From positions 35,637,501-35,701,500 of the forward strand of contig OX485805.1 of the NCBI GenBank assembly GCA_950295325.1: 64,000 nucleotides of DNA. Direction: 5' to 3'. Origin of the DNA: Polytrichum commune (taxonomy: Eukaryota; Streptophyta; Polytrichopsida; Polytrichales; Polytrichaceae). Below, piece by piece: positions 1 to 64,000 of this stretch. Position 1 is the first letter of the stretch. The number at the start of each line of letters is the position of its first letter. The position numbers and the translations under genes were made by a program. The notes under the pieces were generated by a model. It made no database searches, was not told the DNA's origin, and was given only the letters and a program-made list of their open reading frames with translations.

Positions 1-612
1 GGGCAAGTGAGGAGTCCATCGGCATCTACATGAAGCGTAGATGAAGATGGAGTGGTCAAGTGTTAGCATCAGACATCATACAAGGAAGTTATGATGGTCT
101 GAAGCTGTGGGGGCTTCTAGGCCCAGCGGCTAAGGGAAAATGTCCACTTGGCCCCAACTCTTGGTAGAGAGACAAGAGGTTGGTTGACGGTGGGGTAGGG
201 GCCCCGCGTAGAGTCCTAGAGGCTTATATGGGTGAGGTGGTGTGGCCTCACCCACCCGAGGCCGAACGGCACGGCCTCCATTGGCATTGGCCTAATGTGA
301 GGCCATAGTTGCCTAGTATGGTTCGGGTTGTTGTAGTGTTGCTCCGGCAACGCGATGATCAACATAAGATTGGACTTCCATGGATGGAAGTCCACATCTA
401 AGGATTGGTTACCGATTAAAGGGGTTGGTTAGCGATTAAGGGGTGAGTCCCGAAAGCAAAGTAGGAGGGTTGGTTCCCTCCTATGAACTATTGGTCCGGG
501 GTAAGAGGAGCTATCCATTAGCATGGCGGAATGCGAATGGTTAGCGCTCGTAACCTTTGGTAGAAATGAAAATTGGCAAGATTGTCAAGGGGGGCTAGCA
601 AGGGTTGCGACA
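1..612 (+). repeat. 5' LTR of chromovirus E1, truncated by window edge
   Basis: This stretch matches positions 5815-6426 base for base wherever I compared them, and it ends in GCGACA directly before a primer-binding site. It is therefore the 3' part of a 5' long terminal repeat whose start lies outside the window. The near-identity of the two LTRs points to a fairly recent insertion. Short ORFs here are chance. Confidence 0.9.
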
Positions 613-614
613 CT

Positions 615-626
615 TGGTATCAGAGC
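615..626 (+). other. Primer-binding site of E1 (initiator tRNA-Met type)
   Basis: TGGTATCAGAGC lies 2 bases after the LTR end. This matches the 3' end of plant initiator tRNA-Met, the usual primer of plant Ty3/gypsy elements. It fixes the orientation of E1 as + strand. Confidence 0.9.
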
Positions 627-1426
627 AGGGTTCCAAGTTTTGAGCTCACACTTTGAGGGAAACATAGGTATCAAAAATGCGGGTTATGATGGTGAGCCCG
701 GGGTTTCCAAAAGGTTGTGAGGCTCAAATTGGAACAAGGATCATGTGCAAGTGGAATTTGACCATACCATTGGTTCTAATGACAATGGTGGGCATGAGGG
801 TGGATTTGGTAAGGAAAATGGAGGAGTGCTTTGAAAAGGACTCCCGCAAACCTCAAAAAACATTTGGGGCCTAGAATACCGAAAGCACCCAAAACCTTGG
901 AGGGCATTATTGTTGGATTGAAATTCCAATTCCAAATGCTTGGAAGGTATTGATGTTGGAGTGAATTTGGTGGAAATGAGGTGTTCGGGCCTCTTAAGGC
1001 GTATATGCACGCATTTCACACCCAAATGAATTGTACATCTTAGATGAACGAGTTTTCTAAGAAATACATCGTTTTAGGTGGGTTTCAAAAGCGGGTGGTG
1101 AATACCAAGTTCAAATTTCCAAAAGTTTATTGAGGTTGTGGCGGGGATCATCAAAATTGCCATGAGCATCAAGGCCGATGATCCCATTAAGCAATTTGGC
1201 GGTGCGTTACAACAATGGACGTTGAGGGGAGATAGGTACCCCGCCAAATAATACTTGTGCCGCGAACCGAATGTAAGACGATGGCATTGTGGCCAAGGCT
1301 AGTAGCCTTAAGCCGAGGCCAAGTCTTTTGTACCTTGAGGCTCAAATGAATGGGAGAAATGTCTCATGTATTGATAAAGAGGCTACCACTTCTTCTTAAG
1401 TCCAAAACTCATAAGGGAGTTGGGGC

Positions 1427-1819
1427 TTGCCGATTGGTAGAGCGGGCAAGCCCACCAAGGTGCGGTTTGGAAAGGGCGATCCGCATGAGACAAAGGAGGC
1501 CGCGATGCATGTAACCTTTCAACGTGGGACATTGGATTTTTGTCAAAATTTCACACCAAGTGAAATAGATAAAATGCATGTCATTGTGAGGGCTGCCTTC
1601 TTTGAAACTCACATGATAGATGTGAGGTGCAAGCCGGTGTGCTTGCCGTGCATTATGATGTGTCATAATGGCAAAGAATTGAAGTTCAAATTAACAATGA
1701 CTCCTATGGTAGGAGGACCTAAGTTGAATTTGGTCTTAATGGACCGAATTAAAAAAAATAAAAAACATAATGGTTGTGGTTCAATTGGAGCAACTCCAAT
1801 GAACGTATGGGGAGGCTAG
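1427..1819 (+). pseudogene. gag-pol fragment: aspartic protease end and PR-RT linker (E1)
   Basis: This is a 130-residue open stretch. Its middle resembles the C-terminal half of a chromovirus aspartic protease, where a conserved EIDKMHVIV segment stands where the family has a 'D-V-ILG' strand. A GKEL...MTPMVGG...NLVLMD linker typical of plant chromoviruses follows. The catalytic DTG/DSG motif is not visible. A closely related copy lies at 62,387-62,700 and an inverted one at 6,427-6,851. It is a remnant without expected activity. Confidence 0.6.
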
Positions 1820-1956
1820 GAAAGATGGGCCTCCCCCAAACAACATTGGTGCGATGTTGGTGAGATACAAAGATGTATTCACTAATGTGTTGCGCAAAAA
1901 AAAAAAAAAAATTACCGCCAAGGAGTGAAAAAGAACTTTGCTCAACGAGAGATCGA

Positions 1957-2935
1957 GTTCTTGAGGTATGTGGTGGCAAAGGAAGTTGGTGGACGAACAT
2001 GAAGAATGTCAAGGCAATCCAAAAGGAGAATTGGCCCTTGATTCAAAAAGGGCTTAGGTCATTTGTTGGCCTAGCCAATTAGTACCACAACTTCATTCGA
2101 GAGTTTTCTAAGGTTGCTAGGACCTTATTCAACTTATTGAGGAAAATGGCTATCCCAAGAGTGGGATGAGCCTTGTCACCAAGCCTTTGGGGGGGGCTCA
2201 AAAAAACAAGTTCTCTTCGCCGCCCGTGCTTAAGTTCGCGGACTTTGACAAACCTTTTGAGGTGCATACGGGGGCGAGTGACTTTAGCGTTGGCGGATGT
2301 TGAGGCAAAATGGATGGCCATTGTATATAAGAGCAGGAAGCTCGATGGTTGTCCGACCTTGTCCAACTTATGCAAGAAATGGCTATCCCAAAAGTGGGTT
2401 GAGCCTTGCTACCAAGTCTTTAAGGAGCTTAAGACGAAGTTCTCTTCGCCGCCCGTGCTCAAGTTTGCGAAATTTGACAAACCTTTTGAGGTACATACGG
2501 GGGCGAGTGACTTTGCCATTGGCGGATGGTTAACGTAGGATGGATGGCCATTGCATATGAGAGCGTTAAGCTTGATGGTTATCCGACCTTATCCGACTTG
2601 TGGAAGAAATGACTATCCCAAGAGTGGGATGAGCCTTGCCACCAAGTCTTTGGGGAGCTTGAGAGCAAGTGTTCTTAGACGCCCGTGCTCAAGTTCGCGG
2701 AGCTTGACAAACCTTTTGAGGTGCATACGGGTGTGAGCGACTTTGCCAATGGTGGATTATGTGTAAGATGGATGGCCATTGCATATGGGAGCATGAAGCT
2801 CGATGGTTGTCAAAGAAGACAACCAACTCATGACAAAGAATTTCTTTGCCGTAGTGCATTTCTTGAAGATGTGGCAACACTATTTGGGGTTGCACAAAGC
2901 AAAGGTCTACATGGACAATGTGTCCTAAAAGAATT
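1957..2935 (+). pseudogene. RT C-terminus/RNase H fragment, tandemly repeated (E1)
   Basis: It begins with VKAIQ and GLRSFVGLAN, the RT thumb/connection segment of Ty3/gypsy polyproteins. It then runs into the RNase H start (KPFEVHTxASDFAIGG). The segment from the 'WLSQ-W-EPC' block to 'ASDFAIGG' recurs about every 231-234 bp, near 2142, 2374 and 2605, so one coding fragment has been tandemly multiplied. The first catalytic Asp of RNase H is replaced by Gly (HTGAS for HTDAS). Stops and frame changes separate the copies. Confidence 0.8.
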
Positions 2936-3159
2936 TTGACATTCAAGCGCAAGTGAGCGCCAAGTCATTGCGGTGGCATGATAGTTTGGCGCTTATGAAG
3001 GTGGATTTGATCCACAAACCGGACCGTGGAAATGTGGTGCCGGATGCGCGAAGTAGACCGGAAGAGTTCCAAGCAATGAGAACCATCCAAACCTTGTGGC
3101 TAATGTGTGCCGGCGAAGGAAACTTGTGATGCAAGATACGGGAGGGGTAAATTAATTAC

Positions 3160-4191
3160 CCCAAAGCACAAAAGCTTTTAGGTGAGCTTCGCAAGAGCAA
3201 GGTGCTCAAAGAAGTTAAGTTGGTGGACGGATTGTTCAAGTGCAAACAAAGTAGGGTATTTGTGCCACAAGGCAAGTTGAGGCTATCGGTTTTGAAGGAA
3301 GAATGTGATAGCCCTATTGCCGGCCATAGAGGAGAAAGAAAAAAAAACCGCCATAGAATGGTGTCATGGAGGTACCATTGGCGGTGCATAAAGGAAGATA
3401 TAGCCCACTTTGTAAAGGCTTGAATCAAGGTTCAAATGAACCGAGCCTCTTACCAAAAGCAAGGCGGTTTCTTGCAACCGTTGCCTATCCCGTCGGCGCC
3501 ATGGCATAGTATGTGCATGGACTTGATCACAAGTTTGCTGGAGTCACATGGGTATGATGCCATCTTGTTGATGGTTGAGCGGTTTGCCAAGTTGGCACAC
3601 ATGGTGCCGATTGTGGGAACCGCCACCGCGTTGGAGACCGCATAGCCTTTTCTCAAAGGATGGTTGAGGCACCACGGGTTGCCAAGAGTGATTGTGTGGG
3701 ATCAAGATCCAAAGTTCACAAGTGCATTTTCAATGCATTTCTCTAAGGAGGTCGGAATGAAACTAAGGTTTAGCACGACCTTGCATTCCCAAATGAATGG
3801 GAAAGCGGAGCGTGTGAATGGAGTCTTGAAGCAATACTTGAGGAACTTGGTGGGGGCGGACCAAAGAGATTGGGCGGACTATGTGGGTCGAGCGGAGTGT
3901 AATTGCAATGTAGCCACGCACTTGGCTACCAAGGGGTGGTCTTTGGTGGTGGCTTATGGAGTGGATGCGCTCCAACCTATTAACCTAGCTCTCGAGGGGG
4001 CACATTCAACACTAGAGTTCAACCAAGATGGTGAGGACTTGGCCAAGAAGCGTGAACAAGTCTTGGAGATGACCAAGTTGTTGGTGGAGAAAGCCCGAAG
4101 GTGCTACGGAGTGCAAGTCAATGCCGGAAGACGCGAAGTGGAGAATGAGGTGGGCCAAAAGGCGTTGTTGAATGTGAACAACTTCACTTAG
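3160..4191 (+). pseudogene. Integrase of E1 with internal stops
   Basis: The order is a zinc-finger-like end (3180-3420), then the catalytic core: MDLITSLLESHGYDAI carries the first Asp, WDQDPKFTS the second, and NGKAERVNG the catalytic Glu, giving the D-D-35-E layout. A C-terminal region with heptad-like charged residues follows. A stop at about 3643-3645 and another at 3421-3423 break the frame, and a stop after 4188 precedes the remaining tail. The family inserts the cDNA copy into chromatin. This copy is inactive as written. Confidence 0.85.
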
Positions 4192-4424
4192 TCGGAAGGC
4201 CTCACTCCAAAGTTCATGTCCAAAATTGGAGCTCCGTTTCCCATTGTGGAACAAGTGGTCAAGGACATATATAAGTTGGAATTACCACCGGAAATCAAAG
4301 TGCATCCGACATTTCATGTCTCATTACGAAAGTCATTTTAGGACGACACCTTGTGGCCCGATCACAAGCAAGTGATTAGGCCACCTCCCGACCTTGTGGA
4401 GGTCATTTGGAACATGAGGTAAGA

Positions 4425-4622
4425 GGGCATCCTCAAGTGTAGGAAGCCCAAGTGAAAAGGAAAGAAAAAGTACAAAGAAATACTTGGTGAAATGGTGAGG
4501 ATACCTTGAGAAAGAAACCGCTTGTGTGCCGGCAAGAGACATGGTCAACACCAATGAATTGGTGAAGCACTTTGAAGAAACTAAGGCTAGACATTCCAAT
4601 AAAAAGAAGCGTAGGCATTGAT
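4425..4622 (+). pseudogene. Chromodomain remnant at integrase C-terminus (E1)
   Basis: Translating across frames gives blocks typical of a chromodomain: a basic KxKKKYKE segment, a LVKW-like strand, then KETACVPARDMVNTNELVKHFEE. The aromatic-cage region and the 'W-P/E' helix start are recognisable but stops break the reading frame. Its position after the integrase identifies the element as a chromovirus of Ty3/gypsy. In this family the chromodomain steers integration to marked chromatin. Confidence 0.7.
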
Positions 4623-5415
4623 GAGGACATCAATCTCCTTTAGTGGGGGAGAGACTCTAGTAGCAAACATAGTTTCGAGGTTAATTGCTCCACAACATGC
4701 ACTTGTTCTTTGGCTTGAGGGAATAAAGTCCAAACTTTAGTGGTGCAAAGAGAAAAGTATGAGATGAGGTCCTAGTCTTGTACTTGTGCTTGGTTAATGG
4801 AAGAGGGGGAATAGACATGCCAAACTAGGTTGGGTAAGCCGAGTAATTGGGGGCCATAGCTTGGAGGGGCCTTGGATAAAACCAAGATACTTCTTAGTTG
4901 TGGGCTTGTCCGGGCGGGGACAATGTGATGGCGCGTGCTCATAAAAGTGCTACCCGCGAGCTAACGAGAGTTGGCGCATGGGAGTCATGAACCCATGTCT
5001 CGAAAGAGCAAAGTGGGAACCGAGTCGGGCGGGACTTGGCATCACCCCCGTGCGATCGAGGCGTGGCTTAACAATGGAAAGCCATCTCGGAGTTGCAACC
5101 GAGACAACTTAGTGGAAGCGTTGAGGTCTCGCCTAGATGTGTCATGTTAGGCTAGTGGAGCCTAACGGGGGAGGCCCCAAAGGAGGGGCAACCCAAGTGA
5201 GTCCCAAAGTAGGTGGGTCTAGTGTAGGTTAGGTCCTTGGATGAGAGATCCAAGGTCGCTAACGGACCACCTAGGAACGACACCTTTGGGACTATGCCAA
5301 ATTTGAAGATGCATTGTGGGGGTCGCGCCCTAAGGTAAACACAATGCCGCACCATAGAGGATGGCAACTTGAGAATTGGTGTGCCGACTACGAGTATAGT
5401 CGATGAGGGCATCGA

Positions 5416-5435
5416 CTCCGTTTGGTGGGGGTGAG
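5416..5435 (+). other. Polypurine tract of E1
   Basis: A purine-rich GGTGGGGGTGAG run ends directly at the TGTCGC start of the 3' LTR. That is the position of the plus-strand primer in LTR elements. A similar GTGGGGGAGAG run at 4642-4652 precedes the noncoding 0.8 kb. Confidence 0.55.
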
Positions 5436-6426
5436 TGTCGCGCACCTCTCCATGAGGAGTGGCCGAAACACCATGGGCACAAGGGGGACCCCGGAGTGAC
5501 ACCCGGGACTTGTGGCGCCGTTGGTGAGAGGGCCCAAGTGATCCTAGTGTGGGTGAGGGCCCCGGGCGTTGGGAACGCCTCCCACCCACGGAGACTAGGA
5601 GGCATGAGGGTAAGGCCATGAGCTATGCGTAGCTCATGGCGTGGTGATTCTAGAATGCTCAAGAACACCTCAATCGGAGGTGTGAGCTAGGAGTTATGGC
5701 CATTTGAGTGGAGCGCTGTCCCGGGACAGCGCCCTGGTACAGCAGTGCCTGGGAGTGATTCCCGGGACTGCCAAGGTTCAAACAGGCATAACTTCCTCAC
5801 CACTTGCCCAAATGGGGCAAGTGAGGAGTCCATCGGCATCTACATGAAGCGTAGATGAAGATGGAGTGGTCAAGTGTTAGCATCAGACATCATACAAGGA
5901 AGTTATGATGGTCTGAAGCTGTGGGGGCTTCTAGGCCCAGCGGCTAAGGGAAAATGTCCACTTGGCCCCAACTCTTGGTAGAGAGACAAGAGGTTGGTTG
6001 ACGGTGGGGTAGGGGCCCCGCGTAGAGTCCTAGAGGCTTATATGGGTGAGGTGGTGTGGCCTCACCCACCCGAGGCCGAACGGCACGGCCTCCATTGGCA
6101 TTGGCCTAATGTGAGGCCATAGTTGCCTAGTATGGTTCGGGTTGTTGTAGTGTTGCTCCGGCAACGCGATGATCAACATAAGATTGGACTTCCATGGATG
6201 GAAGTCCACATCTAAGGATTGGTTACCGATTAAAGGGGTTGGTTAGCGATTAAGGGGTGAGTCCCGAAAGCAAAGTAGGAGGGTTGGTTCCCTCCTATGA
6301 ACTATTGGTCCGGGGTAAGAGGAGCTATCCATTAGCATGGCGGAATGCGAATGGTTAGCGCTCGTAACCTTTGGTAGAAATGAAAATTGGCAAGATTGTC
6401 AAGGGGGGCTAGCAAGGGTTGCGACA
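5436..6426 (+). repeat. 3' LTR of E1 (991 bp)
   Basis: The LTR starts TGTCGC and ends GCGACA, a 6-bp terminal inverted repeat with the canonical TG...CA. Its last 612 bp repeat positions 1-612. Related LTRs are at 7139-8110 (-), 8644-9620 (-) and 60593-61568 (+). Confidence 0.95.
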
Positions 6427-8643
6427 AATGTGGTTTTGGGGAGGCCTATCTTTCCTAGCCTCCCCATGAGTTCCTTGGAGTTGCTCCAATTGAACCACGA
6501 CCATTATTATTATGTTTTTCCGTTTATTCATTTGGTCCATTAAGACCAAATTCGAGTTGGTTCCTCCTACCATAGGAGTCCTTGTCAATTTGTAGTGCAA
6601 TTCTTTGCCATCAAGACATCACAAATGCACCGCAAGCTCACCGGCTTGCACCTCACATCTATCATGTGAGTTCCAAAGAAGGCAGCCTTCACAATGACAT
6701 GCATTTCATCTATTTCACATGGTGTGAAATTTTGACAAAAATCCAATGTCCCACATTGAAAAGTTACATGCATCGCGGCCTCCTTTGTTTCATGCGGTTC
6801 GCCCTTTCCAAACCGCACCTTGGTGGGCTTGCCCGCTCTATCAATCGGCAAGCCCCAACTCCCTTGCGAGTTTTGGGCTCAAGAAGGAATGGTAGCCTCT
6901 TTATCAACCCATGAGACATTTGTCCCATTCATTTGAGCCTCAAAGTACAAAAGACTTGGCCTCGGCTTAAGGCTACTAGCCTTGGCCACAATGCCATCGT
7001 CTTACATTCGGTCCGCGGCATAAGTATTATTTGGCGTGGTACCTATCTCCCCTCAACGTCCATTGTTGTAAGGCACCACCAAATTTCTTATTGGGGTCAT
7101 CGGCCTTAATGCTCGTTGCAATTTTGATGATCCCCGCCTGTCGCAACCCTTGCTAGCCCCCCTTGACAATCTTGCCAATTTTCAATTCTAGCAAAGGTTA
7201 CGAGCGCTAACCATTCGCATTCCGCCATGCTAATGGATAGCTCCTCTTACCCCGGACCAATAGTTCATAGGAGGGAACCAACCCTCCTACTTTGCTTTCG
7301 GGACTCACCCCTTAATCGCTAACCCATTTCCCCAATGTGGACTTCCATCCATGGAAGTCCAATCCTATGTTGATCATCGCGTTGCCGGAGCAACACTACA
7401 ACAACCCGAACCATACTAGGCAACTATGGCCTCACAATGGGCCAATGCCCATGGAGGCCGTGCCGTTCGGCCTCGGGTGGGTGAGGCCACACCACCTCAC
7501 CCATATAAGCCTCTAGGACTCTACACGGGGCCCCTACCCCACCGTCAACCAACCTCTTGTCTCTCCACCAAGAGTTGGGGCCAAGTGGACACTTTCCCTT
7601 AGCCGCTGGGCCTAGAAGCCCCCATCAGCTTCAGACCATCATAACTTCCTTGTATGATGTCTGATTCCAACAACCAACCACTCCATCCTCATCTACGCTT
7701 CACGTAGATGCGGATGGACTCCTCATTTGCCCCATTCGGGGAAGTCTTGAGGAAGTTATGCCTGTTTGAACCTTGGCAGTCCCGGGAATCACTCCCAGGC
7801 ACTGCTGTACCAGGGCGCTGTCCCGGGACAGCACCCCACTCAAATGGCCATAACTCCTAGCTCACACCTCCGATTGAGGTGATCTTGAGCATTCTAGAAT
7901 CACCACGCCATGAGCTACGCATAGCTCATGGCCTCACCCTCATGCCTCCTAGTCTTTGTGGGTGGGAGGCGTTCCAACGCCCGGGGCCCTCACCCACATT
8001 AGGATCACTTGGGCCCTCTCACCAACGGCGCCACAAGTCCCGGGTGTCACTCCGGGGTCCCCCTTGTGCCCATGGTGTTTTGGGCACTTCTCATGGAGAG
8101 GTGCGCGACACCGCCACAACCTCAATAAACTTTTGGAAATTTGAACTTGGTATTCACCACCCGCTTTTGAAACCCCACCTAAAACGATGTACTTCTTAGA
8201 AAACTTGTTCATCTAAGATGCACAATTCATTTGGGTGTGAAATTCGCGCATATACGCCTTAAGAGGCCCGCACGCCTCATTTCCACCAAATTCATTCCAA
8301 CATCAATACCTTCCAAGCATTTCGAATTGGAATTTCAATCCAACATTAATACCCTCCAAGGTTTTGGGTGCATTCGGTATTCTAGGCCCCAAATGCTTTT
8401 TTGAGGTGTGCGGGAGCCCTTTCAAAGGACTCCACCAATTTCCTTACCGAATCCACCATCATGCCCACCATTGTCATTAGCACCAATGGTATGGTCAAAT
8501 TCCCTTTACACATGATCTTTGTTCCAATTTGAGCCTCACAACCTTTTGGAAACCCCGGGCTAACCATAATAACCCTCACGTTTGATAGCCATGTCTCCCT
8601 CAAAGTGCTAGCTCAAATATTGGAACCCTGCTCTGATACCAAG
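6427..8643 (-). mobile_element. Internal region of an older sister element E2, split by a solo LTR
   Basis: Positions 6427-7138 are the reverse complement of a related internal stretch near 62.1-62.8 kb, including the protease/linker fragment. Positions 8111-8643 continue with the 5' internal region and end at an inverted primer-binding site (8626-8643). The 3' LTR end of E1 abuts position 6427, so E1 appears to have landed inside E2. The rest of E2 would lie left of the window. No intact ORF is present. Confidence 0.85.
7139..8110 (-). repeat. Solo LTR inserted in E2, 5-bp target duplication
   Basis: A 972-bp LTR from TGTCGC to GCGACA is flanked by CCGCC on both sides (7134-7138 and 8111-8115). 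The flanking internal sequences become continuous when it is removed. It is therefore a genuine insertion reduced to one LTR by recombination. Confidence 0.9.
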
Positions 8644-9620
8644 TGTCGCAACCCTTGCTAACCCCCTTAGCAATCTTGCCAATTTTCAATTCTAGCAAAG
8701 GTTACGAGCGCTAACCATTCGCATTCCGCCATGCTAATGGTTAGCTCCTCCTACCCCGGACCTTATAGTTCATAGGAGGGAACCAACCCTCCTACTTTGC
8801 TTTCGGGACTCACCCCTTAATCGGTAACCCATTCCTAGATGTGGACTTCCATCCATGGAAGTCCAATCCCATGTTGATCATCGCGTTGCCGGAGCAACAC
8901 TACAACAACCCGAACCATACTAGGAAACTATGGCCTCACATTGGGCCAATGCCCATGGAGGCCGTGCCGTTCGGCCTCGGGTGGGTGAGGCCACACCACC
9001 TCACCCATATAAGCCTCTAGGACTTCACGCGGGGCCCCTACCCCACCGTCAACCAACCTCTTGTCTCTCTACCAAGAGTTGGGGCCAAGTGGACATTTTC
9101 CTTTAGCTGCTGGGCCTAGAACCCCCCCAGCAGCTTCAGACCATCATAACTTCCTTGTATGATGTCTGATCATAACAACCAACCACTCCATGTTGATCTA
9201 CGCTTCACGTAGATGCCAATGGACTCCTCACTTGCTCCATTAGAGCAAGTCTTGAGGAAGTTATGCCTGTTTGAACCTTGGCAGTCCCGGGAATCACTCC
9301 CAGGCACTGCTGTACCAGGGCGCTGTCCCGGGATAGCGCCCCACTCAAATGGCCATAACTCCTAGCTCACACCTCCGATTGAGGTGTTCTTGAGCTTTCT
9401 AGAATCACCACGCCATGAGCTACGCATGACTTATGGCCTTACCCTTGTGCCTCCTAATCTTTGTGGGTGGGAGGCGTTCCCAACGCCCGGGGCCCTCACC
9501 CACACTAGGATCACTTGGGCCCTCTCGATCACCAACGGCGCCACAAGTCCCGGGTGTCACTCCGGGGTCCCCCTTGTGCCCATGGTGTTTCGGGCACTCC
9601 TCATGGAGAGGTGCGCGACA
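8644..9620 (-). repeat. 5' LTR of E2
   Basis: This 977-bp LTR in inverted orientation is directly followed (to the left) by its primer-binding site. The right edge at 9620 ends GCGACA and meets unrelated DNA. Small differences from the E1 LTRs mark it as older. Confidence 0.9.
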
Positions 9621-10309
9621 AGGTTGTAGGATTGATAGGCTTCAGATTAGGGGGGGTTTAAAGTGCGTGCTTTTGGTTTTATTTCTAAGTTCTTTCATCA
9701 AGCTTGAAGCCTTCATTATGTACATTAGGGCCCGAGCATTATTTTTTTGCCTTTCAGTTTGATATCAGTCTTGTTTCAGGTTGTAGGATTGAAAGGTTTC
9801 TAATTTAGGGGGGGGGGTTAGGGTGAATGCTTTTGGCATCACTTTGATAGACCATATCTCTTAGTCATTTCATTTCCTTGCTTTAAGACTTTGTGACCTT
9901 TTAGATGCTCATGTTAGCTTTCTAGGGATATATGGATCTCTTCATTTGAAGTTTTCAAGTAGAAGTTATGGACATTTGAACGCAGGATGGTCATGCTGGA
10001 ATGGTATGCCGTTGACGGCATCACTTTGATAGGCCACATCTCCTAGTCATTTCTTTCCCTTGCTTTGAGACTTTGTGACCTTTTAGTTGCTGATGTTAGC
10101 TTTCTAGGGATGTATGGATCTCCTCATTTGAAGTTTTCATTTTGAAGTATCCATTTGAACTTTATAATGCCATTCATTTTCAAATACTGGGTCTGCTGTG
10201 CATTATAAATTAGGTGTTGTTTGGGTGAAGTTGTAACTTTTTGCATTAAGTTGATGCAATATTTGGGCGACTTGAAGATAGTTATTAAGTCTTTAGCCAC
10301 TCTGCTTGA
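9621..10309. repeat. Non-coding stretch with two diverged duplications
   Basis: A GGTTGTAGGATTG...G-tract block occurs at 9622 and again at 9779. A block beginning CATCACTTTGATAG and running through 'TTTGTGACCTTTTAG' to 'CTCATTTGAAG' occurs at about 9837-9955 and 10019-10137. The G-tract style resembles the repeats in the copy A intron at 12.5-13.0 kb. I see no gene until the acidic exon at about 10310. Confidence 0.6.
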
Positions 10310-13300
10310 ACAGGAGGCAGCAACAGCTTGTCTACGTGATTCACCAGTTCAACCTTCGGTTGTCGCTATTGCGGACAGAGATATGGAGGACGATGGAGGA
10401 GATGACCATGATGAGTCCCACAACGACGATGAGTCGTTTGGAGATGACGAGGACGAGATTCGAACCAGACAGAAATTAAACTCCGTTGCCACCATTTCCA
10501 GCCTGAGATTCCAGCTAATTTAAGTTTCACGTTTTTCGATTCCACTTTGCAGGTTGGTTGCCATGCCTTTGGTGAGGCCGACCCTCTAGAGTGATCTCGA
10601 TAGGCTTGAACAAGAGTTTGTTCATGGCTATCGTGACGGGGCTGCAGTGTTCTACGTTACATTGACTAATGAACATGGAAGTACTCAGGAGGTTACATAT
10701 GTGGTGAAGGAGAATTGGGGATCCATCTGGAATGCGCAGAATGAGGAATTCAACAGGTATCTCCTATCGGTACCTGAACTTTCACATATGAAAAATCTTA
10801 TATTTTTTGTCTGTGATGGTAATCACAGACGCCAAGCATGGCTCAACCATATTGACCGCCTTTATAAGAATGATCATTCCTGGCATTTTAGAGTGGACTC
10901 CATTTTCCTCAACACGAAGGACAAAATCGGCTTGGTTATGCAAGTGATGCACACGATCAACAAGTAAGTGTGATTTTCAGCGTTTTAATTATCTTTGAGG
11001 TTGTTACTGAATTCGAAACATTTTCATGTATGTATTGTTGTGTTTCAGGCACACCGAGGACTCCCATGTCAGAACGAACACTGTCCATATGCTATTCAGA
11101 GTTAGGAAATATGGACAAATAGATATTGAGAAACTAAAGGACGTGTTGTCACTAGCTGACTTCATACGTTGTAAGCGTGGCCAAAAGAAAACATGGTACA
11201 CCTTACCTTTGAATGTTTTCACCTCCTTCATCTTTCAGGTGAGTGCACTTGTTCCTTTTGATTTAAAGTACTGTGCTTCACTCATTTTGATTAAATGTGT
11301 AGTTCGTTGAGAGTACTGAAGTTCTTTGTTTAAGGATTCTTCGTAACAGGAGTGTGGATTATTCGCAGCACGAACTAACTTGTGGATAATTGGCAGCATG
11401 AAATAAGCATGGCTTCTGACGAAGGTGTCCGCCAGGTTGTTGAGCAGTCTGATATGGTTGTATCTCCTGCTCAAAAAACGGCTGCGATGAAGTCCGCAGT
11501 GGACAAACGATGTATTTCATTGCGTCTGAAGATGGAAAAACTGGTCGCGGTTGCAAATCCAGACCTCACTGATGGTTGGTTTGATGAGGTAAGTTCCATT
11601 CGTTGAATCCAGTGTTTTATCAGGTTGATCATTTTGAATTTGGTTTCAAGATACCTGCTTTGTCCATTTTTAATAAGGACGTTTGTAATTGGGTAGATTG
11701 AGCGGCATTATGCCAATAATTCAATATCTCCAGAGCTCAACTTGGAAAAACTTCAGCTAATTGCTACGTCAAGAGCATTCCCGATTTTCAAAATCAAGTG
11801 GCTTCAATACATAAACGCCTCTGCCGCAACTCGAGAGGCAAGAAGAGTTCCTGCGAAGCCCGTTACCGAAGAAAAGCTTTCAATTTTCCTAGCAAAGACA
11901 TGCTGGTGGGCTGGGGTATGAATATCTTGAAACTTCATTATTTTCCAACACAGTTTGCAATGTTGAAATTGAAGTTAGAGAACTTGGAAAATTAAGGAAA
12001 TAATACCCACATACTTTGGGTTGTACTATGGACTCCTTGGAGCTATAAGGGTTAAGTGTTTTCCAATTTATATAGCATTGCCTTTATGGACACACCATTT
12101 CATAGATGGGTGAAATGGTATTCAAAGCTTCTTCCGAACATCACTACCTTTGCCGCAAGCTTGACCAGTTGACCTCCAATGCTTGCTTTGGATTATGAAA
12201 GGCCTAGTTTGTGCCCTATTGAACCTATACACTAAGTGCAACCTCAACACATATGGAAACTAGCAATATGGAAACTAGATAACTAATGTGGATGTATCAA
12301 AGTATACCTTAGATAACTAGATATTAATTAACTGAAATTAGATAGAGCTATCTAGAACTTAAGTTAACTTCCACTCTTGAAATAAGGCATGGGGGGAGCT
12401 ATATATGAGGAGATGTTATATTCAGCCTTACATGTGTAGACCTTGATCTTAAGTCCATTTGAATATGTTGGTGTAAATTTTGTGGTGCATATCATTGGGC
12501 ATTGAGGTCATGCATTGAGCAAGTTGTGTGGTATTTCATGTGAATTTAGTTCAACTATGCAGGCACTCTAAGGAGCATTCTAGTCCGAGACCACTATTTT
12601 GGAATTCGAGGTTGATAGGAATTAAGGGCAGGTTAGGGGGGGGGGGGGTTAAATGATTTTGGTTTATATTCTGATTTCATGTGGGTTTAGTTCAACTATG
12701 AAGGCACTCTAGTGAGCATTCTGGTCCGAGACCACTATTTTGGAATTTCAGGTTGATAGGAAATAAGGGGATGTTAGGGGGGGGGGGGGGGTTAAATGAT
12801 TTTGGTATATATTTTGATTTCATGTGGGTTTAGTTCAACTATCCAGGCACTCTAGGGAGCATTCTAGTCCGATACCACTATTTTGGAATTCGAGGTTGAT
12901 AGGAATTAAGGGGAGGGTAGGGGGGGTTTAAATGATTTTGGTTTATATTCTGATTTCATGTGGGTTTAGTTCAACTATGAAGGCACTCTAAGGAGCATTG
13001 TGTAATTTGTTTACTTTTAGATTCCGATAATGCGACAACTATGTTTGAGGACATAGTTCAACAGGATCGCATCCCCATCGACATGTCTGTGCCTTCCGAG
13101 CCTCTAGCTTTGGCTGCATATATTGAGGAATGCAGGATCGCGCTTTGGGACCATGCATTTGTCTCGGTGTTTCGCGGTCACGACTGCTTTAAGAAAATTG
13201 ATGATTTCCAGGGATACAAGGGAACGGACCTTGTTGTGAAAAAAGTCCTCTTCAGGTGTTTGCTATGTTTGCCTTTCATGCTTTGATTTCATACTTCTAT

Positions 13301-15565
13301 TTCCTTCTTTATAAATTCCAAATGTTTCATGTTCTTATGGCCATCATTATTTTCTAGGTTCTTCAAGTTTGAGCTCCTTCCAAAGAAAGCGATTCTCAAA
13401 GAGGACTTGCCGCTCTTCTTGAGTACTTGGTTGAACCGGTCCAACGCTGCATGCATGTTCACAGCTGCCCAGCAGAGGACATGGACAACTTCACACCTTG
13501 CTTTTGGCGCGTGGTATCTCGATTGTGCAACACATTACACCCCACCTTTTGAGATGGAATTGAGGAAATCACGCGAGGCTATTGGAGAGTCTGGAGAGGA
13601 GATGCAGGACTTGAAGGGCATCGAGGATGACAACGACAGGGCTAAGGCACTGAAGAGGCGGATTGAAGAGGACCGCAAGAAAGCCCTCAAGGTGAAGGAG
13701 GCAAAAGAAAAAGCTCACCTGAAGGAGTTGGAGAGGCAGTAGAAAGCAGCTGCAACATCGACGAAGAAAGGCAAGAAGAAGGTGTCAACTCCTGTAGAGG
13801 TAGAAATGATAAGTCATGTGCAACCTAGTCCAACCGTGGACTCTGGTTCCCAGATTCGCTCAGTTTCAGCTAGGGGTACTAAGAGGGACACCTCATATGA
13901 GCTCTTTTCCCAGTTGCCGGTTGTTGATCTCACAGAGGAGGCCAATTGCATGAATGATGAGTTCATTCTTAATTCATCATTGTTTGAGGTCCTTGGCGGT
14001 GAATCGGGCAGTTTATCGCCCCTCTATGATGACCTCAAAGCTTTTATTTCTAAGGTATCTTTATTCTCATTTGCCCATCTGATGTGGTTATGTTTTGCAA
14101 CTGGTAGTGTTTAGTTCTCCATTTCTGTTTGCTTTTGAAATTGTTACGTTTCTTACATGCATTGAATTGCTCATTTAGCAACATTCATATGATAAAAGGC
14201 GTGCGCACAAAGGATCTTCTGGAAACCACCCCAAGTTGTGTGGATTTGATCCTTGTGGACCAACCAGAAGGTCTCCCAGTTCCAGGTATTTCGAACCCTA
14301 TTTCATCTGTGCCCTTATGGAACCAGGATTCTAAGGAATGGCTGGAGCCCATTTTTGATTTTGCCGACCAACACCTCCAGGATGGTGGTGCACTCATCAT
14401 CATTCATCCTTTTCGATTGAGCACAAAGTCAAACATACTCGGATACTGCAAGTCCTATTGATTTGAAATCCGCAAGGAGTGGTGGGGGATGAACCGTCTG
14501 CATTTGACATCGGCAGTACATCCGACATCCACTGTAAGTTCAAAACTATGTCTTGTGTTCTGTTTCGGCTTTGACATTAAGGATCTTCACACATGATTTG
14601 ATTATCCATGGACATTGTCATTCTTGTCTAATATTGTTGTTCGAATGCCAGACCATGAGATTTGGCATCTGTTTGGCGGTGAGGAGTCTTTCAGGGGTTC
14701 CCAATTCTACATTTTATTTTCAGCCAATTCCTGCTCTTGACCACCACGGAGTAGACGTTGCCAAAGATGACATCCTCATGAACCCGGTCACGAAAGATGA
14801 TCAGCTCATGAATGGCAATTTGCCTTGGCGAGGCCCTCGGGAGAAGTCCGTCTTGCTCATGCAGATGCTTATAGAAGCGTCTACCTTTCCTGGGGATCTC
14901 GTGGTTGACTGCACTGCAGCCACTGGTTCGTTTTCTCAACCTAAACCCTACTCAGTCTCAGTTTATTTTCCTCAAGGTTTCAACTTAATTTTATTTGTAC
15001 ATTCACTTAACACCTAAATCATCTTCACTTTTCTAGGGTCGTCCATACACGCTTGTCGCAATATCAACCAACATATTGCCGCGTTTGAGTCGGATGAGGA
15101 AATCTTCAAGGCCTTATTGGCACCCCTCATCTGGGCTTCACCTGCTCTTTCGCCTCCTCACCTGGATCCACTCACCATCGTGGATGACATTGATGGCGAG
15201 GAAATTGAAGTTGAGCGGATCGTGAAGAAATCCCGATTCAGTAAGTAAGTCTAAACGTTCAAGTATGCATTTCTATTGAGATCATGTTGATTTATGTTAC
15301 TTCTTTTTGTTGTCACTTCTTATTTCGGCTTTCGTTTTGCAGGTGCGAGATCCTGATTTCTCCACAGCATCGACCTTTTTTTTGTAGGCCGACATTTTTC
15401 CCAAGCCCTCCTAAACCCTTTGAGTTGCCTACATATGCCGAAGAAATCGCTTTTTGTTTTGCAACTAAGGGCATACGGAATCCCACTTCGCGCTCCCGTT
15501 CTCTGTCTCGTAGAGGCTTGAGTTTTCTAGATCTAGAAGTTGTTCAGTGTGATGAGGAGGAGTGA
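10310..15565 (+). pseudogene. Copy A: ParB-like/DNA methyltransferase-like protein gene, decayed
   Basis: Exons seen by alignment with copy B: about 10310-10516 (acidic), 10553-10963, 11049-11238, 11397-11588, 11697-11915, 13021-13255, 13358-14054, 14179-14533, 14653-14925, 15037-15244 and 15343-15565, nearly all with GT/AG borders. The order of motifs is: acidic N-terminus; FFVCDGNHRR, like the Gx(H/D)RR box of ParB/sulfiredoxin folds; a long helical middle with a charged coiled coil; DLILVDQPEG at the place of methyltransferase motif IV; then EKSVLLMQMLIE and VVDCTAATGSS, matching motifs X/I of a permuted beta-class DNA methyltransferase. Stops at 10587-10589, 13740-13742 and 14459-14461, a one-base loss at 13021-13024 and a frameshift near 14240 break it; copy B is open at these places. 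Probable role in the living family: DNA-binding methyltransferase-like chromatin factor (inferred). Confidence 0.75.
12541..13010. repeat. Tandem repeat with G-tracts inside a copy A intron
   Basis: About 3.4 copies of a 132-148-bp unit begin with GGTTTAGTTCAACTATG and contain runs of 6 to 13 G. They lie in the intron between exons ending at 11915 and starting at 13021. The matching copy B intron is only about 165 bp and has none, so the array was gained in copy A. The G-runs vary in length from unit to unit. Confidence 0.8.
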
Positions 15566-16089
15566 ACGCATTCGTACACTTTTTCAATGATTGCTTGCGA
15601 TTTGTTAGGCGAATGTTGTGTTGAATAAATGACCCTAAACCATTAGTGTCACCTCATGTAACTTGGCATTCAAGTGTGTTTTCTAATACCTCTACATGAG
15701 TATGTTCAACAATGATATGAGATGCACACCTATCTTACACAATGGTCTACAAGTTGACTAAAGTGTACACCAACAAAAAGTATACCCTAAACCCAACTTC
15801 CACTCTATTCTTCAATAAGACATAGAGGTTAACTAAAAAAGATAAAGAAATGTAGTTGTAAAAATATAGATCAAAACATGAAACAAAGACTAAGGAAAAC
15901 TAAACCGAACAACTAAACCAAAATATTAAAGATAATAAGTATAGAATATCAATACAATTTTTAGAATTACAAATAATAAGAAGATACACTGGAAGAAGAA
16001 TGGAAGAATTAAAAAATGAGAATATAGATTGGAAGAAGAATGGAATAACCCAAAAAATGCTTGTGCATAAATTATGGACATCATCCTAT
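15566..16089. other. AT-rich intergenic stretch, no gene seen
   Basis: AT-rich sequence follows the copy A stop. It holds a short near-duplication (GGAAGAAGAATGGAA) near 15990 and 16030. I see no ORF or RNA worth calling. Confidence 0.6.
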
Positions 16090-16850
16090 ATTTTATGTTC
16101 AAATCAAATATCAAACCCCAAGAAATTCGGGGCCATATCCAAAGTGGCCACTCCCGCATGACATATGAACCACTTGGCATGCCGAGACTCAACCTGAAAC
16201 CAATGATTTGAGGTCAAATTTATAGATTCAGGTTGAATGTAGCTAAGCATGAATCCTAAACATTGCATGCCCTCATTCAACCAGAAGCTATCAACTTGAC
16301 CTCAAATCAAACAACAAACCCCTAGGCCTTTGTCCAAAGTGGCCATATATGCCGAGACCGAACATGAAATCTAAGCCGTTGGGCATGTCGAGACCCAAAT
16401 TGAAACCAATGATTTGAGGTCAAATTTATAAATTCAGGTTGAATGTAGCTAAGCATGAAACCCAAACATGGCATGCCTACATTCAACCGGAAAGCATAAA
16501 CTTGACCTCAAATCAGACATAAAACCCCTAGGCCTTTTCCAAAGTGGCCATGCCGAGACCGAACATGAAATCTAAGAGACCCAAATTGAAACCAATGATT
16601 TGATATCAAATTTATGGCTTCAGGTTGAAAGTAGCTAAGCATGAAACCCAAACATGGCATGCCTACATTCAACACGAAGCGATAAACTTGACCTCAAATC
16701 ATAAATAAAACCCCTAGGCCTTGTCCAAAGTGGCCATGCCGAGACCGAACATGAAATCTAAGAGACCCAAATTGAAACCAATGATTCGACTTCAAATTTA
16801 TGGAGTCGGGTTGAATGTAGCTACACCCTTTAAACACAATCAGAATGTAG
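16090..16850. repeat. Tandem repeat of about 185-206 bp, four copies
   Basis: The unit carries CCAATGATTTGAGGTCAAAT, then 'CAGGTTGAATGTAGCTAAGC', 'CTTGACCTCAAATC' and 'CCAAAGTGGCCATGCCGAG'. Its landmark recurs near 16200, 16406, 16590 and 16777, with the later units shortened. GAGGTCAA and TTGACCTC within each unit form an inverted pair. Confidence 0.8.
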
Positions 16851-16864
16851 GGGCTCAAGCCATG

Positions 16865-18421
16865 AGGCCTCGGATCCGAGGCCTTGTCCAAGTGGGATTT
16901 AGTCCACCTCAAATGACAACCTGTAAGCATCAGAGACCCATTCCCAACCTACAAACCTTATACCCAATCTGAAATGATACCGCAGCCATGAGGCCTCGGA
17001 TCCGAGGCCTTCTCCAACTGGGATTTAGTCCACCTCAAATGACAACCTGTAACCATCCGAGACCCATTCCCACTCTACAAACCTTATAAGAGAATCTGCA
17101 AGCAAATATAGTATAGGTTCCTCAACCACGGTTATAGGTTATTTTTGTCAAAAAAATTGTCAAAAAATATTTCAATATTTAGCTCTACACCGCGGTCATA
17201 GGGCATGTTTCACCACACAAAATTTCAATATTCTACAAAACTCACCGCTCACCGCTCGCAAAATAGCTTTTCCCGGACCAATACGTTCAATTGTACATCT
17301 TCGTCCAAATACAATGCAAGACGCGCCATGACGATCTTCCACAACCTAATGAGTTACAAAATAAAGTCGGCCAATATCAAAACTTAAAAACAAACATTCC
17401 AGATTTGTGAAATCTAGCCAAGAATGTAACCTCAAAACAAAGACTGTAGAATTCTGAAATGTGGCCTAGAATGCAACCTCAAGACAAAGGGTCTAGAATT
17501 TTGAAATCTGGCCTATAAAGCAACCTCAAGACAAAGGGTCTAGAATTCTGAAATGTGGCCTAGAAAGCAACCACAAGAGAAAGACTCTAGAATTCTGAAA
17601 TGTGGACTAAAATGCAACCTCAAGACAAAGGGTCTAGAATTCTGAAATGTGGCCTAGAAAACAACCTCAAGACAAAGACTCTAGAATTATGAAATCTGGC
17701 CTACAATGCAACCTCAACACAAAGACTCTGGAATTCTGAAATTTGGCCTACAATGCAACCTCAACACAAAGACTCTAGAATTCTGAAATTTGGCCTACAA
17801 TGCAACCTCAATACAAAGACTCTAGAATTCTGAAATCTGGCCTAGAATGCAACCACAACACAAAGACTCTAGAATTATGAAATCTGGCCTAGAATGCAAC
17901 CACAACACAAAGGGTCCAGAATTCTAAAATGTGGCCTAGAATGCAACCTCAAGACAAAGGGTATAGAATTCTGAAATGTGGCCTATAAAGCAACCTCAGG
18001 AATGCTACGATGTGAGCGGTGAGCGGTGAGCGGTGAGCAGATCTCGTGAGCAGAAAATCAAAATTTGAAACTCCATTTAACGAAAGTTAGGACCCCTATG
18101 ACCGTGGATTTTGCACATATTTCAAGTTTAATTTTGGAATTATGAGGCCGATATTTATGGAGTGCCTAATTTTTAGGACCAAAAGTTTCTTAAAATTACC
18201 AACGAGTCCCTATGGCCGTGGGAAAATTCAGTGTGGTTGAGAAGATGGTGGACCTATGGGAAGAGGCCTCGGATCCGAGGCCTCTTAGTTGTGGGTAGCT
18301 TATGCTTGAAAATCAAAATGTTATGTATATTTGAGTTGGCTACTTGTTTTTGCATTTGGCCATTTCTTGTATGTTCTAGCATGAGGAGGAGGTTTGGAAA
18401 GAGGCCTCGGATCCGAGGCCT
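16865..18421. mobile_element. Mirror-symmetric foldback-like element around a minisatellite
   Basis: Paired modules sit at matching distances from a centre near 17,640. The 20-bp palindrome AGGCCTCGGATCCGAGGCCT is at 16865 and 16991 on the left and at 18264 and 18402 on the right. CCACGGTTATAGG (17125) opposes CCCTATGGCCGTGG (18208). CGCGGTCATAGGG (17190) opposes CCCCTATGACCGTGG (18092). CTCACCGCTCACCGCTC (17241) opposes repeated GAGCGGTGAG (18012-18037). The centre is the 47-bp array. DNA between modules is not obviously inverted. The layout resembles foldback transposons, but no target duplication was found. Confidence 0.5.
17401..18000. repeat. 47-bp minisatellite, about 13 copies
   Basis: The unit contains GCAACCTCAAGACAAAG, 'TCTAGAATTCTGAAAT' and 'GTGGCCTAGAAT' at a 47-bp period. 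The same repeat in the same orientation forms the array at 58,217-59,310, so the two arrays share an origin. Non-coding. Confidence 0.9.
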
Positions 18422-18835
18422 CTTTCTTGTGGGTAGGATATGCTTGAGAAATCAAAATGTTAGGTGTATTTGGTTTGGCTACTTGTCTTTAGATTGTCTA
18501 CTAGTTGACGACCACAAAAGTGTAGTGTTATTTGAGAACAACGACAAGATGCATTCAACAAGACAATTGGAATATTAAAAACCACACCACACTTTATAAA
18601 TCCAAACACTCAAACATTAACAAGTAACCAAGTGGTGTTAGAGAATATTTTGAACAATATAAAAAAAAACGAAGTCAAAAGTTAACTTAAATATGCAATT
18701 TCATATATGCAATCCCAAAAACTCCGAAAGTGATACACATACAATGAATTCCATGCGGAATGAGTGCACAAACTGAAAAACCAACGGAAGAAAAAACGGT
18801 ATATTAGATAGTACACAGACATTCACATGAAGCTA
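18422..18835. other. Intergenic stretch, no gene seen
   Basis: This stretch contains the end of a 140-bp duplication that carries the two right-hand palindromes, then AT-rich DNA. Downstream of the severed exon of copy B it would be that gene's 3' flank. I see no clear polyadenylation signal. Confidence 0.4.
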
Positions 18836-19028
18836 TTACATCAGATCCGAATCACTGTGATCACCTGATGATGAAGACATTCTAGAATCACTAATATCTG
18901 CATCAGAGGAGGCTTGACCATCAGATTCTAAAGCTTCTATATCCAAAAACTCTAAAACTCTTCCCGGACGATATTTAGATGTAAAAGTCTGATAAGAACC
19001 TCCAGCTAGTTGATTAGCAATATCATTT
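18836..19028 (-). pseudogene. Severed 3' part of the copy B last exon
   Basis: Reading leftwards, codons for NDIANQLAGGSYQTF...VLEFLDIEALESD run to a TAA/TAG-type end at 18836. The same tail pattern, LP(T/S)Y...A...FLD(I/L)E followed by acidic/serine residues, ends copy A (15,400-15,565) and copy C (60,365-60,592). Its upstream half is 17 kb away, at 36,027-36,126. Joining the two sides across one copy of ATTT/AAAT keeps the frame. It is cut off from its promoter and should be untranslated unless the element excises. Confidence 0.85.
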
Positions 19029-19056
19029 AACACTATATTCGTTATTTGGAGACTTT
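19029..19056 (+). repeat. Left terminal inverted repeat of the 17-kb transposon
   Basis: 28 bp identical to the complement of 35999-36026. ATTT precedes it. Inside it, TTTTGAGACT follows after a short spacer, as at the other end. Confidence 0.95.
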
Positions 19057-19362
19057 TTGTTAATTTTGAGACTATTTAAGGACGTGGCTTTCACATTTAT
19101 AGGAATGAAAACACTACAAATATGCTATGTTCCCAATATGGAAACAAATATGAAACTCAAATGCATGTAATTACACATATAAAAATAGGGAAATGGGACA
19201 ATTACAACATTTGCATATAGGAAATCGATATCATATTCATTGAAGAGGGTCAAAATACAAAATGCAAGTGGAATATCCACTATTAGGCCAAAGCCCTAGA
19301 AACACAAATCCACATCTATATGTATTTTAATATAGCCTATACATTTGGACCATGAATAGGCG

Positions 19363-21047
19363 TCACTCTTTTGTTTTTGAAATACTATTATTAGCCTTTG
19401 CGGCCGTTTCTTTTTCTTTTGCTTTCATGGCGTCCATGGCTCTAAATATCTCGGCTCCGCGACTGTAACCTTGTGTATTCCCATTCCCAGCCCTCGAATA
19501 TATGCCATTTTCCCATATTGGCCGACCCCCTACCGAATAAGTGGAATACGAACGCGTTTGGGAAGCCGAATGTCTTGCACTCTTTCGTAGGGCCAAACAA
19601 CGATCAGACTCGCAAGTCGCAGTCTTCAGTGTTCGCCTATCCAATGACGGAGTGGAGGATGCACGTCCCACATCCATGTATATTGGGGTCTGAAACAATG
19701 ACCAAAAATATATATAACGACGTGGGTTAGTATAAGTTACGGATGTAAGTCCGAAAAACCCAAGAATTTGAAATGCACTAAATTAATACGCGGACATCAT
19801 GAACGAAAAATTTGAGAATGCCAATAGTGGGGCACCTTGGCCTTCGGGGCGGCGGTTTGATCTTCAGGGACATCGAGGGGAGTAGACACAAGCACAACCG
19901 GGACGTTCGTAAAGGCCGGGACATCAATGTGGGGTTCATCCATGCAAAGACGCCTGGTCGACCGCGGGTTTCGAACGTGCTTCTCATTGTGGAGGGGAGA
20001 TGGGGATGGGGGTAGAGCGTAATTGAGCTTTGCAACCTTTGGAGGAGGGCTATCGACAACTCCGTCTTCGAACCCCGAGTCTTTGGAGTAATCCACGGCA
20101 GAGGCGGCATCGACGGCCGAAAATTGAAATAGTGAAGGCATTGAAACGTCGGTCACACCAATGGAAGGGGAGCTGGGGCCCGGCTGAGATGTAGACATGC
20201 CATGTCTGAGACTTTGGGATGCTTGGTGAGGCAACTAAGGCACAAAAATACATTTACAAAATAAGGAGAGAAATGTTAGATATAAACATGGAGAGTCCAA
20301 GTACGGAGCCAAAAAATATCAAAGTTCTCATACCAATTTATTGAGTTCAGCAAAGCCGTACAACCTCCTAAATTTTGTATCTCTTGGGCCTAGAGGTCTA
20401 TTGCCAATACGATTTGAGAGGACAAAATCCGGGACACTTCCGGAGTGATGGGCAAGCCTTCTAATGTAGGGTCCTAATTCTAACTCTAGGAAGTTGTCGT
20501 TTCTATCGCCCTCCCAAGGGTTCGGGAAAATGCAGTTGCCCGGGGGGTTGAGAACGCTCTTCGCCGGGCTGTCGTCAATGAGGAGCGTGTTCTCCGGAGT
20601 GGGCCAATAACCTTGGGGGACCCCCTCCAACATCGGGACGCCCACCCAGAGGTTCTTCCTCAGCACCTTAAGGAATTGAGGTCCGGGGCCTCCTCCGACC
20701 TTGGGTACAATCTTGCCGCTACGGTCATAAAGGTCATCGCAGTGTTCTTGACCGAGAAGCAAGCACGGCATTGCGAGTTCTCGGAAAAGGAAACTGACGA
20801 CGGCCTTCGTGTTGTCCATCAGCATGGAGCTCCAGATGATGACATGGGCCAAGCCGAGGACCTCACGAAGGAAGCACCTCAAGCCGGGCCGGACGCGCAC
20901 AACCTTCTTGTTAATTAGTGTATCGAAGCGCCCGCCGTAATCCATGTCTTGTGGAGTACGGTAGGGACCCTTGGACGCACTATTGGAGATATGTGTGGAT
21001 TGACAAAGCACGCCATTGAGGTCAAATATTATGAAGTTTTTCCTCAT
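19363..21047 (-). CDS. FCP1/SCP-like HAD phosphatase-domain protein of the transposon
   Basis: I chose the ATG at 21047. A GTG-led extension to 21107 ends at a plausible splice acceptor (CATCACAG), so an upstream exon is possible. Exon 1 (21047-20335) encodes the domain: FIIFDLNGVLC near residues 6-16 is HAD motif I, VIIWSSM motif II, and LLIDDSPAK motif IV. FCP1/SCP enzymes dephosphorylate the RNA polymerase II tail using DxDx(T/V). Here the second Asp is Asn (D-L-N), so catalysis is doubtful. Exon 2 (20234 to about 19800) is proline/serine-rich. Exon 3 (19689-19363) ends in a Lys/Ala-rich tail. The exon 2 donor is uncertain because the phase does not fit a clear GT. It lies about 380 bp downstream of the methyltransferase-like gene, on the same strand. 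An alternative is a captured host gene fragment. Confidence 0.65.
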
Positions 21048-21425
21048 GGGCTGGCTTGGTCTTTCGGCGGGGTTGCGACATATCTCCGACGGACCCTGTG
21101 ATGGCACACACTACCTAGGTGAATGGCACTACCCAGGAAAACCAAATGACAAGCAAGCAAAAACGCAACAAAGAAATGCGAGGCAACAAGTATCCGAAGA
21201 ACTATCCAGTTCAAAAAATTGTATTAATGTGTTTGGTGATATACATTTCGCGAATAATTTACATTGTCACTAAAGGTCTCTCCTAAGATTAATTGAGTCT
21301 ACACTAGCAAAATTGGATCCGCCGCCGCGGGCGAAGTCGAGATTCGAACTCGAAAATATGCACACGCCACGAAAGTTGGCTGACTGGGAACTTACGGACG
21401 CGCGTCCGTAAAGAGGGAGGCATGC
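21048..21425 (-). other. Gap between the two minus-strand transposon genes
   Basis: It holds one palindrome (21392-21411, TTACGGACGCGCGTCCGTAA) just after the methyltransferase-like stop. On the - strand a CGAGTTCGAATCTCG hairpin near 21,330-21,346 looks like a tRNA T-arm/B-box without the rest of a tRNA. Confidence 0.5.
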
Positions 21426-24400
21426 TCAAAGGTTGATTACCTCTTCAGCGGTGAGTTCCTCGCCGGCAGTGCCTCCCTCACCAGGCCCAGTTGCGGGGCC
21501 AGGTTCCGGACGCGCGTCCGTAAATTCGCCCTGCGTGTCTTCCACCACCAACAAATCGGCTCCACCTGCTTGCGACGCTTGCGTGCCGACGAAAGGTTGA
21601 TCCTCATGCGAGGAGTCTTGGCCCCCCCGCATATGTACATCTTCATCGGCGAGGGGGGCGTCGCCCATGTTGACATCTTCATCGTCTCCTATGGCGGGAG
21701 GGGAGGAGTCTGGAGCGGCAGCAACCTGGGGAGGGGGCGGGACAACCAACGCGGGGGCCGTATAGGTGTGCTCCGGTATGTACACCGTGTGGCTGCTAGA
21801 AGGAGGGCGCACCAGAACGGGGGGCACGGACATGGCGGGCTCGGGAGCTGCATACACCACCTGGGGTCTTGCCTGCAAGCTTGCCATCATGCTCATGAAT
21901 TGTTGGCTTTGAGCCAAGAATTGTTGATTTTGAGCCATGAGGTCGGCATGCCTCCGAGCAGACTCCAACCTAGCTTGCTCCATCTCAGCTTGGATGGCGG
22001 CCATCTTCCTGGCGTGCTCTTCGTTGGCCTCCCGGAGCCGCATGTCAAGCTCTTCCTTCATCCTTTTCTCCATCTTCTCGTCCAGCTCGGAGACGGACAT
22101 GGGCTCTCTCTTCACCTTGCCTGGCTCAGAAGGCAAGGCGGAGATGGAAGCGTACAGCCTCACCTCATCCTCGTCTTCATCTGAGAGTTCCAAGACGGCG
22201 CCTTCGGGGTATTCGTTGTAAGGCGTCTTGTTTCTCTGCCGCCGGCTTGCACGGTAGGAGTCGATATCGGGCCTCGATATCAACTCTAGCATATCTCTAC
22301 CTTCCATGGGCGGGAGCGCCGCCTACTCACTGGGCTCTCCCCCACCAGAGGACGCCGTGCATCCGGTTTCTGCAGCAAGGTCCGCATCCCTCTCCGCCAT
22401 AAGCCTTGCAGCACGAGATGGGCCCGCAGTGGAAGGAAGCCCAACTCGAGAAGTGGGAGTCCCAAAGGGTGATAGACTAGGCGTATTATGAGGCACCCGA
22501 ATTGGAGTGACGTAGGGCTGCGCCTCCTCTGCATCCATGTCGTCTTCACCCAGGAGATACGCCACGCGATCCACTGGATGACGAGCAAGACCGGGCAAGT
22601 CTTCCTGCCTGGAGGGCTGTCCCCTTGGAGACATTGGATCATCGTCTCCATCGCTGCCCCACCCGCCTGCATGAGAAGGCTCCTCTCTAGAGGCAAGAGG
22701 AACAACAGGATGTGGGGTAATGATATCCAAGAAGTCATTGAGATCCATTTTCTCTGCAAGCTTCCTGTGATCTTTGCACTCATCCATGTCGCCAGCCCCC
22801 ACAAATGAGTTAACCTGCAACCCAAGCATCTGCACCAAATAAAAAAAGTTAGTGGATTGTTGGTATCAAGATTGAATTGACGGGGAAGATGGACATACAA
22901 ACATGATGCAGTGTGCATTTTACGGACGTGCGTCCGTAAAATGCACACTGGGTTAGGTTTGATAACTTTACGGCCGCGCGGCCGTAAAGTTGAAATGAAC
23001 TAGGTGGTTACACTTTACGGTCGCGCGGCCGTAAAGTTGCATCAGGTGGAGGCATGAAAGTTTTTTTAAGTACTTACCAATGCCGCATAAACAAATTTGG
23101 TCCCCCCGAAGACGTTGTACACTGTCTCACTCATCACAGTCACAGCCTTCAATACTCCTATGTAAAAGTCCATTCGGAGCTCGGTTGCCGGGCAGATTGC
23201 GAACATCGCCTCGTCCATTAGCTCCTTGGGGTGTGGAGGCGGCAACTGGTAAATTTTCTTGAACACGCTCTTCGCCTTTACAGGCAAACGCCCACTTGGC
23301 AAAGACTTCCGTGTCAAGAAATAGAGACATATAACGCCGACTTGCTTTACCCCCCTTGCTTCTTCGATGGCGGCGATGCCTTCCGTCTTCGCGGGGACGT
23401 ATGTGCTGTGGAAGATATTGTATTCGAGATCCATCGTCGAGTTGTATAGGTCGACGACCGCTGCGGATCTCTCTTGGTCCACAATCCACAGCCACACGTT
23501 TGGCTCCAGAAGTGCAGGGGACCGAAAGCTCTTGAAAGCTTTCAGGAAGCTGTCGTAGAAAGGGGTCCCCGGAGGAGGTTGTTTCCAAGAATTTGGAAAT
23601 GCACGGAAATCAAAGATAGCAAAAGGACAACCCCGGGGGTCATCTCTCACAGTGGCCCGCGAAGCATGGGTGTCCCACTTGCCGAACTTCAATTGTGATG
23701 TCACGGCGCAAAACCTTGCGACACCCTCGAATTTGGCATTCTTCTTTCTATCGAGGAAGTGTTTATACAAAGTTGTCTCCCTTTCGTCGATAGAACCTTT
23801 CTTCTCGTTCTTCCTTGAGCGCTGGGCCAAGAACGGAGATGCTGCTCTCATCAATGCCTTCATTGAGACGCCATTGATGTGGTATGCTATTTTCAATCCC
23901 CTCCAGTTGTCCCACACAATGTCACCATCTGCATCTGTAAGGTTGTAGGCGGGTACCAATTTGCCTATCTCCCTCATAGCCAACGTCTTCTTCTTCCTGT
24001 ATTCGCACCATTCCTTAATATGGTACGTTGAAGGCTTCATAAACCTTGGTCGTTTGAGGAAGATTTTTGGATACGGCGCTGTCCTTCTCGGAGTCTCCTT
24101 AAGAAGGTGTTCTGCCGCCTTGTAAAGCTCGGCATCGAGCAACCCTTGGAGGGGACGGAAGAACTCTCTGAGGATTGGAGGCACCTTAATCTTCAAGTCC
24201 TCTTTGTACTTCTTCTCCGTCTCAAGGTTGATGAGTTCTCCGTTGCTGTGTGCATGGAAGACGCGCATCCAGATAGCCCAGGTCCTACCCGACGAAGTGA
24301 TGAGCTTCAGTTCGCCCTTCAGATCGTGCACTGTCTTCATGCCGCTTTGCTTCATGTCAATACTTGAGAACTTCGTCACAATCGCACTGCTGAATGCCTG

Positions 24401-25841
24401 CAAGTAGAGAAACAAATAAGTTGTTGAAATGAGATCAACAAATGGAATGAGAACAGTCTAGTTTACGGACGCGCGTCCGTAAACTTAGAGCACAGAAAGA
24501 ATGACGGAGAATTTACAGACGCGCGTCCGTAAATTCATTTGGGAATATTACCTGCCATTTGGGATTCTTGACGACTGCGTTGTCCCTCTCTTTTGGTGGA
24601 CAGCCGTGCTCCTCCCACAAGGTCCTACCAGCCACGATGTTGGCTGCCCATGACGCCTCAAACGCTTTGATTTTGTTTGTCTGGTTGAGGAAGGCTGATA
24701 TGGCGATTAGCTGATTGGAGTCCTCTGAATGCACGAGAAGTGCCTTCCAATATCGGATTGTGGGTTTCAGAGGGCTCTTCCAATTATCGTCTGCGAAGAG
24801 AGCTTTTGCCGCTTCCACGCTATGCTGGCCGTCCACGATGTAGAATTCCCCTTGCTTAATAATTGGCCAATGTTCTGGTGTGACCTCCACGATTGGATCC
24901 TTTGGGGTCACACATATGGTCTGCCGGTCAGCTTTCGGGTTGTTCATGATGTTGTTCATCTGCCACTAGACCCCGCTCTCTTCTTGCACCCGAGTATTCA
25001 TACTCTCGGTGCCCTGGTGGCATTTATAAACATCCACGTCAAATGTGAAATACCTGCCCATTGGCCAGCAGGCTTTCGTTTTTTCGTCGAACTCTTGTTG
25101 AATTTTTGTTGATAGATCAGAGTTCGGGCGTTCTCCTTTCTTCAGAAGTGGTGCGACAGTAAGGGTGGAGCTGACATCTGGACCTTCGGTAAGTCCAGAT
25201 GACTCCATCTGTGAATGGGAGCGTTTACTGGATGGTCTGCTCCCTCTCGATGCTCCACTTTGAGACGGTCTTGATCCTTCCGGGACTGTCTGTGGAACAC
25301 GCGGTTGTCGTTCAGAAACGACTTTCTTCTTCCTTTTCCCCTTTCTGGACTCCAGGACTGCCCCATTCACTCTCGTGACATTGTTGAGGAGTCTTCCAAG
25401 CCGCTTACCCGTCCAAGGTGCATTGCATGCATAGTCTTGGAATTCAGTTGCCAGATTGAAGCAACCCGCATCCGGGCTGCCATTTTCGCATTCAGCCTTG
25501 TGGAATGGATGTCTGTGCTCATGAAGAAGAATTGTGACTCTGTCATCTTGTTTTTCAAGATCTATGACGACATAGTCACCTTGGGCCACTGCACACTCTA
25601 CTGACCAATTTTTAACTCTAACCCATTTATCTACGTCTATATCTTTGGTATTCATTTGATACCCAAATCTGAGTACGAATGTGTCATTCTCAAGTTTCTC
25701 TACGTAAACTGTCCAGTTGTCTACTGTGTCTTCGACTGGCTTGTAGTGATCGTTGTGGCTTATATCTTTGATGGCGGGTGGGAGTGGAGGCGGAAGAAAC
25801 TCAAATGCCTGGTCAATTGCAGGTCTTTTTGTAGATGCCAT
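21426..25841 (-). CDS. ParB-like/DNA methyltransferase-like protein of the transposon (family 2)
   Basis: Four exons: 25841-24552, 24397-23078, 22829-22331 and 22285-21426, all GT/AG with matching phases; the last intron is only 45 bp. The start is ATG at 25841. Product about 1,320 codons. Residues 1-290 are a basic, serine-rich region. FYIVDGQHSVEAAK near 336-350 resembles the DGQHR/ParB-sulfiredoxin box. Exon 2 holds FAIFDFRAFPN, perhaps a degenerate motif IV. Near its end ETVYNVFGGTKFVYAAL continues across the splice into MLGLQV, matching methyltransferase motif I (FxGxx, then an AA helix). The C-terminus has a Glu/Arg/Met/Gln-rich coiled coil (about 930-1030) and a proline-rich acidic tail. 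Same motif order as copies A-C but little direct similarity. Codon 292 (24966-24968) is an in-frame TAG. Palindromes sit upstream, in introns 1 and 2, and in exon 4. Function inferred: site-specific DNA-binding or methylation factor; the catalytic motif looks altered. Confidence 0.7.
21506..21524. repeat. Palindrome copy inside coding exon 4 of the family 2 gene
   Basis: GGACGCGCGTCC lies at 21508-21519 with a TAAA arm on one side only. On the - strand it encodes FTDARP within the acidic tail. The other half of the dyad has decayed to CCGG. Confidence 0.8.
22907..23035. promoter_or_regulatory. Three palindromes in intron 2 of the family 2 gene
   Basis: One dyad is centred near 22928 (ACGGACGTGCGTCCGT) and is extended by CAGTGTGCATTT and AAATGCACACTG into a 40-bp-class inverted repeat. 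One at 22970-22985 reads ACGGCCGCGCGGCCGT, with paired changes on both arms. One is at 23017-23032 (ACGGTCGCGCGGCCGT). Candidate protein-binding sites; function inferred. Confidence 0.75.
24465..24530. promoter_or_regulatory. Two palindromes in intron 1 of the family 2 gene
   Basis: Cores are at 24465-24480 (perfect) and 24515-24530 (one G-to-A change). Each is flanked by TTT/AAA arms. The intron is only 154 bp, so the dyads make up much of it. Confidence 0.8.
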
Positions 25842-25887
25842 CTGCAAATGCAAAAAACAATGCTTAGCATCATGATCAATGTCAAGT

Positions 25888-26515
25888 TTACGGACGCACG
25901 TCCGTAAACTTTCCACAGGTTGTTTTGAATTATAGTGTCAGAATGAACTATCCGAAATGATTTTGCATATGTCAATACGAAATTTCACATGTAGTTTACG
26001 GACGCGCGTCCGTAAACTATCAACGGGTAGTTGGGGATGAGAATCTCAACTATGAACAAAGATAAGATTTAATAAGAAAGTTCTAGTTTACGAACGCACG
26101 TCCGTAAACTAGTAGTTGGGTTTACGGGGTTAGCACTAATTTACGGACGTGCGTCCGGAAACTAGGAATGGTGTTTACTTGGATGTCACTAGTTTACGGA
26201 CGCGCGTCCGTAAACTAGGAATGGGGTTTACTCGGATGTCACTAGTTTACGGACGCGCGTCCGTAAACTAGGAATGGGGTTTCCTCGGATGTCACTAGTT
26301 TACGGACGCGCGTCCGTAAACTAGGAGTGGGGTTTACTTGGATGTCAATAGTTTACGGACGCGCGTCCGTAAACTAGGAAAATATACTGTCCATTAGTAA
26401 TAATATTGTTTTTTAAATATATCCAGAACTTACGGACGCGCGTCCGTAAGTTCTGGATATATGTTGCATGCTTCACCCACCTGGTGCGTCAAAGTTTACG
26501 GACGCGCGTCCGTAA
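25888..26515. promoter_or_regulatory. Cluster of ten palindromes upstream of the family 2 gene
   Basis: Cores start at 25890, 25998, 26100, 26143, 26196, 26249, 26302, 26355, 26432 and 26498. The four from 26196 to 26355 are spaced exactly 53 bp apart, within a short tandem repeat (ACTAGTTTAC...GGATGTC). The copy at 26432 is extended to a 46-bp perfect palindrome (26417-26462). The cluster starts about 50 bp upstream of the ATG at 25841, so it occupies the promoter/5' leader. CpG-rich cores are possible targets of cytosine methylation. Confidence 0.8.
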
Positions 26516-27640
26516 ACTTCAAGCCCTACATTGGTTAATCTGGTCCTTGTTGAGAGGGTTCCGGAATTTCAGGAGGGTGGTTTTGTATTTCCCAAGGATC
26601 TGCAGAATGCAATTGCATTGATCTACATAATGCAATTGCAGTGTTCTAGAAATCTTTCATGATGCATATGATGCAAAATACAAACAAACCAGCAAAGAAC
26701 AAAAAAAAACGAAGCAATCAAACAATCCAGCAATCAAACAATCAAACCAGCAAGTAAAAAAGCAAGAAATAAACTAAAACACAATCAAACAAGCAATCTA
26801 TGTACTTATGCAAGAGGCCAGCAAGTAAACAAGCAACCACGCCAGCAAGCAAAGCAAAGCAAAGCAGCAAGCACAAGCAAATCAAACAACTGTAAGCAAG
26901 CAAGCACACAAGCAAAAGAGAGAAAAAGCAATCACAAGCAAGCACATAAACAAAAGATTAAAAAACAATCACAAGTAAGCACAAGCAAGCACAACCAGCT
27001 AGCAAGCACAAACAATGACACAAGCAGCAGGCAATCAAACAATTAAACAAGCAAGTAAAAGCAAGAAATTAACTAAAACACAATCAAACAAGCAACCTAT
27101 GTCATTATGCAAGAGGCAAGCAATCAAACAAGCAACCAAGCCAGCACAACAAAGCACAACCAAGCACAACCAGCAAGCACAAGCAATGCAAAGCAAAGAA
27201 AAGCAAAGCAAAGCAAAGCAAATCAGCAAAGCAAAGCAAAGTAAAGCACAAGCAAAGCAAAGCAAAGCAAAAGCAAAGCAAAGCAAAGCAAACCAGCAAA
27301 CACAAGAACAAACACAAACACAAACAACAAACAACCTTGTGAGGTGACCAGGAGCGCCAACAACAAGAGGAGCAACGCCACCAGCAAGAGGAGCGCGGAG
27401 AGGAGAGGAGCGCGGAGAGCAAGAGGAGCGCCAACAGCAAGAGGAGAGCAAGAGGAGAGCAAGAGGAACGCCAACAGCAAGAAGAGAGGACCGCGGAGAG
27501 AATCGCCAACAACAAGAGGAACGCGGGGAGGAGAGGGTTTAGGGTGACAACAACAAACCCTAGAGAAGCAAGAGAGGAGCGTGAGAAGAATGTGAGGAAG
27601 GAGAGCGAGAGAGGGGAGGCGGAGAAATGAGAGGGTGAAA
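26516..27640. repeat. Low-complexity AAGCA-rich and GA-rich tract
   Basis: From about 26,650 to 27,340 the DNA is built of (A)AAGC/CAAGC words. From 27,340 to 27,640 it is GAGGAGC/AGAGGA-rich. Long open frames here are compositional and not genes. It lies in the spacer between the two divergent transposon genes and could act as a long leader; a G-box-like CCACGTGG follows at about 27735. Confidence 0.75.
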
Positions 27641-27786
27641 ATGGGCCAATGAAACCCTAAAACCCTTAAGTACTCAAGAGGAGCCCCCCAAACGCCCCGA
27701 CTCCCAACGTCCCATCCACCCCGCACCCCATCGCCACGTGGCAGAACCCTATAGGTTCATATTGGAGAGGTATGTGGCACACCTCT

Positions 27787-29462
27787 CCCTCTTTAGTAAG
27801 ACACGTTTGGAAATCACAAAAAATGTCGTATTATCGACATGTTGTCTTCTCGTTAATATGACAAACGCTGTAAAATTGTCGTACTATTGAGCGAATAAAA
27901 AAACAAAAGAAATATGAGCTTCAAAACACACACAACGGATGTAAGCAATTATTATATATATTGTATGAAATAATAACGTATAACTTCAAACAAATACAAG
28001 CGTTCTCAATAATTATTGAAATAAGAGTTCAGTGATCTGAGTCTAGTGTTGCCTACCTAAGTGAAACAAGTTGTCTAATAAAAAATTAGACAACAATGAT
28101 GCATAACGTTGACGCTTTAATATTGTACATGAAAAAACATCATCCAAATGAACCAAATGCAAATTAACATTAAAATCAAAGCCTTCTGCATTATTGATTC
28201 CCAAAACGGCATCCACCAACTCAACAACCATTATACACACTTCTTGCTCAATATCATATGCATATAAGTATTAGTTGACATGTCACCATCATCCAGTCGC
28301 AACATCCAATTACACTAAATATCACTAACCCTATGAAAGTAAGGTACTTTTAACTGTGAACTCAAACACTAAATTTCAACTATTAATGGTAATAAGTGGA
28401 AGTGACATATAATGTGTACCATTAATTATATGATTAAAATTTAACAATGACAAAAGGAGAAGGGACATGGTAGTAACATAGCATGTAAGATACAAATTGT
28501 AAAAACATAGCACCAGTGACAATTGGGTTCTACACCTTGTACTCGAATATAGTCTTTGTTTAAAATAATCTCTTGAAACCCTTATTTTCATTAAATAGTG
28601 GCAGGCTCTTGGTCTGAAACCTAAATATCACCCTTATTTCATTTTTTCCATGTCGACATAAATATTTATATATTTCACATTTTCATTCGTAGGTTTATTT
28701 GGGAATTGTTGTTCTGCCAACCGACTATGGTGCTAATCCAACTCACACCATATTACTTCATAACTCCACATGATAGATTGTTTGATATTAGTCCTTCAAT
28801 GTAGCATCATATTTATGACAAAGCCCAACTAACATAAGGTGAAGATACATGACCTAGAGTCATATTAGTCACCTTTCATTTATTAATACCCTGACCAAAC
28901 CCATTCTACAATACAAATCCTAATGTTTATTAAGTTCACAATGATAAGCCTAGGGAAGTTTTCGGTATTGAAACTATAGGACAATATGAGGTTGAGTAAC
29001 TCAAGTGTAACATTTTTTTGTGGAGTTGTTGCAATATGAAGATAAGTGGACTTTAAATGACTAGTACACTAACTATCGCTTATTATTACGAATTATGATA
29101 TGCTACAACTATTTATTGTATGATAGTATATCATTGTCCACAATTAAATTTCATCAATAAAATAAATTAAAAGATTAAGTATTTTGTAAATACAAACATC
29201 GTCATATGCCACTCTTTGGACTCCTCTATCAAGAATTTTTGAAAATATTTGTATTTGTTTGGAGTTATTAGCTCTTATTTCATATCATCTATATTGCCTA
29301 TTAAACTTGTTGTATATATATCTTTGCGCTCATTTTTATTATGATAATTTCGTATTCCCTCAATAATATGACAACTTTACGCCACTTGTCATATGAATGA
29401 GAAGACGACACCTAGATAACATGACCTTTTTGTGTTTCTCACACTTGTCATACTAAAGAGGG
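27787..29462. mobile_element. Non-autonomous TIR element (about 1.68 kb) nested in the transposon
   Basis: The left end begins CCCTCTTTAGTA and the right end is its complement. Similarity of the inverted ends extends for about 115 bp with scattered mismatches (for example GTCTTCTC and ATATGACAA in both). The interior is AT-rich and non-coding. I could not see a convincing target duplication. It may be a MITE-like insertion, or an old inverted repeat of the host element. Confidence 0.65.
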
Positions 29463-31500
29463 TGAACAATAATGACATTCATGTTCGGTTTGGATGAATT
29501 TGCATGTTAATCTCTTTAATTCTTGGAGGACATAACTCTCGTCCGTCACTTGAGGTCATCCTAAGCCAGTATCAATAACATAACCTCGAAGTGCGAGGCT
29601 TGGAAGAAATTTCACCATATTTTGAGAAGAACGACATAATACTATGGGTTGAGGGTTTAGGGTTTAAGGGGTTTAGCATGAATGCAAGTCTAGAACCTAG
29701 GGTGAGCATTCAACTACCCTACTTCTTGTAATCATGAGGCCAAATTGCTTGCCTCTCATTTGAGAGTTTTAATGATAAAATGAGGTAGTGGGGGATGTCA
29801 ATCCAACTACACTTTTTGGAATCTTGTGTCAAGAGTTCTTGAAAATGTTTGTATTTGTTTGGAGTTATAAGCTCTTATTTCATACCATCTAATAGGGTTG
29901 AAGTCATATGCCTATGATATTATCTTGCACAACATTACGAATTAATTCAATCCCTTTGAACATAGGTCTAGTAAGCTTGTATTAAAAGTGCACGCAAGGG
30001 TATGTATTGAATTTACATCCCTCTTGTACATTAAACAACCATCGGGATTCATTGAATCCTTCCACGAGCTTGTATATCACCTACATCAAGTAGTAGCAAA
30101 CTGTTTTTTATTCTAGAATTTTGTTTCCATGGTGACATGGATTGATGTGTTAAGTACTCCATTAAAGAATACCAATTAATATATATGATCTTCAAAACCT
30201 TTCATCAAAAGTATATGTTAAGAGCAAATGGCTAAAGCCAGCTTGGAACATAAATATTATAATGATCTTCAATGTTTCGAAGCCTTAATTGTTTTCATAT
30301 TTGTATCCCTTCATTTCATTTTAAATTTGGGGTCACATCAAAGGATAACAAGTCCCGGCTAAATCTTTTACTTGCATGTAAGGGGTACATTTCACCCAAA
30401 AAAAGTAAGATTTAAAAAAATGAAAGTTAGGGTTACACAACCCAAGTTTTATGGCTCTCATTAAAGGATACCAAATGAAGATTTTGTACATGGCAATTAT
30501 AATTGTTATTGACAGTTTCATGAATATTTGTTCAATGTCATATACTTTTTCACCACTTACACCATCTTGCAAAATAATTGGTGTTATTCAATAACTAAGA
30601 ATGCTTGCAACCAAACCCTAAACCCTAAACCCACCAAACCCTAAACCCTACCTAGGTCCATAGCTGTTCTACTTTCATGGCCTCACGGAAATCAAAGTTT
30701 CTGTATGTATTAATAATATTATGTGTAGGTGGGGAAATTAAAAGGGTTGGATGGTAGGGTGGTGGCCGATTGTATTACAATATTAAATGCAAGATGAGAG
30801 GAGAGAACATGATATTCTAATATCATAAGATTGTATGCAAAACAATTAAATAGTTGCTAGATTATTTCCGAAGCACATATATTTTTATAGTCCATGGACT
30901 ACAAATGTTGTTGTGGTGGTTGATTTTTTATACGATTCTATAATTTTTTGTCCACAAATTCTACAATGAACTCTTAATATTGGGTACTCCAATAATATAA
31001 ACCCCCCCTCAACAATGTTTATTGCTCATATAATATTAACCAACTTGCTTTGTTGTACACCATAAATATATAGATGCCTTTTGCTTTGTCATTATGTGGA
31101 GTCATGGTCAAATGCATGTTGGCCGCCATGAATACACATTCCATTCCAAGGCTGGCATTCTCCATGTTGGAATATTAGGTTTTTGTTTTTAGGAAAGAGT
31201 TGGCGGCTAGTATCCTATGCTGAAGAAAGGATCCAAGGGAAGACGATGAGTACTTAAGGGAAATCCCCCCACCAAGGGATTCTTTTTGCATCTCAGATGT
31301 GGGTTGCGCTCTTGAGACCCTTGTAGTGTGGTGGATACTTGTTTCGCGCAGGTATAGATCCTATTGCAATGAACCTACTATACCCTAAAACCCATATTCG
31401 ATTTGCACTATCTGGATCTCTGAATGCGATGGATTCTATTTCTGACAGGTATTGTTCACGCTGCAAGGGTCCTATTATGACGCCGCAAATTACGGAACTT
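29463..31500. other. AT-rich spacer of the transposon, no gene seen
   Basis: A stretch of about 80 bp at 29813-29895 repeats 29215-29295 (TTGTATTTGTTTGGAGTTAT and neighbours). A telomere-like patch is listed separately. Short ORFs such as 30333-30572 have no features. Near 31,185-31,330 the sequence becomes less AT-rich and may belong to an untranslated first exon of the transposase gene. Confidence 0.5.
30611..30652. repeat. Short interstitial telomere-like repeat
   Basis: Two runs of CCCTAAA units (about five in all) are separated by CCACC. This is the plant telomere sequence but far too short to be a telomere. Similar single units occur at 29650-29670. Confidence 0.7.
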
Positions 31501-31501
31501 T

Positions 31502-32233
31502 ACGGACGCGCGTCCGTAAACATTACATCTCTTGACTTATTTGCTTATTGAATATCTCATATCTTATTGAATCTCTCAGTGGCTCGTTGCATCATTGAGT
31601 ATCTCAATCTATTTTCATTGGCTCATTGAGCATTTACAAGTAGGTTTACGGACGCGCGTCCGTAAACATGCATCCTTTTGGTGTCACATGGTGGTATGTC
31701 ATCTACAATTTGGGCTGTGAATTATTATCTATTTTGATAGTATGCATATTTGTTCTGATGAATATTTACGGACGTGCGTCCGTAAATCTTGAACCTTTTG
31801 CATCTGTTCTAGTAATGAGGTAAAGGTAGGTTTTCGGACGCGCGTCCGTAAACATACAAACCTCTTGCATATGTTCTAGTAATGAGGTATAGGTAGGTTT
31901 ACGGACGCGCGTCCGTAAACATACAAACCTCTTGCATCTGTTTAGTAATGAGGTAAAGGTATGTTTACGGACGCGCGTCCGTAAACAGACAAACCGTTGG
32001 TACACATTCAAATACATTACTGGTAAGGCCAGGAGGTAAAATTTAGTGTAAATGTAAATGGGGCTGGGACTTCTTGGTTCCTTGCAACCCTATTTGTTTT
32101 GGACACAATTGTCATTTGACATAGGGATATTTACGGATGGGCGTCCGTAAACATACATTGTCTAATTTGCCAAGACGTTTGCGCCTAACCCTGACATCTC
32201 TTATCAGATAATGATTTGCGGACGGGCGTCCGT
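31502..32233. promoter_or_regulatory. Cluster of eight palindromes upstream of the transposase
   Basis: Cores start at 31502, 31648, 31768, 31834, 31901, 31967, 32133 and 32218. The four from 31768 to 31967 are 66-67 bp apart within a short tandem repeat (CCTCTTGCAT...AATGAGGTA). The last two have a GG-type centre and are less perfect. The cluster ends about 57 bp before the transposase ATG, a layout that mirrors the cluster before the divergent gene. Confidence 0.8.
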
Positions 32234-32289
32234 AAACATACACTGCTTATATTTTATCTCATTCTTCATTTGGCTCTCTTGTAGTGGCC

Positions 32290-35200
32290 ATGGATTCCGA
32301 CGTCGGTGATAGTGCGTCCGATTTCTCCTCGGAACCGTCAAGCTATGCTAGCGAGTTTGAAGATGTCGTGGAACAGGAAGCTACAAATGGTGTGGCCGAT
32401 GCAGATGATGAAATCATACCACCATGTGAGGGTTATTCGCGGGAGCAGTGGGTTGATCTTGATGTTGTACTACTCAATGCATGTGCCGTTCCCGTGGCCA
32501 ACGGTGTTTGTAGGAACTCGAATCCAACGGATTGTATTGATGCAAAACCCCTCGGGGAGGACGATGTTGGGGTGTGCATATTGAACTCCTTACTTCCATC
32601 GGAAGTGCCTCCTGGTTGGAGGTTCTCTCTCCGTCGATGGCCTTTGCGAAGTGTTCATCACGATGGTGTGAGCTTGTGGGATCAATCCCGCCGATTTGAG
32701 CAACTGCAACAGTCTTTGTTCGCCACAATGCATCCCAGACAAGGTCGTCGTAAATATGATTCCATTCGTGTGCCTCGTGAACCCACGCAGCGTCGTCGAG
32801 ATCATACATTGGGAGACACATCTATTAGGTCCGTAGCCACAAAGGATTGTTGTGCGAAGAAGTGCTGCCAACTATTTCCCCGTGACAAAATCAAATCTTT
32901 GAGGCAAGAGATGTGGCTTGCCGACTTTCGTATGCGGTCTGCCAAGAAACTTGAAGTACATCGCAACATGCACTTGGATGCCGGAGGTTGTAAGGTTGTG
33001 ACCTTGGAAAATATAGAAGTTTGTTGCCGGGCATGGTACATTATTTATGCCGTTTCAAAGGCAGATTTTTATAGGTTCCGGAACTACTCGCTGCAAGGAA
33101 GGCGCTCTCGGTTTCATGGCAACTCAGGTACAAAGAAGCCCAGGGAGGCAACACTCCAAGCGGCTGCAACTCTGTCAACCATCATTATGCCATTAGCGGA
33201 TGCGATGCCACACAAGACACGCACTTTGCCGTCGGGGGAAAAGGTTGTTCAGATGGTTTTACCCACAGGGACAAAATGGAAGAACATACTCGTGGATGTT
33301 AATGAAGTTGGTGAAAATGTTGGATGTGGGCCGATTTCGTTGTCAAAATTGAGTGTGATCAAGAATCAACAGTTCGCTGAATACATTACGAAGAGCCCGG
33401 GGATAAGTTTGCTAGGTATTCTACTTGTGAAAAATATAAAGGCCTTCGAGACGCACATCCAATAGGGACCGAGTCGCACACCAGACATCAACAGAGATAC
33501 ATTGAGCATGTCAACAACCAGGAGGCACACCGTCAAGACTACTACAAGAATCGCGCCTTATCGATAATGAGGCCGAACGAGGTGTTGACAATCATTCATG
33601 ACAAAATGGACCATGCGAAGACCGCTTGCCCTTGTTATGCGCGGAAAATAAAGGCCATAGATGGATATTTCAAGCTGCCAATATCTGTCACAGGTTCGTT
33701 GGTTTTCATTTTTTTGGCGTGCCCACATACTCATTTTTAAGAGTTACGGATGCGCATCCGTAACTCGTCTGTGCATGGTTGTTCCTTACTTGCGGCAATA
33801 TCATATTTCCTTCATATATATGATATTGGAATGTACTTCTCATTTGTATGTCTTAATTCAGGTATGATTGCACATGGCCATGTGGACGTCAAGTATGCAC
33901 ATTATGGCTTGGATTTCTATCCAGGCGACGCCAATCATACCGTAGGGTCTTTTGCAAAACTTCTACGAGATCTTGAGAGTCCGCCAACATCATCCTCGCG
34001 TGCTCTTTTTGTTGGATGTGGAACAACTCCGATTTATGAGGCTGTGCTAGAGGGGAAGGAAGTTTGTCTATCTTCACTTCAAGAACCGCCTGAACAACCC
34101 GTTCTTGCTAAACCTTTGCCTCGAACTCTACACGTGCAACTTGACAATTGTGCCAAAGATAACAAATGTCGATACGTGTTTTGTTTCTGGTCATTGCTGG
34201 TAGCCAAGGGCATTTTCAAAGAAGTGTTTGTGTCTTTTTTGATGGTTGGCCATACGCACGATGACATCGACGCTTCATTTGGACGTTGGAGTATGAAGTT
34301 GCACGAGGAGGATTTTCCGACAATTCCTCTTCTCATGAAATCATATATGGATTTGGACAATGTGCCAGTCATTCCACATTTGATTGAAGAAGTGCCCGAT
34401 TTCAAACGGTTTATAAAACCATTCATTCTTAAGGGGTCTGACCGACTAGTGGGCCACACCAAGGCTCAACAATTCCGATTTTATATGCGTGACGATGGTC
34501 TGCCCGCCATGCAATTCAAAGTTTTGTGCACTTCCCCGAATTGGGGTCCGGAGGAAGGGATACTCATTTGGCGCAAAAACGAAGATGGCAAATGTGTGCT
34601 ACCTGATGGTGAGCCGAAGCCTTGCACACCCAGCCCCATGAGGAATGGGCCAGAAATCATCAAAGGTATATCCGGATTCATTGAATATTGGAAAGAATTG
34701 TGCGAGGAAGACATCACAAGACGTGTTAGGGATACCCACGAACCATTGATTGCGTATTGGGATCGCATTCGCACGGCATTGATAGCACCCGATGTTGATA
34801 CACATTCATGTTTGACACAAGGGTTTTGGCCACAAAGTCGAGTGACAGTCGTGGAATCTGAGGCCATGTTGTTCAACAATGGGGACGTTCGTGAAAAGTT
34901 CGCTGCGGACGATCATTATGTTGGCCCTGCTCGCAATCGACCGGAGCCGTCGTTTCGTGTTGGGGTTGATTGCCACGAAGGTTATTTGCTGCTCGTACGT
35001 GCTGGGGATGAGGAGCATCCCAAGCCAATTTGGTTGGTGAAAGCATTGTCATCACCAAACTTTGTTCCAACTAGTCCAAATTTTCGCCAAATTGAGGTGG
35101 AATATTGCCGTCCAAGCACCAAAGATCAAAATGTGCTCCGGACATATTTAGAGTGGGACACCAAAAAAGGTTTCAAATGGACAATGGACTCATCATACGA

Positions 35201-35390
35201 ACCGGTTTGGATAAACACAGATACCATACTTTGTGCTTGGAAACCACGCAAAGGTTCGAAATCAGAGACAATGACCATCCCGCAAAAACATATAGATTTT
35301 GCCAAAGACAACTTGGCACGTATCGCAGCTGCGGAAAACGATCTTGAAAATGGAAATGAAGTTGAAGATGAAGATGAAGAGGGGGAATGA
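32290..35390 (+). CDS. DUF7869-type RNase-H-like transposase of the 17-kb element (frameshifted)
   Basis: The ATG at 32290 follows a TTGTAG that could be a splice acceptor, so a leader exon is possible. Exon 1 runs 32290 to about 33692; a GT...AG intron (33693-33861) holds a palindrome; exon 2 runs 33862-35390. The N-terminus is acidic. A CCAKKCCQ zinc-binding-like box lies near residue 195, followed by a helical DNA-binding-like region. STCEKYKGLRDAHP starts the next block. The catalytic-type blocks are VQLDNCAKDNK and MVGHTHDDIDASFGRWS, the signature of the DUF7869 family, and the end is acidic. A one-base loss in a G-run at 33401-33404 shifts frame and stops translation at 33463-33465. The family is widespread in plants, fungi and oomycetes and generally taken as transposase-derived. 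Expected role: excision and integration at the TIRs (inferred). Confidence 0.75.
33741..33766. repeat. Variant palindrome in the transposase intron
   Basis: The core ACGGATGCGCATCCGT differs from the consensus at two positions, one per arm, which keeps the symmetry. The arms GAGTT/AACTC extend it to 26 bp without mismatch. Degenerate relatives with the same GGATGCGCATCC core occur at 35737-35748. Confidence 0.85.
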
Positions 35391-35998
35391 TATTGACGTA
35401 CGTCGGGACCAAAGTTAGTTGAAATGTGTATTTGTTTGTCATTAATATATGACATTGGGGTTGAATATTATATTAGACACATTTTATAGATTACAACTAG
35501 TATAATATTATTGCATGACTGTATTGATTTACGGATGTGGAATCACCCTTCCCATGCGCTATCAAATGTTTTCTAGTATATGTTTATATTTACGGATGTG
35601 GAATCCAAACTATTTAATATTGCATATTATGTTAATTTGTAAATTCTAATTAACATTGTCAATTTATTTTAAGTATTGTTGCAATTGGGATGTGCCATTC
35701 AATTCAACCACAATAGGCCAAGAGCTTTATGTTTCGGATGCGCATCCAAGAGTCAATACATATAAAATTAGATGGCTATTTATGGATTCATTACTTTTGT
35801 TCAACACAATCCCAAAAAAACCAAATAATCGTGTAATTGTGTCATTTGATTCTCATCCCCATACTTACTATATTTAGTAATATATAGTTCAATCGCATAT
35901 GGATTTCTAAAACATTATGATGTAATTGTTCCCGATGTTCCCTACGTTCACAATATTCGCATCCGAAACTATGGGTCCAATTTATTTTGAGACTTTCC
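35391..35998. other. 3' flank of the transposase and right subterminal region
   Basis: AT-rich. It carries half-sites of the palindrome (ACGGATGTGGAAT at about 35530 and 35591), one diverged dyad at 35734-35749, and CGCATCCGAAAC at about 35959. The subterminal half-sites could be bound by the element's own protein (inferred). Confidence 0.55.
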
Positions 35999-36026
35999 AA
36001 AGTCTCCAAATAACGAATATAGTGTT
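35999..36026 (-). repeat. Right terminal inverted repeat of the 17-kb transposon
   Basis: 28 bp, the exact inverted partner of 19029-19056, followed by ATTT (36027-36030), the target duplication. GAGACTTT and AAAGTCTC around 35991-36006 also form a small hairpin at this end. Confidence 0.95.
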
Positions 36027-39000
36027 ATTTGCATATGTAGGAAGTTGCCAAGACTTTGGAGGGCTGGGATAGAATTTAGAGTCACAAAAAAAAGGCCGGT
36101 GAATAGGATAGCCCAATTTATCGCATCTGCAAATGCCAATGGTACCATGTTCATAACTCAACTTTATAAGAAATGACAGTAAAAAACATAACACACGTAA
36201 GAAAATTTGTGGACCTTACTCACTTAGTAAACCGAGATCTTTTCACAATCCTCTCTACGGGGATATCTTCACCCTCAAGATCCTCTAAACTGGTGACACG
36301 GTCTTCAAGAGTGACTTCAAAGGCTGCTCTAGAGATAATCAATGGAGCAAGTAAGGCCTCAAAAATATCAACGTCAGCCTCTAATGCCGCAATGTGACGG
36401 TGCACATTGCGGCATGCATGAATGGAAGATTCTGCAAATAAAGAAGTTGGAAAAAACTTAGTACAAAAACACCTATGAATTTTGTAGACCAAAACAATAT
36501 TAACGATTAACCAACTGAAATGGAAGATTACAAAGACATACCGGTCGCTGCCGTGCAATCTAGAATAATATCCCATGGGGAGCTACATGCTTCAATTAGC
36601 ATTTGCATTAGAAGCACGGATTTTTCACGAGGCCCTCGCCATGGTGTGGATCCATTAGTTAGCTGGTCCTTACGAGAGACCAAGTTCTGGAGAATATCAT
36701 CCCGTGCAACATCCACCCCATAAGGATCCAATGCAGGGACATGGCAAAATGAAAACTTCGATGGAGGTGACCCCGGCACGCTCCTGACCGCCAATGAAAT
36801 ACCGAACCTCATGGTCTACAATGTACGAGACATAAAGAACAACATTACTTTACAAAGTAAACAACACAACTGCGTGAGTATAATACTTAGGTGGGTCTAC
36901 ACTCAGAACTACCTCAAGGATTAAATTGAAACTGAATGCGGTGATCAGCAAGAAGACATAAGCTTTATCTTACAGTTGATGCTGGATTTATTGGGGATGT
37001 GAGATGAAGGCGGTTCATTCCCCACCACTCTTTCCGAATTGCAAAACCATACGATTTGCAATATCCAAGAATATTGGACTTCGTACTCATGCGAAAAGGG
37101 TGAAACAAAATAATTGCCCCGTCGTCGTGCAGATGTTCGTCGGCAAAGTCAAAGAGTGGTTGTAACCACTCTTTCAATTCTTGATTCCAAGCAGGAATGG
37201 ACGACGGTGGGTCTGATATGCCAGGAACAGGAAGACCTTCCGGTATATCTGCAAGAATCAAGTCCAAACAGGGATGGTCCTCCGGAGAACCCTTGTAGTG
37301 CCGGGTTTTGTCTTTTGAGTGCTGCACCCAGCTCAACCCCCAGCCACCCTTAGACTCAAATCAAATTCAGTCAAATATCAACTCCTAACCCCAAACCAGA
37401 TTCCCTCAACCCACAGTCAAGCTCACAGTCATATCAACCTCACTAACATATTAGACCCCAAAAAATGTGTATCGGGGCCGAGACACCTTATATGAGTCCT
37501 ACATTTGAATTTCAGATTTTTAGAAAAATCAAAACTTGACACTTCTACCCCCTACCAGATCCCCTCAACACTCACCCATCCTTAGACTCAAATCAAATTC
37601 AGTCACATATCAACTCATAACCCCTGAACCAGATTCCCTCAACCCATAGTCAAGCTCACAGTCTTATCAAAATCACTAACATATTAGAACCCAAAAAATG
37701 TGTGTCGGGGCCGAGACACCTTATATGAGTCCTACATTTTAATTTCAGATTCTTAGAAAAATCAAAACTTTATACATCTACCCCCTACCAGAATCCCCTC
37801 TTCCTTCACCCACCCTTGGACTCAAATCATAATCAGTCAAATATCAACTCCTAACCCCCAAACCAGATTCCCTCAACCCACAGTCAAGCTCAAAGTCTTA
37901 TCAAACTCACTAACATATTAGACCCTAAAAAATGTGTATCGGGGCCGAGACACCTTATATGAGTCCTACATTTCAATTTCAGATTTTTAGAAAAATCAAA
38001 ACTTGACACTACTACCCCCTATCAGATTTCCCTCAACCCCCAGCCACCCTTAGACTCAAATCAAATTCAGTCACATATCAATTCCTAACCCCTAACCAGA
38101 TTCCCTCAACCCACAGTTAAACCCAAATTCATATCAAAATCACTAACATATTAGACCCTAAACAGAGTGTGTCGGGGCCGAGTGACCTTTTATGAGTCCT
38201 ACATTTCAATTTCAGATTTTTAGAAAAATCAAAACTTGACACTTCTACCCCCTACCAGATTTCCCTCAACCCCCAGCCACCCTTAGAGTCAAATCAAATT
38301 CAGTCACATATCAACTCCTAACCCCCGAACTAGATTCCCTCAACCCACAGTCAAGCTCACAGTCATAGCAAACTAACTAACATATTAGACCCCAAAAAGA
38401 GTATATCGGGGCCGAGACACCTTTTATGAGTCCTACATTTCAATTTCAGATTTTTAGAAAAATCAAAACTTGACACTTCTACCCCCTACCAGATTTCCCT
38501 CAACCCCCAGCCACCCTTAGAGTCAAATCAAATTCAGTCACATATCAACTCCTAACCCCCGAACTAGATTCCCTCAACCCACAATCAAGCTCACAGTCAT
38601 AGCAAACTAACTAACATATTAGACCCCAAAAAGAGTATATCGGGGCCGAGACACCTTTTATGAGTCCTACATTTCAATTTCAGATTTTTAGAAAAATCAA
38701 AACTTGACACTTCTACCCCCTACCAGATTTCCCTCAACCCCCAGCCACCCTTAGAGTCAAATCAAATTCAGTCACATATCAACTCCCAACCCCCGAAGTA
38801 GATTCCCTCAACCCACAGTCAAGCTCACAGTCATAGCAAACTAACTAACATATTAGACCCCAAAAAGAGTGTGTCGGGGCCGGGACACCTTATATGAGTC
38901 CTACATTTCAATTTCAGATTTTTAGAAAAATCAAAACTTGACACTTCTACTACCTACCAGAATCCCCTCAACACTCACCCATCCTTAGACTCAAATCACA

Positions 39001-42000
39001 TTCAGTCACATATCAACTCATAACCCCCTAACCAGATTCCCTCAACCCACAATCAAGCTCACAGTCATATCAAACTCACTAACCTATTAGACCCCAAAAA
39101 GAGTATATCGGGGCCGAGACACCTTTTATGAGTCCTAAATTTCAATTTCAGATTCTTAGAAAAATCAAAACTTGATATATCTACCCCCTACCAGAATCCC
39201 CTCTTCCCTCACCCACCCTTAGACTCAAATCATAATCAGTCAAATATCAACTCCTAACCCCCAAACCAGATTCCCTCAAACCACAGTCAAGCTCACAATC
39301 TTATCAAAATCACGAACATATTAGACCCCAAAAAATGTTTGTCGGGGCCGAGACACCTCTTATGATTCCTACATTTCAATTTCAGATTTTGAGAAAAATC
39401 AAAACTTGATATATCTACCCCCTACCAGATTTCCCTCAAGCCCCAGCCAATATATAGGGGCCGAGACACCTTTTATGAGTCCTAAATTTCAATTTCAGAT
39501 TCTTAGAAAAATCAAAACTTGATATATCTACCCCCTACCAGATTTCCCTCAACCCCCAGCCACCCTTAGACTCAAATCAAATTCAGTCACATATCAACTC
39601 CTAATCCCTGAACTAGAGTCCCTCAACCCACAGTCAAGCTCACAGTCATATCAAACTCACTAACCTATTAGACCCCAAAAAGAGTATATCGGGGCCGAGA
39701 CACCTTTTATGAGTCCTACATTTCAATTTCAGATTCTTAGAAAAATCAAAACTTTATACATCTTCCCCCTACTAGAATCCCCTCTTCCCTCACCCACCCT
39801 TAGACTCAAATCATAATCAGTCAAATATCAACTCCTAACCCCCAAACCAGATTCCCTCAACCCACAGTCAAGCTCACAGTCTTATCAAAATCACGAACAT
39901 ATTAGACCCCAAAAAATGTTTGTCGGGGCCGAGACACCTCTTATGACTCCTACATTTCAATTTCAGATTTTGAGAAAAATCAAAACTTGATATATCTACC
40001 CCCTAACAGATTTCCCTCAAGCCCCAGCCACCCTTAGACTCAAATCAAATTCAGTCACATATCAACTCCTAACCCCCGAACTAGATTCCCTCAACCCACA
40101 GTCAAGCTCACAGTCATTACACATTTTTGTACCCTCATGTAGTTTTGCTATTCTACATATGAATCACAGGTACTCTATCGATGTTTCGGTTCCGATTGCT
40201 GAGATATGAAAGGCAGTAACTACTTAATGATAAATGTCGACCACACTGAAGTGCATAAATGTGAAGCCCAACCTGTGATGACATCATTATGGAAGGGCAG
40301 TACCTTAAGCATGAATCTTTTCAACTCGTTATAGGAAGGGGTGAAATCACCCGTGTCACCGCCAAGAATGTCCTCCATTGAGGAGTTGAGAATGAGCTCT
40401 TCAAGTTGGATCTCAAGCTCCTCCCCCGGTGTCAAAATAGGAATTTGACTCAACTGCTCGTAGGAGGAATCGCGTTTTGTTCCTCTAGAAAATGTTGGAG
40501 CATGAGAGCCAAATTCATATGTTGGACTAGGAGCAACGGGACTCTTACCTTCTGGCTCTGGAGGGGGGTTCATTTTCCTTTTGCCCTTCTTGGTGGACTT
40601 CTCTAGTGACTTCTGTAGCTTCTCCCGCTCTTTTTGATCAGCTCTCTCCTCAGCCTCTTTGACCCTCAGCACTTTCTTTCGGTCCTCTTCGATGCGTCGT
40701 TTCATTGCCTTTGCCCTCTCATTCTCATCTTCAATGGCCTGTATGTCCAACATTTCAATTCCAGAATCACCTACATCCTCCCTTGACTTTCTGAGCTCAG
40801 TCTCAAAAGCAGGCGTAAAACTTGCAGCGCAATCAAGATACCAGGCACCGCCGGCAAGGTGAGAAGTTGTCCACGTGCGTTGTTGATGAGCTGAGAACAT
40901 GCACGCTGAATTTGATCTATCAAGCCATGCGGTCAAGAATACAGGAAGGTCTTCTTTGGAAATAGCGCCTTTCGCCAAAAGCTCGTACTTAAAGTACCTG
41001 GGTTACGACATAGCACATAACATTAAATTCTTGAATTCCTCAAATAGCAAGTCACATAATATCAACTGAAACAATTACTGAAATTAATGAGAATTACTTC
41101 AAGATTTGAGACGTACCTAAAAAGAACTCTGCGGACAACTAGGTCAGATCCGTCAAATCCAACAAAATCGTCACCTTTCTTGAAGGAATCGTGTCCTCTG
41201 AAATATGTGTTGAACGCATGGTCCCATAACTTCATGCGACAGTCTTCGATATACGCGGGCAACAACATTGGCTCACTGGCAAGACTCATGTTGATTGGAA
41301 GTCGGTCTTGACGCATGGTCTCGTCAAAAACAATACTGGCCTGCTCAGAAATCTAGTAACCAAGACAATAAGCATCAGCTGCACTAATTGCATAAGCAAG
41401 ACAACAAATGCACGAGTGCGTCAATGAAATTAAGAATGTGAGGTAGATAAAAGAAATGCCAACGAGGAATTCAAATAATTGAAAATTCATGAAATCAGTG
41501 GACTTACTCCTGCCCAGAGACTTCCTTTAGCCAGGAAATTTGCCAATCTCTCTTCGTTGATGGGCTTGGGAGGTAGCCTGCGGGCCTCGCGAGTGGAAGC
41601 AGATGAATTAAAGTATTCTAGCCATTTTATTTTGAATGCGGGAGACGCCCTAGAAGTTGCAATGAGCTGGAGCTTCTCTAAGTTGAGTTCCGGTGAGAGT
41701 GAATTTAGGGTGTAATGTCGCTCGATCTGTGTGACAAAGGGTATGTGAGTTCGTGAGTCATCTTCTCAAGGATAAGCTGAACAAATTGATATGGACAAAG
41801 AGGTAGGGGACCTACCTCACGAAGCCAACCGTCGGTAAGCTCCGGGTTAGCCACAGCAACAAGTTTTCCCATCTTGATGCGAAGTGCCACAGCTTTCTTC
41901 TCAATTGCGGCATTCATTACAGCCGCCTTGTCAGCAGGGGAGACTTCTCCTTCTGTTTGCTCCACAAGCTGACGTATACCATCGTCCGCAGCGAGACCCA

Positions 42001-43083
42001 GTTCGTGCTGCACAAAGAGAGAACAATAATGCATAAACCAAAATGTCATAAGAAAATGAAAACAAGAGTTGAAGATTCAGGAAATTAGCCGGTTGCGATC
42101 AATAGAAAATGATTATTCATGACTTCAAAAAATGTGAAATCAAACTAACAAATCACCTGAAATATGAAGTTTGTAAACACATTTAATGGCAACGAATACC
42201 AAGTCTTTTTTTGTGACTTCTTGCATCTTTTAAAATCTGCCGCACTCAAAAGGTCACTGAACTGATCAATTGACATTAGACCATACTTCTGAACCCTGAA
42301 CAGGGTATGGACAATGTTGGTCTTCACGTGCGAGTCCTCGGTATGTCTAAAATCAAAATCAAGTGAAAGATATTACATTATTGAAATGAAATGAAATGAA
42401 TATGATAGAATGCATATAAAAACAAAATGCACTTACTTGTTAATATTGTGCATGACTTGTATAACAAGTCCAACTTTCTCATTTGTGTCAAGGAGAATCG
42501 AGTCCACCAAATAATGCCAAGACTCCTCAGTTCGGTGAAGTCTGTCAATGTGATTTAACCATGTTTGACGCCTATGGTTTCCGTCACACACAAAAAATAT
42601 CATATTTGTTAAGTGTGCCAAATTTGGATCTGATAGGAGAAACGTGTTGAAAACGTCGTTTTTGGCGTTCCAAAAAGGACCCCAAGAAGCTTTATCAGCT
42701 TCTAACACTTCCTGTGTCTTACCGTCTTCATTGGTGGTTGTGACATAAAACACCGAAGCGCCCTCCCTGTATCCGTGAACAAACTCTTGCTCGAGCTTAG
42801 CAAGATCGGATGATAGAGTTGGCCTTACCATTGGCATTGCAAGCATTCTACACAAAGGAATACAAAATCGCGAGGATCTGACGGGTTGCAATCTCAAGTT
42901 TGTGATCGTCGATACTGAGTTAAGTTTCTGCCAAGTCCGAATTTCATCCTCATCAGGCATAAATTGAGCATCATCCCCAAGAATATCTTCCTCTCCCTCA
43001 AGCCCGTCCTCAAGGATTTCCAACTCTGGCTCCATTCTTTTTGATACTTGTGTAGAAGGTGGCGAAGATGCAGCATGTACCTA
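36027..43083 (-). CDS. Copy B: ParB-like/DNA methyltransferase-like protein gene, tail exon split by transposon
   Basis: Exons: about 43083-42883 and 42847-42437 (the 35-bp gap may be unspliced), 42346-42157, 42007-41816, 41726-41518, 41352-41117, 40997-40314, about 37320-36974, 36815-36542, 36431-36224 and 36126-36027, then interrupted. Borders are GT/AG. The protein has an acidic start, FFVCDGNHRR (ParB/sulfiredoxin-like), a lysine/glutamate coiled coil (40,600-40,750), DLILADIPEG at motif IV, and REKSVLLMQMLIE then LDCTAATESS at motif I. Unlike copy A, no internal stop is seen. But motif IV lacks the (D/N/S)PP(Y/F) signature and the motif I Gly is Glu, so enzymatic activity is unlikely. 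Intron 7 (about 3.0 kb) is filled by satellite. The transposon replaces the last 60 or so residues with 14 of its own before a stop at about 35982. Earlier 5' exons may lie beyond 51.7 kb. Confidence 0.75.
37322..40114. repeat. 234-bp satellite array inside copy B intron 7, about 12 units
   Basis: The landmark ATCGGGGCCGAGACACC recurs at 37472, 37705, 37939, 38172, 38406, 38640, 38874, 39108, 39342, about 39455, 39689 and 39923. Spacing is 233-234 bp, with one unit shortened to 113. The array begins next to the splice acceptor and ends about 200 bp short of the donor. The corresponding intron in copy A is about 124 bp. Units are mostly similar but ordered in sub-variants (TATATC versus TGTGTC before the landmark), suggesting local duplication of unit groups. 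Confidence 0.95.
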
Positions 43084-43202
43084 CAATTTTGAAATTTTAT
43101 TTTCAAGAAAGTAAGAATCACTTCCTCGGCGAAACACATAATAGCTTTTAGCTGATCCACATATTCACCTCGATCAATTGAAAATCAACAATACCAACTA
43201 AC

Positions 43203-46200
43203 CACCTACCAGATTTCCCTCAACCCCCAGCAACCCTTGGACTCAAATCAAATTCAGTCACATATCAAGTCATAAGCCCCGAACCAGATTCCCTCAACCC
43301 CAAATCAACCTCATATTCATATCAAACTCACTAACATATTAAACCCCCAAACAATGTGTATCGGGGTCGAGACACCTTTTATGAGCTTCAATTTCAATTT
43401 CAGATTTCTAGAAATATCAAGATTCGACACTTCTACCCCCTACCAGAATCCCCTCTTCCCACATCCACAATGAGCCTTACATAAAATTCAGTCACATATC
43501 AAGTCATAACCCCCGAACCAGATTCCCTCAACCCCAACTCAACCTCATAGTCTTATCAAACTCACTAACATATTAGACCCCCAAAAAGGTGTGTCGGGGC
43601 CGAGACACCTTTTATGAGCTTCAATTTCAATTTCAGATTCTTAGAAAATTCAGAATATGACACTTCTACCCCCTACCAGAATCCCTCAACCCCAAGTCAA
43701 CCTCATAGTCTTATCAAACTCACTAACATATTAGACCCCCAAAAATGTGTATCGGGGCCGAGACACCTTTTATGAAACCCACATTTCAATTTCAGATTCT
43801 TAGAAATATCAAAATTTGACACTTCTACCCCCTACCAGAATCCCCTCCTCCCTCACCCACCCTTAGCCTCACATCAAATTGAATCACATATCAAGTCCTA
43901 ACCCCCGAACCAGATTCCCTCAACCCCAAGTCAACCTCATAGTCTTATCAAACTCACTAACATATTAGACCCCCAAAAATGTGTGTCGGGGCCGAGACAC
44001 CTTTTATGAGCTTCAATTTCAATTTCAGATTCTTAGAAATATCAAAATTTGACACTTCTACCCCCTACCAGATTTCCCTCAACCCCCAGCCACCCTGAGC
44101 CTCACATCAAATTCAGTCACATATCAAGTGCTAACCCCCGAACCAGATTCCCTCAACCCCAACTCAACCTCATAGTCTTATCAAACTCACTAACATATTG
44201 GAACCCCAAAAAGGTGTATCGGGGCCGACACACCTTTTATGAAACCCACATTTCAATTTCAGATTCTTAGAAATATCAAAATTTGACACTTCTACCCCCT
44301 ACCAGAATCCCCTCCTCCCTCACCCACCCTTACCCTCACATCAAATTCAGTCACATATGAAGTCCGAACCCCCGAACCAGATTCCCTCAACCCCAAGTCA
44401 ACCTCATATTCTTATCAAACTCACTAACATATTAGACCCCCAAAAATGTGTATCGGGGCCGAGACACCTTTTATGAAACCCACATTTCATATTCAGATTC
44501 TTAGAAATATCAAAATTTGACACTTCTACCCCCTACCAGAATCCCCTCCTCCCTCACCCACCCTTACCCTCACATCAAATTCAGTCACATATAAAGTCCG
44601 AACCCCCGAACCAGATTCCCTCAACCCCAAGTCAACCTCATAGTCTTATCAAACTCACTAACATATTAGACCCCCAAAAATGTGTATCGGGGCCGAGACA
44701 CCTTTTATGAAACCCACATTTCATATTCAGATTCTTAGAAATATCAAAATTTGACACTTCTACCCCCTACCAGATTTCCCTCAACCCCCAGCCACCCTGA
44801 GCCTCACATCAAATTCAGTCACATATGAAGTCCGAACCCCCGAACCAGATTCCCTCAACCCCAAGTCAACCTCATATTCTTATCAAACTCACTAACATAT
44901 TAGACCCCCAAAAATGTGTATCGGGGCCGACACACCTTTTATGAAACCCACATTTCAATTTCAGATTCTTAGAAATATCAAAATTTGACACTTCTACCCC
45001 CTACCAGAATCCCCTCCTCCCTCACCCACCCTTACCCTCACATCAAATTCAGTCACATATGAAGTCCGAACCCCCGAACCAGATTCCCTCAACCCCAAGT
45101 CAACCTCATATTCTTATCAAACTCACTAACATATTAGACCCCCAAAAATGTGTATCGGGGCCGAGACACCTTTTATGAAACCCACATTTCAATTTCAGAT
45201 TCTTAGAAATATCAAAATTTGACACTTCTACCCCCTACCAGAATCCCCTCCTCCCTCACCCACCCTTACCCTCACATCAAATTCAGTCACATATGAAGTC
45301 CGAACCCCCGAACCAGATTCCCTCAACCCCAGGTCAACCTCATAGTCTTATCAAACTCACTAACATATTAGACCCCCAAAAATGTGTATCGGGGCCGAGA
45401 CACCTTTTATGAAACCCACATTTTAATTTCAGATTCCTAGAAATATCAAGACTTGACACTTCTACCCCCTACCAGAATCCCCTCCTCCCTCTCCCACCCT
45501 TACGCTCACATCAAATTGAATCACATATGAAGTCCTAACCCCTGAACCAGATTCCCTCAACCCCAAGTCAACCTCATATTCTTATCAAACTCACTAACAT
45601 ATTAGACCCCCAAAAACGTGTATCGGGGCCGAGACACCTTTTATGAAACCCACATTTTAATTTCAGATTCCTAGAAATATCAAAATTTGACACTTCTACC
45701 CCCTACCAGAATCCCCTCCTCCCTCACCCACCCTTAGCCTCACATCAAATTGAATCACATATCAAGTCCGAACCCCCGAACCAGATTCCCCCAACCCCAA
45801 GTCAACCTCATAGTCTTATCAAACTCACTAACATATTAGACCCCCAAAAATGTGTATCGGGGCCGAGACACCTTTTATGAAACCCACATTTCAATTTCAG
45901 ATTCTTAGAAATATCAAAATTTGACACTTCTACCCCCTACCAGAATCCCCTCCTCCCTCACCCACCCTTACCCTCACATCAAATTCAGTCACATATAAAG
46001 TCCGAACCCCCGAACCAGATTCCCCCAACCCCAAGTCAACCTCATAGTCTTATCAAACTCACTAACATATTAGACCCCCAAAAATGTGTATCGGGGCCGA
46101 GACACCTTTTATGAAACCCACATTTCATATTCAGATTCTTAGAAATATCAAAATTTGACACTTCTACCCCCTACCAGAATCCCCTCCTCCCTCACCCACC

Positions 46201-47485
46201 CTTACCCTCACATCAAATTCAGTCACATATGAAGTCCGAACCCCCGAACCAGATTCCCTCAACCCCAGGTCAACCTCATAGTCTTATCAAACTCACTAAC
46301 ATATTAGACCCCCAAAAATGTGTATCGGGGCCGAGACACCTTTTATGAAACCCACATTTCAATTTCATATTCCTAGAAATATCAAAATTTGACACTTCTA
46401 CCCCCTACCAGAATCCCCTCCTCCCTCACCCACCCTTACCCTCACATCAAATTCAGTCACATATAAAGTCCGAACCCCCGAACCAGATTCCCCCAACCCC
46501 AAGTCAACCTCATAGTCTTATCAAACTCACTAACATATTAGACCCCCAAAAATGTGTATCGGGGCCGAGACACCTTTTATGAAACCCACATTTCAATTTC
46601 AGATTCTTAGAAATATCAAAATTTGACACTTCTACCCCCTACCTGAATCCCCTCCTCCCTCACCCACCCTTACCCTCACATCAAATTCAGTCACATATAA
46701 AGTCCGAACCCCCGAACCAGATTCCCCCAACCCCAAGTCAACCTCATAGTCTTATCAAACTCACTAACATATTAGACCCCCAAAAATGTGTATCGGGGCC
46801 GAGACACCTTTTATGAAACCCACATTTCAATTTCATATTCCTAGAAATATCAAAATTTGACACTTCTACCCCCTACCAGAATCCCCTCCTCCCTCACCCA
46901 CCCTTACCCTCACATCAAATTCAGTCACATATAAAGTCCGAACCCCCGAACCAGATTCCCTCAACCCCAAGTCAACCTCATAGTCTTATCAAACTCACTA
47001 ACATATTAGACCCCGAAAAATGTGTGTCGGGGCCGAGACACCTTTTATGAGCTTCAATTTCAATTTCAGATTCTTAGAAATATCAAAATTTGACACTTCT
47101 ACCCCCTACCAGATTTCCCTCAACCCCCAGCCACCCTGAGCCTCACATCAAATTCAGTCACATATCAAGTCCTAACCCCCGAACCAGATTCCCTCAACCC
47201 CAAGTCAACCTCATAGTCTTATCAAACTCACTAACATATTGGAACCCCAAAAAGGTGTATCGGGGCCGAGACACCTTTTATGAAACCCACATTTCAATTT
47301 CAGATTCTTAGAAATATCAAAATTTGACACTTCTACCCCCTACCAGAATCCCCTCCTCCCTCACCCACCCTTACCCTCACATCAAATTCAGTCACATATG
47401 AAGTCCGAACCCCCGAACCAGATTCCCCCAACCCCAAGTCAACCTCATAGTCTTATCAAACTCACTAACATATTGGAACCCCAAA
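43203..47485. repeat. 234-bp satellite array, left block (about 18 units)
   Basis: Same unit and orientation as in the intron of copy B. Landmarks are at 43361, 43594, 43752, 43986, 44219, 44453, 44687, 44921 and onward at 233-234 bp; one unit is shortened to 158. From about 44.2 kb on, units are highly similar (GAAACCCACATTTCA variants), which indicates recent amplification or homogenisation. Open frames of 73 residues at 44049 and 47090 are the repeat itself. Confidence 0.95.
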
Positions 47486-47490
47486 AAGGT

Positions 47491-49579
47491 TGTTGAGAAC
47501 AACATTATGAGTCACAAGAGAGGAACAAATGGAACTAAGAAGCGAAGACAGATATTCAAACACCGAAATGAAGAAAGCTTGAACACTGGAAGAGAAGCTC
47601 TCGGCCTCGGGACTAGGGTAGCGGCCACGGCCTTAGGGTACCTTTCTCACGGTTTTGCGTACTCGACGCGCGGTAATAGGGCCCAGTACCTGCGGCAATG
47701 GGTACCCAGCGGGTTAGGCAAGGGAACTTAGAATTTTAAGGCAAAGGCACTAAGTAAAGGACTTATAGGGGTATATAGGGAGTTATTACACAAATAGTTA
47801 GGACTTATAGAAGGAGTATATAAGGACATATAGCTTATAAGATTTTGAGGATAAATGTCTATGTGAGAAGACATTTAGGAATATAAGATTTTGAGAATCA
47901 ACGTTTATGTTAAAGAGGCATTATGACGGAGTATATAGGAATGTGGCAAGTTTTGAGAACATGATTATGGAATATATAAATGTTAGATATGCATTATGAG
48001 CATATAGAACAAGATAGATTTTTACAAACCATTTAGAATCAATCAATTATGAAGACTTGATTGGATTCTCAAAGGACTTATAATGTAGCCACAACTAAGA
48101 TATAGTAAAATCTTCATACTACAAACATTAAGGTAGTGAAACGGTTATAACCGTTTAGGATAGATATCATCTACATATTTTGAAGATAGATAGTTATTTA
48201 GAAAAGTGGAGATCACAATCACTCTTAATGTAGATTTTGGATTAGGAAGAGAAGACTATATAAGGGAAGCAAATTAGGAGACTATTACCTCATTTTCTAC
48301 ACAACGAAGTTATCTTAAATTTGAGTGTCAAGAATTACTTGAAGCTTTTGTAACTCTCCTCTCGAGGAACTTTTGCAATACACTTATCTTTTCTACAAAT
48401 GCGTGTGATCTTTCTACCTCTCTCAATTTGAACTACGAGTCGTCAATGGTACTTTGTAGCTTAAGTGATTGAGCAACCGAGAGTAGAGTAGATTGAGTAG
48501 ACTCTTTTGAGAAAGAACTCAAAAGATAGTGTGAGGGTGAGAACAAAGCGCTTAAGACAAATTGGAGAATCAATGGGACTTTGAGAGAGATTGAATTGAG
48601 AAAGCGATTGTCAAACTTGAGTGAAGGAAGCAAGATTATCTCTCAAAGCGGAACTTATCATTGATCTCCTCAAAAGGGAATTATAAATATACATGTGATT
48701 GAATGATTGAAGAATTATATGCATGTTATGATTTAAGCAAAACAACTTAACGATTACAACTCCTTCAAAAGAGGAGGAGCTTATTATTGAAAACTACATA
48801 ATTGACTTATAAGTATTTTACATATTATACTACATATTGATTGTTGAACTTATGATTGACAAGAATGATAAAGACGTTAATTCACATCAAAGTTTGAATA
48901 CATATGAATGAAGTAATATTGATATAAGATAATCCACTTACTACAATTGTTATTGAACCTCTTTCTTTCACAATACTTTGTGAGTTGTTGGATGTCATTA
49001 ACAATTGAAGAAAAGTTCTTCTCTCTTGAGTAAACCTCAAGAGAATTATAATTATTTCTTGTCATTAAAACACTTTGAAGTCAAACGTGACATTGCAAAA
49101 CAATTAATGAAGCGTTCATGAACTTATAACTATCATATGCATATTTGTGAAGTTACAATATTATAAGTAGTAACACTTGAGCTTAAAAAAAGAAGACTCA
49201 AGAATATGAGATCTTCTTCGTCATTATAAGATTACTATCATTTATGTGATTAATGTTATGAACTACGAATCTTAAGGATTCATACAAACTATTGAAACTA
49301 TATTGTTATCACGCATATTGTATACCTCTTGAACCCTTTTTCTAATCTAATGATTCTTATTATCAACGATGCCTTACATTGAGAGTGAGAATTAAGATTA
49401 TGAGATTGTGTTCGCTCCAATAATATATTCATATCATAAGGAGAAGAGAGGGATTGTTAATTCGGGAACCGAGCATATTAATGAGGCACGGTAGTTCTCA
49501 AGCGAATATAAATTTACGTGATGTGCATCGTGAGTCTTCTTAGCTAATTTTGCAAAGGAACGACACACGGCGTCCATCA
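47491..49579. mobile_element. Solo LTR (2,089 bp) inserted in the satellite
   Basis: It starts TGTTGAGAAC and ends CGTCCATCA, with TG...CA termini. AAGGT flanks both sides (47486-47490 and 49580-49584), and removing one copy restores an intact satellite unit. A TATATAAGG box lies near 48256. The interior is AT-rich with no ORF longer than about 75 codons. No second LTR or coding region is present, so it is most likely a solo LTR of an unidentified family, unrelated to the 1-kb LTRs in this window. Orientation is unresolved; the TATA box favours +. Confidence 0.85.
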
Positions 49580-51523
49580 AAGGTGTATCGGGGCCAACAC
49601 ACCATTTATGAAACCCACATTTCAATTTCAGATTCTTAGAAATATCAAAATTTGACACTTCTACCCCTTACCAGAATCCCCTCCTCCCTCACATCAAATT
49701 CAGTCACATGTGAAGTCCGAACCCCCGAACCAGATTCCCTCAACCCCAAGTCAACCTCATAGTCTTATCAAACTCACTAACATATTAGACCCCCAAAAAT
49801 GTGTGTCGGGGCCGAGACACCTTTTATGAGCTTCAATTTCAATTTTAGATTTTAAGAAAATTCAAAATCTGACACTTCTACCCCCTACCAGAATCCCCTC
49901 CTCCCTCACCCACCCTGAGCCTCACATCAAATTCTGTCACATGTCAAGTCCTAACCCCCGAACCAGATTCCCTCAACCCCAAGTCAACCTCATAGTCTTA
50001 TCAAACTCACTAACATATTAGACCCACAAAAATGTGTATCTGGGCCGAGACACCTTTTATGAGCTTCAATTTCAATTTCTGATTCTTAGAAAAATCAAAA
50101 TTTGACACTTCTACCCCCTACCAGAATCCCCTCCTCCCTCACCCACCCTGAGCCTCACATCAAATTCAGTCACATATCAAGTCCTAACCCCCAAACCAGA
50201 TTCCCTCAACCCCAAGTCAACCTCATAGTCTTATCAAACTCACTCATATATTAGACCCCCAAAAAGGTGTGTCGGGGCGGAGACACCTTCTATGAGCTTC
50301 AATTTGAATTTCAGATTTTTAGAAAATTCAAAATTTGACACTTCTAACCCTTACCAGAATCCCCTCTTCCCTCACCCACCCTGAGCCTCACATCAAATTC
50401 TGTCACATGTCAAGTCCTAACCCCTGAACCAGATTCCCTCAACCCCAAGTCAACCTCATAGTCTTATCAAACTCACTGACATATTAGACCCCCAAAAATG
50501 TGTGTCGGGGCCGAGACACCTTTTATGAGCTTCAATTTCAATTTCAGATTTCTAGAAATATCAAAATTTGACACTTCTACCCCCTACCAGATTTGCATCA
50601 ACCCCCAGCCACCCTGAGTCTCACATCAAATTCAGTCACATATCAAGTCCTAACCCCCGAACCAGATTCCCTCAACCCCAAGTCAACCTCATAGTCTTAT
50701 CAAACTCACTAACATATTAGACCCCCAAAAATGTGTGTCGGGGCGGAGACACCTTCTATGAGCTTCAATTTCAATTTTAGATTTTAAGAAAATTCAAAAT
50801 TTGACACTTCTACCCCCTACCAGAATCCCCTCCTCCCTCACCCACCCTGAGCCTCACATCAAATTCAATCACATATCAAGTCCTAACCACCGAACCAAAT
50901 TCCCTCAACCCCAAGTCAACCTCATAGTCTTATCAAACTCACTAACATATTAGACCCCCAAAAATGTGTATCTGGGCCGAGACACCTTTTATGAGCTTCA
51001 ATTTCAATTTTTGATTCTTAGAAAAATCAGAATTTGACACTTCTACCCCCTACCAGAATCCCCTCCTCCCTCACCCACCCTGAGCCTCACATCAAATTCA
51101 GTCACATATGAAGTCCGAACCCCCGAACTAGATTCCCTCAACCCCAAGTCAACCTCATAGTCTTATCAAACTCATTAACATATTAGACCCCCAAAAATGT
51201 GTGTCGGGGCCGAGACACCGTTTATGAGCTTCAATTTCAATTTCAGATTATTAGAAAATTCAAAATATGACACTTCTACCCCCTACCAGAATCCCCTCCT
51301 CCCTCAGCCACCCTTAGCATTACATCAAATTCAATCACATATCAAGTCCTAACCCCCGAACTAGATTCCCCAAGTCAACCTCATAGTCTTATCAAACTCA
51401 CTAACATATTAGACCCCTCTCCCACCCTGAGCCTCACATCAAATTGAGTCACATATCAAGTCCTAACCCCTGAACCAGATTCCCTCAACCCCAAGTCAAC
51501 CTCATAGTCCGCCATCCCTAAAG
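49580..51523. repeat. 234-bp satellite array, right block (about 8 units)
   Basis: This continues the array after the LTR insertion with more diverged units (ATCTGGGCC and TCGGGGCGGAGAC variants). It ends in a broken unit at about 51,380-51,520. The greater divergence at the edge is usual for satellite margins. Confidence 0.95.
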
Positions 51524-51713
51524 CCGTTCTCCCGCACCCTCAAGCTCAACCCTCAACCCTCCTCCTCACCTCCTCACCCTCAACCCTCCCCCTCACCCTC
51601 ACGTTCGCCGAGTATAGGTTCCAAAATATAGGTTCCGAGTATAGGTTCCATAATATTTCAATTCACACCAAAAATTTACATTCAATTATTTATGGGTGGG
51701 ACAACCTACCTCT
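51524..51713. other. CCCTCAA-rich margin of the satellite
   Basis: A short run of CCCTCAA/CACCCTC words (51,535-51,600) and a local duplication of GAGTATAGGTTCC (51,609 and 51,635) lie here. No gene is seen. Confidence 0.5.
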
Positions 51714-52442
51714 TCCCCAAAGTGTTGCTCTTCATTGTCCATGCTGGCTTCTCGAAGATCACCCACATCAGCGCCGCGATCAAATTCTCCTAGGCTCTGT
51801 CAAGTGTATATATCCTTTGCTCATTAGCTATGAAGTTGGCCTGGGATAGCGTTAGCTTTGCAAAGAAACCTAACCCTACACCAATGGCCCTAAAAGTCAC
51901 CAATTGAGTCCAATCTTTGCAAACCTGCTCCTCTCTCTCATATGATGTGGAGGCACTTGAGGCTGCCCCAGGTTGAAGCTGTGTCTGCGTAAGTCGCTGT
52001 TCCAGATGCCCAACCCAAACCCAATTCACAATCCCACACCAAAGATAAAATACGATATAAAGGTGCCGATGGAAGTTAATGTTTGTCAACTATTCTAATT
52101 ACCGTGAATACACATAAAAAAAATGGCATTAGGCTTGCAGATAATCAACACCTCACTGCCCCCTTTGTCAACTTGGTTCTCTTCCTCCGATACAGGAAAT
52201 AAAACGATGGGAGCTACCGCTAAGACATCAAACATTTTTTCTCCTTTGGAACCTCTACCTGTGCCCCTAGCAGAATTAAGCCCTCGTCTACCCATTGTTG
52301 TCCGCAAGTTGTACGGCGTCCCTATGCTCTCTCGTGATTCGAACCTTTGCCTTCTCTCAATACGCCTCTGTTTTTCAATATTCCTTCTAACTTCTCGATC
52401 TGCTCTCGCTCTCGACCTAGTGTTCATCTCTAACAATACCGA
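51714..52442 (-). CDS. Hypothetical exons, possible 5' end of copy B
   Basis: Two - strand open stretches are seen. One starts at an ATG at 52436 (MLEMNTRSRARADREVRR) and is very rich in Arg and Glu. A second (51,790 to about 51,994) begins after a possible ACGCAG acceptor and has a stop at 51,790; a shifted frame continues to GGAAGAG followed by GTAGGT at 51,713. I recognise no domain. Direction, acidic/basic composition and the donor-like end would suit 5' exons of copy B, with the satellite array as an intron of about 8.6 kb. Equally they may be unrelated remnants. Confidence 0.25.
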
Positions 52443-52845
52443 AGCAAACAGTTCCTATATATCATTGTCATGTCTGTCATAATTTACATCTTTGCGCCAT
52501 CATTATGTTCACATTGGTTTTAGATAATTAATCTGAGGCTTCTTAAATAATCCCTCGGTTAATCCACACTGCATTAATACACTACAAAAGGCGCCGCTAA
52601 AACCTCTTTTACATATTCCAATCTTGCCATGTCAGATTTTTGGTGGTGCTAAAGGATTGACTATTGTTGTCTTACATTCTATTCCTACATGAAACAAGTT
52701 GTCCAGCATTTCCATAAATAAATATTGACTATGTATTGATCTAACAAGTTGTCAAATATTCGGGTATTGGTGTGTACCCTTGGTGTATATAATACCCGAT
52801 TACTTGTACCCATTCCTTCATGTCATCTCATCATATTCTTCTCCA

Positions 52846-53259
52846 ATGGGTACTGACTCAAGTCTCCCAAGCCTTGCTCCTTTAGGTGCCCCTAGTTCAT
52901 CTCAAATTCACACCACGTTGTCCATCGATGGTTCTGCAGACGTCAACAACATGAAGATTGCTCAGTTGACTCCGGCAGTCATGGTTCATAGTCCACATGC
53001 ACGGACTCCACCTTCGCAAGAGGATGTTGCAATGCTGATAGAGGACAAGTCTACTTTACAGACTCATGCCTATTCTAGAGTAGGGATTATTAAACCGGGC
53101 ACTTACTCTAGATCTCTATTAAGGAGTGCCCCACGTCCCAAAGGTCAGGGATTGGGTTGCGAAGGATGCATTGCAGTTCATAGTTTAGGGATTGACCATT
53201 GTCATAAACATGACGGTAACAAAAATGGCAAAGGTCCCCATAAGCGTCTTCGTCGCTAA
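52846..53259 (+). CDS. Hypothetical small protein
   Basis: This 137-codon ORF starts at the ATG at 52846 (MGTDSSLPSLAPLG). It is rich in Ser, Pro and Thr and ends in a basic tail (GKGPHKRLRR). A GCEGC...GIDHCHKHD segment contains paired Cys/His that could bind metal. No family is recognised. It precedes the transposase-like gene on the same strand by about 660 bp and could be an upstream exon or an accessory ORF of that element. Confidence 0.3.
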   Translation: MGTDSSLPSLAPLGAPSSSQIHTTLSIDGSADVNNMKIAQLTPAVMVHSPHARTPPSQEDVAMLIEDKSTLQTHAYSRVGIIKPGTYSRSLLRSAPRPKGQGLGCEGCIAVHSLGIDHCHKHDGNKNGKGPHKRLRR

Positions 53260-53312
53260 TCAGAATGTAGCATTCTAGTGTTTAGAATTTATTATTGCAT
53301 AGCTACTATCAT

Positions 53313-53515
53313 GGAATTCCTAGTCTCGGCCCCGATACGCTCTTTTCAGGTTCAATCAGTGAGGCCAGAGAGGGTTTAGGCTAGGCTTGGGTGGGATTAG
53401 TAAGTGATAGATTTTGATTTTGATGTCTGGAATTCCTAGTCTCGGTCACGATACGCTCTTTTCAGGTTCAATTAGTGAGGCCAGGGAGGGTTAAGGCTAG
53501 GCTTGGGGTGGGATT
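53313..53515. repeat. Tandem duplication containing inverted satellite core
   Basis: GGAATTCCTAGTCTCGG through GGGATTAG occurs twice, 119 bp apart. TCTCGGCCCCGATA within it is the reverse complement of the conserved core of the 234-bp satellite, and CTCTTTTC also matches the satellite's GAAAAGAG-like neighbour. It looks like an old inverted satellite fragment or a related seed sequence. Confidence 0.6.
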
Positions 53516-53922
53516 AGTTTGATATAGCTTTATTGTAGTACACTGTTATCCTACATGCCCTATATATTTGCCTATATATATTATAATGTCCCTTACATCC
53601 ACTAAATGGTTCACGTGGTCTCTGGTGTATTTATAATTACGGCACTCGGCATTCAGCCTCATGTTTTTTCTTAATATATCTACATTGGATTGGCATATGA
53701 TCATGACTAACTTAAGTAATTGCTGCAGTGCATTTTCAGTTCTTAATCATGTTGCTATCATGAGTCGGCTTATTATTCCACTCCTAATCCAAGTCTCCGT
53801 CGTCTTTCACATATTCCCTCTTGCCATGGCCTGCTCATCACATCACTATATACACAACCCACTTTCTGCTCAGCTTAAGTCCATTGCCCGTTTGGCCGAC
53901 TCGCATTTACATTCCTTCTACA

Positions 53923-56900
53923 ATGGCCACCATCAGAGCACTGCACCATTCCATCCCCCTTATGATCCCTCTTGGAGATGATGGTCTAGCCAAAGTCGCA
54001 GAGTCATTCCTTAGTTTGAGGTTTAGATTCCACCCAGACTCAATTCATGTCGAGGAAGAGGTCTTTAATGACAACGGTGACTTGAGTCACACTGTCCTTC
54101 AGATGTCCTTTCGCATTGACGATGGTAGAGTTTGGTTCTTGCTCCCTGCAAAGTACAAGGCCATAGGCGTCACCGAGTCGGAGATGGCCACCACTACTGT
54201 GTTGCTAACACCAGGCGTGTCCCTCACGTCCACCACGCAGGCTCCTTTTCTGGCGACGGTCAAGAAGGAGCCCGACATCCAAAGAGGTTACCTATCTCAG
54301 CGATGACTCTGATGATGATGTGCCACCTGCCTCTGACTTTGCCTCACTTACCCCACCTCCATCGCAGGATCAGCCCTTCATCAATCCTCCCAGGATTCCA
54401 CACTCGCCTACCGTAAGTCAACCATCTACTTCCAGACCCCCAGTTCACCCAGGTGTGTCTATAGATCGTCCCAGTGTTGTCCACCACTTGAAGTTGCTTG
54501 CAACCCGACCAGGGTCCAAGAACATCCTCAAGAGTATTGATTATGAATCTGTTAGGCATGAGAAGGTTGAGTTCCTCCCTTCTGTTTTTGACGGCGACGT
54601 CATCTTTGAGTTCCCTCCTCTCGGAGCTGATGCTCCCCATTCCCATGCTAGACTCATGTTCGGAATGGACAAGCGTTTCGATGGTCATGCTTGGTGTAGG
54701 ACAAAGACGTCTAACATTACCAATGATCTCGGCTTGACCTTCCGGTTTTCATGTTGTGTTGGCCATCTACGTTGTAATAACGAGGGCTGTGATTACCTCA
54801 ACCGCCCCAATCGGGCCACTACCGTCAACGAGACCGAATGGGAAGGCTGTACCGCCTCACCCTTCTCCGCAGGAGCTGATCCCCCAGCTGGGTCATCTCT
54901 CGTTTGTAAGGTCTGTAAGACACCACCCTACTGTCTTGATACTTGCCAAGCTAAGATGTACTATGTTCTTGGCAAAGGTGACATGACCCGTGCATGCATC
55001 CATATGGGTCATCACCATCACCCCGTTTCGCAAGGTGTCTGTAGAGAGTCTAAGGTCGAAATTCATGATCTCATTGGTAGAGAGGTTGAGAGGACTCCCA
55101 CCGCCACCAACTCTGCCATTGCATTGGCTGCAAGTAAAGAGTTCCTGGCCAAGTATCTTCTACGCACAGGATCTGATCCCAATAAAATTATGGACCTGGA
55201 GTCCATGAAGTTTGTCATGGACAGGTACGAACACCTCAGCACCCCGAGTATTCGAAACACTGTCACTTCCTTCAAGCGCATTGGGCGAGGGGGGATCATT
55301 GACAGCATCACCGGACTCAGAGGTCATAGCAGTTGGCCCTATGTGCAAGAAAACAAATTCCCAGGCCAAGGAAAGCTGTTGGAGAAAGTCTATGTGTTCA
55401 AGATGTCCGAGGTGGGCCCTGGCTCGGGAGTTGACCTTGTCAGGAGAATGCAACCACACGGTGATTTGCAGGATGCTTGGGTCATGTTTGACCATGTCAA
55501 GCGTGTCAAGGGGTGGACAACAATGGCTTGCCATGTCTATGACTCGGCCTACTGCCGGGTTATGACTATTGCAGTATGTGATATGCAGTCTGAGGACGTC
55601 ACGGCGCAGAGCCTTCTTTGGCATGGGCTCAATGAAGTTATGCACAGACATGGCATTGCTAAAGTTAACTTCAAAGGGTTCATGGCGGACAGTGCACAAG
55701 CCTATTGGAATGCAGTTAGGATTATCTATGGCAGTGGTGATCCCAAGGTTCCTATGGAGTCTCGCGAGAGGACATGTCTATTGCATTGGACGGTGTCTAT
55801 GGAACGCCACACCACCACCCACATCAAGCCCGACCTCCAACAACAACACAAATTGTTATGCAAGCAGTACAAGGATGCCAAGACTCCCGAGCAGTCCGAG
55901 TCCCGTTATCTTGCCATCCGGGCATGGTGGCTTTCCTCTGGAGCTGCATCCGAGGAAGGAATCAAGGACCTTGATACATGGCTTGCATTCTGGCACTTTC
56001 GTTACCGTCAATGGGGTGGTTTCATGCAACTAGTGAGTACCCACCCACTTTCTATTTCGCTTTTTGGTGTCAAATTTTTTTTGGGTTTTTTTTTGGGTTT
56101 TTTGGGTTTTTTTTTTTTTTTTTGGTGCCAGTTTAGGCTTTTGGCTTGTTTTTGTGCAAAGCGTACTCACTACATTTTATTGACTTCTCTCAGAATTTCA
56201 CAGATTCTGAGTTGGCAGAGATGCCATCTTGCAACCTCTCCGAGACAGTCCATAACAAATGCTTCAGCAGTCTGGAAACCGTGGCTCTGATCTGTATGTT
56301 GCGACCGTGGATGATTTCGTGAGGGCGTTCATGCAATGTACGAACTACTACGCCTACTTGAAGGGTGATCGCTCTGGTACTGGCCCAGGAAAAGAAGAAC
56401 TCCGCCTTCGTGCTGCACAACGATCCGGTGACGCCAAGAGAATTGTTGCAGCCCTCGAGCACATGCCTGGAGCAGAGCATTGGTGCACCCGCAAACCCCA
56501 ACTCGAAGGAGAGGAGGTCTTTGGCACCACCAAGCGCAAACTTGATATGCCCCCTGGTTCTGATCAAGATTCACATAGACCCGACAAGGTCAGCTTCTCT
56601 CATCCACGAGTGAGCACTAGGTCAACCAAGGCACGTACTGATTCCTCCACACCATCAGACCTGCCCCTAGCACAATCACCTGAGAAATCGATTCCACAAC
56701 GGGTCACCCACGTCAATAACATTCAGGAGACCCACTGCGATGTTTCCAAGTGGCACATTTCTAGACTGCCCAAGACTTCCGCCAAGGCCTGCTTTGCCAT
56801 GCAAGCTCGCACAAAGACCAAGTGCACCCAGAAGATCGTTCGGCATGGTAAAAGTACTCCAGCTCCTACGTACACCAGCTACATGCGCGACTACAAGAAG

Positions 56901-57602
56901 AACAAGGAATTCTTGACACAGTTCTTCTTCTGCAACGACGACATTGAGAGATGTGTCAAAGGCACTAGGAGGAAGTGGGTGCAGCACCGTCCGGATGTCC
57001 CGGACGTCTGGCCTGTCCTCATTGGGACAAACCTCACTCTCCAGGAGGTTCTGGCCCTTGAAGAAGGGGGATTCCAACTTCAGCAGCGTCAAGATGTGTC
57101 ACCCAGAAGACTCTTCGGCAACTCCTCCAATGTTGCCTCATCCATGGCCGAACTCCCTACCCCGGCCCAAGCCGATCAATACCCTACACTGAGGTTTGGA
57201 AAGAAGATCCGACGCAGTAACAACGGTCCATGCGTCCAACAACGCAACAAGTGGGAGTCAGCCCTCAACGTCGACGGACAAATCACCTCCGTCACAATGA
57301 TACCTCACCCAGGGATCGGGTGCATCATTCTGTTCCAGTCCCGAAAGAAGGCTAAGGTTGAAGAGTACCGTATCACTATCAGCACCTTCCCGTCGTGCAC
57401 GTGCCCGGATTTCGTGGAGATGTCAGCAAGAGCACTTGGGAAGCGGCGCCCTTGGGTGAACTGCAAGCACTTGTACTTCATCTTCCGTGTGACCTGCAAC
57501 TTGGATCAATACCAAGACACTTTCATCCATGCTCCGAGCCTTAGTTTCAATGAAGTGAAGCACCTCCTCGAAAGTGGCATCATGAAGCATGTGGGACCTT
57601 AG
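53923..57602 (+). pseudogene. MULE-like transposase with SWIM zinc finger, frameshifted
   Basis: The ATG at 53923 (ACAATGGCC) has a good plant start context. Exon 1 runs to 56032 and exon 2 starts at 56194, both GT/AG. Domains: an N-terminal region with acidic SDDSDDD; a Cys/His cluster (about 54,750-55,020, with HMGHHHHP); an RNase-H-like core with FDHVKRVKGW and FKGFMADSAQAYW carrying candidate catalytic Asp residues; RERTCLLHW; and, near the end, SCTCPDF...NCKHLYF, the CxC...CxH SWIM finger. This order is typical of Mutator-like transposases. The frame is shifted near 54,283 and by a missing base in an A-run near 56,256-56,259. The breaks make it inactive as read; homopolymer error is possible for the second. 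No TIRs were found around it. Confidence 0.7.
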
Positions 57603-58150
57603 CGTGGATACCTATAGGAGCTAGGCTGCCCCCCCTTATTTATAAGTTGTCGCTAAGTATTATTGCGTTGAGTATACTATAATATGAGTGCACGTTTTCC
57701 GAAAATATCGCCGATATATCAGACCTATCATTATCTACATGATGTGAATTGTATTCGTTTCTAAATATCTATAAAGGTTTCTAAATATTTATGGGTCTCT
57801 CCTTCCAACAGTAGTTTTAGATGTTATTGAATGGTACGAGTTTTGCTACTTTGCTTGAATGCTTGAATGCTTGAATTTTTTGACTTAGAATTTCTCTTAC
57901 ATTGTGACCATAGCCTATGATTATCCGGCTCTCACCATAATATGGACAGTCAAAAGTTCCCTGGTTTAAGTAAATCATGTGAACTAGTCTCTCTGAAAGG
58001 CACCCTAAAACCAAGTCTCTGTCCTGAAAGCCCTCAAAATTTGCACAGAAATAGGTCCATCATTTTTACTAAAAAAAGAGGTCCCACGATTTTTTCTTTT
58101 TCTATTTTCTAAATTTGGAAATTTATTACTATAATTGGAAATCGTTGACT
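57603..58150. other. Intergenic stretch, no gene seen
   Basis: AT-rich DNA after the SWIM gene. I see no structured element before the CTCACCGC cluster. Confidence 0.5.
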
Positions 58151-58154
58151 TTTC

Positions 58155-58212
58155 TCTGCTCACCGTGAGCAGATTCTCTGCTCACCGCTCGCGTCCCACC
58201 GCTCACACGGTA
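58155..58212. repeat. CTCACCGCTC cluster next to the second minisatellite
   Basis: GCTCACCGTGAGCAGA, TGCTCACCGCTCGCG and CCACCGCTCAC occur in 58 bp. The same words flank the first 47-bp array at 17.24 and 18.01 kb. Here they are found on one side only. Confidence 0.7.
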
Positions 58213-58216
58213 GCGT

Positions 58217-59310
58217 CGTTGAAAGCAACCTCAACACAAAGACTCTAGAATTCTGAAATGTGGCCTAGAATGCAACCTCAAGACAAAGGGTCTAGAATTC
58301 TGAAATGTGGCCTAGAAAGCAACCTCAATTCAAATACTACATAATTCTGAAATGTGGCCTAGAAAGCCACCTCAATTCAAAGACTATAGGATTCTGAAAT
58401 GTGGCCTAGAATGCAACCTCAACACAAAGACTCTAGAATTCTGAAATGTGGCCTAGAATGCAACCACAACACAAAGACTCTAGAATTCTGAAATGTGGCC
58501 TAGAATGCAACCACAACACAAAGGGTCCAGAATTCTGAAATGTGGCCTAGAATGCAACCACAACAGAAAGACTCTAGAATTCTGAAATGTGGCCTAGAAT
58601 GCAACCACAACACAAAGGGTCCAGAATTCTGAAATGTGGCCTAGAATGTAATCTCAAAACAAATACTCTAGATTTATGAAATGTGGCCTAGAATGCAACC
58701 TCAAGACAAAGACTCTAGAATTCTGAAATGTGGCCTAGAATGCAACCTCAAGACAAAGGGTATAGAATTCTAAAATGTGGCCTATAAAGCAACCTAAACA
58801 CAAAGACTGTAGAATTCTGAAATGTGGCCTAGAATGCAACCTCAAGACAAAGGGTCTAGAATTCTGAAATCTGGCCTATAAAGCAACCTCAAGACAAATG
58901 GTCTAGAATTCTGAAATGTGGCCTAGAAAGCAACCACAAGAGAAAGACTCTAGAATTCTGAAATGTGGACTAAAATGCAACCTCAAGACAAAGGGTCTAG
59001 AATTCTGAAATGTGGCCTAGAAAACAACCTCAAGACAAAGACTCTAGAATTATGAAATCTGGCCTACAATGCAACCTCAACACAAAGACTCTAGAATTCT
59101 GAAATTTGGCCTACAATGCAACCTCAACACAAAGACTCTAGAATTCTGAAATTTGGCCTACAATGCAACCTCAACACAAAGACTCTAGAATTCTGAAATC
59201 TGGCCTACAATGCAACCTCAACACAAAGACTCTAGAATTATGAAATCTGGCCTACAATGCAACCTCAACACAAAGACTCTAGAATTATGAAATCTGGCCT
59301 TTACACAAGC
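58217..59310. repeat. 47-bp minisatellite, about 23 copies
   Basis: Same unit as at 17.4-18.0 kb. The order of variant units near 58,870-59,150 (CTATAAAGC, then GTGGACTAAAATG, GAAAACAACC, CTACAATG) repeats the order at 17,510-17,800. So a multi-unit block was copied between the loci, not just single units. Confidence 0.9.
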
Positions 59311-60364
59311 ATGCAAGCATTCTGAAATGTGGCATTCAAATAAACTTAAACAAAAAAAATTCAAAAATTCAGAGATTTGGCCGAGAGACACACCTGAACT
59401 CAAGAATGCAACCTTTGTCAAATGTGGCCGAGAGAGGCCAAACCAGAACTTCCATTTGTTATATAGCATTTGGGATAGGAAGTTGTCCAATGTGAAACGG
59501 GTGCACGTGGAGGCAAACATCATGGGCTTAATATTTGATTGGATTGCACTAGAGTAATGGGGTGAATCTTGCCTTGAGTGGGGGATGCAATCTTCATAAG
59601 TATGACTATAATGCCACATGCAAAATCTGGTGCAATGACCACAACCTTTGGGCTAAACCTTAACACAAAAATCAAACCATTCAAACCATGCAAAGTCACT
59701 CACAACCTTAGGTACTCTCAAGTACAACTAAACTAGGCAACCTCCAAAGTATATTCAACCCGTCCACCCGAACCTTTAAAGAGAAATCAAATCAATCACC
59801 AACCTAACATGAATAAGGGATTGAATGAGGTGTGCAAAAGGCACATGGAAATTCAACAAATGAACATATACATCTTTTTAGCAAAAACATTACATATGGG
59901 ATGGAGGTACGAAATCTGGTCCTACATTCTTCAAGTAGGCCTAACTAGGTCCGTTGATTGATTTTGTTTTTACCATGTGTGAATGCTTGCATGAATATAT
60001 ATCCATTGAAATAGCATTTGAATGAGGGATTGGTCACATATGGCTGCACACTACACTTAAAAATCCGTGACCATACTACATAATTTTGGAGGTGTATTGG
60101 GACGGCCTTTGGACACCTTGTCGTGGGCTCTCACAATTCATGGTTACCGACGAAATAGTAGAACCTATCAACCAACTAGTTGAACATATGTACAAATTTA
60201 ATAAAAGCCTTCAACCTTCAAGAGCACTTAAAAACAAACAACAACATAAGATGAAGAAGGAGTTGAATGTGGTTTGCAAAAGGCAGAAGGAAATACAACA
60301 AATGAACTTATAAAAAACTCATACATAGACAATATATAGGAGGTTCCAAACGCGAGAGGCGTAG
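59311..60364. other. Intergenic stretch with a diverged duplication
   Basis: A motif GTTTGCAAAAGGCA...CAACAAATGAAC at about 60,268-60,310 echoes 59,831-59,870. An ORF of 75 codons (60086-60313) has no recognisable features. No gene is called. Confidence 0.45.
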
Positions 60365-60592
60365 TCAAGAACTTGGACTACCATGTCTATCACTATCCTC
60401 GCCATGCTCGGCCTCTATGTCTAGGAAATCCAAAACTAGTTTGTTGAAAGGTCGGATGGGACTAGGAGGTGGAGATGGAGCTTCCGCCAAAAGATTGGCA
60501 AGCTCAGCAACATACGAAGGGAGCTTGAACGTCTTGGAAGGACTCAAACACATGCCTCGACGAAGGTCGGCGTTCTCCACTGGCACTCTGAA
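60365..60592 (-). pseudogene. Copy C: last exon of a third ParB/methyltransferase-like gene
   Basis: On the - strand, MCLSPSKTFKLPSYVAELANLL, a proline-rich spacer, VLDFLDIEAEHGED and a Ser-rich end run to a stop at 60365. This matches the tails of copies A and B block by block. The LTR of E3 begins at 60593 and cuts off everything upstream, so the rest of copy C lies beyond E3, right of the window. Confidence 0.7.
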
Positions 60593-61568
60593 TGTCGCGC
60601 ACCTCTCCATGAAGAGTGCCCGAAACACCGTGGGCACAAGGGGGACCCCGGAGTGACACCCGGGACTTGTGGCGCCGTTGGTGAGAGGGCCCAAGTGATC
60701 CTAGTGTGGGTGAGGTCCCCGGGCGTTGGGAACGCCTCCCACCCACGGAGACTAGGATGCACAAGGGTAAGGTCATAAGCTATGCGTAGCTCATGGCGTG
60801 GTGATTCTAGAATGCTCAAGATCACCTCAATCGGAGGTGTGAGCTAGGAGTTATGGCCATTTGAGTGGGGCGCTGTCCCAGGACAGCGCCCTGGTACAGC
60901 AGTGCCTGGGAGTGATTCCCGGGACTGCCAAGGTTCAAACAGGCATAACTTCCTCAAGACTTGCTCAAATGGAGCAAGTGAGGAGTCCATCGGCATCTAC
61001 GTGAAGCGTAGATGAAAATGAAGTGGTTGGTTGTTATGATCAGACATCATACAAGGAAGTTATGATGGTCTGAAGCTGCTGGGGGGGTTCTAGGCCCAGC
61101 AGCTAAAGGAAAATGTCCACTTGGCCCCAACTCTTGGTAGAGAGACAAGAGGTTGGTTGGCGGTGGGGTAGGGGCCCCGTGTAGAGTCCTAGAGGCTTAT
61201 ATGGGTGAGGTGGTGTGGCCTCACCCACCCGAGGCCGAACGGCACGGCCTCCATGGGCTTTGGCCCATTGTGAGGCCATAGTTGCCTAGTATGGTTCGGG
61301 TTGTTGTAGTGTTGCTCCGGCAACACGATGATCAACATAGGATTGGACTTCCATGGATGGAAGTCCACATCAAAGAAATGGGTTACCGATTAAGGGGTGA
61401 GTCCCGAAAGCAAAGTAGGAGGGTTGGTTCCCCTTCTATGAACTATATGGTCCGGGGTAAGAGGAGCTAACCATTAGCATGGCGGTATGCGAAGGGTTAG
61501 CGCTCGTAACCTTTGCTAGAATTGAAAATTGGCAAGATTGTCAAGGGGGGCTAGCAAGGGTTGCGACA
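60593..61568 (+). repeat. 5' LTR of chromovirus E3 (976 bp)
   Basis: It runs from TGTCGC to GCGACA, the same family as the LTRs at 5436, 7139 and 8644. A primer-binding site follows at 61571-61582. Confidence 0.95.
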
Positions 61569-62386
61569 TTTGGTATCAGAGCAGGGTTCCAATATTTGAG
61601 CTAGCACTTTGAGGGAGACATGGCTATCAAACGTGAGGGTTATTATGGTTAGCCCGGGGTTTCCAAAAGGTTGTGAGGCTCAAATTGGAACAAAGATCAT
61701 GTGTAAAGGGAATTTGACCATACCATTGGTTCTAATGACAATGGTGGGCATGATGGTGGATTCGATAAGGAAATTGGTGGAGTCCTTTGAAAGGGCTCCC
61801 GCACACCTCAAAAAAGCATTTGGGGCCTAGAATACCGAATGCACCCAAAACCTTGGAGGGCATTAATGTTGGATTGAAATTCCAATTCGAAATGCTTGGA
61901 AGATATTGATGATGTTGGAATGAATTTGGTGGAAATGAGGCGTGCAGGCCTCTTAAGGCCTATGTGCGCTATTCAAACGCACAAATGAAGGATACACCTA
62001 AAACGGACGAGCTTTCTAAGAAATGCATCCTTTTAGGTGGGGTTTCAAAAGCGGGTGGTGAATACCAAGTTCAAATTTCCAAAAGTTTATTGAGGTTGTG
62101 GCGGGGATCATCAAAATTGCAACGAGCATTAAGGCCGATGACCCCAATAAGAAATTTGGTGGTGCCTTACAACAATGGACGTTGAGGGGAGATAGGTACC
62201 ACGCCAAATAATACTTATGCCGCGGACCGAATGTAAGACGATGGCATTGTGGCCAAGGCTAGTAGCCTCAAGCCGAGGCCAAGTCTTTTGTACTTTGAGG
62301 TTCAAATGAATGGGACAAATGTCTCATGGGTTGATAAAGAGGCTACCATTCCTTCTTAAGCCCAAAATTCGCAAGGGAGTTGGGGC

Positions 62387-62700
62387 TTGCCGATTGATAG
62401 AGCGGGCAAGCCCACCAAGGTGCGGTTTGGAAAGGGCGAACCGCATGAAACAAAGGAGGCCGCGATGCATGTAACTTTTCAATGTGGGACATTGGATTTT
62501 TGTCAAAATTTCACACCATGTGAAATAGATGAAATGCATGTCATTGTGAAGGCTGCCTTCTTTGGAACTCACATGATAGATGTGAGGTGCAAGCCGGTGA
62601 GCTTGCGGTGCATTTGTGATGTCTTGATGGCAAAGAATTGCACTACAAATTGACAAGGACTCCTATGGTAGGAGGAACCAACTCGAATTTGGTCTTAATG
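62387..62700 (+). pseudogene. Protease end and PR-RT linker fragment (E3)
   Basis: The stretch MPIDRAGKPTKVRF...FTPCEIDEMHVIV is closely similar to 1427-1700 and to the inverted copy near 6.6 kb. A shift near 62,640 moves the linker (TRTPMVGG) into another frame. It is a remnant only. Confidence 0.6.
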
Positions 62701-62999
62701 GACCAAATGAATAAACGGAAAAACATAATTATAATGGTCGTGGTTCAATTGGAGCAACTCCAAGGAACTCATGGGGAGGCTAGGAAAGATAGGCCTCCCC
62801 AAAACCACATTGGTGGGATGTTGGTGAGGTACAAGGATGTATTCACCAATGTGTTGTCCAAAATGTTACCGCCAACGAGTGGAAAAAAAAAAAAAAAAAA
62901 AAAAAACTTGCTCAACGAGAGATTGAATTCTTGAGGTATGTGATGACAAAGGAAGTTGGTGGATGAACATGACAAATGTCAAGGCAATCCAAGAGGAGA

Positions 63000-64000
63000 A
63001 TTGGCCCTTGACTCAAGAGAAGGGCTAAGGTCATTTGTTGGCCTAGCCAACTACTACCACCACTTCATTCGAGGTGTTTCTAAGGTTGCTAGGACCTTAG
63101 TCAACTTGTTGGACAAATGGCTATCCCAAGAGTGGGATGAGCCTTGTCACCAAGCCTTTGGGGAGCTCAAGAGCAAGTTTCCTTCACAAGATGTGGTTAA
63201 GTTCCCGAGCTTTCACAAGCATTTTGAGATGCACATGGAAGCGAAGGACTTTACCATCGGCGGATGTTGGTCCAAGATGGATGACCATTGCTTATGGGAG
63301 CATTAAGCTCCATGGTTGTCGAACCTTGTACGGCTTGTGCAAGAAATGGTTATCCCAAGAGTGGGATGAGCCTTGCCACCAAGCCTTTTGGGGAGCTTAA
63401 GACCAAGTTCTCTTCGCCACCCGTGCTCAAGTTCGTGGAGTTTGACAAACCTTTGAGGTGCATACGGGGGCAAGTGACTTTAGCATTGGCGGATGTTGAG
63501 GCAAAATGGATGCCCTTTGCATATGCGAGCATGAAGCTCGATGGTTGTCCGACCTTGTCCAACTTGTGCAAGAAATGGCTATCCCAAGAGTGGGATGAGC
63601 CTTGTTACCAAGTCTTTAAGGAGCTTAAGAGCAAGCTCTCTTCGCCGCCCGTGCTCAAGTTTGCGAAATTTGACAAACCTTTTGAGATGCATACGGGGGC
63701 GAGTGACTTTACCATTGGCGGATGTTGATCCAAGATGGATGCCCATTGCATATGGGAGCATTAAGCTTAAAGGTTGTCAAACCTTGTGCGACTTGTGAAA
63801 GAAATGGCTATCTTAAGAGTGGGATGAGCCTTGCCCCCAAAGTCTTTGGGGAGCTTAATACAAAGTTGTCTTTGCCACCCGTGTTCAAGTTCGCGGAGTT
63901 TGACAAACCTTTTGAGGTGAATACGGGGTGGCGAGTGACTTTGCCATTGGCGGATGGTTAATGTAAGATGGATGGCCATTGCATATGAGAGCGTTAAGCT
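63000..64000 (+). pseudogene. RT C-terminus/RNase H fragment in four or more tandem copies (E3)
   Basis: GLRSFVGLANYYHHFIRGVSKVA is followed by four repeats of the WLSQEWDEPC...FDKPFE(V/M)HT block. They start near 63,112, 63,341, 63,569 and 63,800, with a period of about 229 bp. The last reaches the window edge. As in E1, HTGAS replaces the catalytic HTDAS, so the change predates the tandem multiplication. Frames differ between units. Confidence 0.85.

Follow-up and report, generated by a model that had tools for sequence, protein, structure and literature searches.

A 17-kb three-gene transposon of probable Sola type in the moss Polytrichum commune, with palindrome arrays upstream of two of its genes

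Introduction

Within a 64,000-nucleotide stretch of the Polytrichum commune genome (the window; contig OX485805.1, 35,637,501-35,701,500), positions 19029-36026 are bounded by matching inverted repeats (TIRs) and hold three genes, here called T, P and N, together with numerous palindromes. This raises the question of whether the interval is one mobile element or a chance nesting of unrelated parts and, if it is one element, to which superfamily it belongs and what the two genes other than the transposase might do for it.

Results

The interval as a unit of transposition

19025..19028, left target-site duplication (TSD), ATTT (end reading)
19029..19056, + strand, left TIR, 28 nt, AACACTATATTCGTTATTTGGAGACTTT (end comparison across copies)
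35999..36026, - strand, right TIR, 28 nt, identical to the left TIR (end comparison across copies)
36027..36030, right TSD, ATTT (end reading)

The first 28 nt at the two ends of the element (19029-36026, about 17 kb) are identical and ATTT is present on both flanks, in agreement with the initial annotation. The genome measures 408 Mb, and contigs C1-C7 together account for about 406 Mb of it, so that the number of chromosomes is probably seven. Pairing of 40 listed left ends (of 679 candidates) with 40 listed right ends (of 805) gave 28 pairs; copy numbers are lower bounds, and the list of P exon 2 matches likewise holds 88 of 1181 candidates. Ends were read for 27 of the 28 pairs, the one left out being a 75-kb pair at C4:40631372, and these comprise the window copy, 22 further copies of subfamily A and four of subfamily B. 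A perfect 4-bp duplication flanks 26 of the 27, its sequence differing from copy to copy (ACAA, TATG, GTTG, TAGG, ACAC and others), and the sole copy lacking one is a 22-kb interval at C4:8945685. Among the listed ends, the spacing is 16-19 kb in 20 of the 28 pairs and longer in the others, exceeding 26 kb in four; the longer pairs presumably contain nested insertions, the interior sequence having been read for some of them.

Of the 40 listed left ends, 25 are 99-100% identical along all 301 nt and one more is 100% identical over 281 nt, and this near-identity argues that the element moved recently. Subfamily B accounts for 14 of the 40, at 89-90% identity. Ten A copies were taken as 18.5-kb stretches, five of which span the element (one of them minus its last 5 nt), and these five, the window copy and one B copy make up seven end-to-end copies. 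Every exon model was matched between the ends in all seven, with small indels in N exon 3 and the B tails, so that the three multi-exon genes do all lie inside. The three genes and the palindromes occur together between TIRs with 4-bp duplications, the co-occurrence that the initial annotation had proposed to look for; TIRs enclosing only the transposase, or genes that never co-occur, which it had named as signs of chance nesting, were not what was found. The interval is almost certainly a real cut-and-paste transposon with three genes.

Decay is evident in the window copy: compared with other copies its T exon 1 lacks 1 nt, and its P gene is broken by two premature in-frame stops. The B copy has open frames, but its T exon 2 (L070) carries Asn at the second catalytic Asp, where all 39 relatives that have a residue to compare show Asp. 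Because of these defects no copy can be named as active.

Elsewhere in the window, outside the element, two long adjoining + strand open reading frames of 656 and 447 aa occupy 54320-57602; neither has a Pfam match at E<=0.001.

Transposase and superfamily

32290..33693, + strand, T exon 1 (refined against subfamily B; 1-nt deletion near 33396 in the window copy relative to other copies)
33862..35390, + strand, T exon 2, DUF7869 (PF25273), DDD catalytic core (profile match, alignment, relative's model)

The T protein (two exons, 975 aa in subfamily B) matches the DUF7869 profile at E=1.8e-39; as for P and N, its exon borders were refined by comparison with subfamily B. Named relatives occur in the mosses Ceratodon and Physcomitrium and, more distantly, in the liverwort Riccia. 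Three aspartates are conserved (D421/D424, D546 and D588 in the numbering of the relative P0011), and the predicted model of P0011 aligns structurally with integrases and Mos1, which bears out the initial description of DUF7869 as transposase-like; Foldseek alone gave no match at E<=0.001 for the model of the relative. Judged from this model, T appears to be a DDD transposase with an RNase H fold. DUF7869 is named in none of the open-licence PMC papers found.

The TIR reads CACTA at positions 3-7, which raises the possibility that the element belongs to CACTA/EnSpm or another superfamily. This is quite unlikely for two reasons: first, CACTA elements make 3-bp TSDs and their ends begin at CACTA itself, whereas 26 of the 27 copies here have a 4-bp TSD and the ends start AACACTA. 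Second, a PF02992 match was absent from the profile search. EnSpm families are likewise given 3-bp TSDs in the excerpted text of PMC12730594. Both the TSD length and the place of CACTA relative to the ends led to rejection of CACTA membership.

The initial annotation had recognised no described superfamily, a view that did not survive: the DDD transposase and 4-bp TSD fit Sola (PMC10741241, in excerpt), and an Ectocarpus Sola1 element with a ParB-like/methyltransferase gene has been published (PMC12477816, in excerpt). Sola is described, in the excerpt of PMC10741241, as having a DDD transposase, 4-bp TSDs, TIRs of at least 11 bp and some elements above 15 kb, and an excerpt of PMC9033089 has a Sola1 entry for Physcomitrella, placing Sola in moss. 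The present element shares the 4-bp duplication (26 of 27 copies), a DDD transposase with a predicted RNase H fold (conserved aspartates and the P0011 model), TIRs of sufficient length (28 bp), large size and a moss host; it differs, on a comparison with excerpted descriptions, in its extra genes and palindrome arrays. It is therefore probably a member of the Sola superfamily, placed by DDD, 4-bp TSD, size and moss host, and set beside descriptions of Sola1 rather than sequences.

The second gene and its enzyme-like region

24552..25841, - strand, P exon 1, 430 codons, ParB-like motif FYIVDGQHS; premature stop at 24966-24968 in the window copy
23078..24397, - strand, P exon 2, 440 codons, methyltransferase-like by eye only, without canonical catalytic motifs
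21426..22829, - strand, P exon 3, C-terminal, low-complexity/coiled-coil by eye; premature stop at 22323-22325 in the window copy

The P protein has 1346 aa from three exons, and its relatives number 10 in one search and 22 in a search with exon 1. One relative, P0001 (863 aa, on a 2,686-nt contig), reads uninterrupted over the junction of exons 1 and 2, which suggests a spliced transcript. The ParB label of the initial annotation is weakly supported by DUF6551, the top profile match in 10 of 14 family members (below cut-off, best E 0.012), and by a PHROG ParB-like partition family (E 0.096, also below threshold). For fold prediction, P0001 led an alignment (A5) with exon-1 rows P0113, P0103, P0106 and P0100 and nine exon-2-only homologs, which took in 5 of the 22 exon-1 homologs; the fold was unusable (pLDDT 42), and Foldseek on that model gave no match at E<=0.001. 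PDB sequence searches with P exon profiles returned nothing useful, and phage records searched with P0001 gave a single irrelevant match (E=5).

Inspected by eye, the last part of exon 2 looks like a permuted beta-class methyltransferase, with DFRxxP at the place of motif IV and GG(S/T)K at the place of motif I. It is possible that P is an active DNA methyltransferase that uses ParB-like targeting to write N6-adenine/N4-cytosine methylation on its own element, as proposed for algal proteins. The motif I-like block, VYNVFGG(S/T)K..YAA, speaks for this, as do the domain order and position, which match the description of a protein of the Ectocarpus element Sola1-1_Ec32 (PMC12477816, in excerpt). 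However, none of the 10 P family members compared has [DNS]PP[YFW] or FxGxG, while all 10 have DFRxxP and 9 of them [F/A]GGxK, and no Pfam methyltransferase profile matched P at E<=10. After these motif counts the active-enzyme reading was lowered to a distinctly unlikely one, and the methyltransferase label, in the sense of an active enzyme, is not upheld.

Exon 2 is still read as methyltransferase-like because, in the Ectocarpus Sola1 element, a protein with ParB-like and methyltransferase parts is encoded on the strand opposite to the transposase. As excerpted, PMC12477816 gives Sola1-1_Ec32 as 21.5 kb with this gene opposite to the transposase and, for green and red algae, refers to Iyer 2011 and Petroll 2025. 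Both elements are thus giant and have a ParB-like plus methyltransferase-like gene opposite to the transposase strand; here P exon 2 lies on that strand inside 25 of the 28 pairs among listed ends, and the gene does so in 7 of 7 end-to-end copies. The likeness is to a description, of a brown-algal element with a predicted methyltransferase, whereas the canonical motifs are missing from the moss protein, and the palindrome arrays and phosphatase present here go unmentioned for Sola1-1_Ec32 in the excerpt of PMC12477816.

Palindromes

25885..26522, palindrome array 1, upstream of P; regular part with 53-bp period
31497..32240, palindrome array 2, upstream of T; regular part with 66-67-bp period
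24460..24536, two palindromes, P first intron
22918..23038, three palindromes (variants), P second intron
33741..33766, palindrome GAGTTACGGATGCGCATCCGTAACTC, T intron
21392..21411, palindrome between P and N

Two divergent genes each preceded by a palindrome cluster had been noted at the outset, and the arrays before P and T are these clusters. The consensus is a palindrome of about 22 bp, TTTACGGACGCGCGTCCGTAAA. The element holds 15 perfect palindromes with arms of at least 8 nt, where 20 mononucleotide shuffles average 0.35, and 25 members of a 40-nt repeat family containing the palindrome; all 19 palindrome matches and all 36 half-sites of the 64-kb window fall inside it. Genome-wide, the exact 22-mer has 878 sites, against none for the reversed control, and most of the first 50 listed are clustered. 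The core is identical in subfamilies A and B, whereas the array periods differ (53 and 66-67 bp in A, 135 and 95 bp in B). In relatives, the translations of several P introns close with peptides (LRPRGRK and FTNARS among them) of the kind that the palindromes would encode; read from these peptides, this suggests that related species carry the same palindromes. Protection of CpGs was not found at the palindromes, whose CpGs decay as fast as other CpGs; the near-invariance of the terminal 250 nt in this comparison is ascertainment, the copies having been picked by left-end identity.

In many palindromes the dyad symmetry runs 3-5 nt (up to 10) beyond the 22-nt core, and the outer-arm letters of these extended palindromes differ between the arrays at 25885-26522 and 31497-32240, as though there were a preference for long perfect palindromes as such. 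Upstream of array 1, 26670-27340 is a long CAAGCAAAG-like simple-sequence stretch.

It is possible that the palindromes are binding sites for T, or replication or hairpin elements used in transposition, rather than targets of P. They stand directly upstream of T as well as of P, half-sites lie near both ends (19737, 35529, 35590, 35732 and 35960), and the symmetry exceeds the core with differing outer arms. Nevertheless, this reading is improbable: the arrays lie at a distance of 6-7 kb from the left end and 4 kb from the right end, with further palindromes in introns, where assembly of a transposase would lead one to expect subterminal repeats, and the motif is absent from the TIRs. Recognition of the palindromes by P is given slightly better than even chances.

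The third gene

20334..21047, - strand, N exon 1, NIF/FCP1-type HAD phosphatase domain (PF03031; profile match)
19797..20234, - strand, N exon 2 (splice sites by eye)
19363..19689, - strand, possible N exon 3, tentative junction with exon 2 (splice sites by eye)

The N gene has two or three exons. The FCP1-like phosphatase named initially stands as regards the domain, a NIF domain (PF03031) at E=1.8e-13, above cut-off, with TIGR02251 below its cut-off (E=7.4e-07). It does not stand as regards the catalytic motif, which reads DLNGV in both subfamilies instead of the DxDx(T/V) expected of FCP1/SCP phosphatases. That N might act on the RNA polymerase II tail, as the initial annotation proposed, is accordingly a conjecture about its substrate. 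A PDB sequence search with N gave nothing useful.

Selection and divergence

Subfamilies were compared through one A and one B sequence, the A sequence being L013 for T exon 1-2, the window for the T exon 2/3 part, and L023 for P and N. The silent divergence of P (window 21426-25841 against L069/L070) is about five times that of T and N. For all three genes dN/dS is below 1: 0.19, 0.07 and 0.13 for T, 0.09, 0.12 and 0.26 for P, and for N 0.17 in exon 1 and 0.42 and 0.63 in the tails.

These values bear on the possibility that P and N are captured host or foreign passengers with no role for the element. The N family consists of widespread eukaryotic phosphatases, the N tails are loosely held (0.42-0.63), and the silent divergence of P is unlike that of T and N. 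Passengers are nevertheless very unlikely: constraint is clear in P (0.09-0.26) and N exon 1 (0.17), P exons are found in relatives (10 and 22 matches), and P exon 2 is retained in 25 of 28 paired copies among the listed ends.

Along the gene, silent divergence between A and B is 1.63, 1.32 and 0.70 in P, against 0.27-0.34 in T and 0.20-0.38 in N. Because P so far exceeds T and N, the simplest reading is that the P cassette may have been swapped between element lineages, a reading drawn from one copy pair.

Discussion

The best explanation as a whole, a giant autonomous Sola-type transposon with three genes and self-recognition through P and the palindromes, has about an even chance of being right. 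The DUF7869 DDD transposase would act on the 28-bp TIRs and make staggered cuts that yield the 4-bp duplications; this step draws on the copies, the TSDs and the predicted fold, the cutting chemistry being inferred from the fold. The P protein, with a ParB-like domain, a degenerate methyltransferase-like region and a C-terminal tail, would then recognise the palindromes arrayed before its own gene and the T gene and scattered in introns. Bound to the arrays, P may mark copies as self and maintain or restore expression in the face of host silencing, much as VANC does for Arabidopsis VANDAL elements and not by methylating DNA; such an anti-silencing role is tentative, its chances falling somewhat short of even. 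In the weakest step, N might help the element to be expressed, for instance with a phosphoprotein of the transcription machinery as its substrate.

VANDALs are Mutator-type elements. As excerpted in PMC5735166, VANC binds a short motif that is repeated in tandem within the introns and upstream regions of its own elements, and these arrays change fast between relatives. The element described here, its anatomy read from sequence, likewise has an element-specific motif in fast-changing noncoding arrays beside a non-transposase gene, but the VANC motif is 9 nt and non-palindromic (PMC5735166, in excerpt) and that of the moss element a palindrome of about 22 bp. KDZ and other fungal transposons with TET/JBP genes are also large DNA transposons carrying a putative epigenetic gene, but differ in having a TET/JBP dioxygenase, 7-8-bp TSDs in KDZ and fungal hosts (excerpt of PMC12730594). 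The P protein showed no Pfam relative and is unlike VANC.

The bacterial ParB/parS system pairs a ParB protein with an array of palindromes. A protein with a ParB-like motif and an array of parS-sized palindromes recall it, though the bacterial system serves partition and has another palindrome sequence. It raises the possibility of a eukaryotic ParB-like clamp, in which P would load on parS-like arrays and spread, the dead methyltransferase part would read or block methylation to give a silencing-free chromatin domain, N would act on the transcription machinery within it, and P and array would be exchanged between lineages as a unit. This is a long shot.

With its degenerate enzyme part, its phosphatase and its palindrome arrays, this land-plant gene set varies an arrangement already published for algae; no description of it in a land plant was found among open-licence PMC papers. 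What is new is the land-plant version, a P family without canonical methyltransferase motifs (10 of 10 relatives), the NIF-type phosphatase gene and a palindrome present about 25 times per element. If P does bind the palindromes, a non-Mutator transposon of land plants would have evolved self-recognition parallel to that of VANC with a prokaryote-like ParB module. The ParB/methyltransferase accessory genes of algae would then reach into land plants with their enzyme motifs lost, and the escape of a bryophyte transposon from silencing would become testable with one protein and one 22-bp site.
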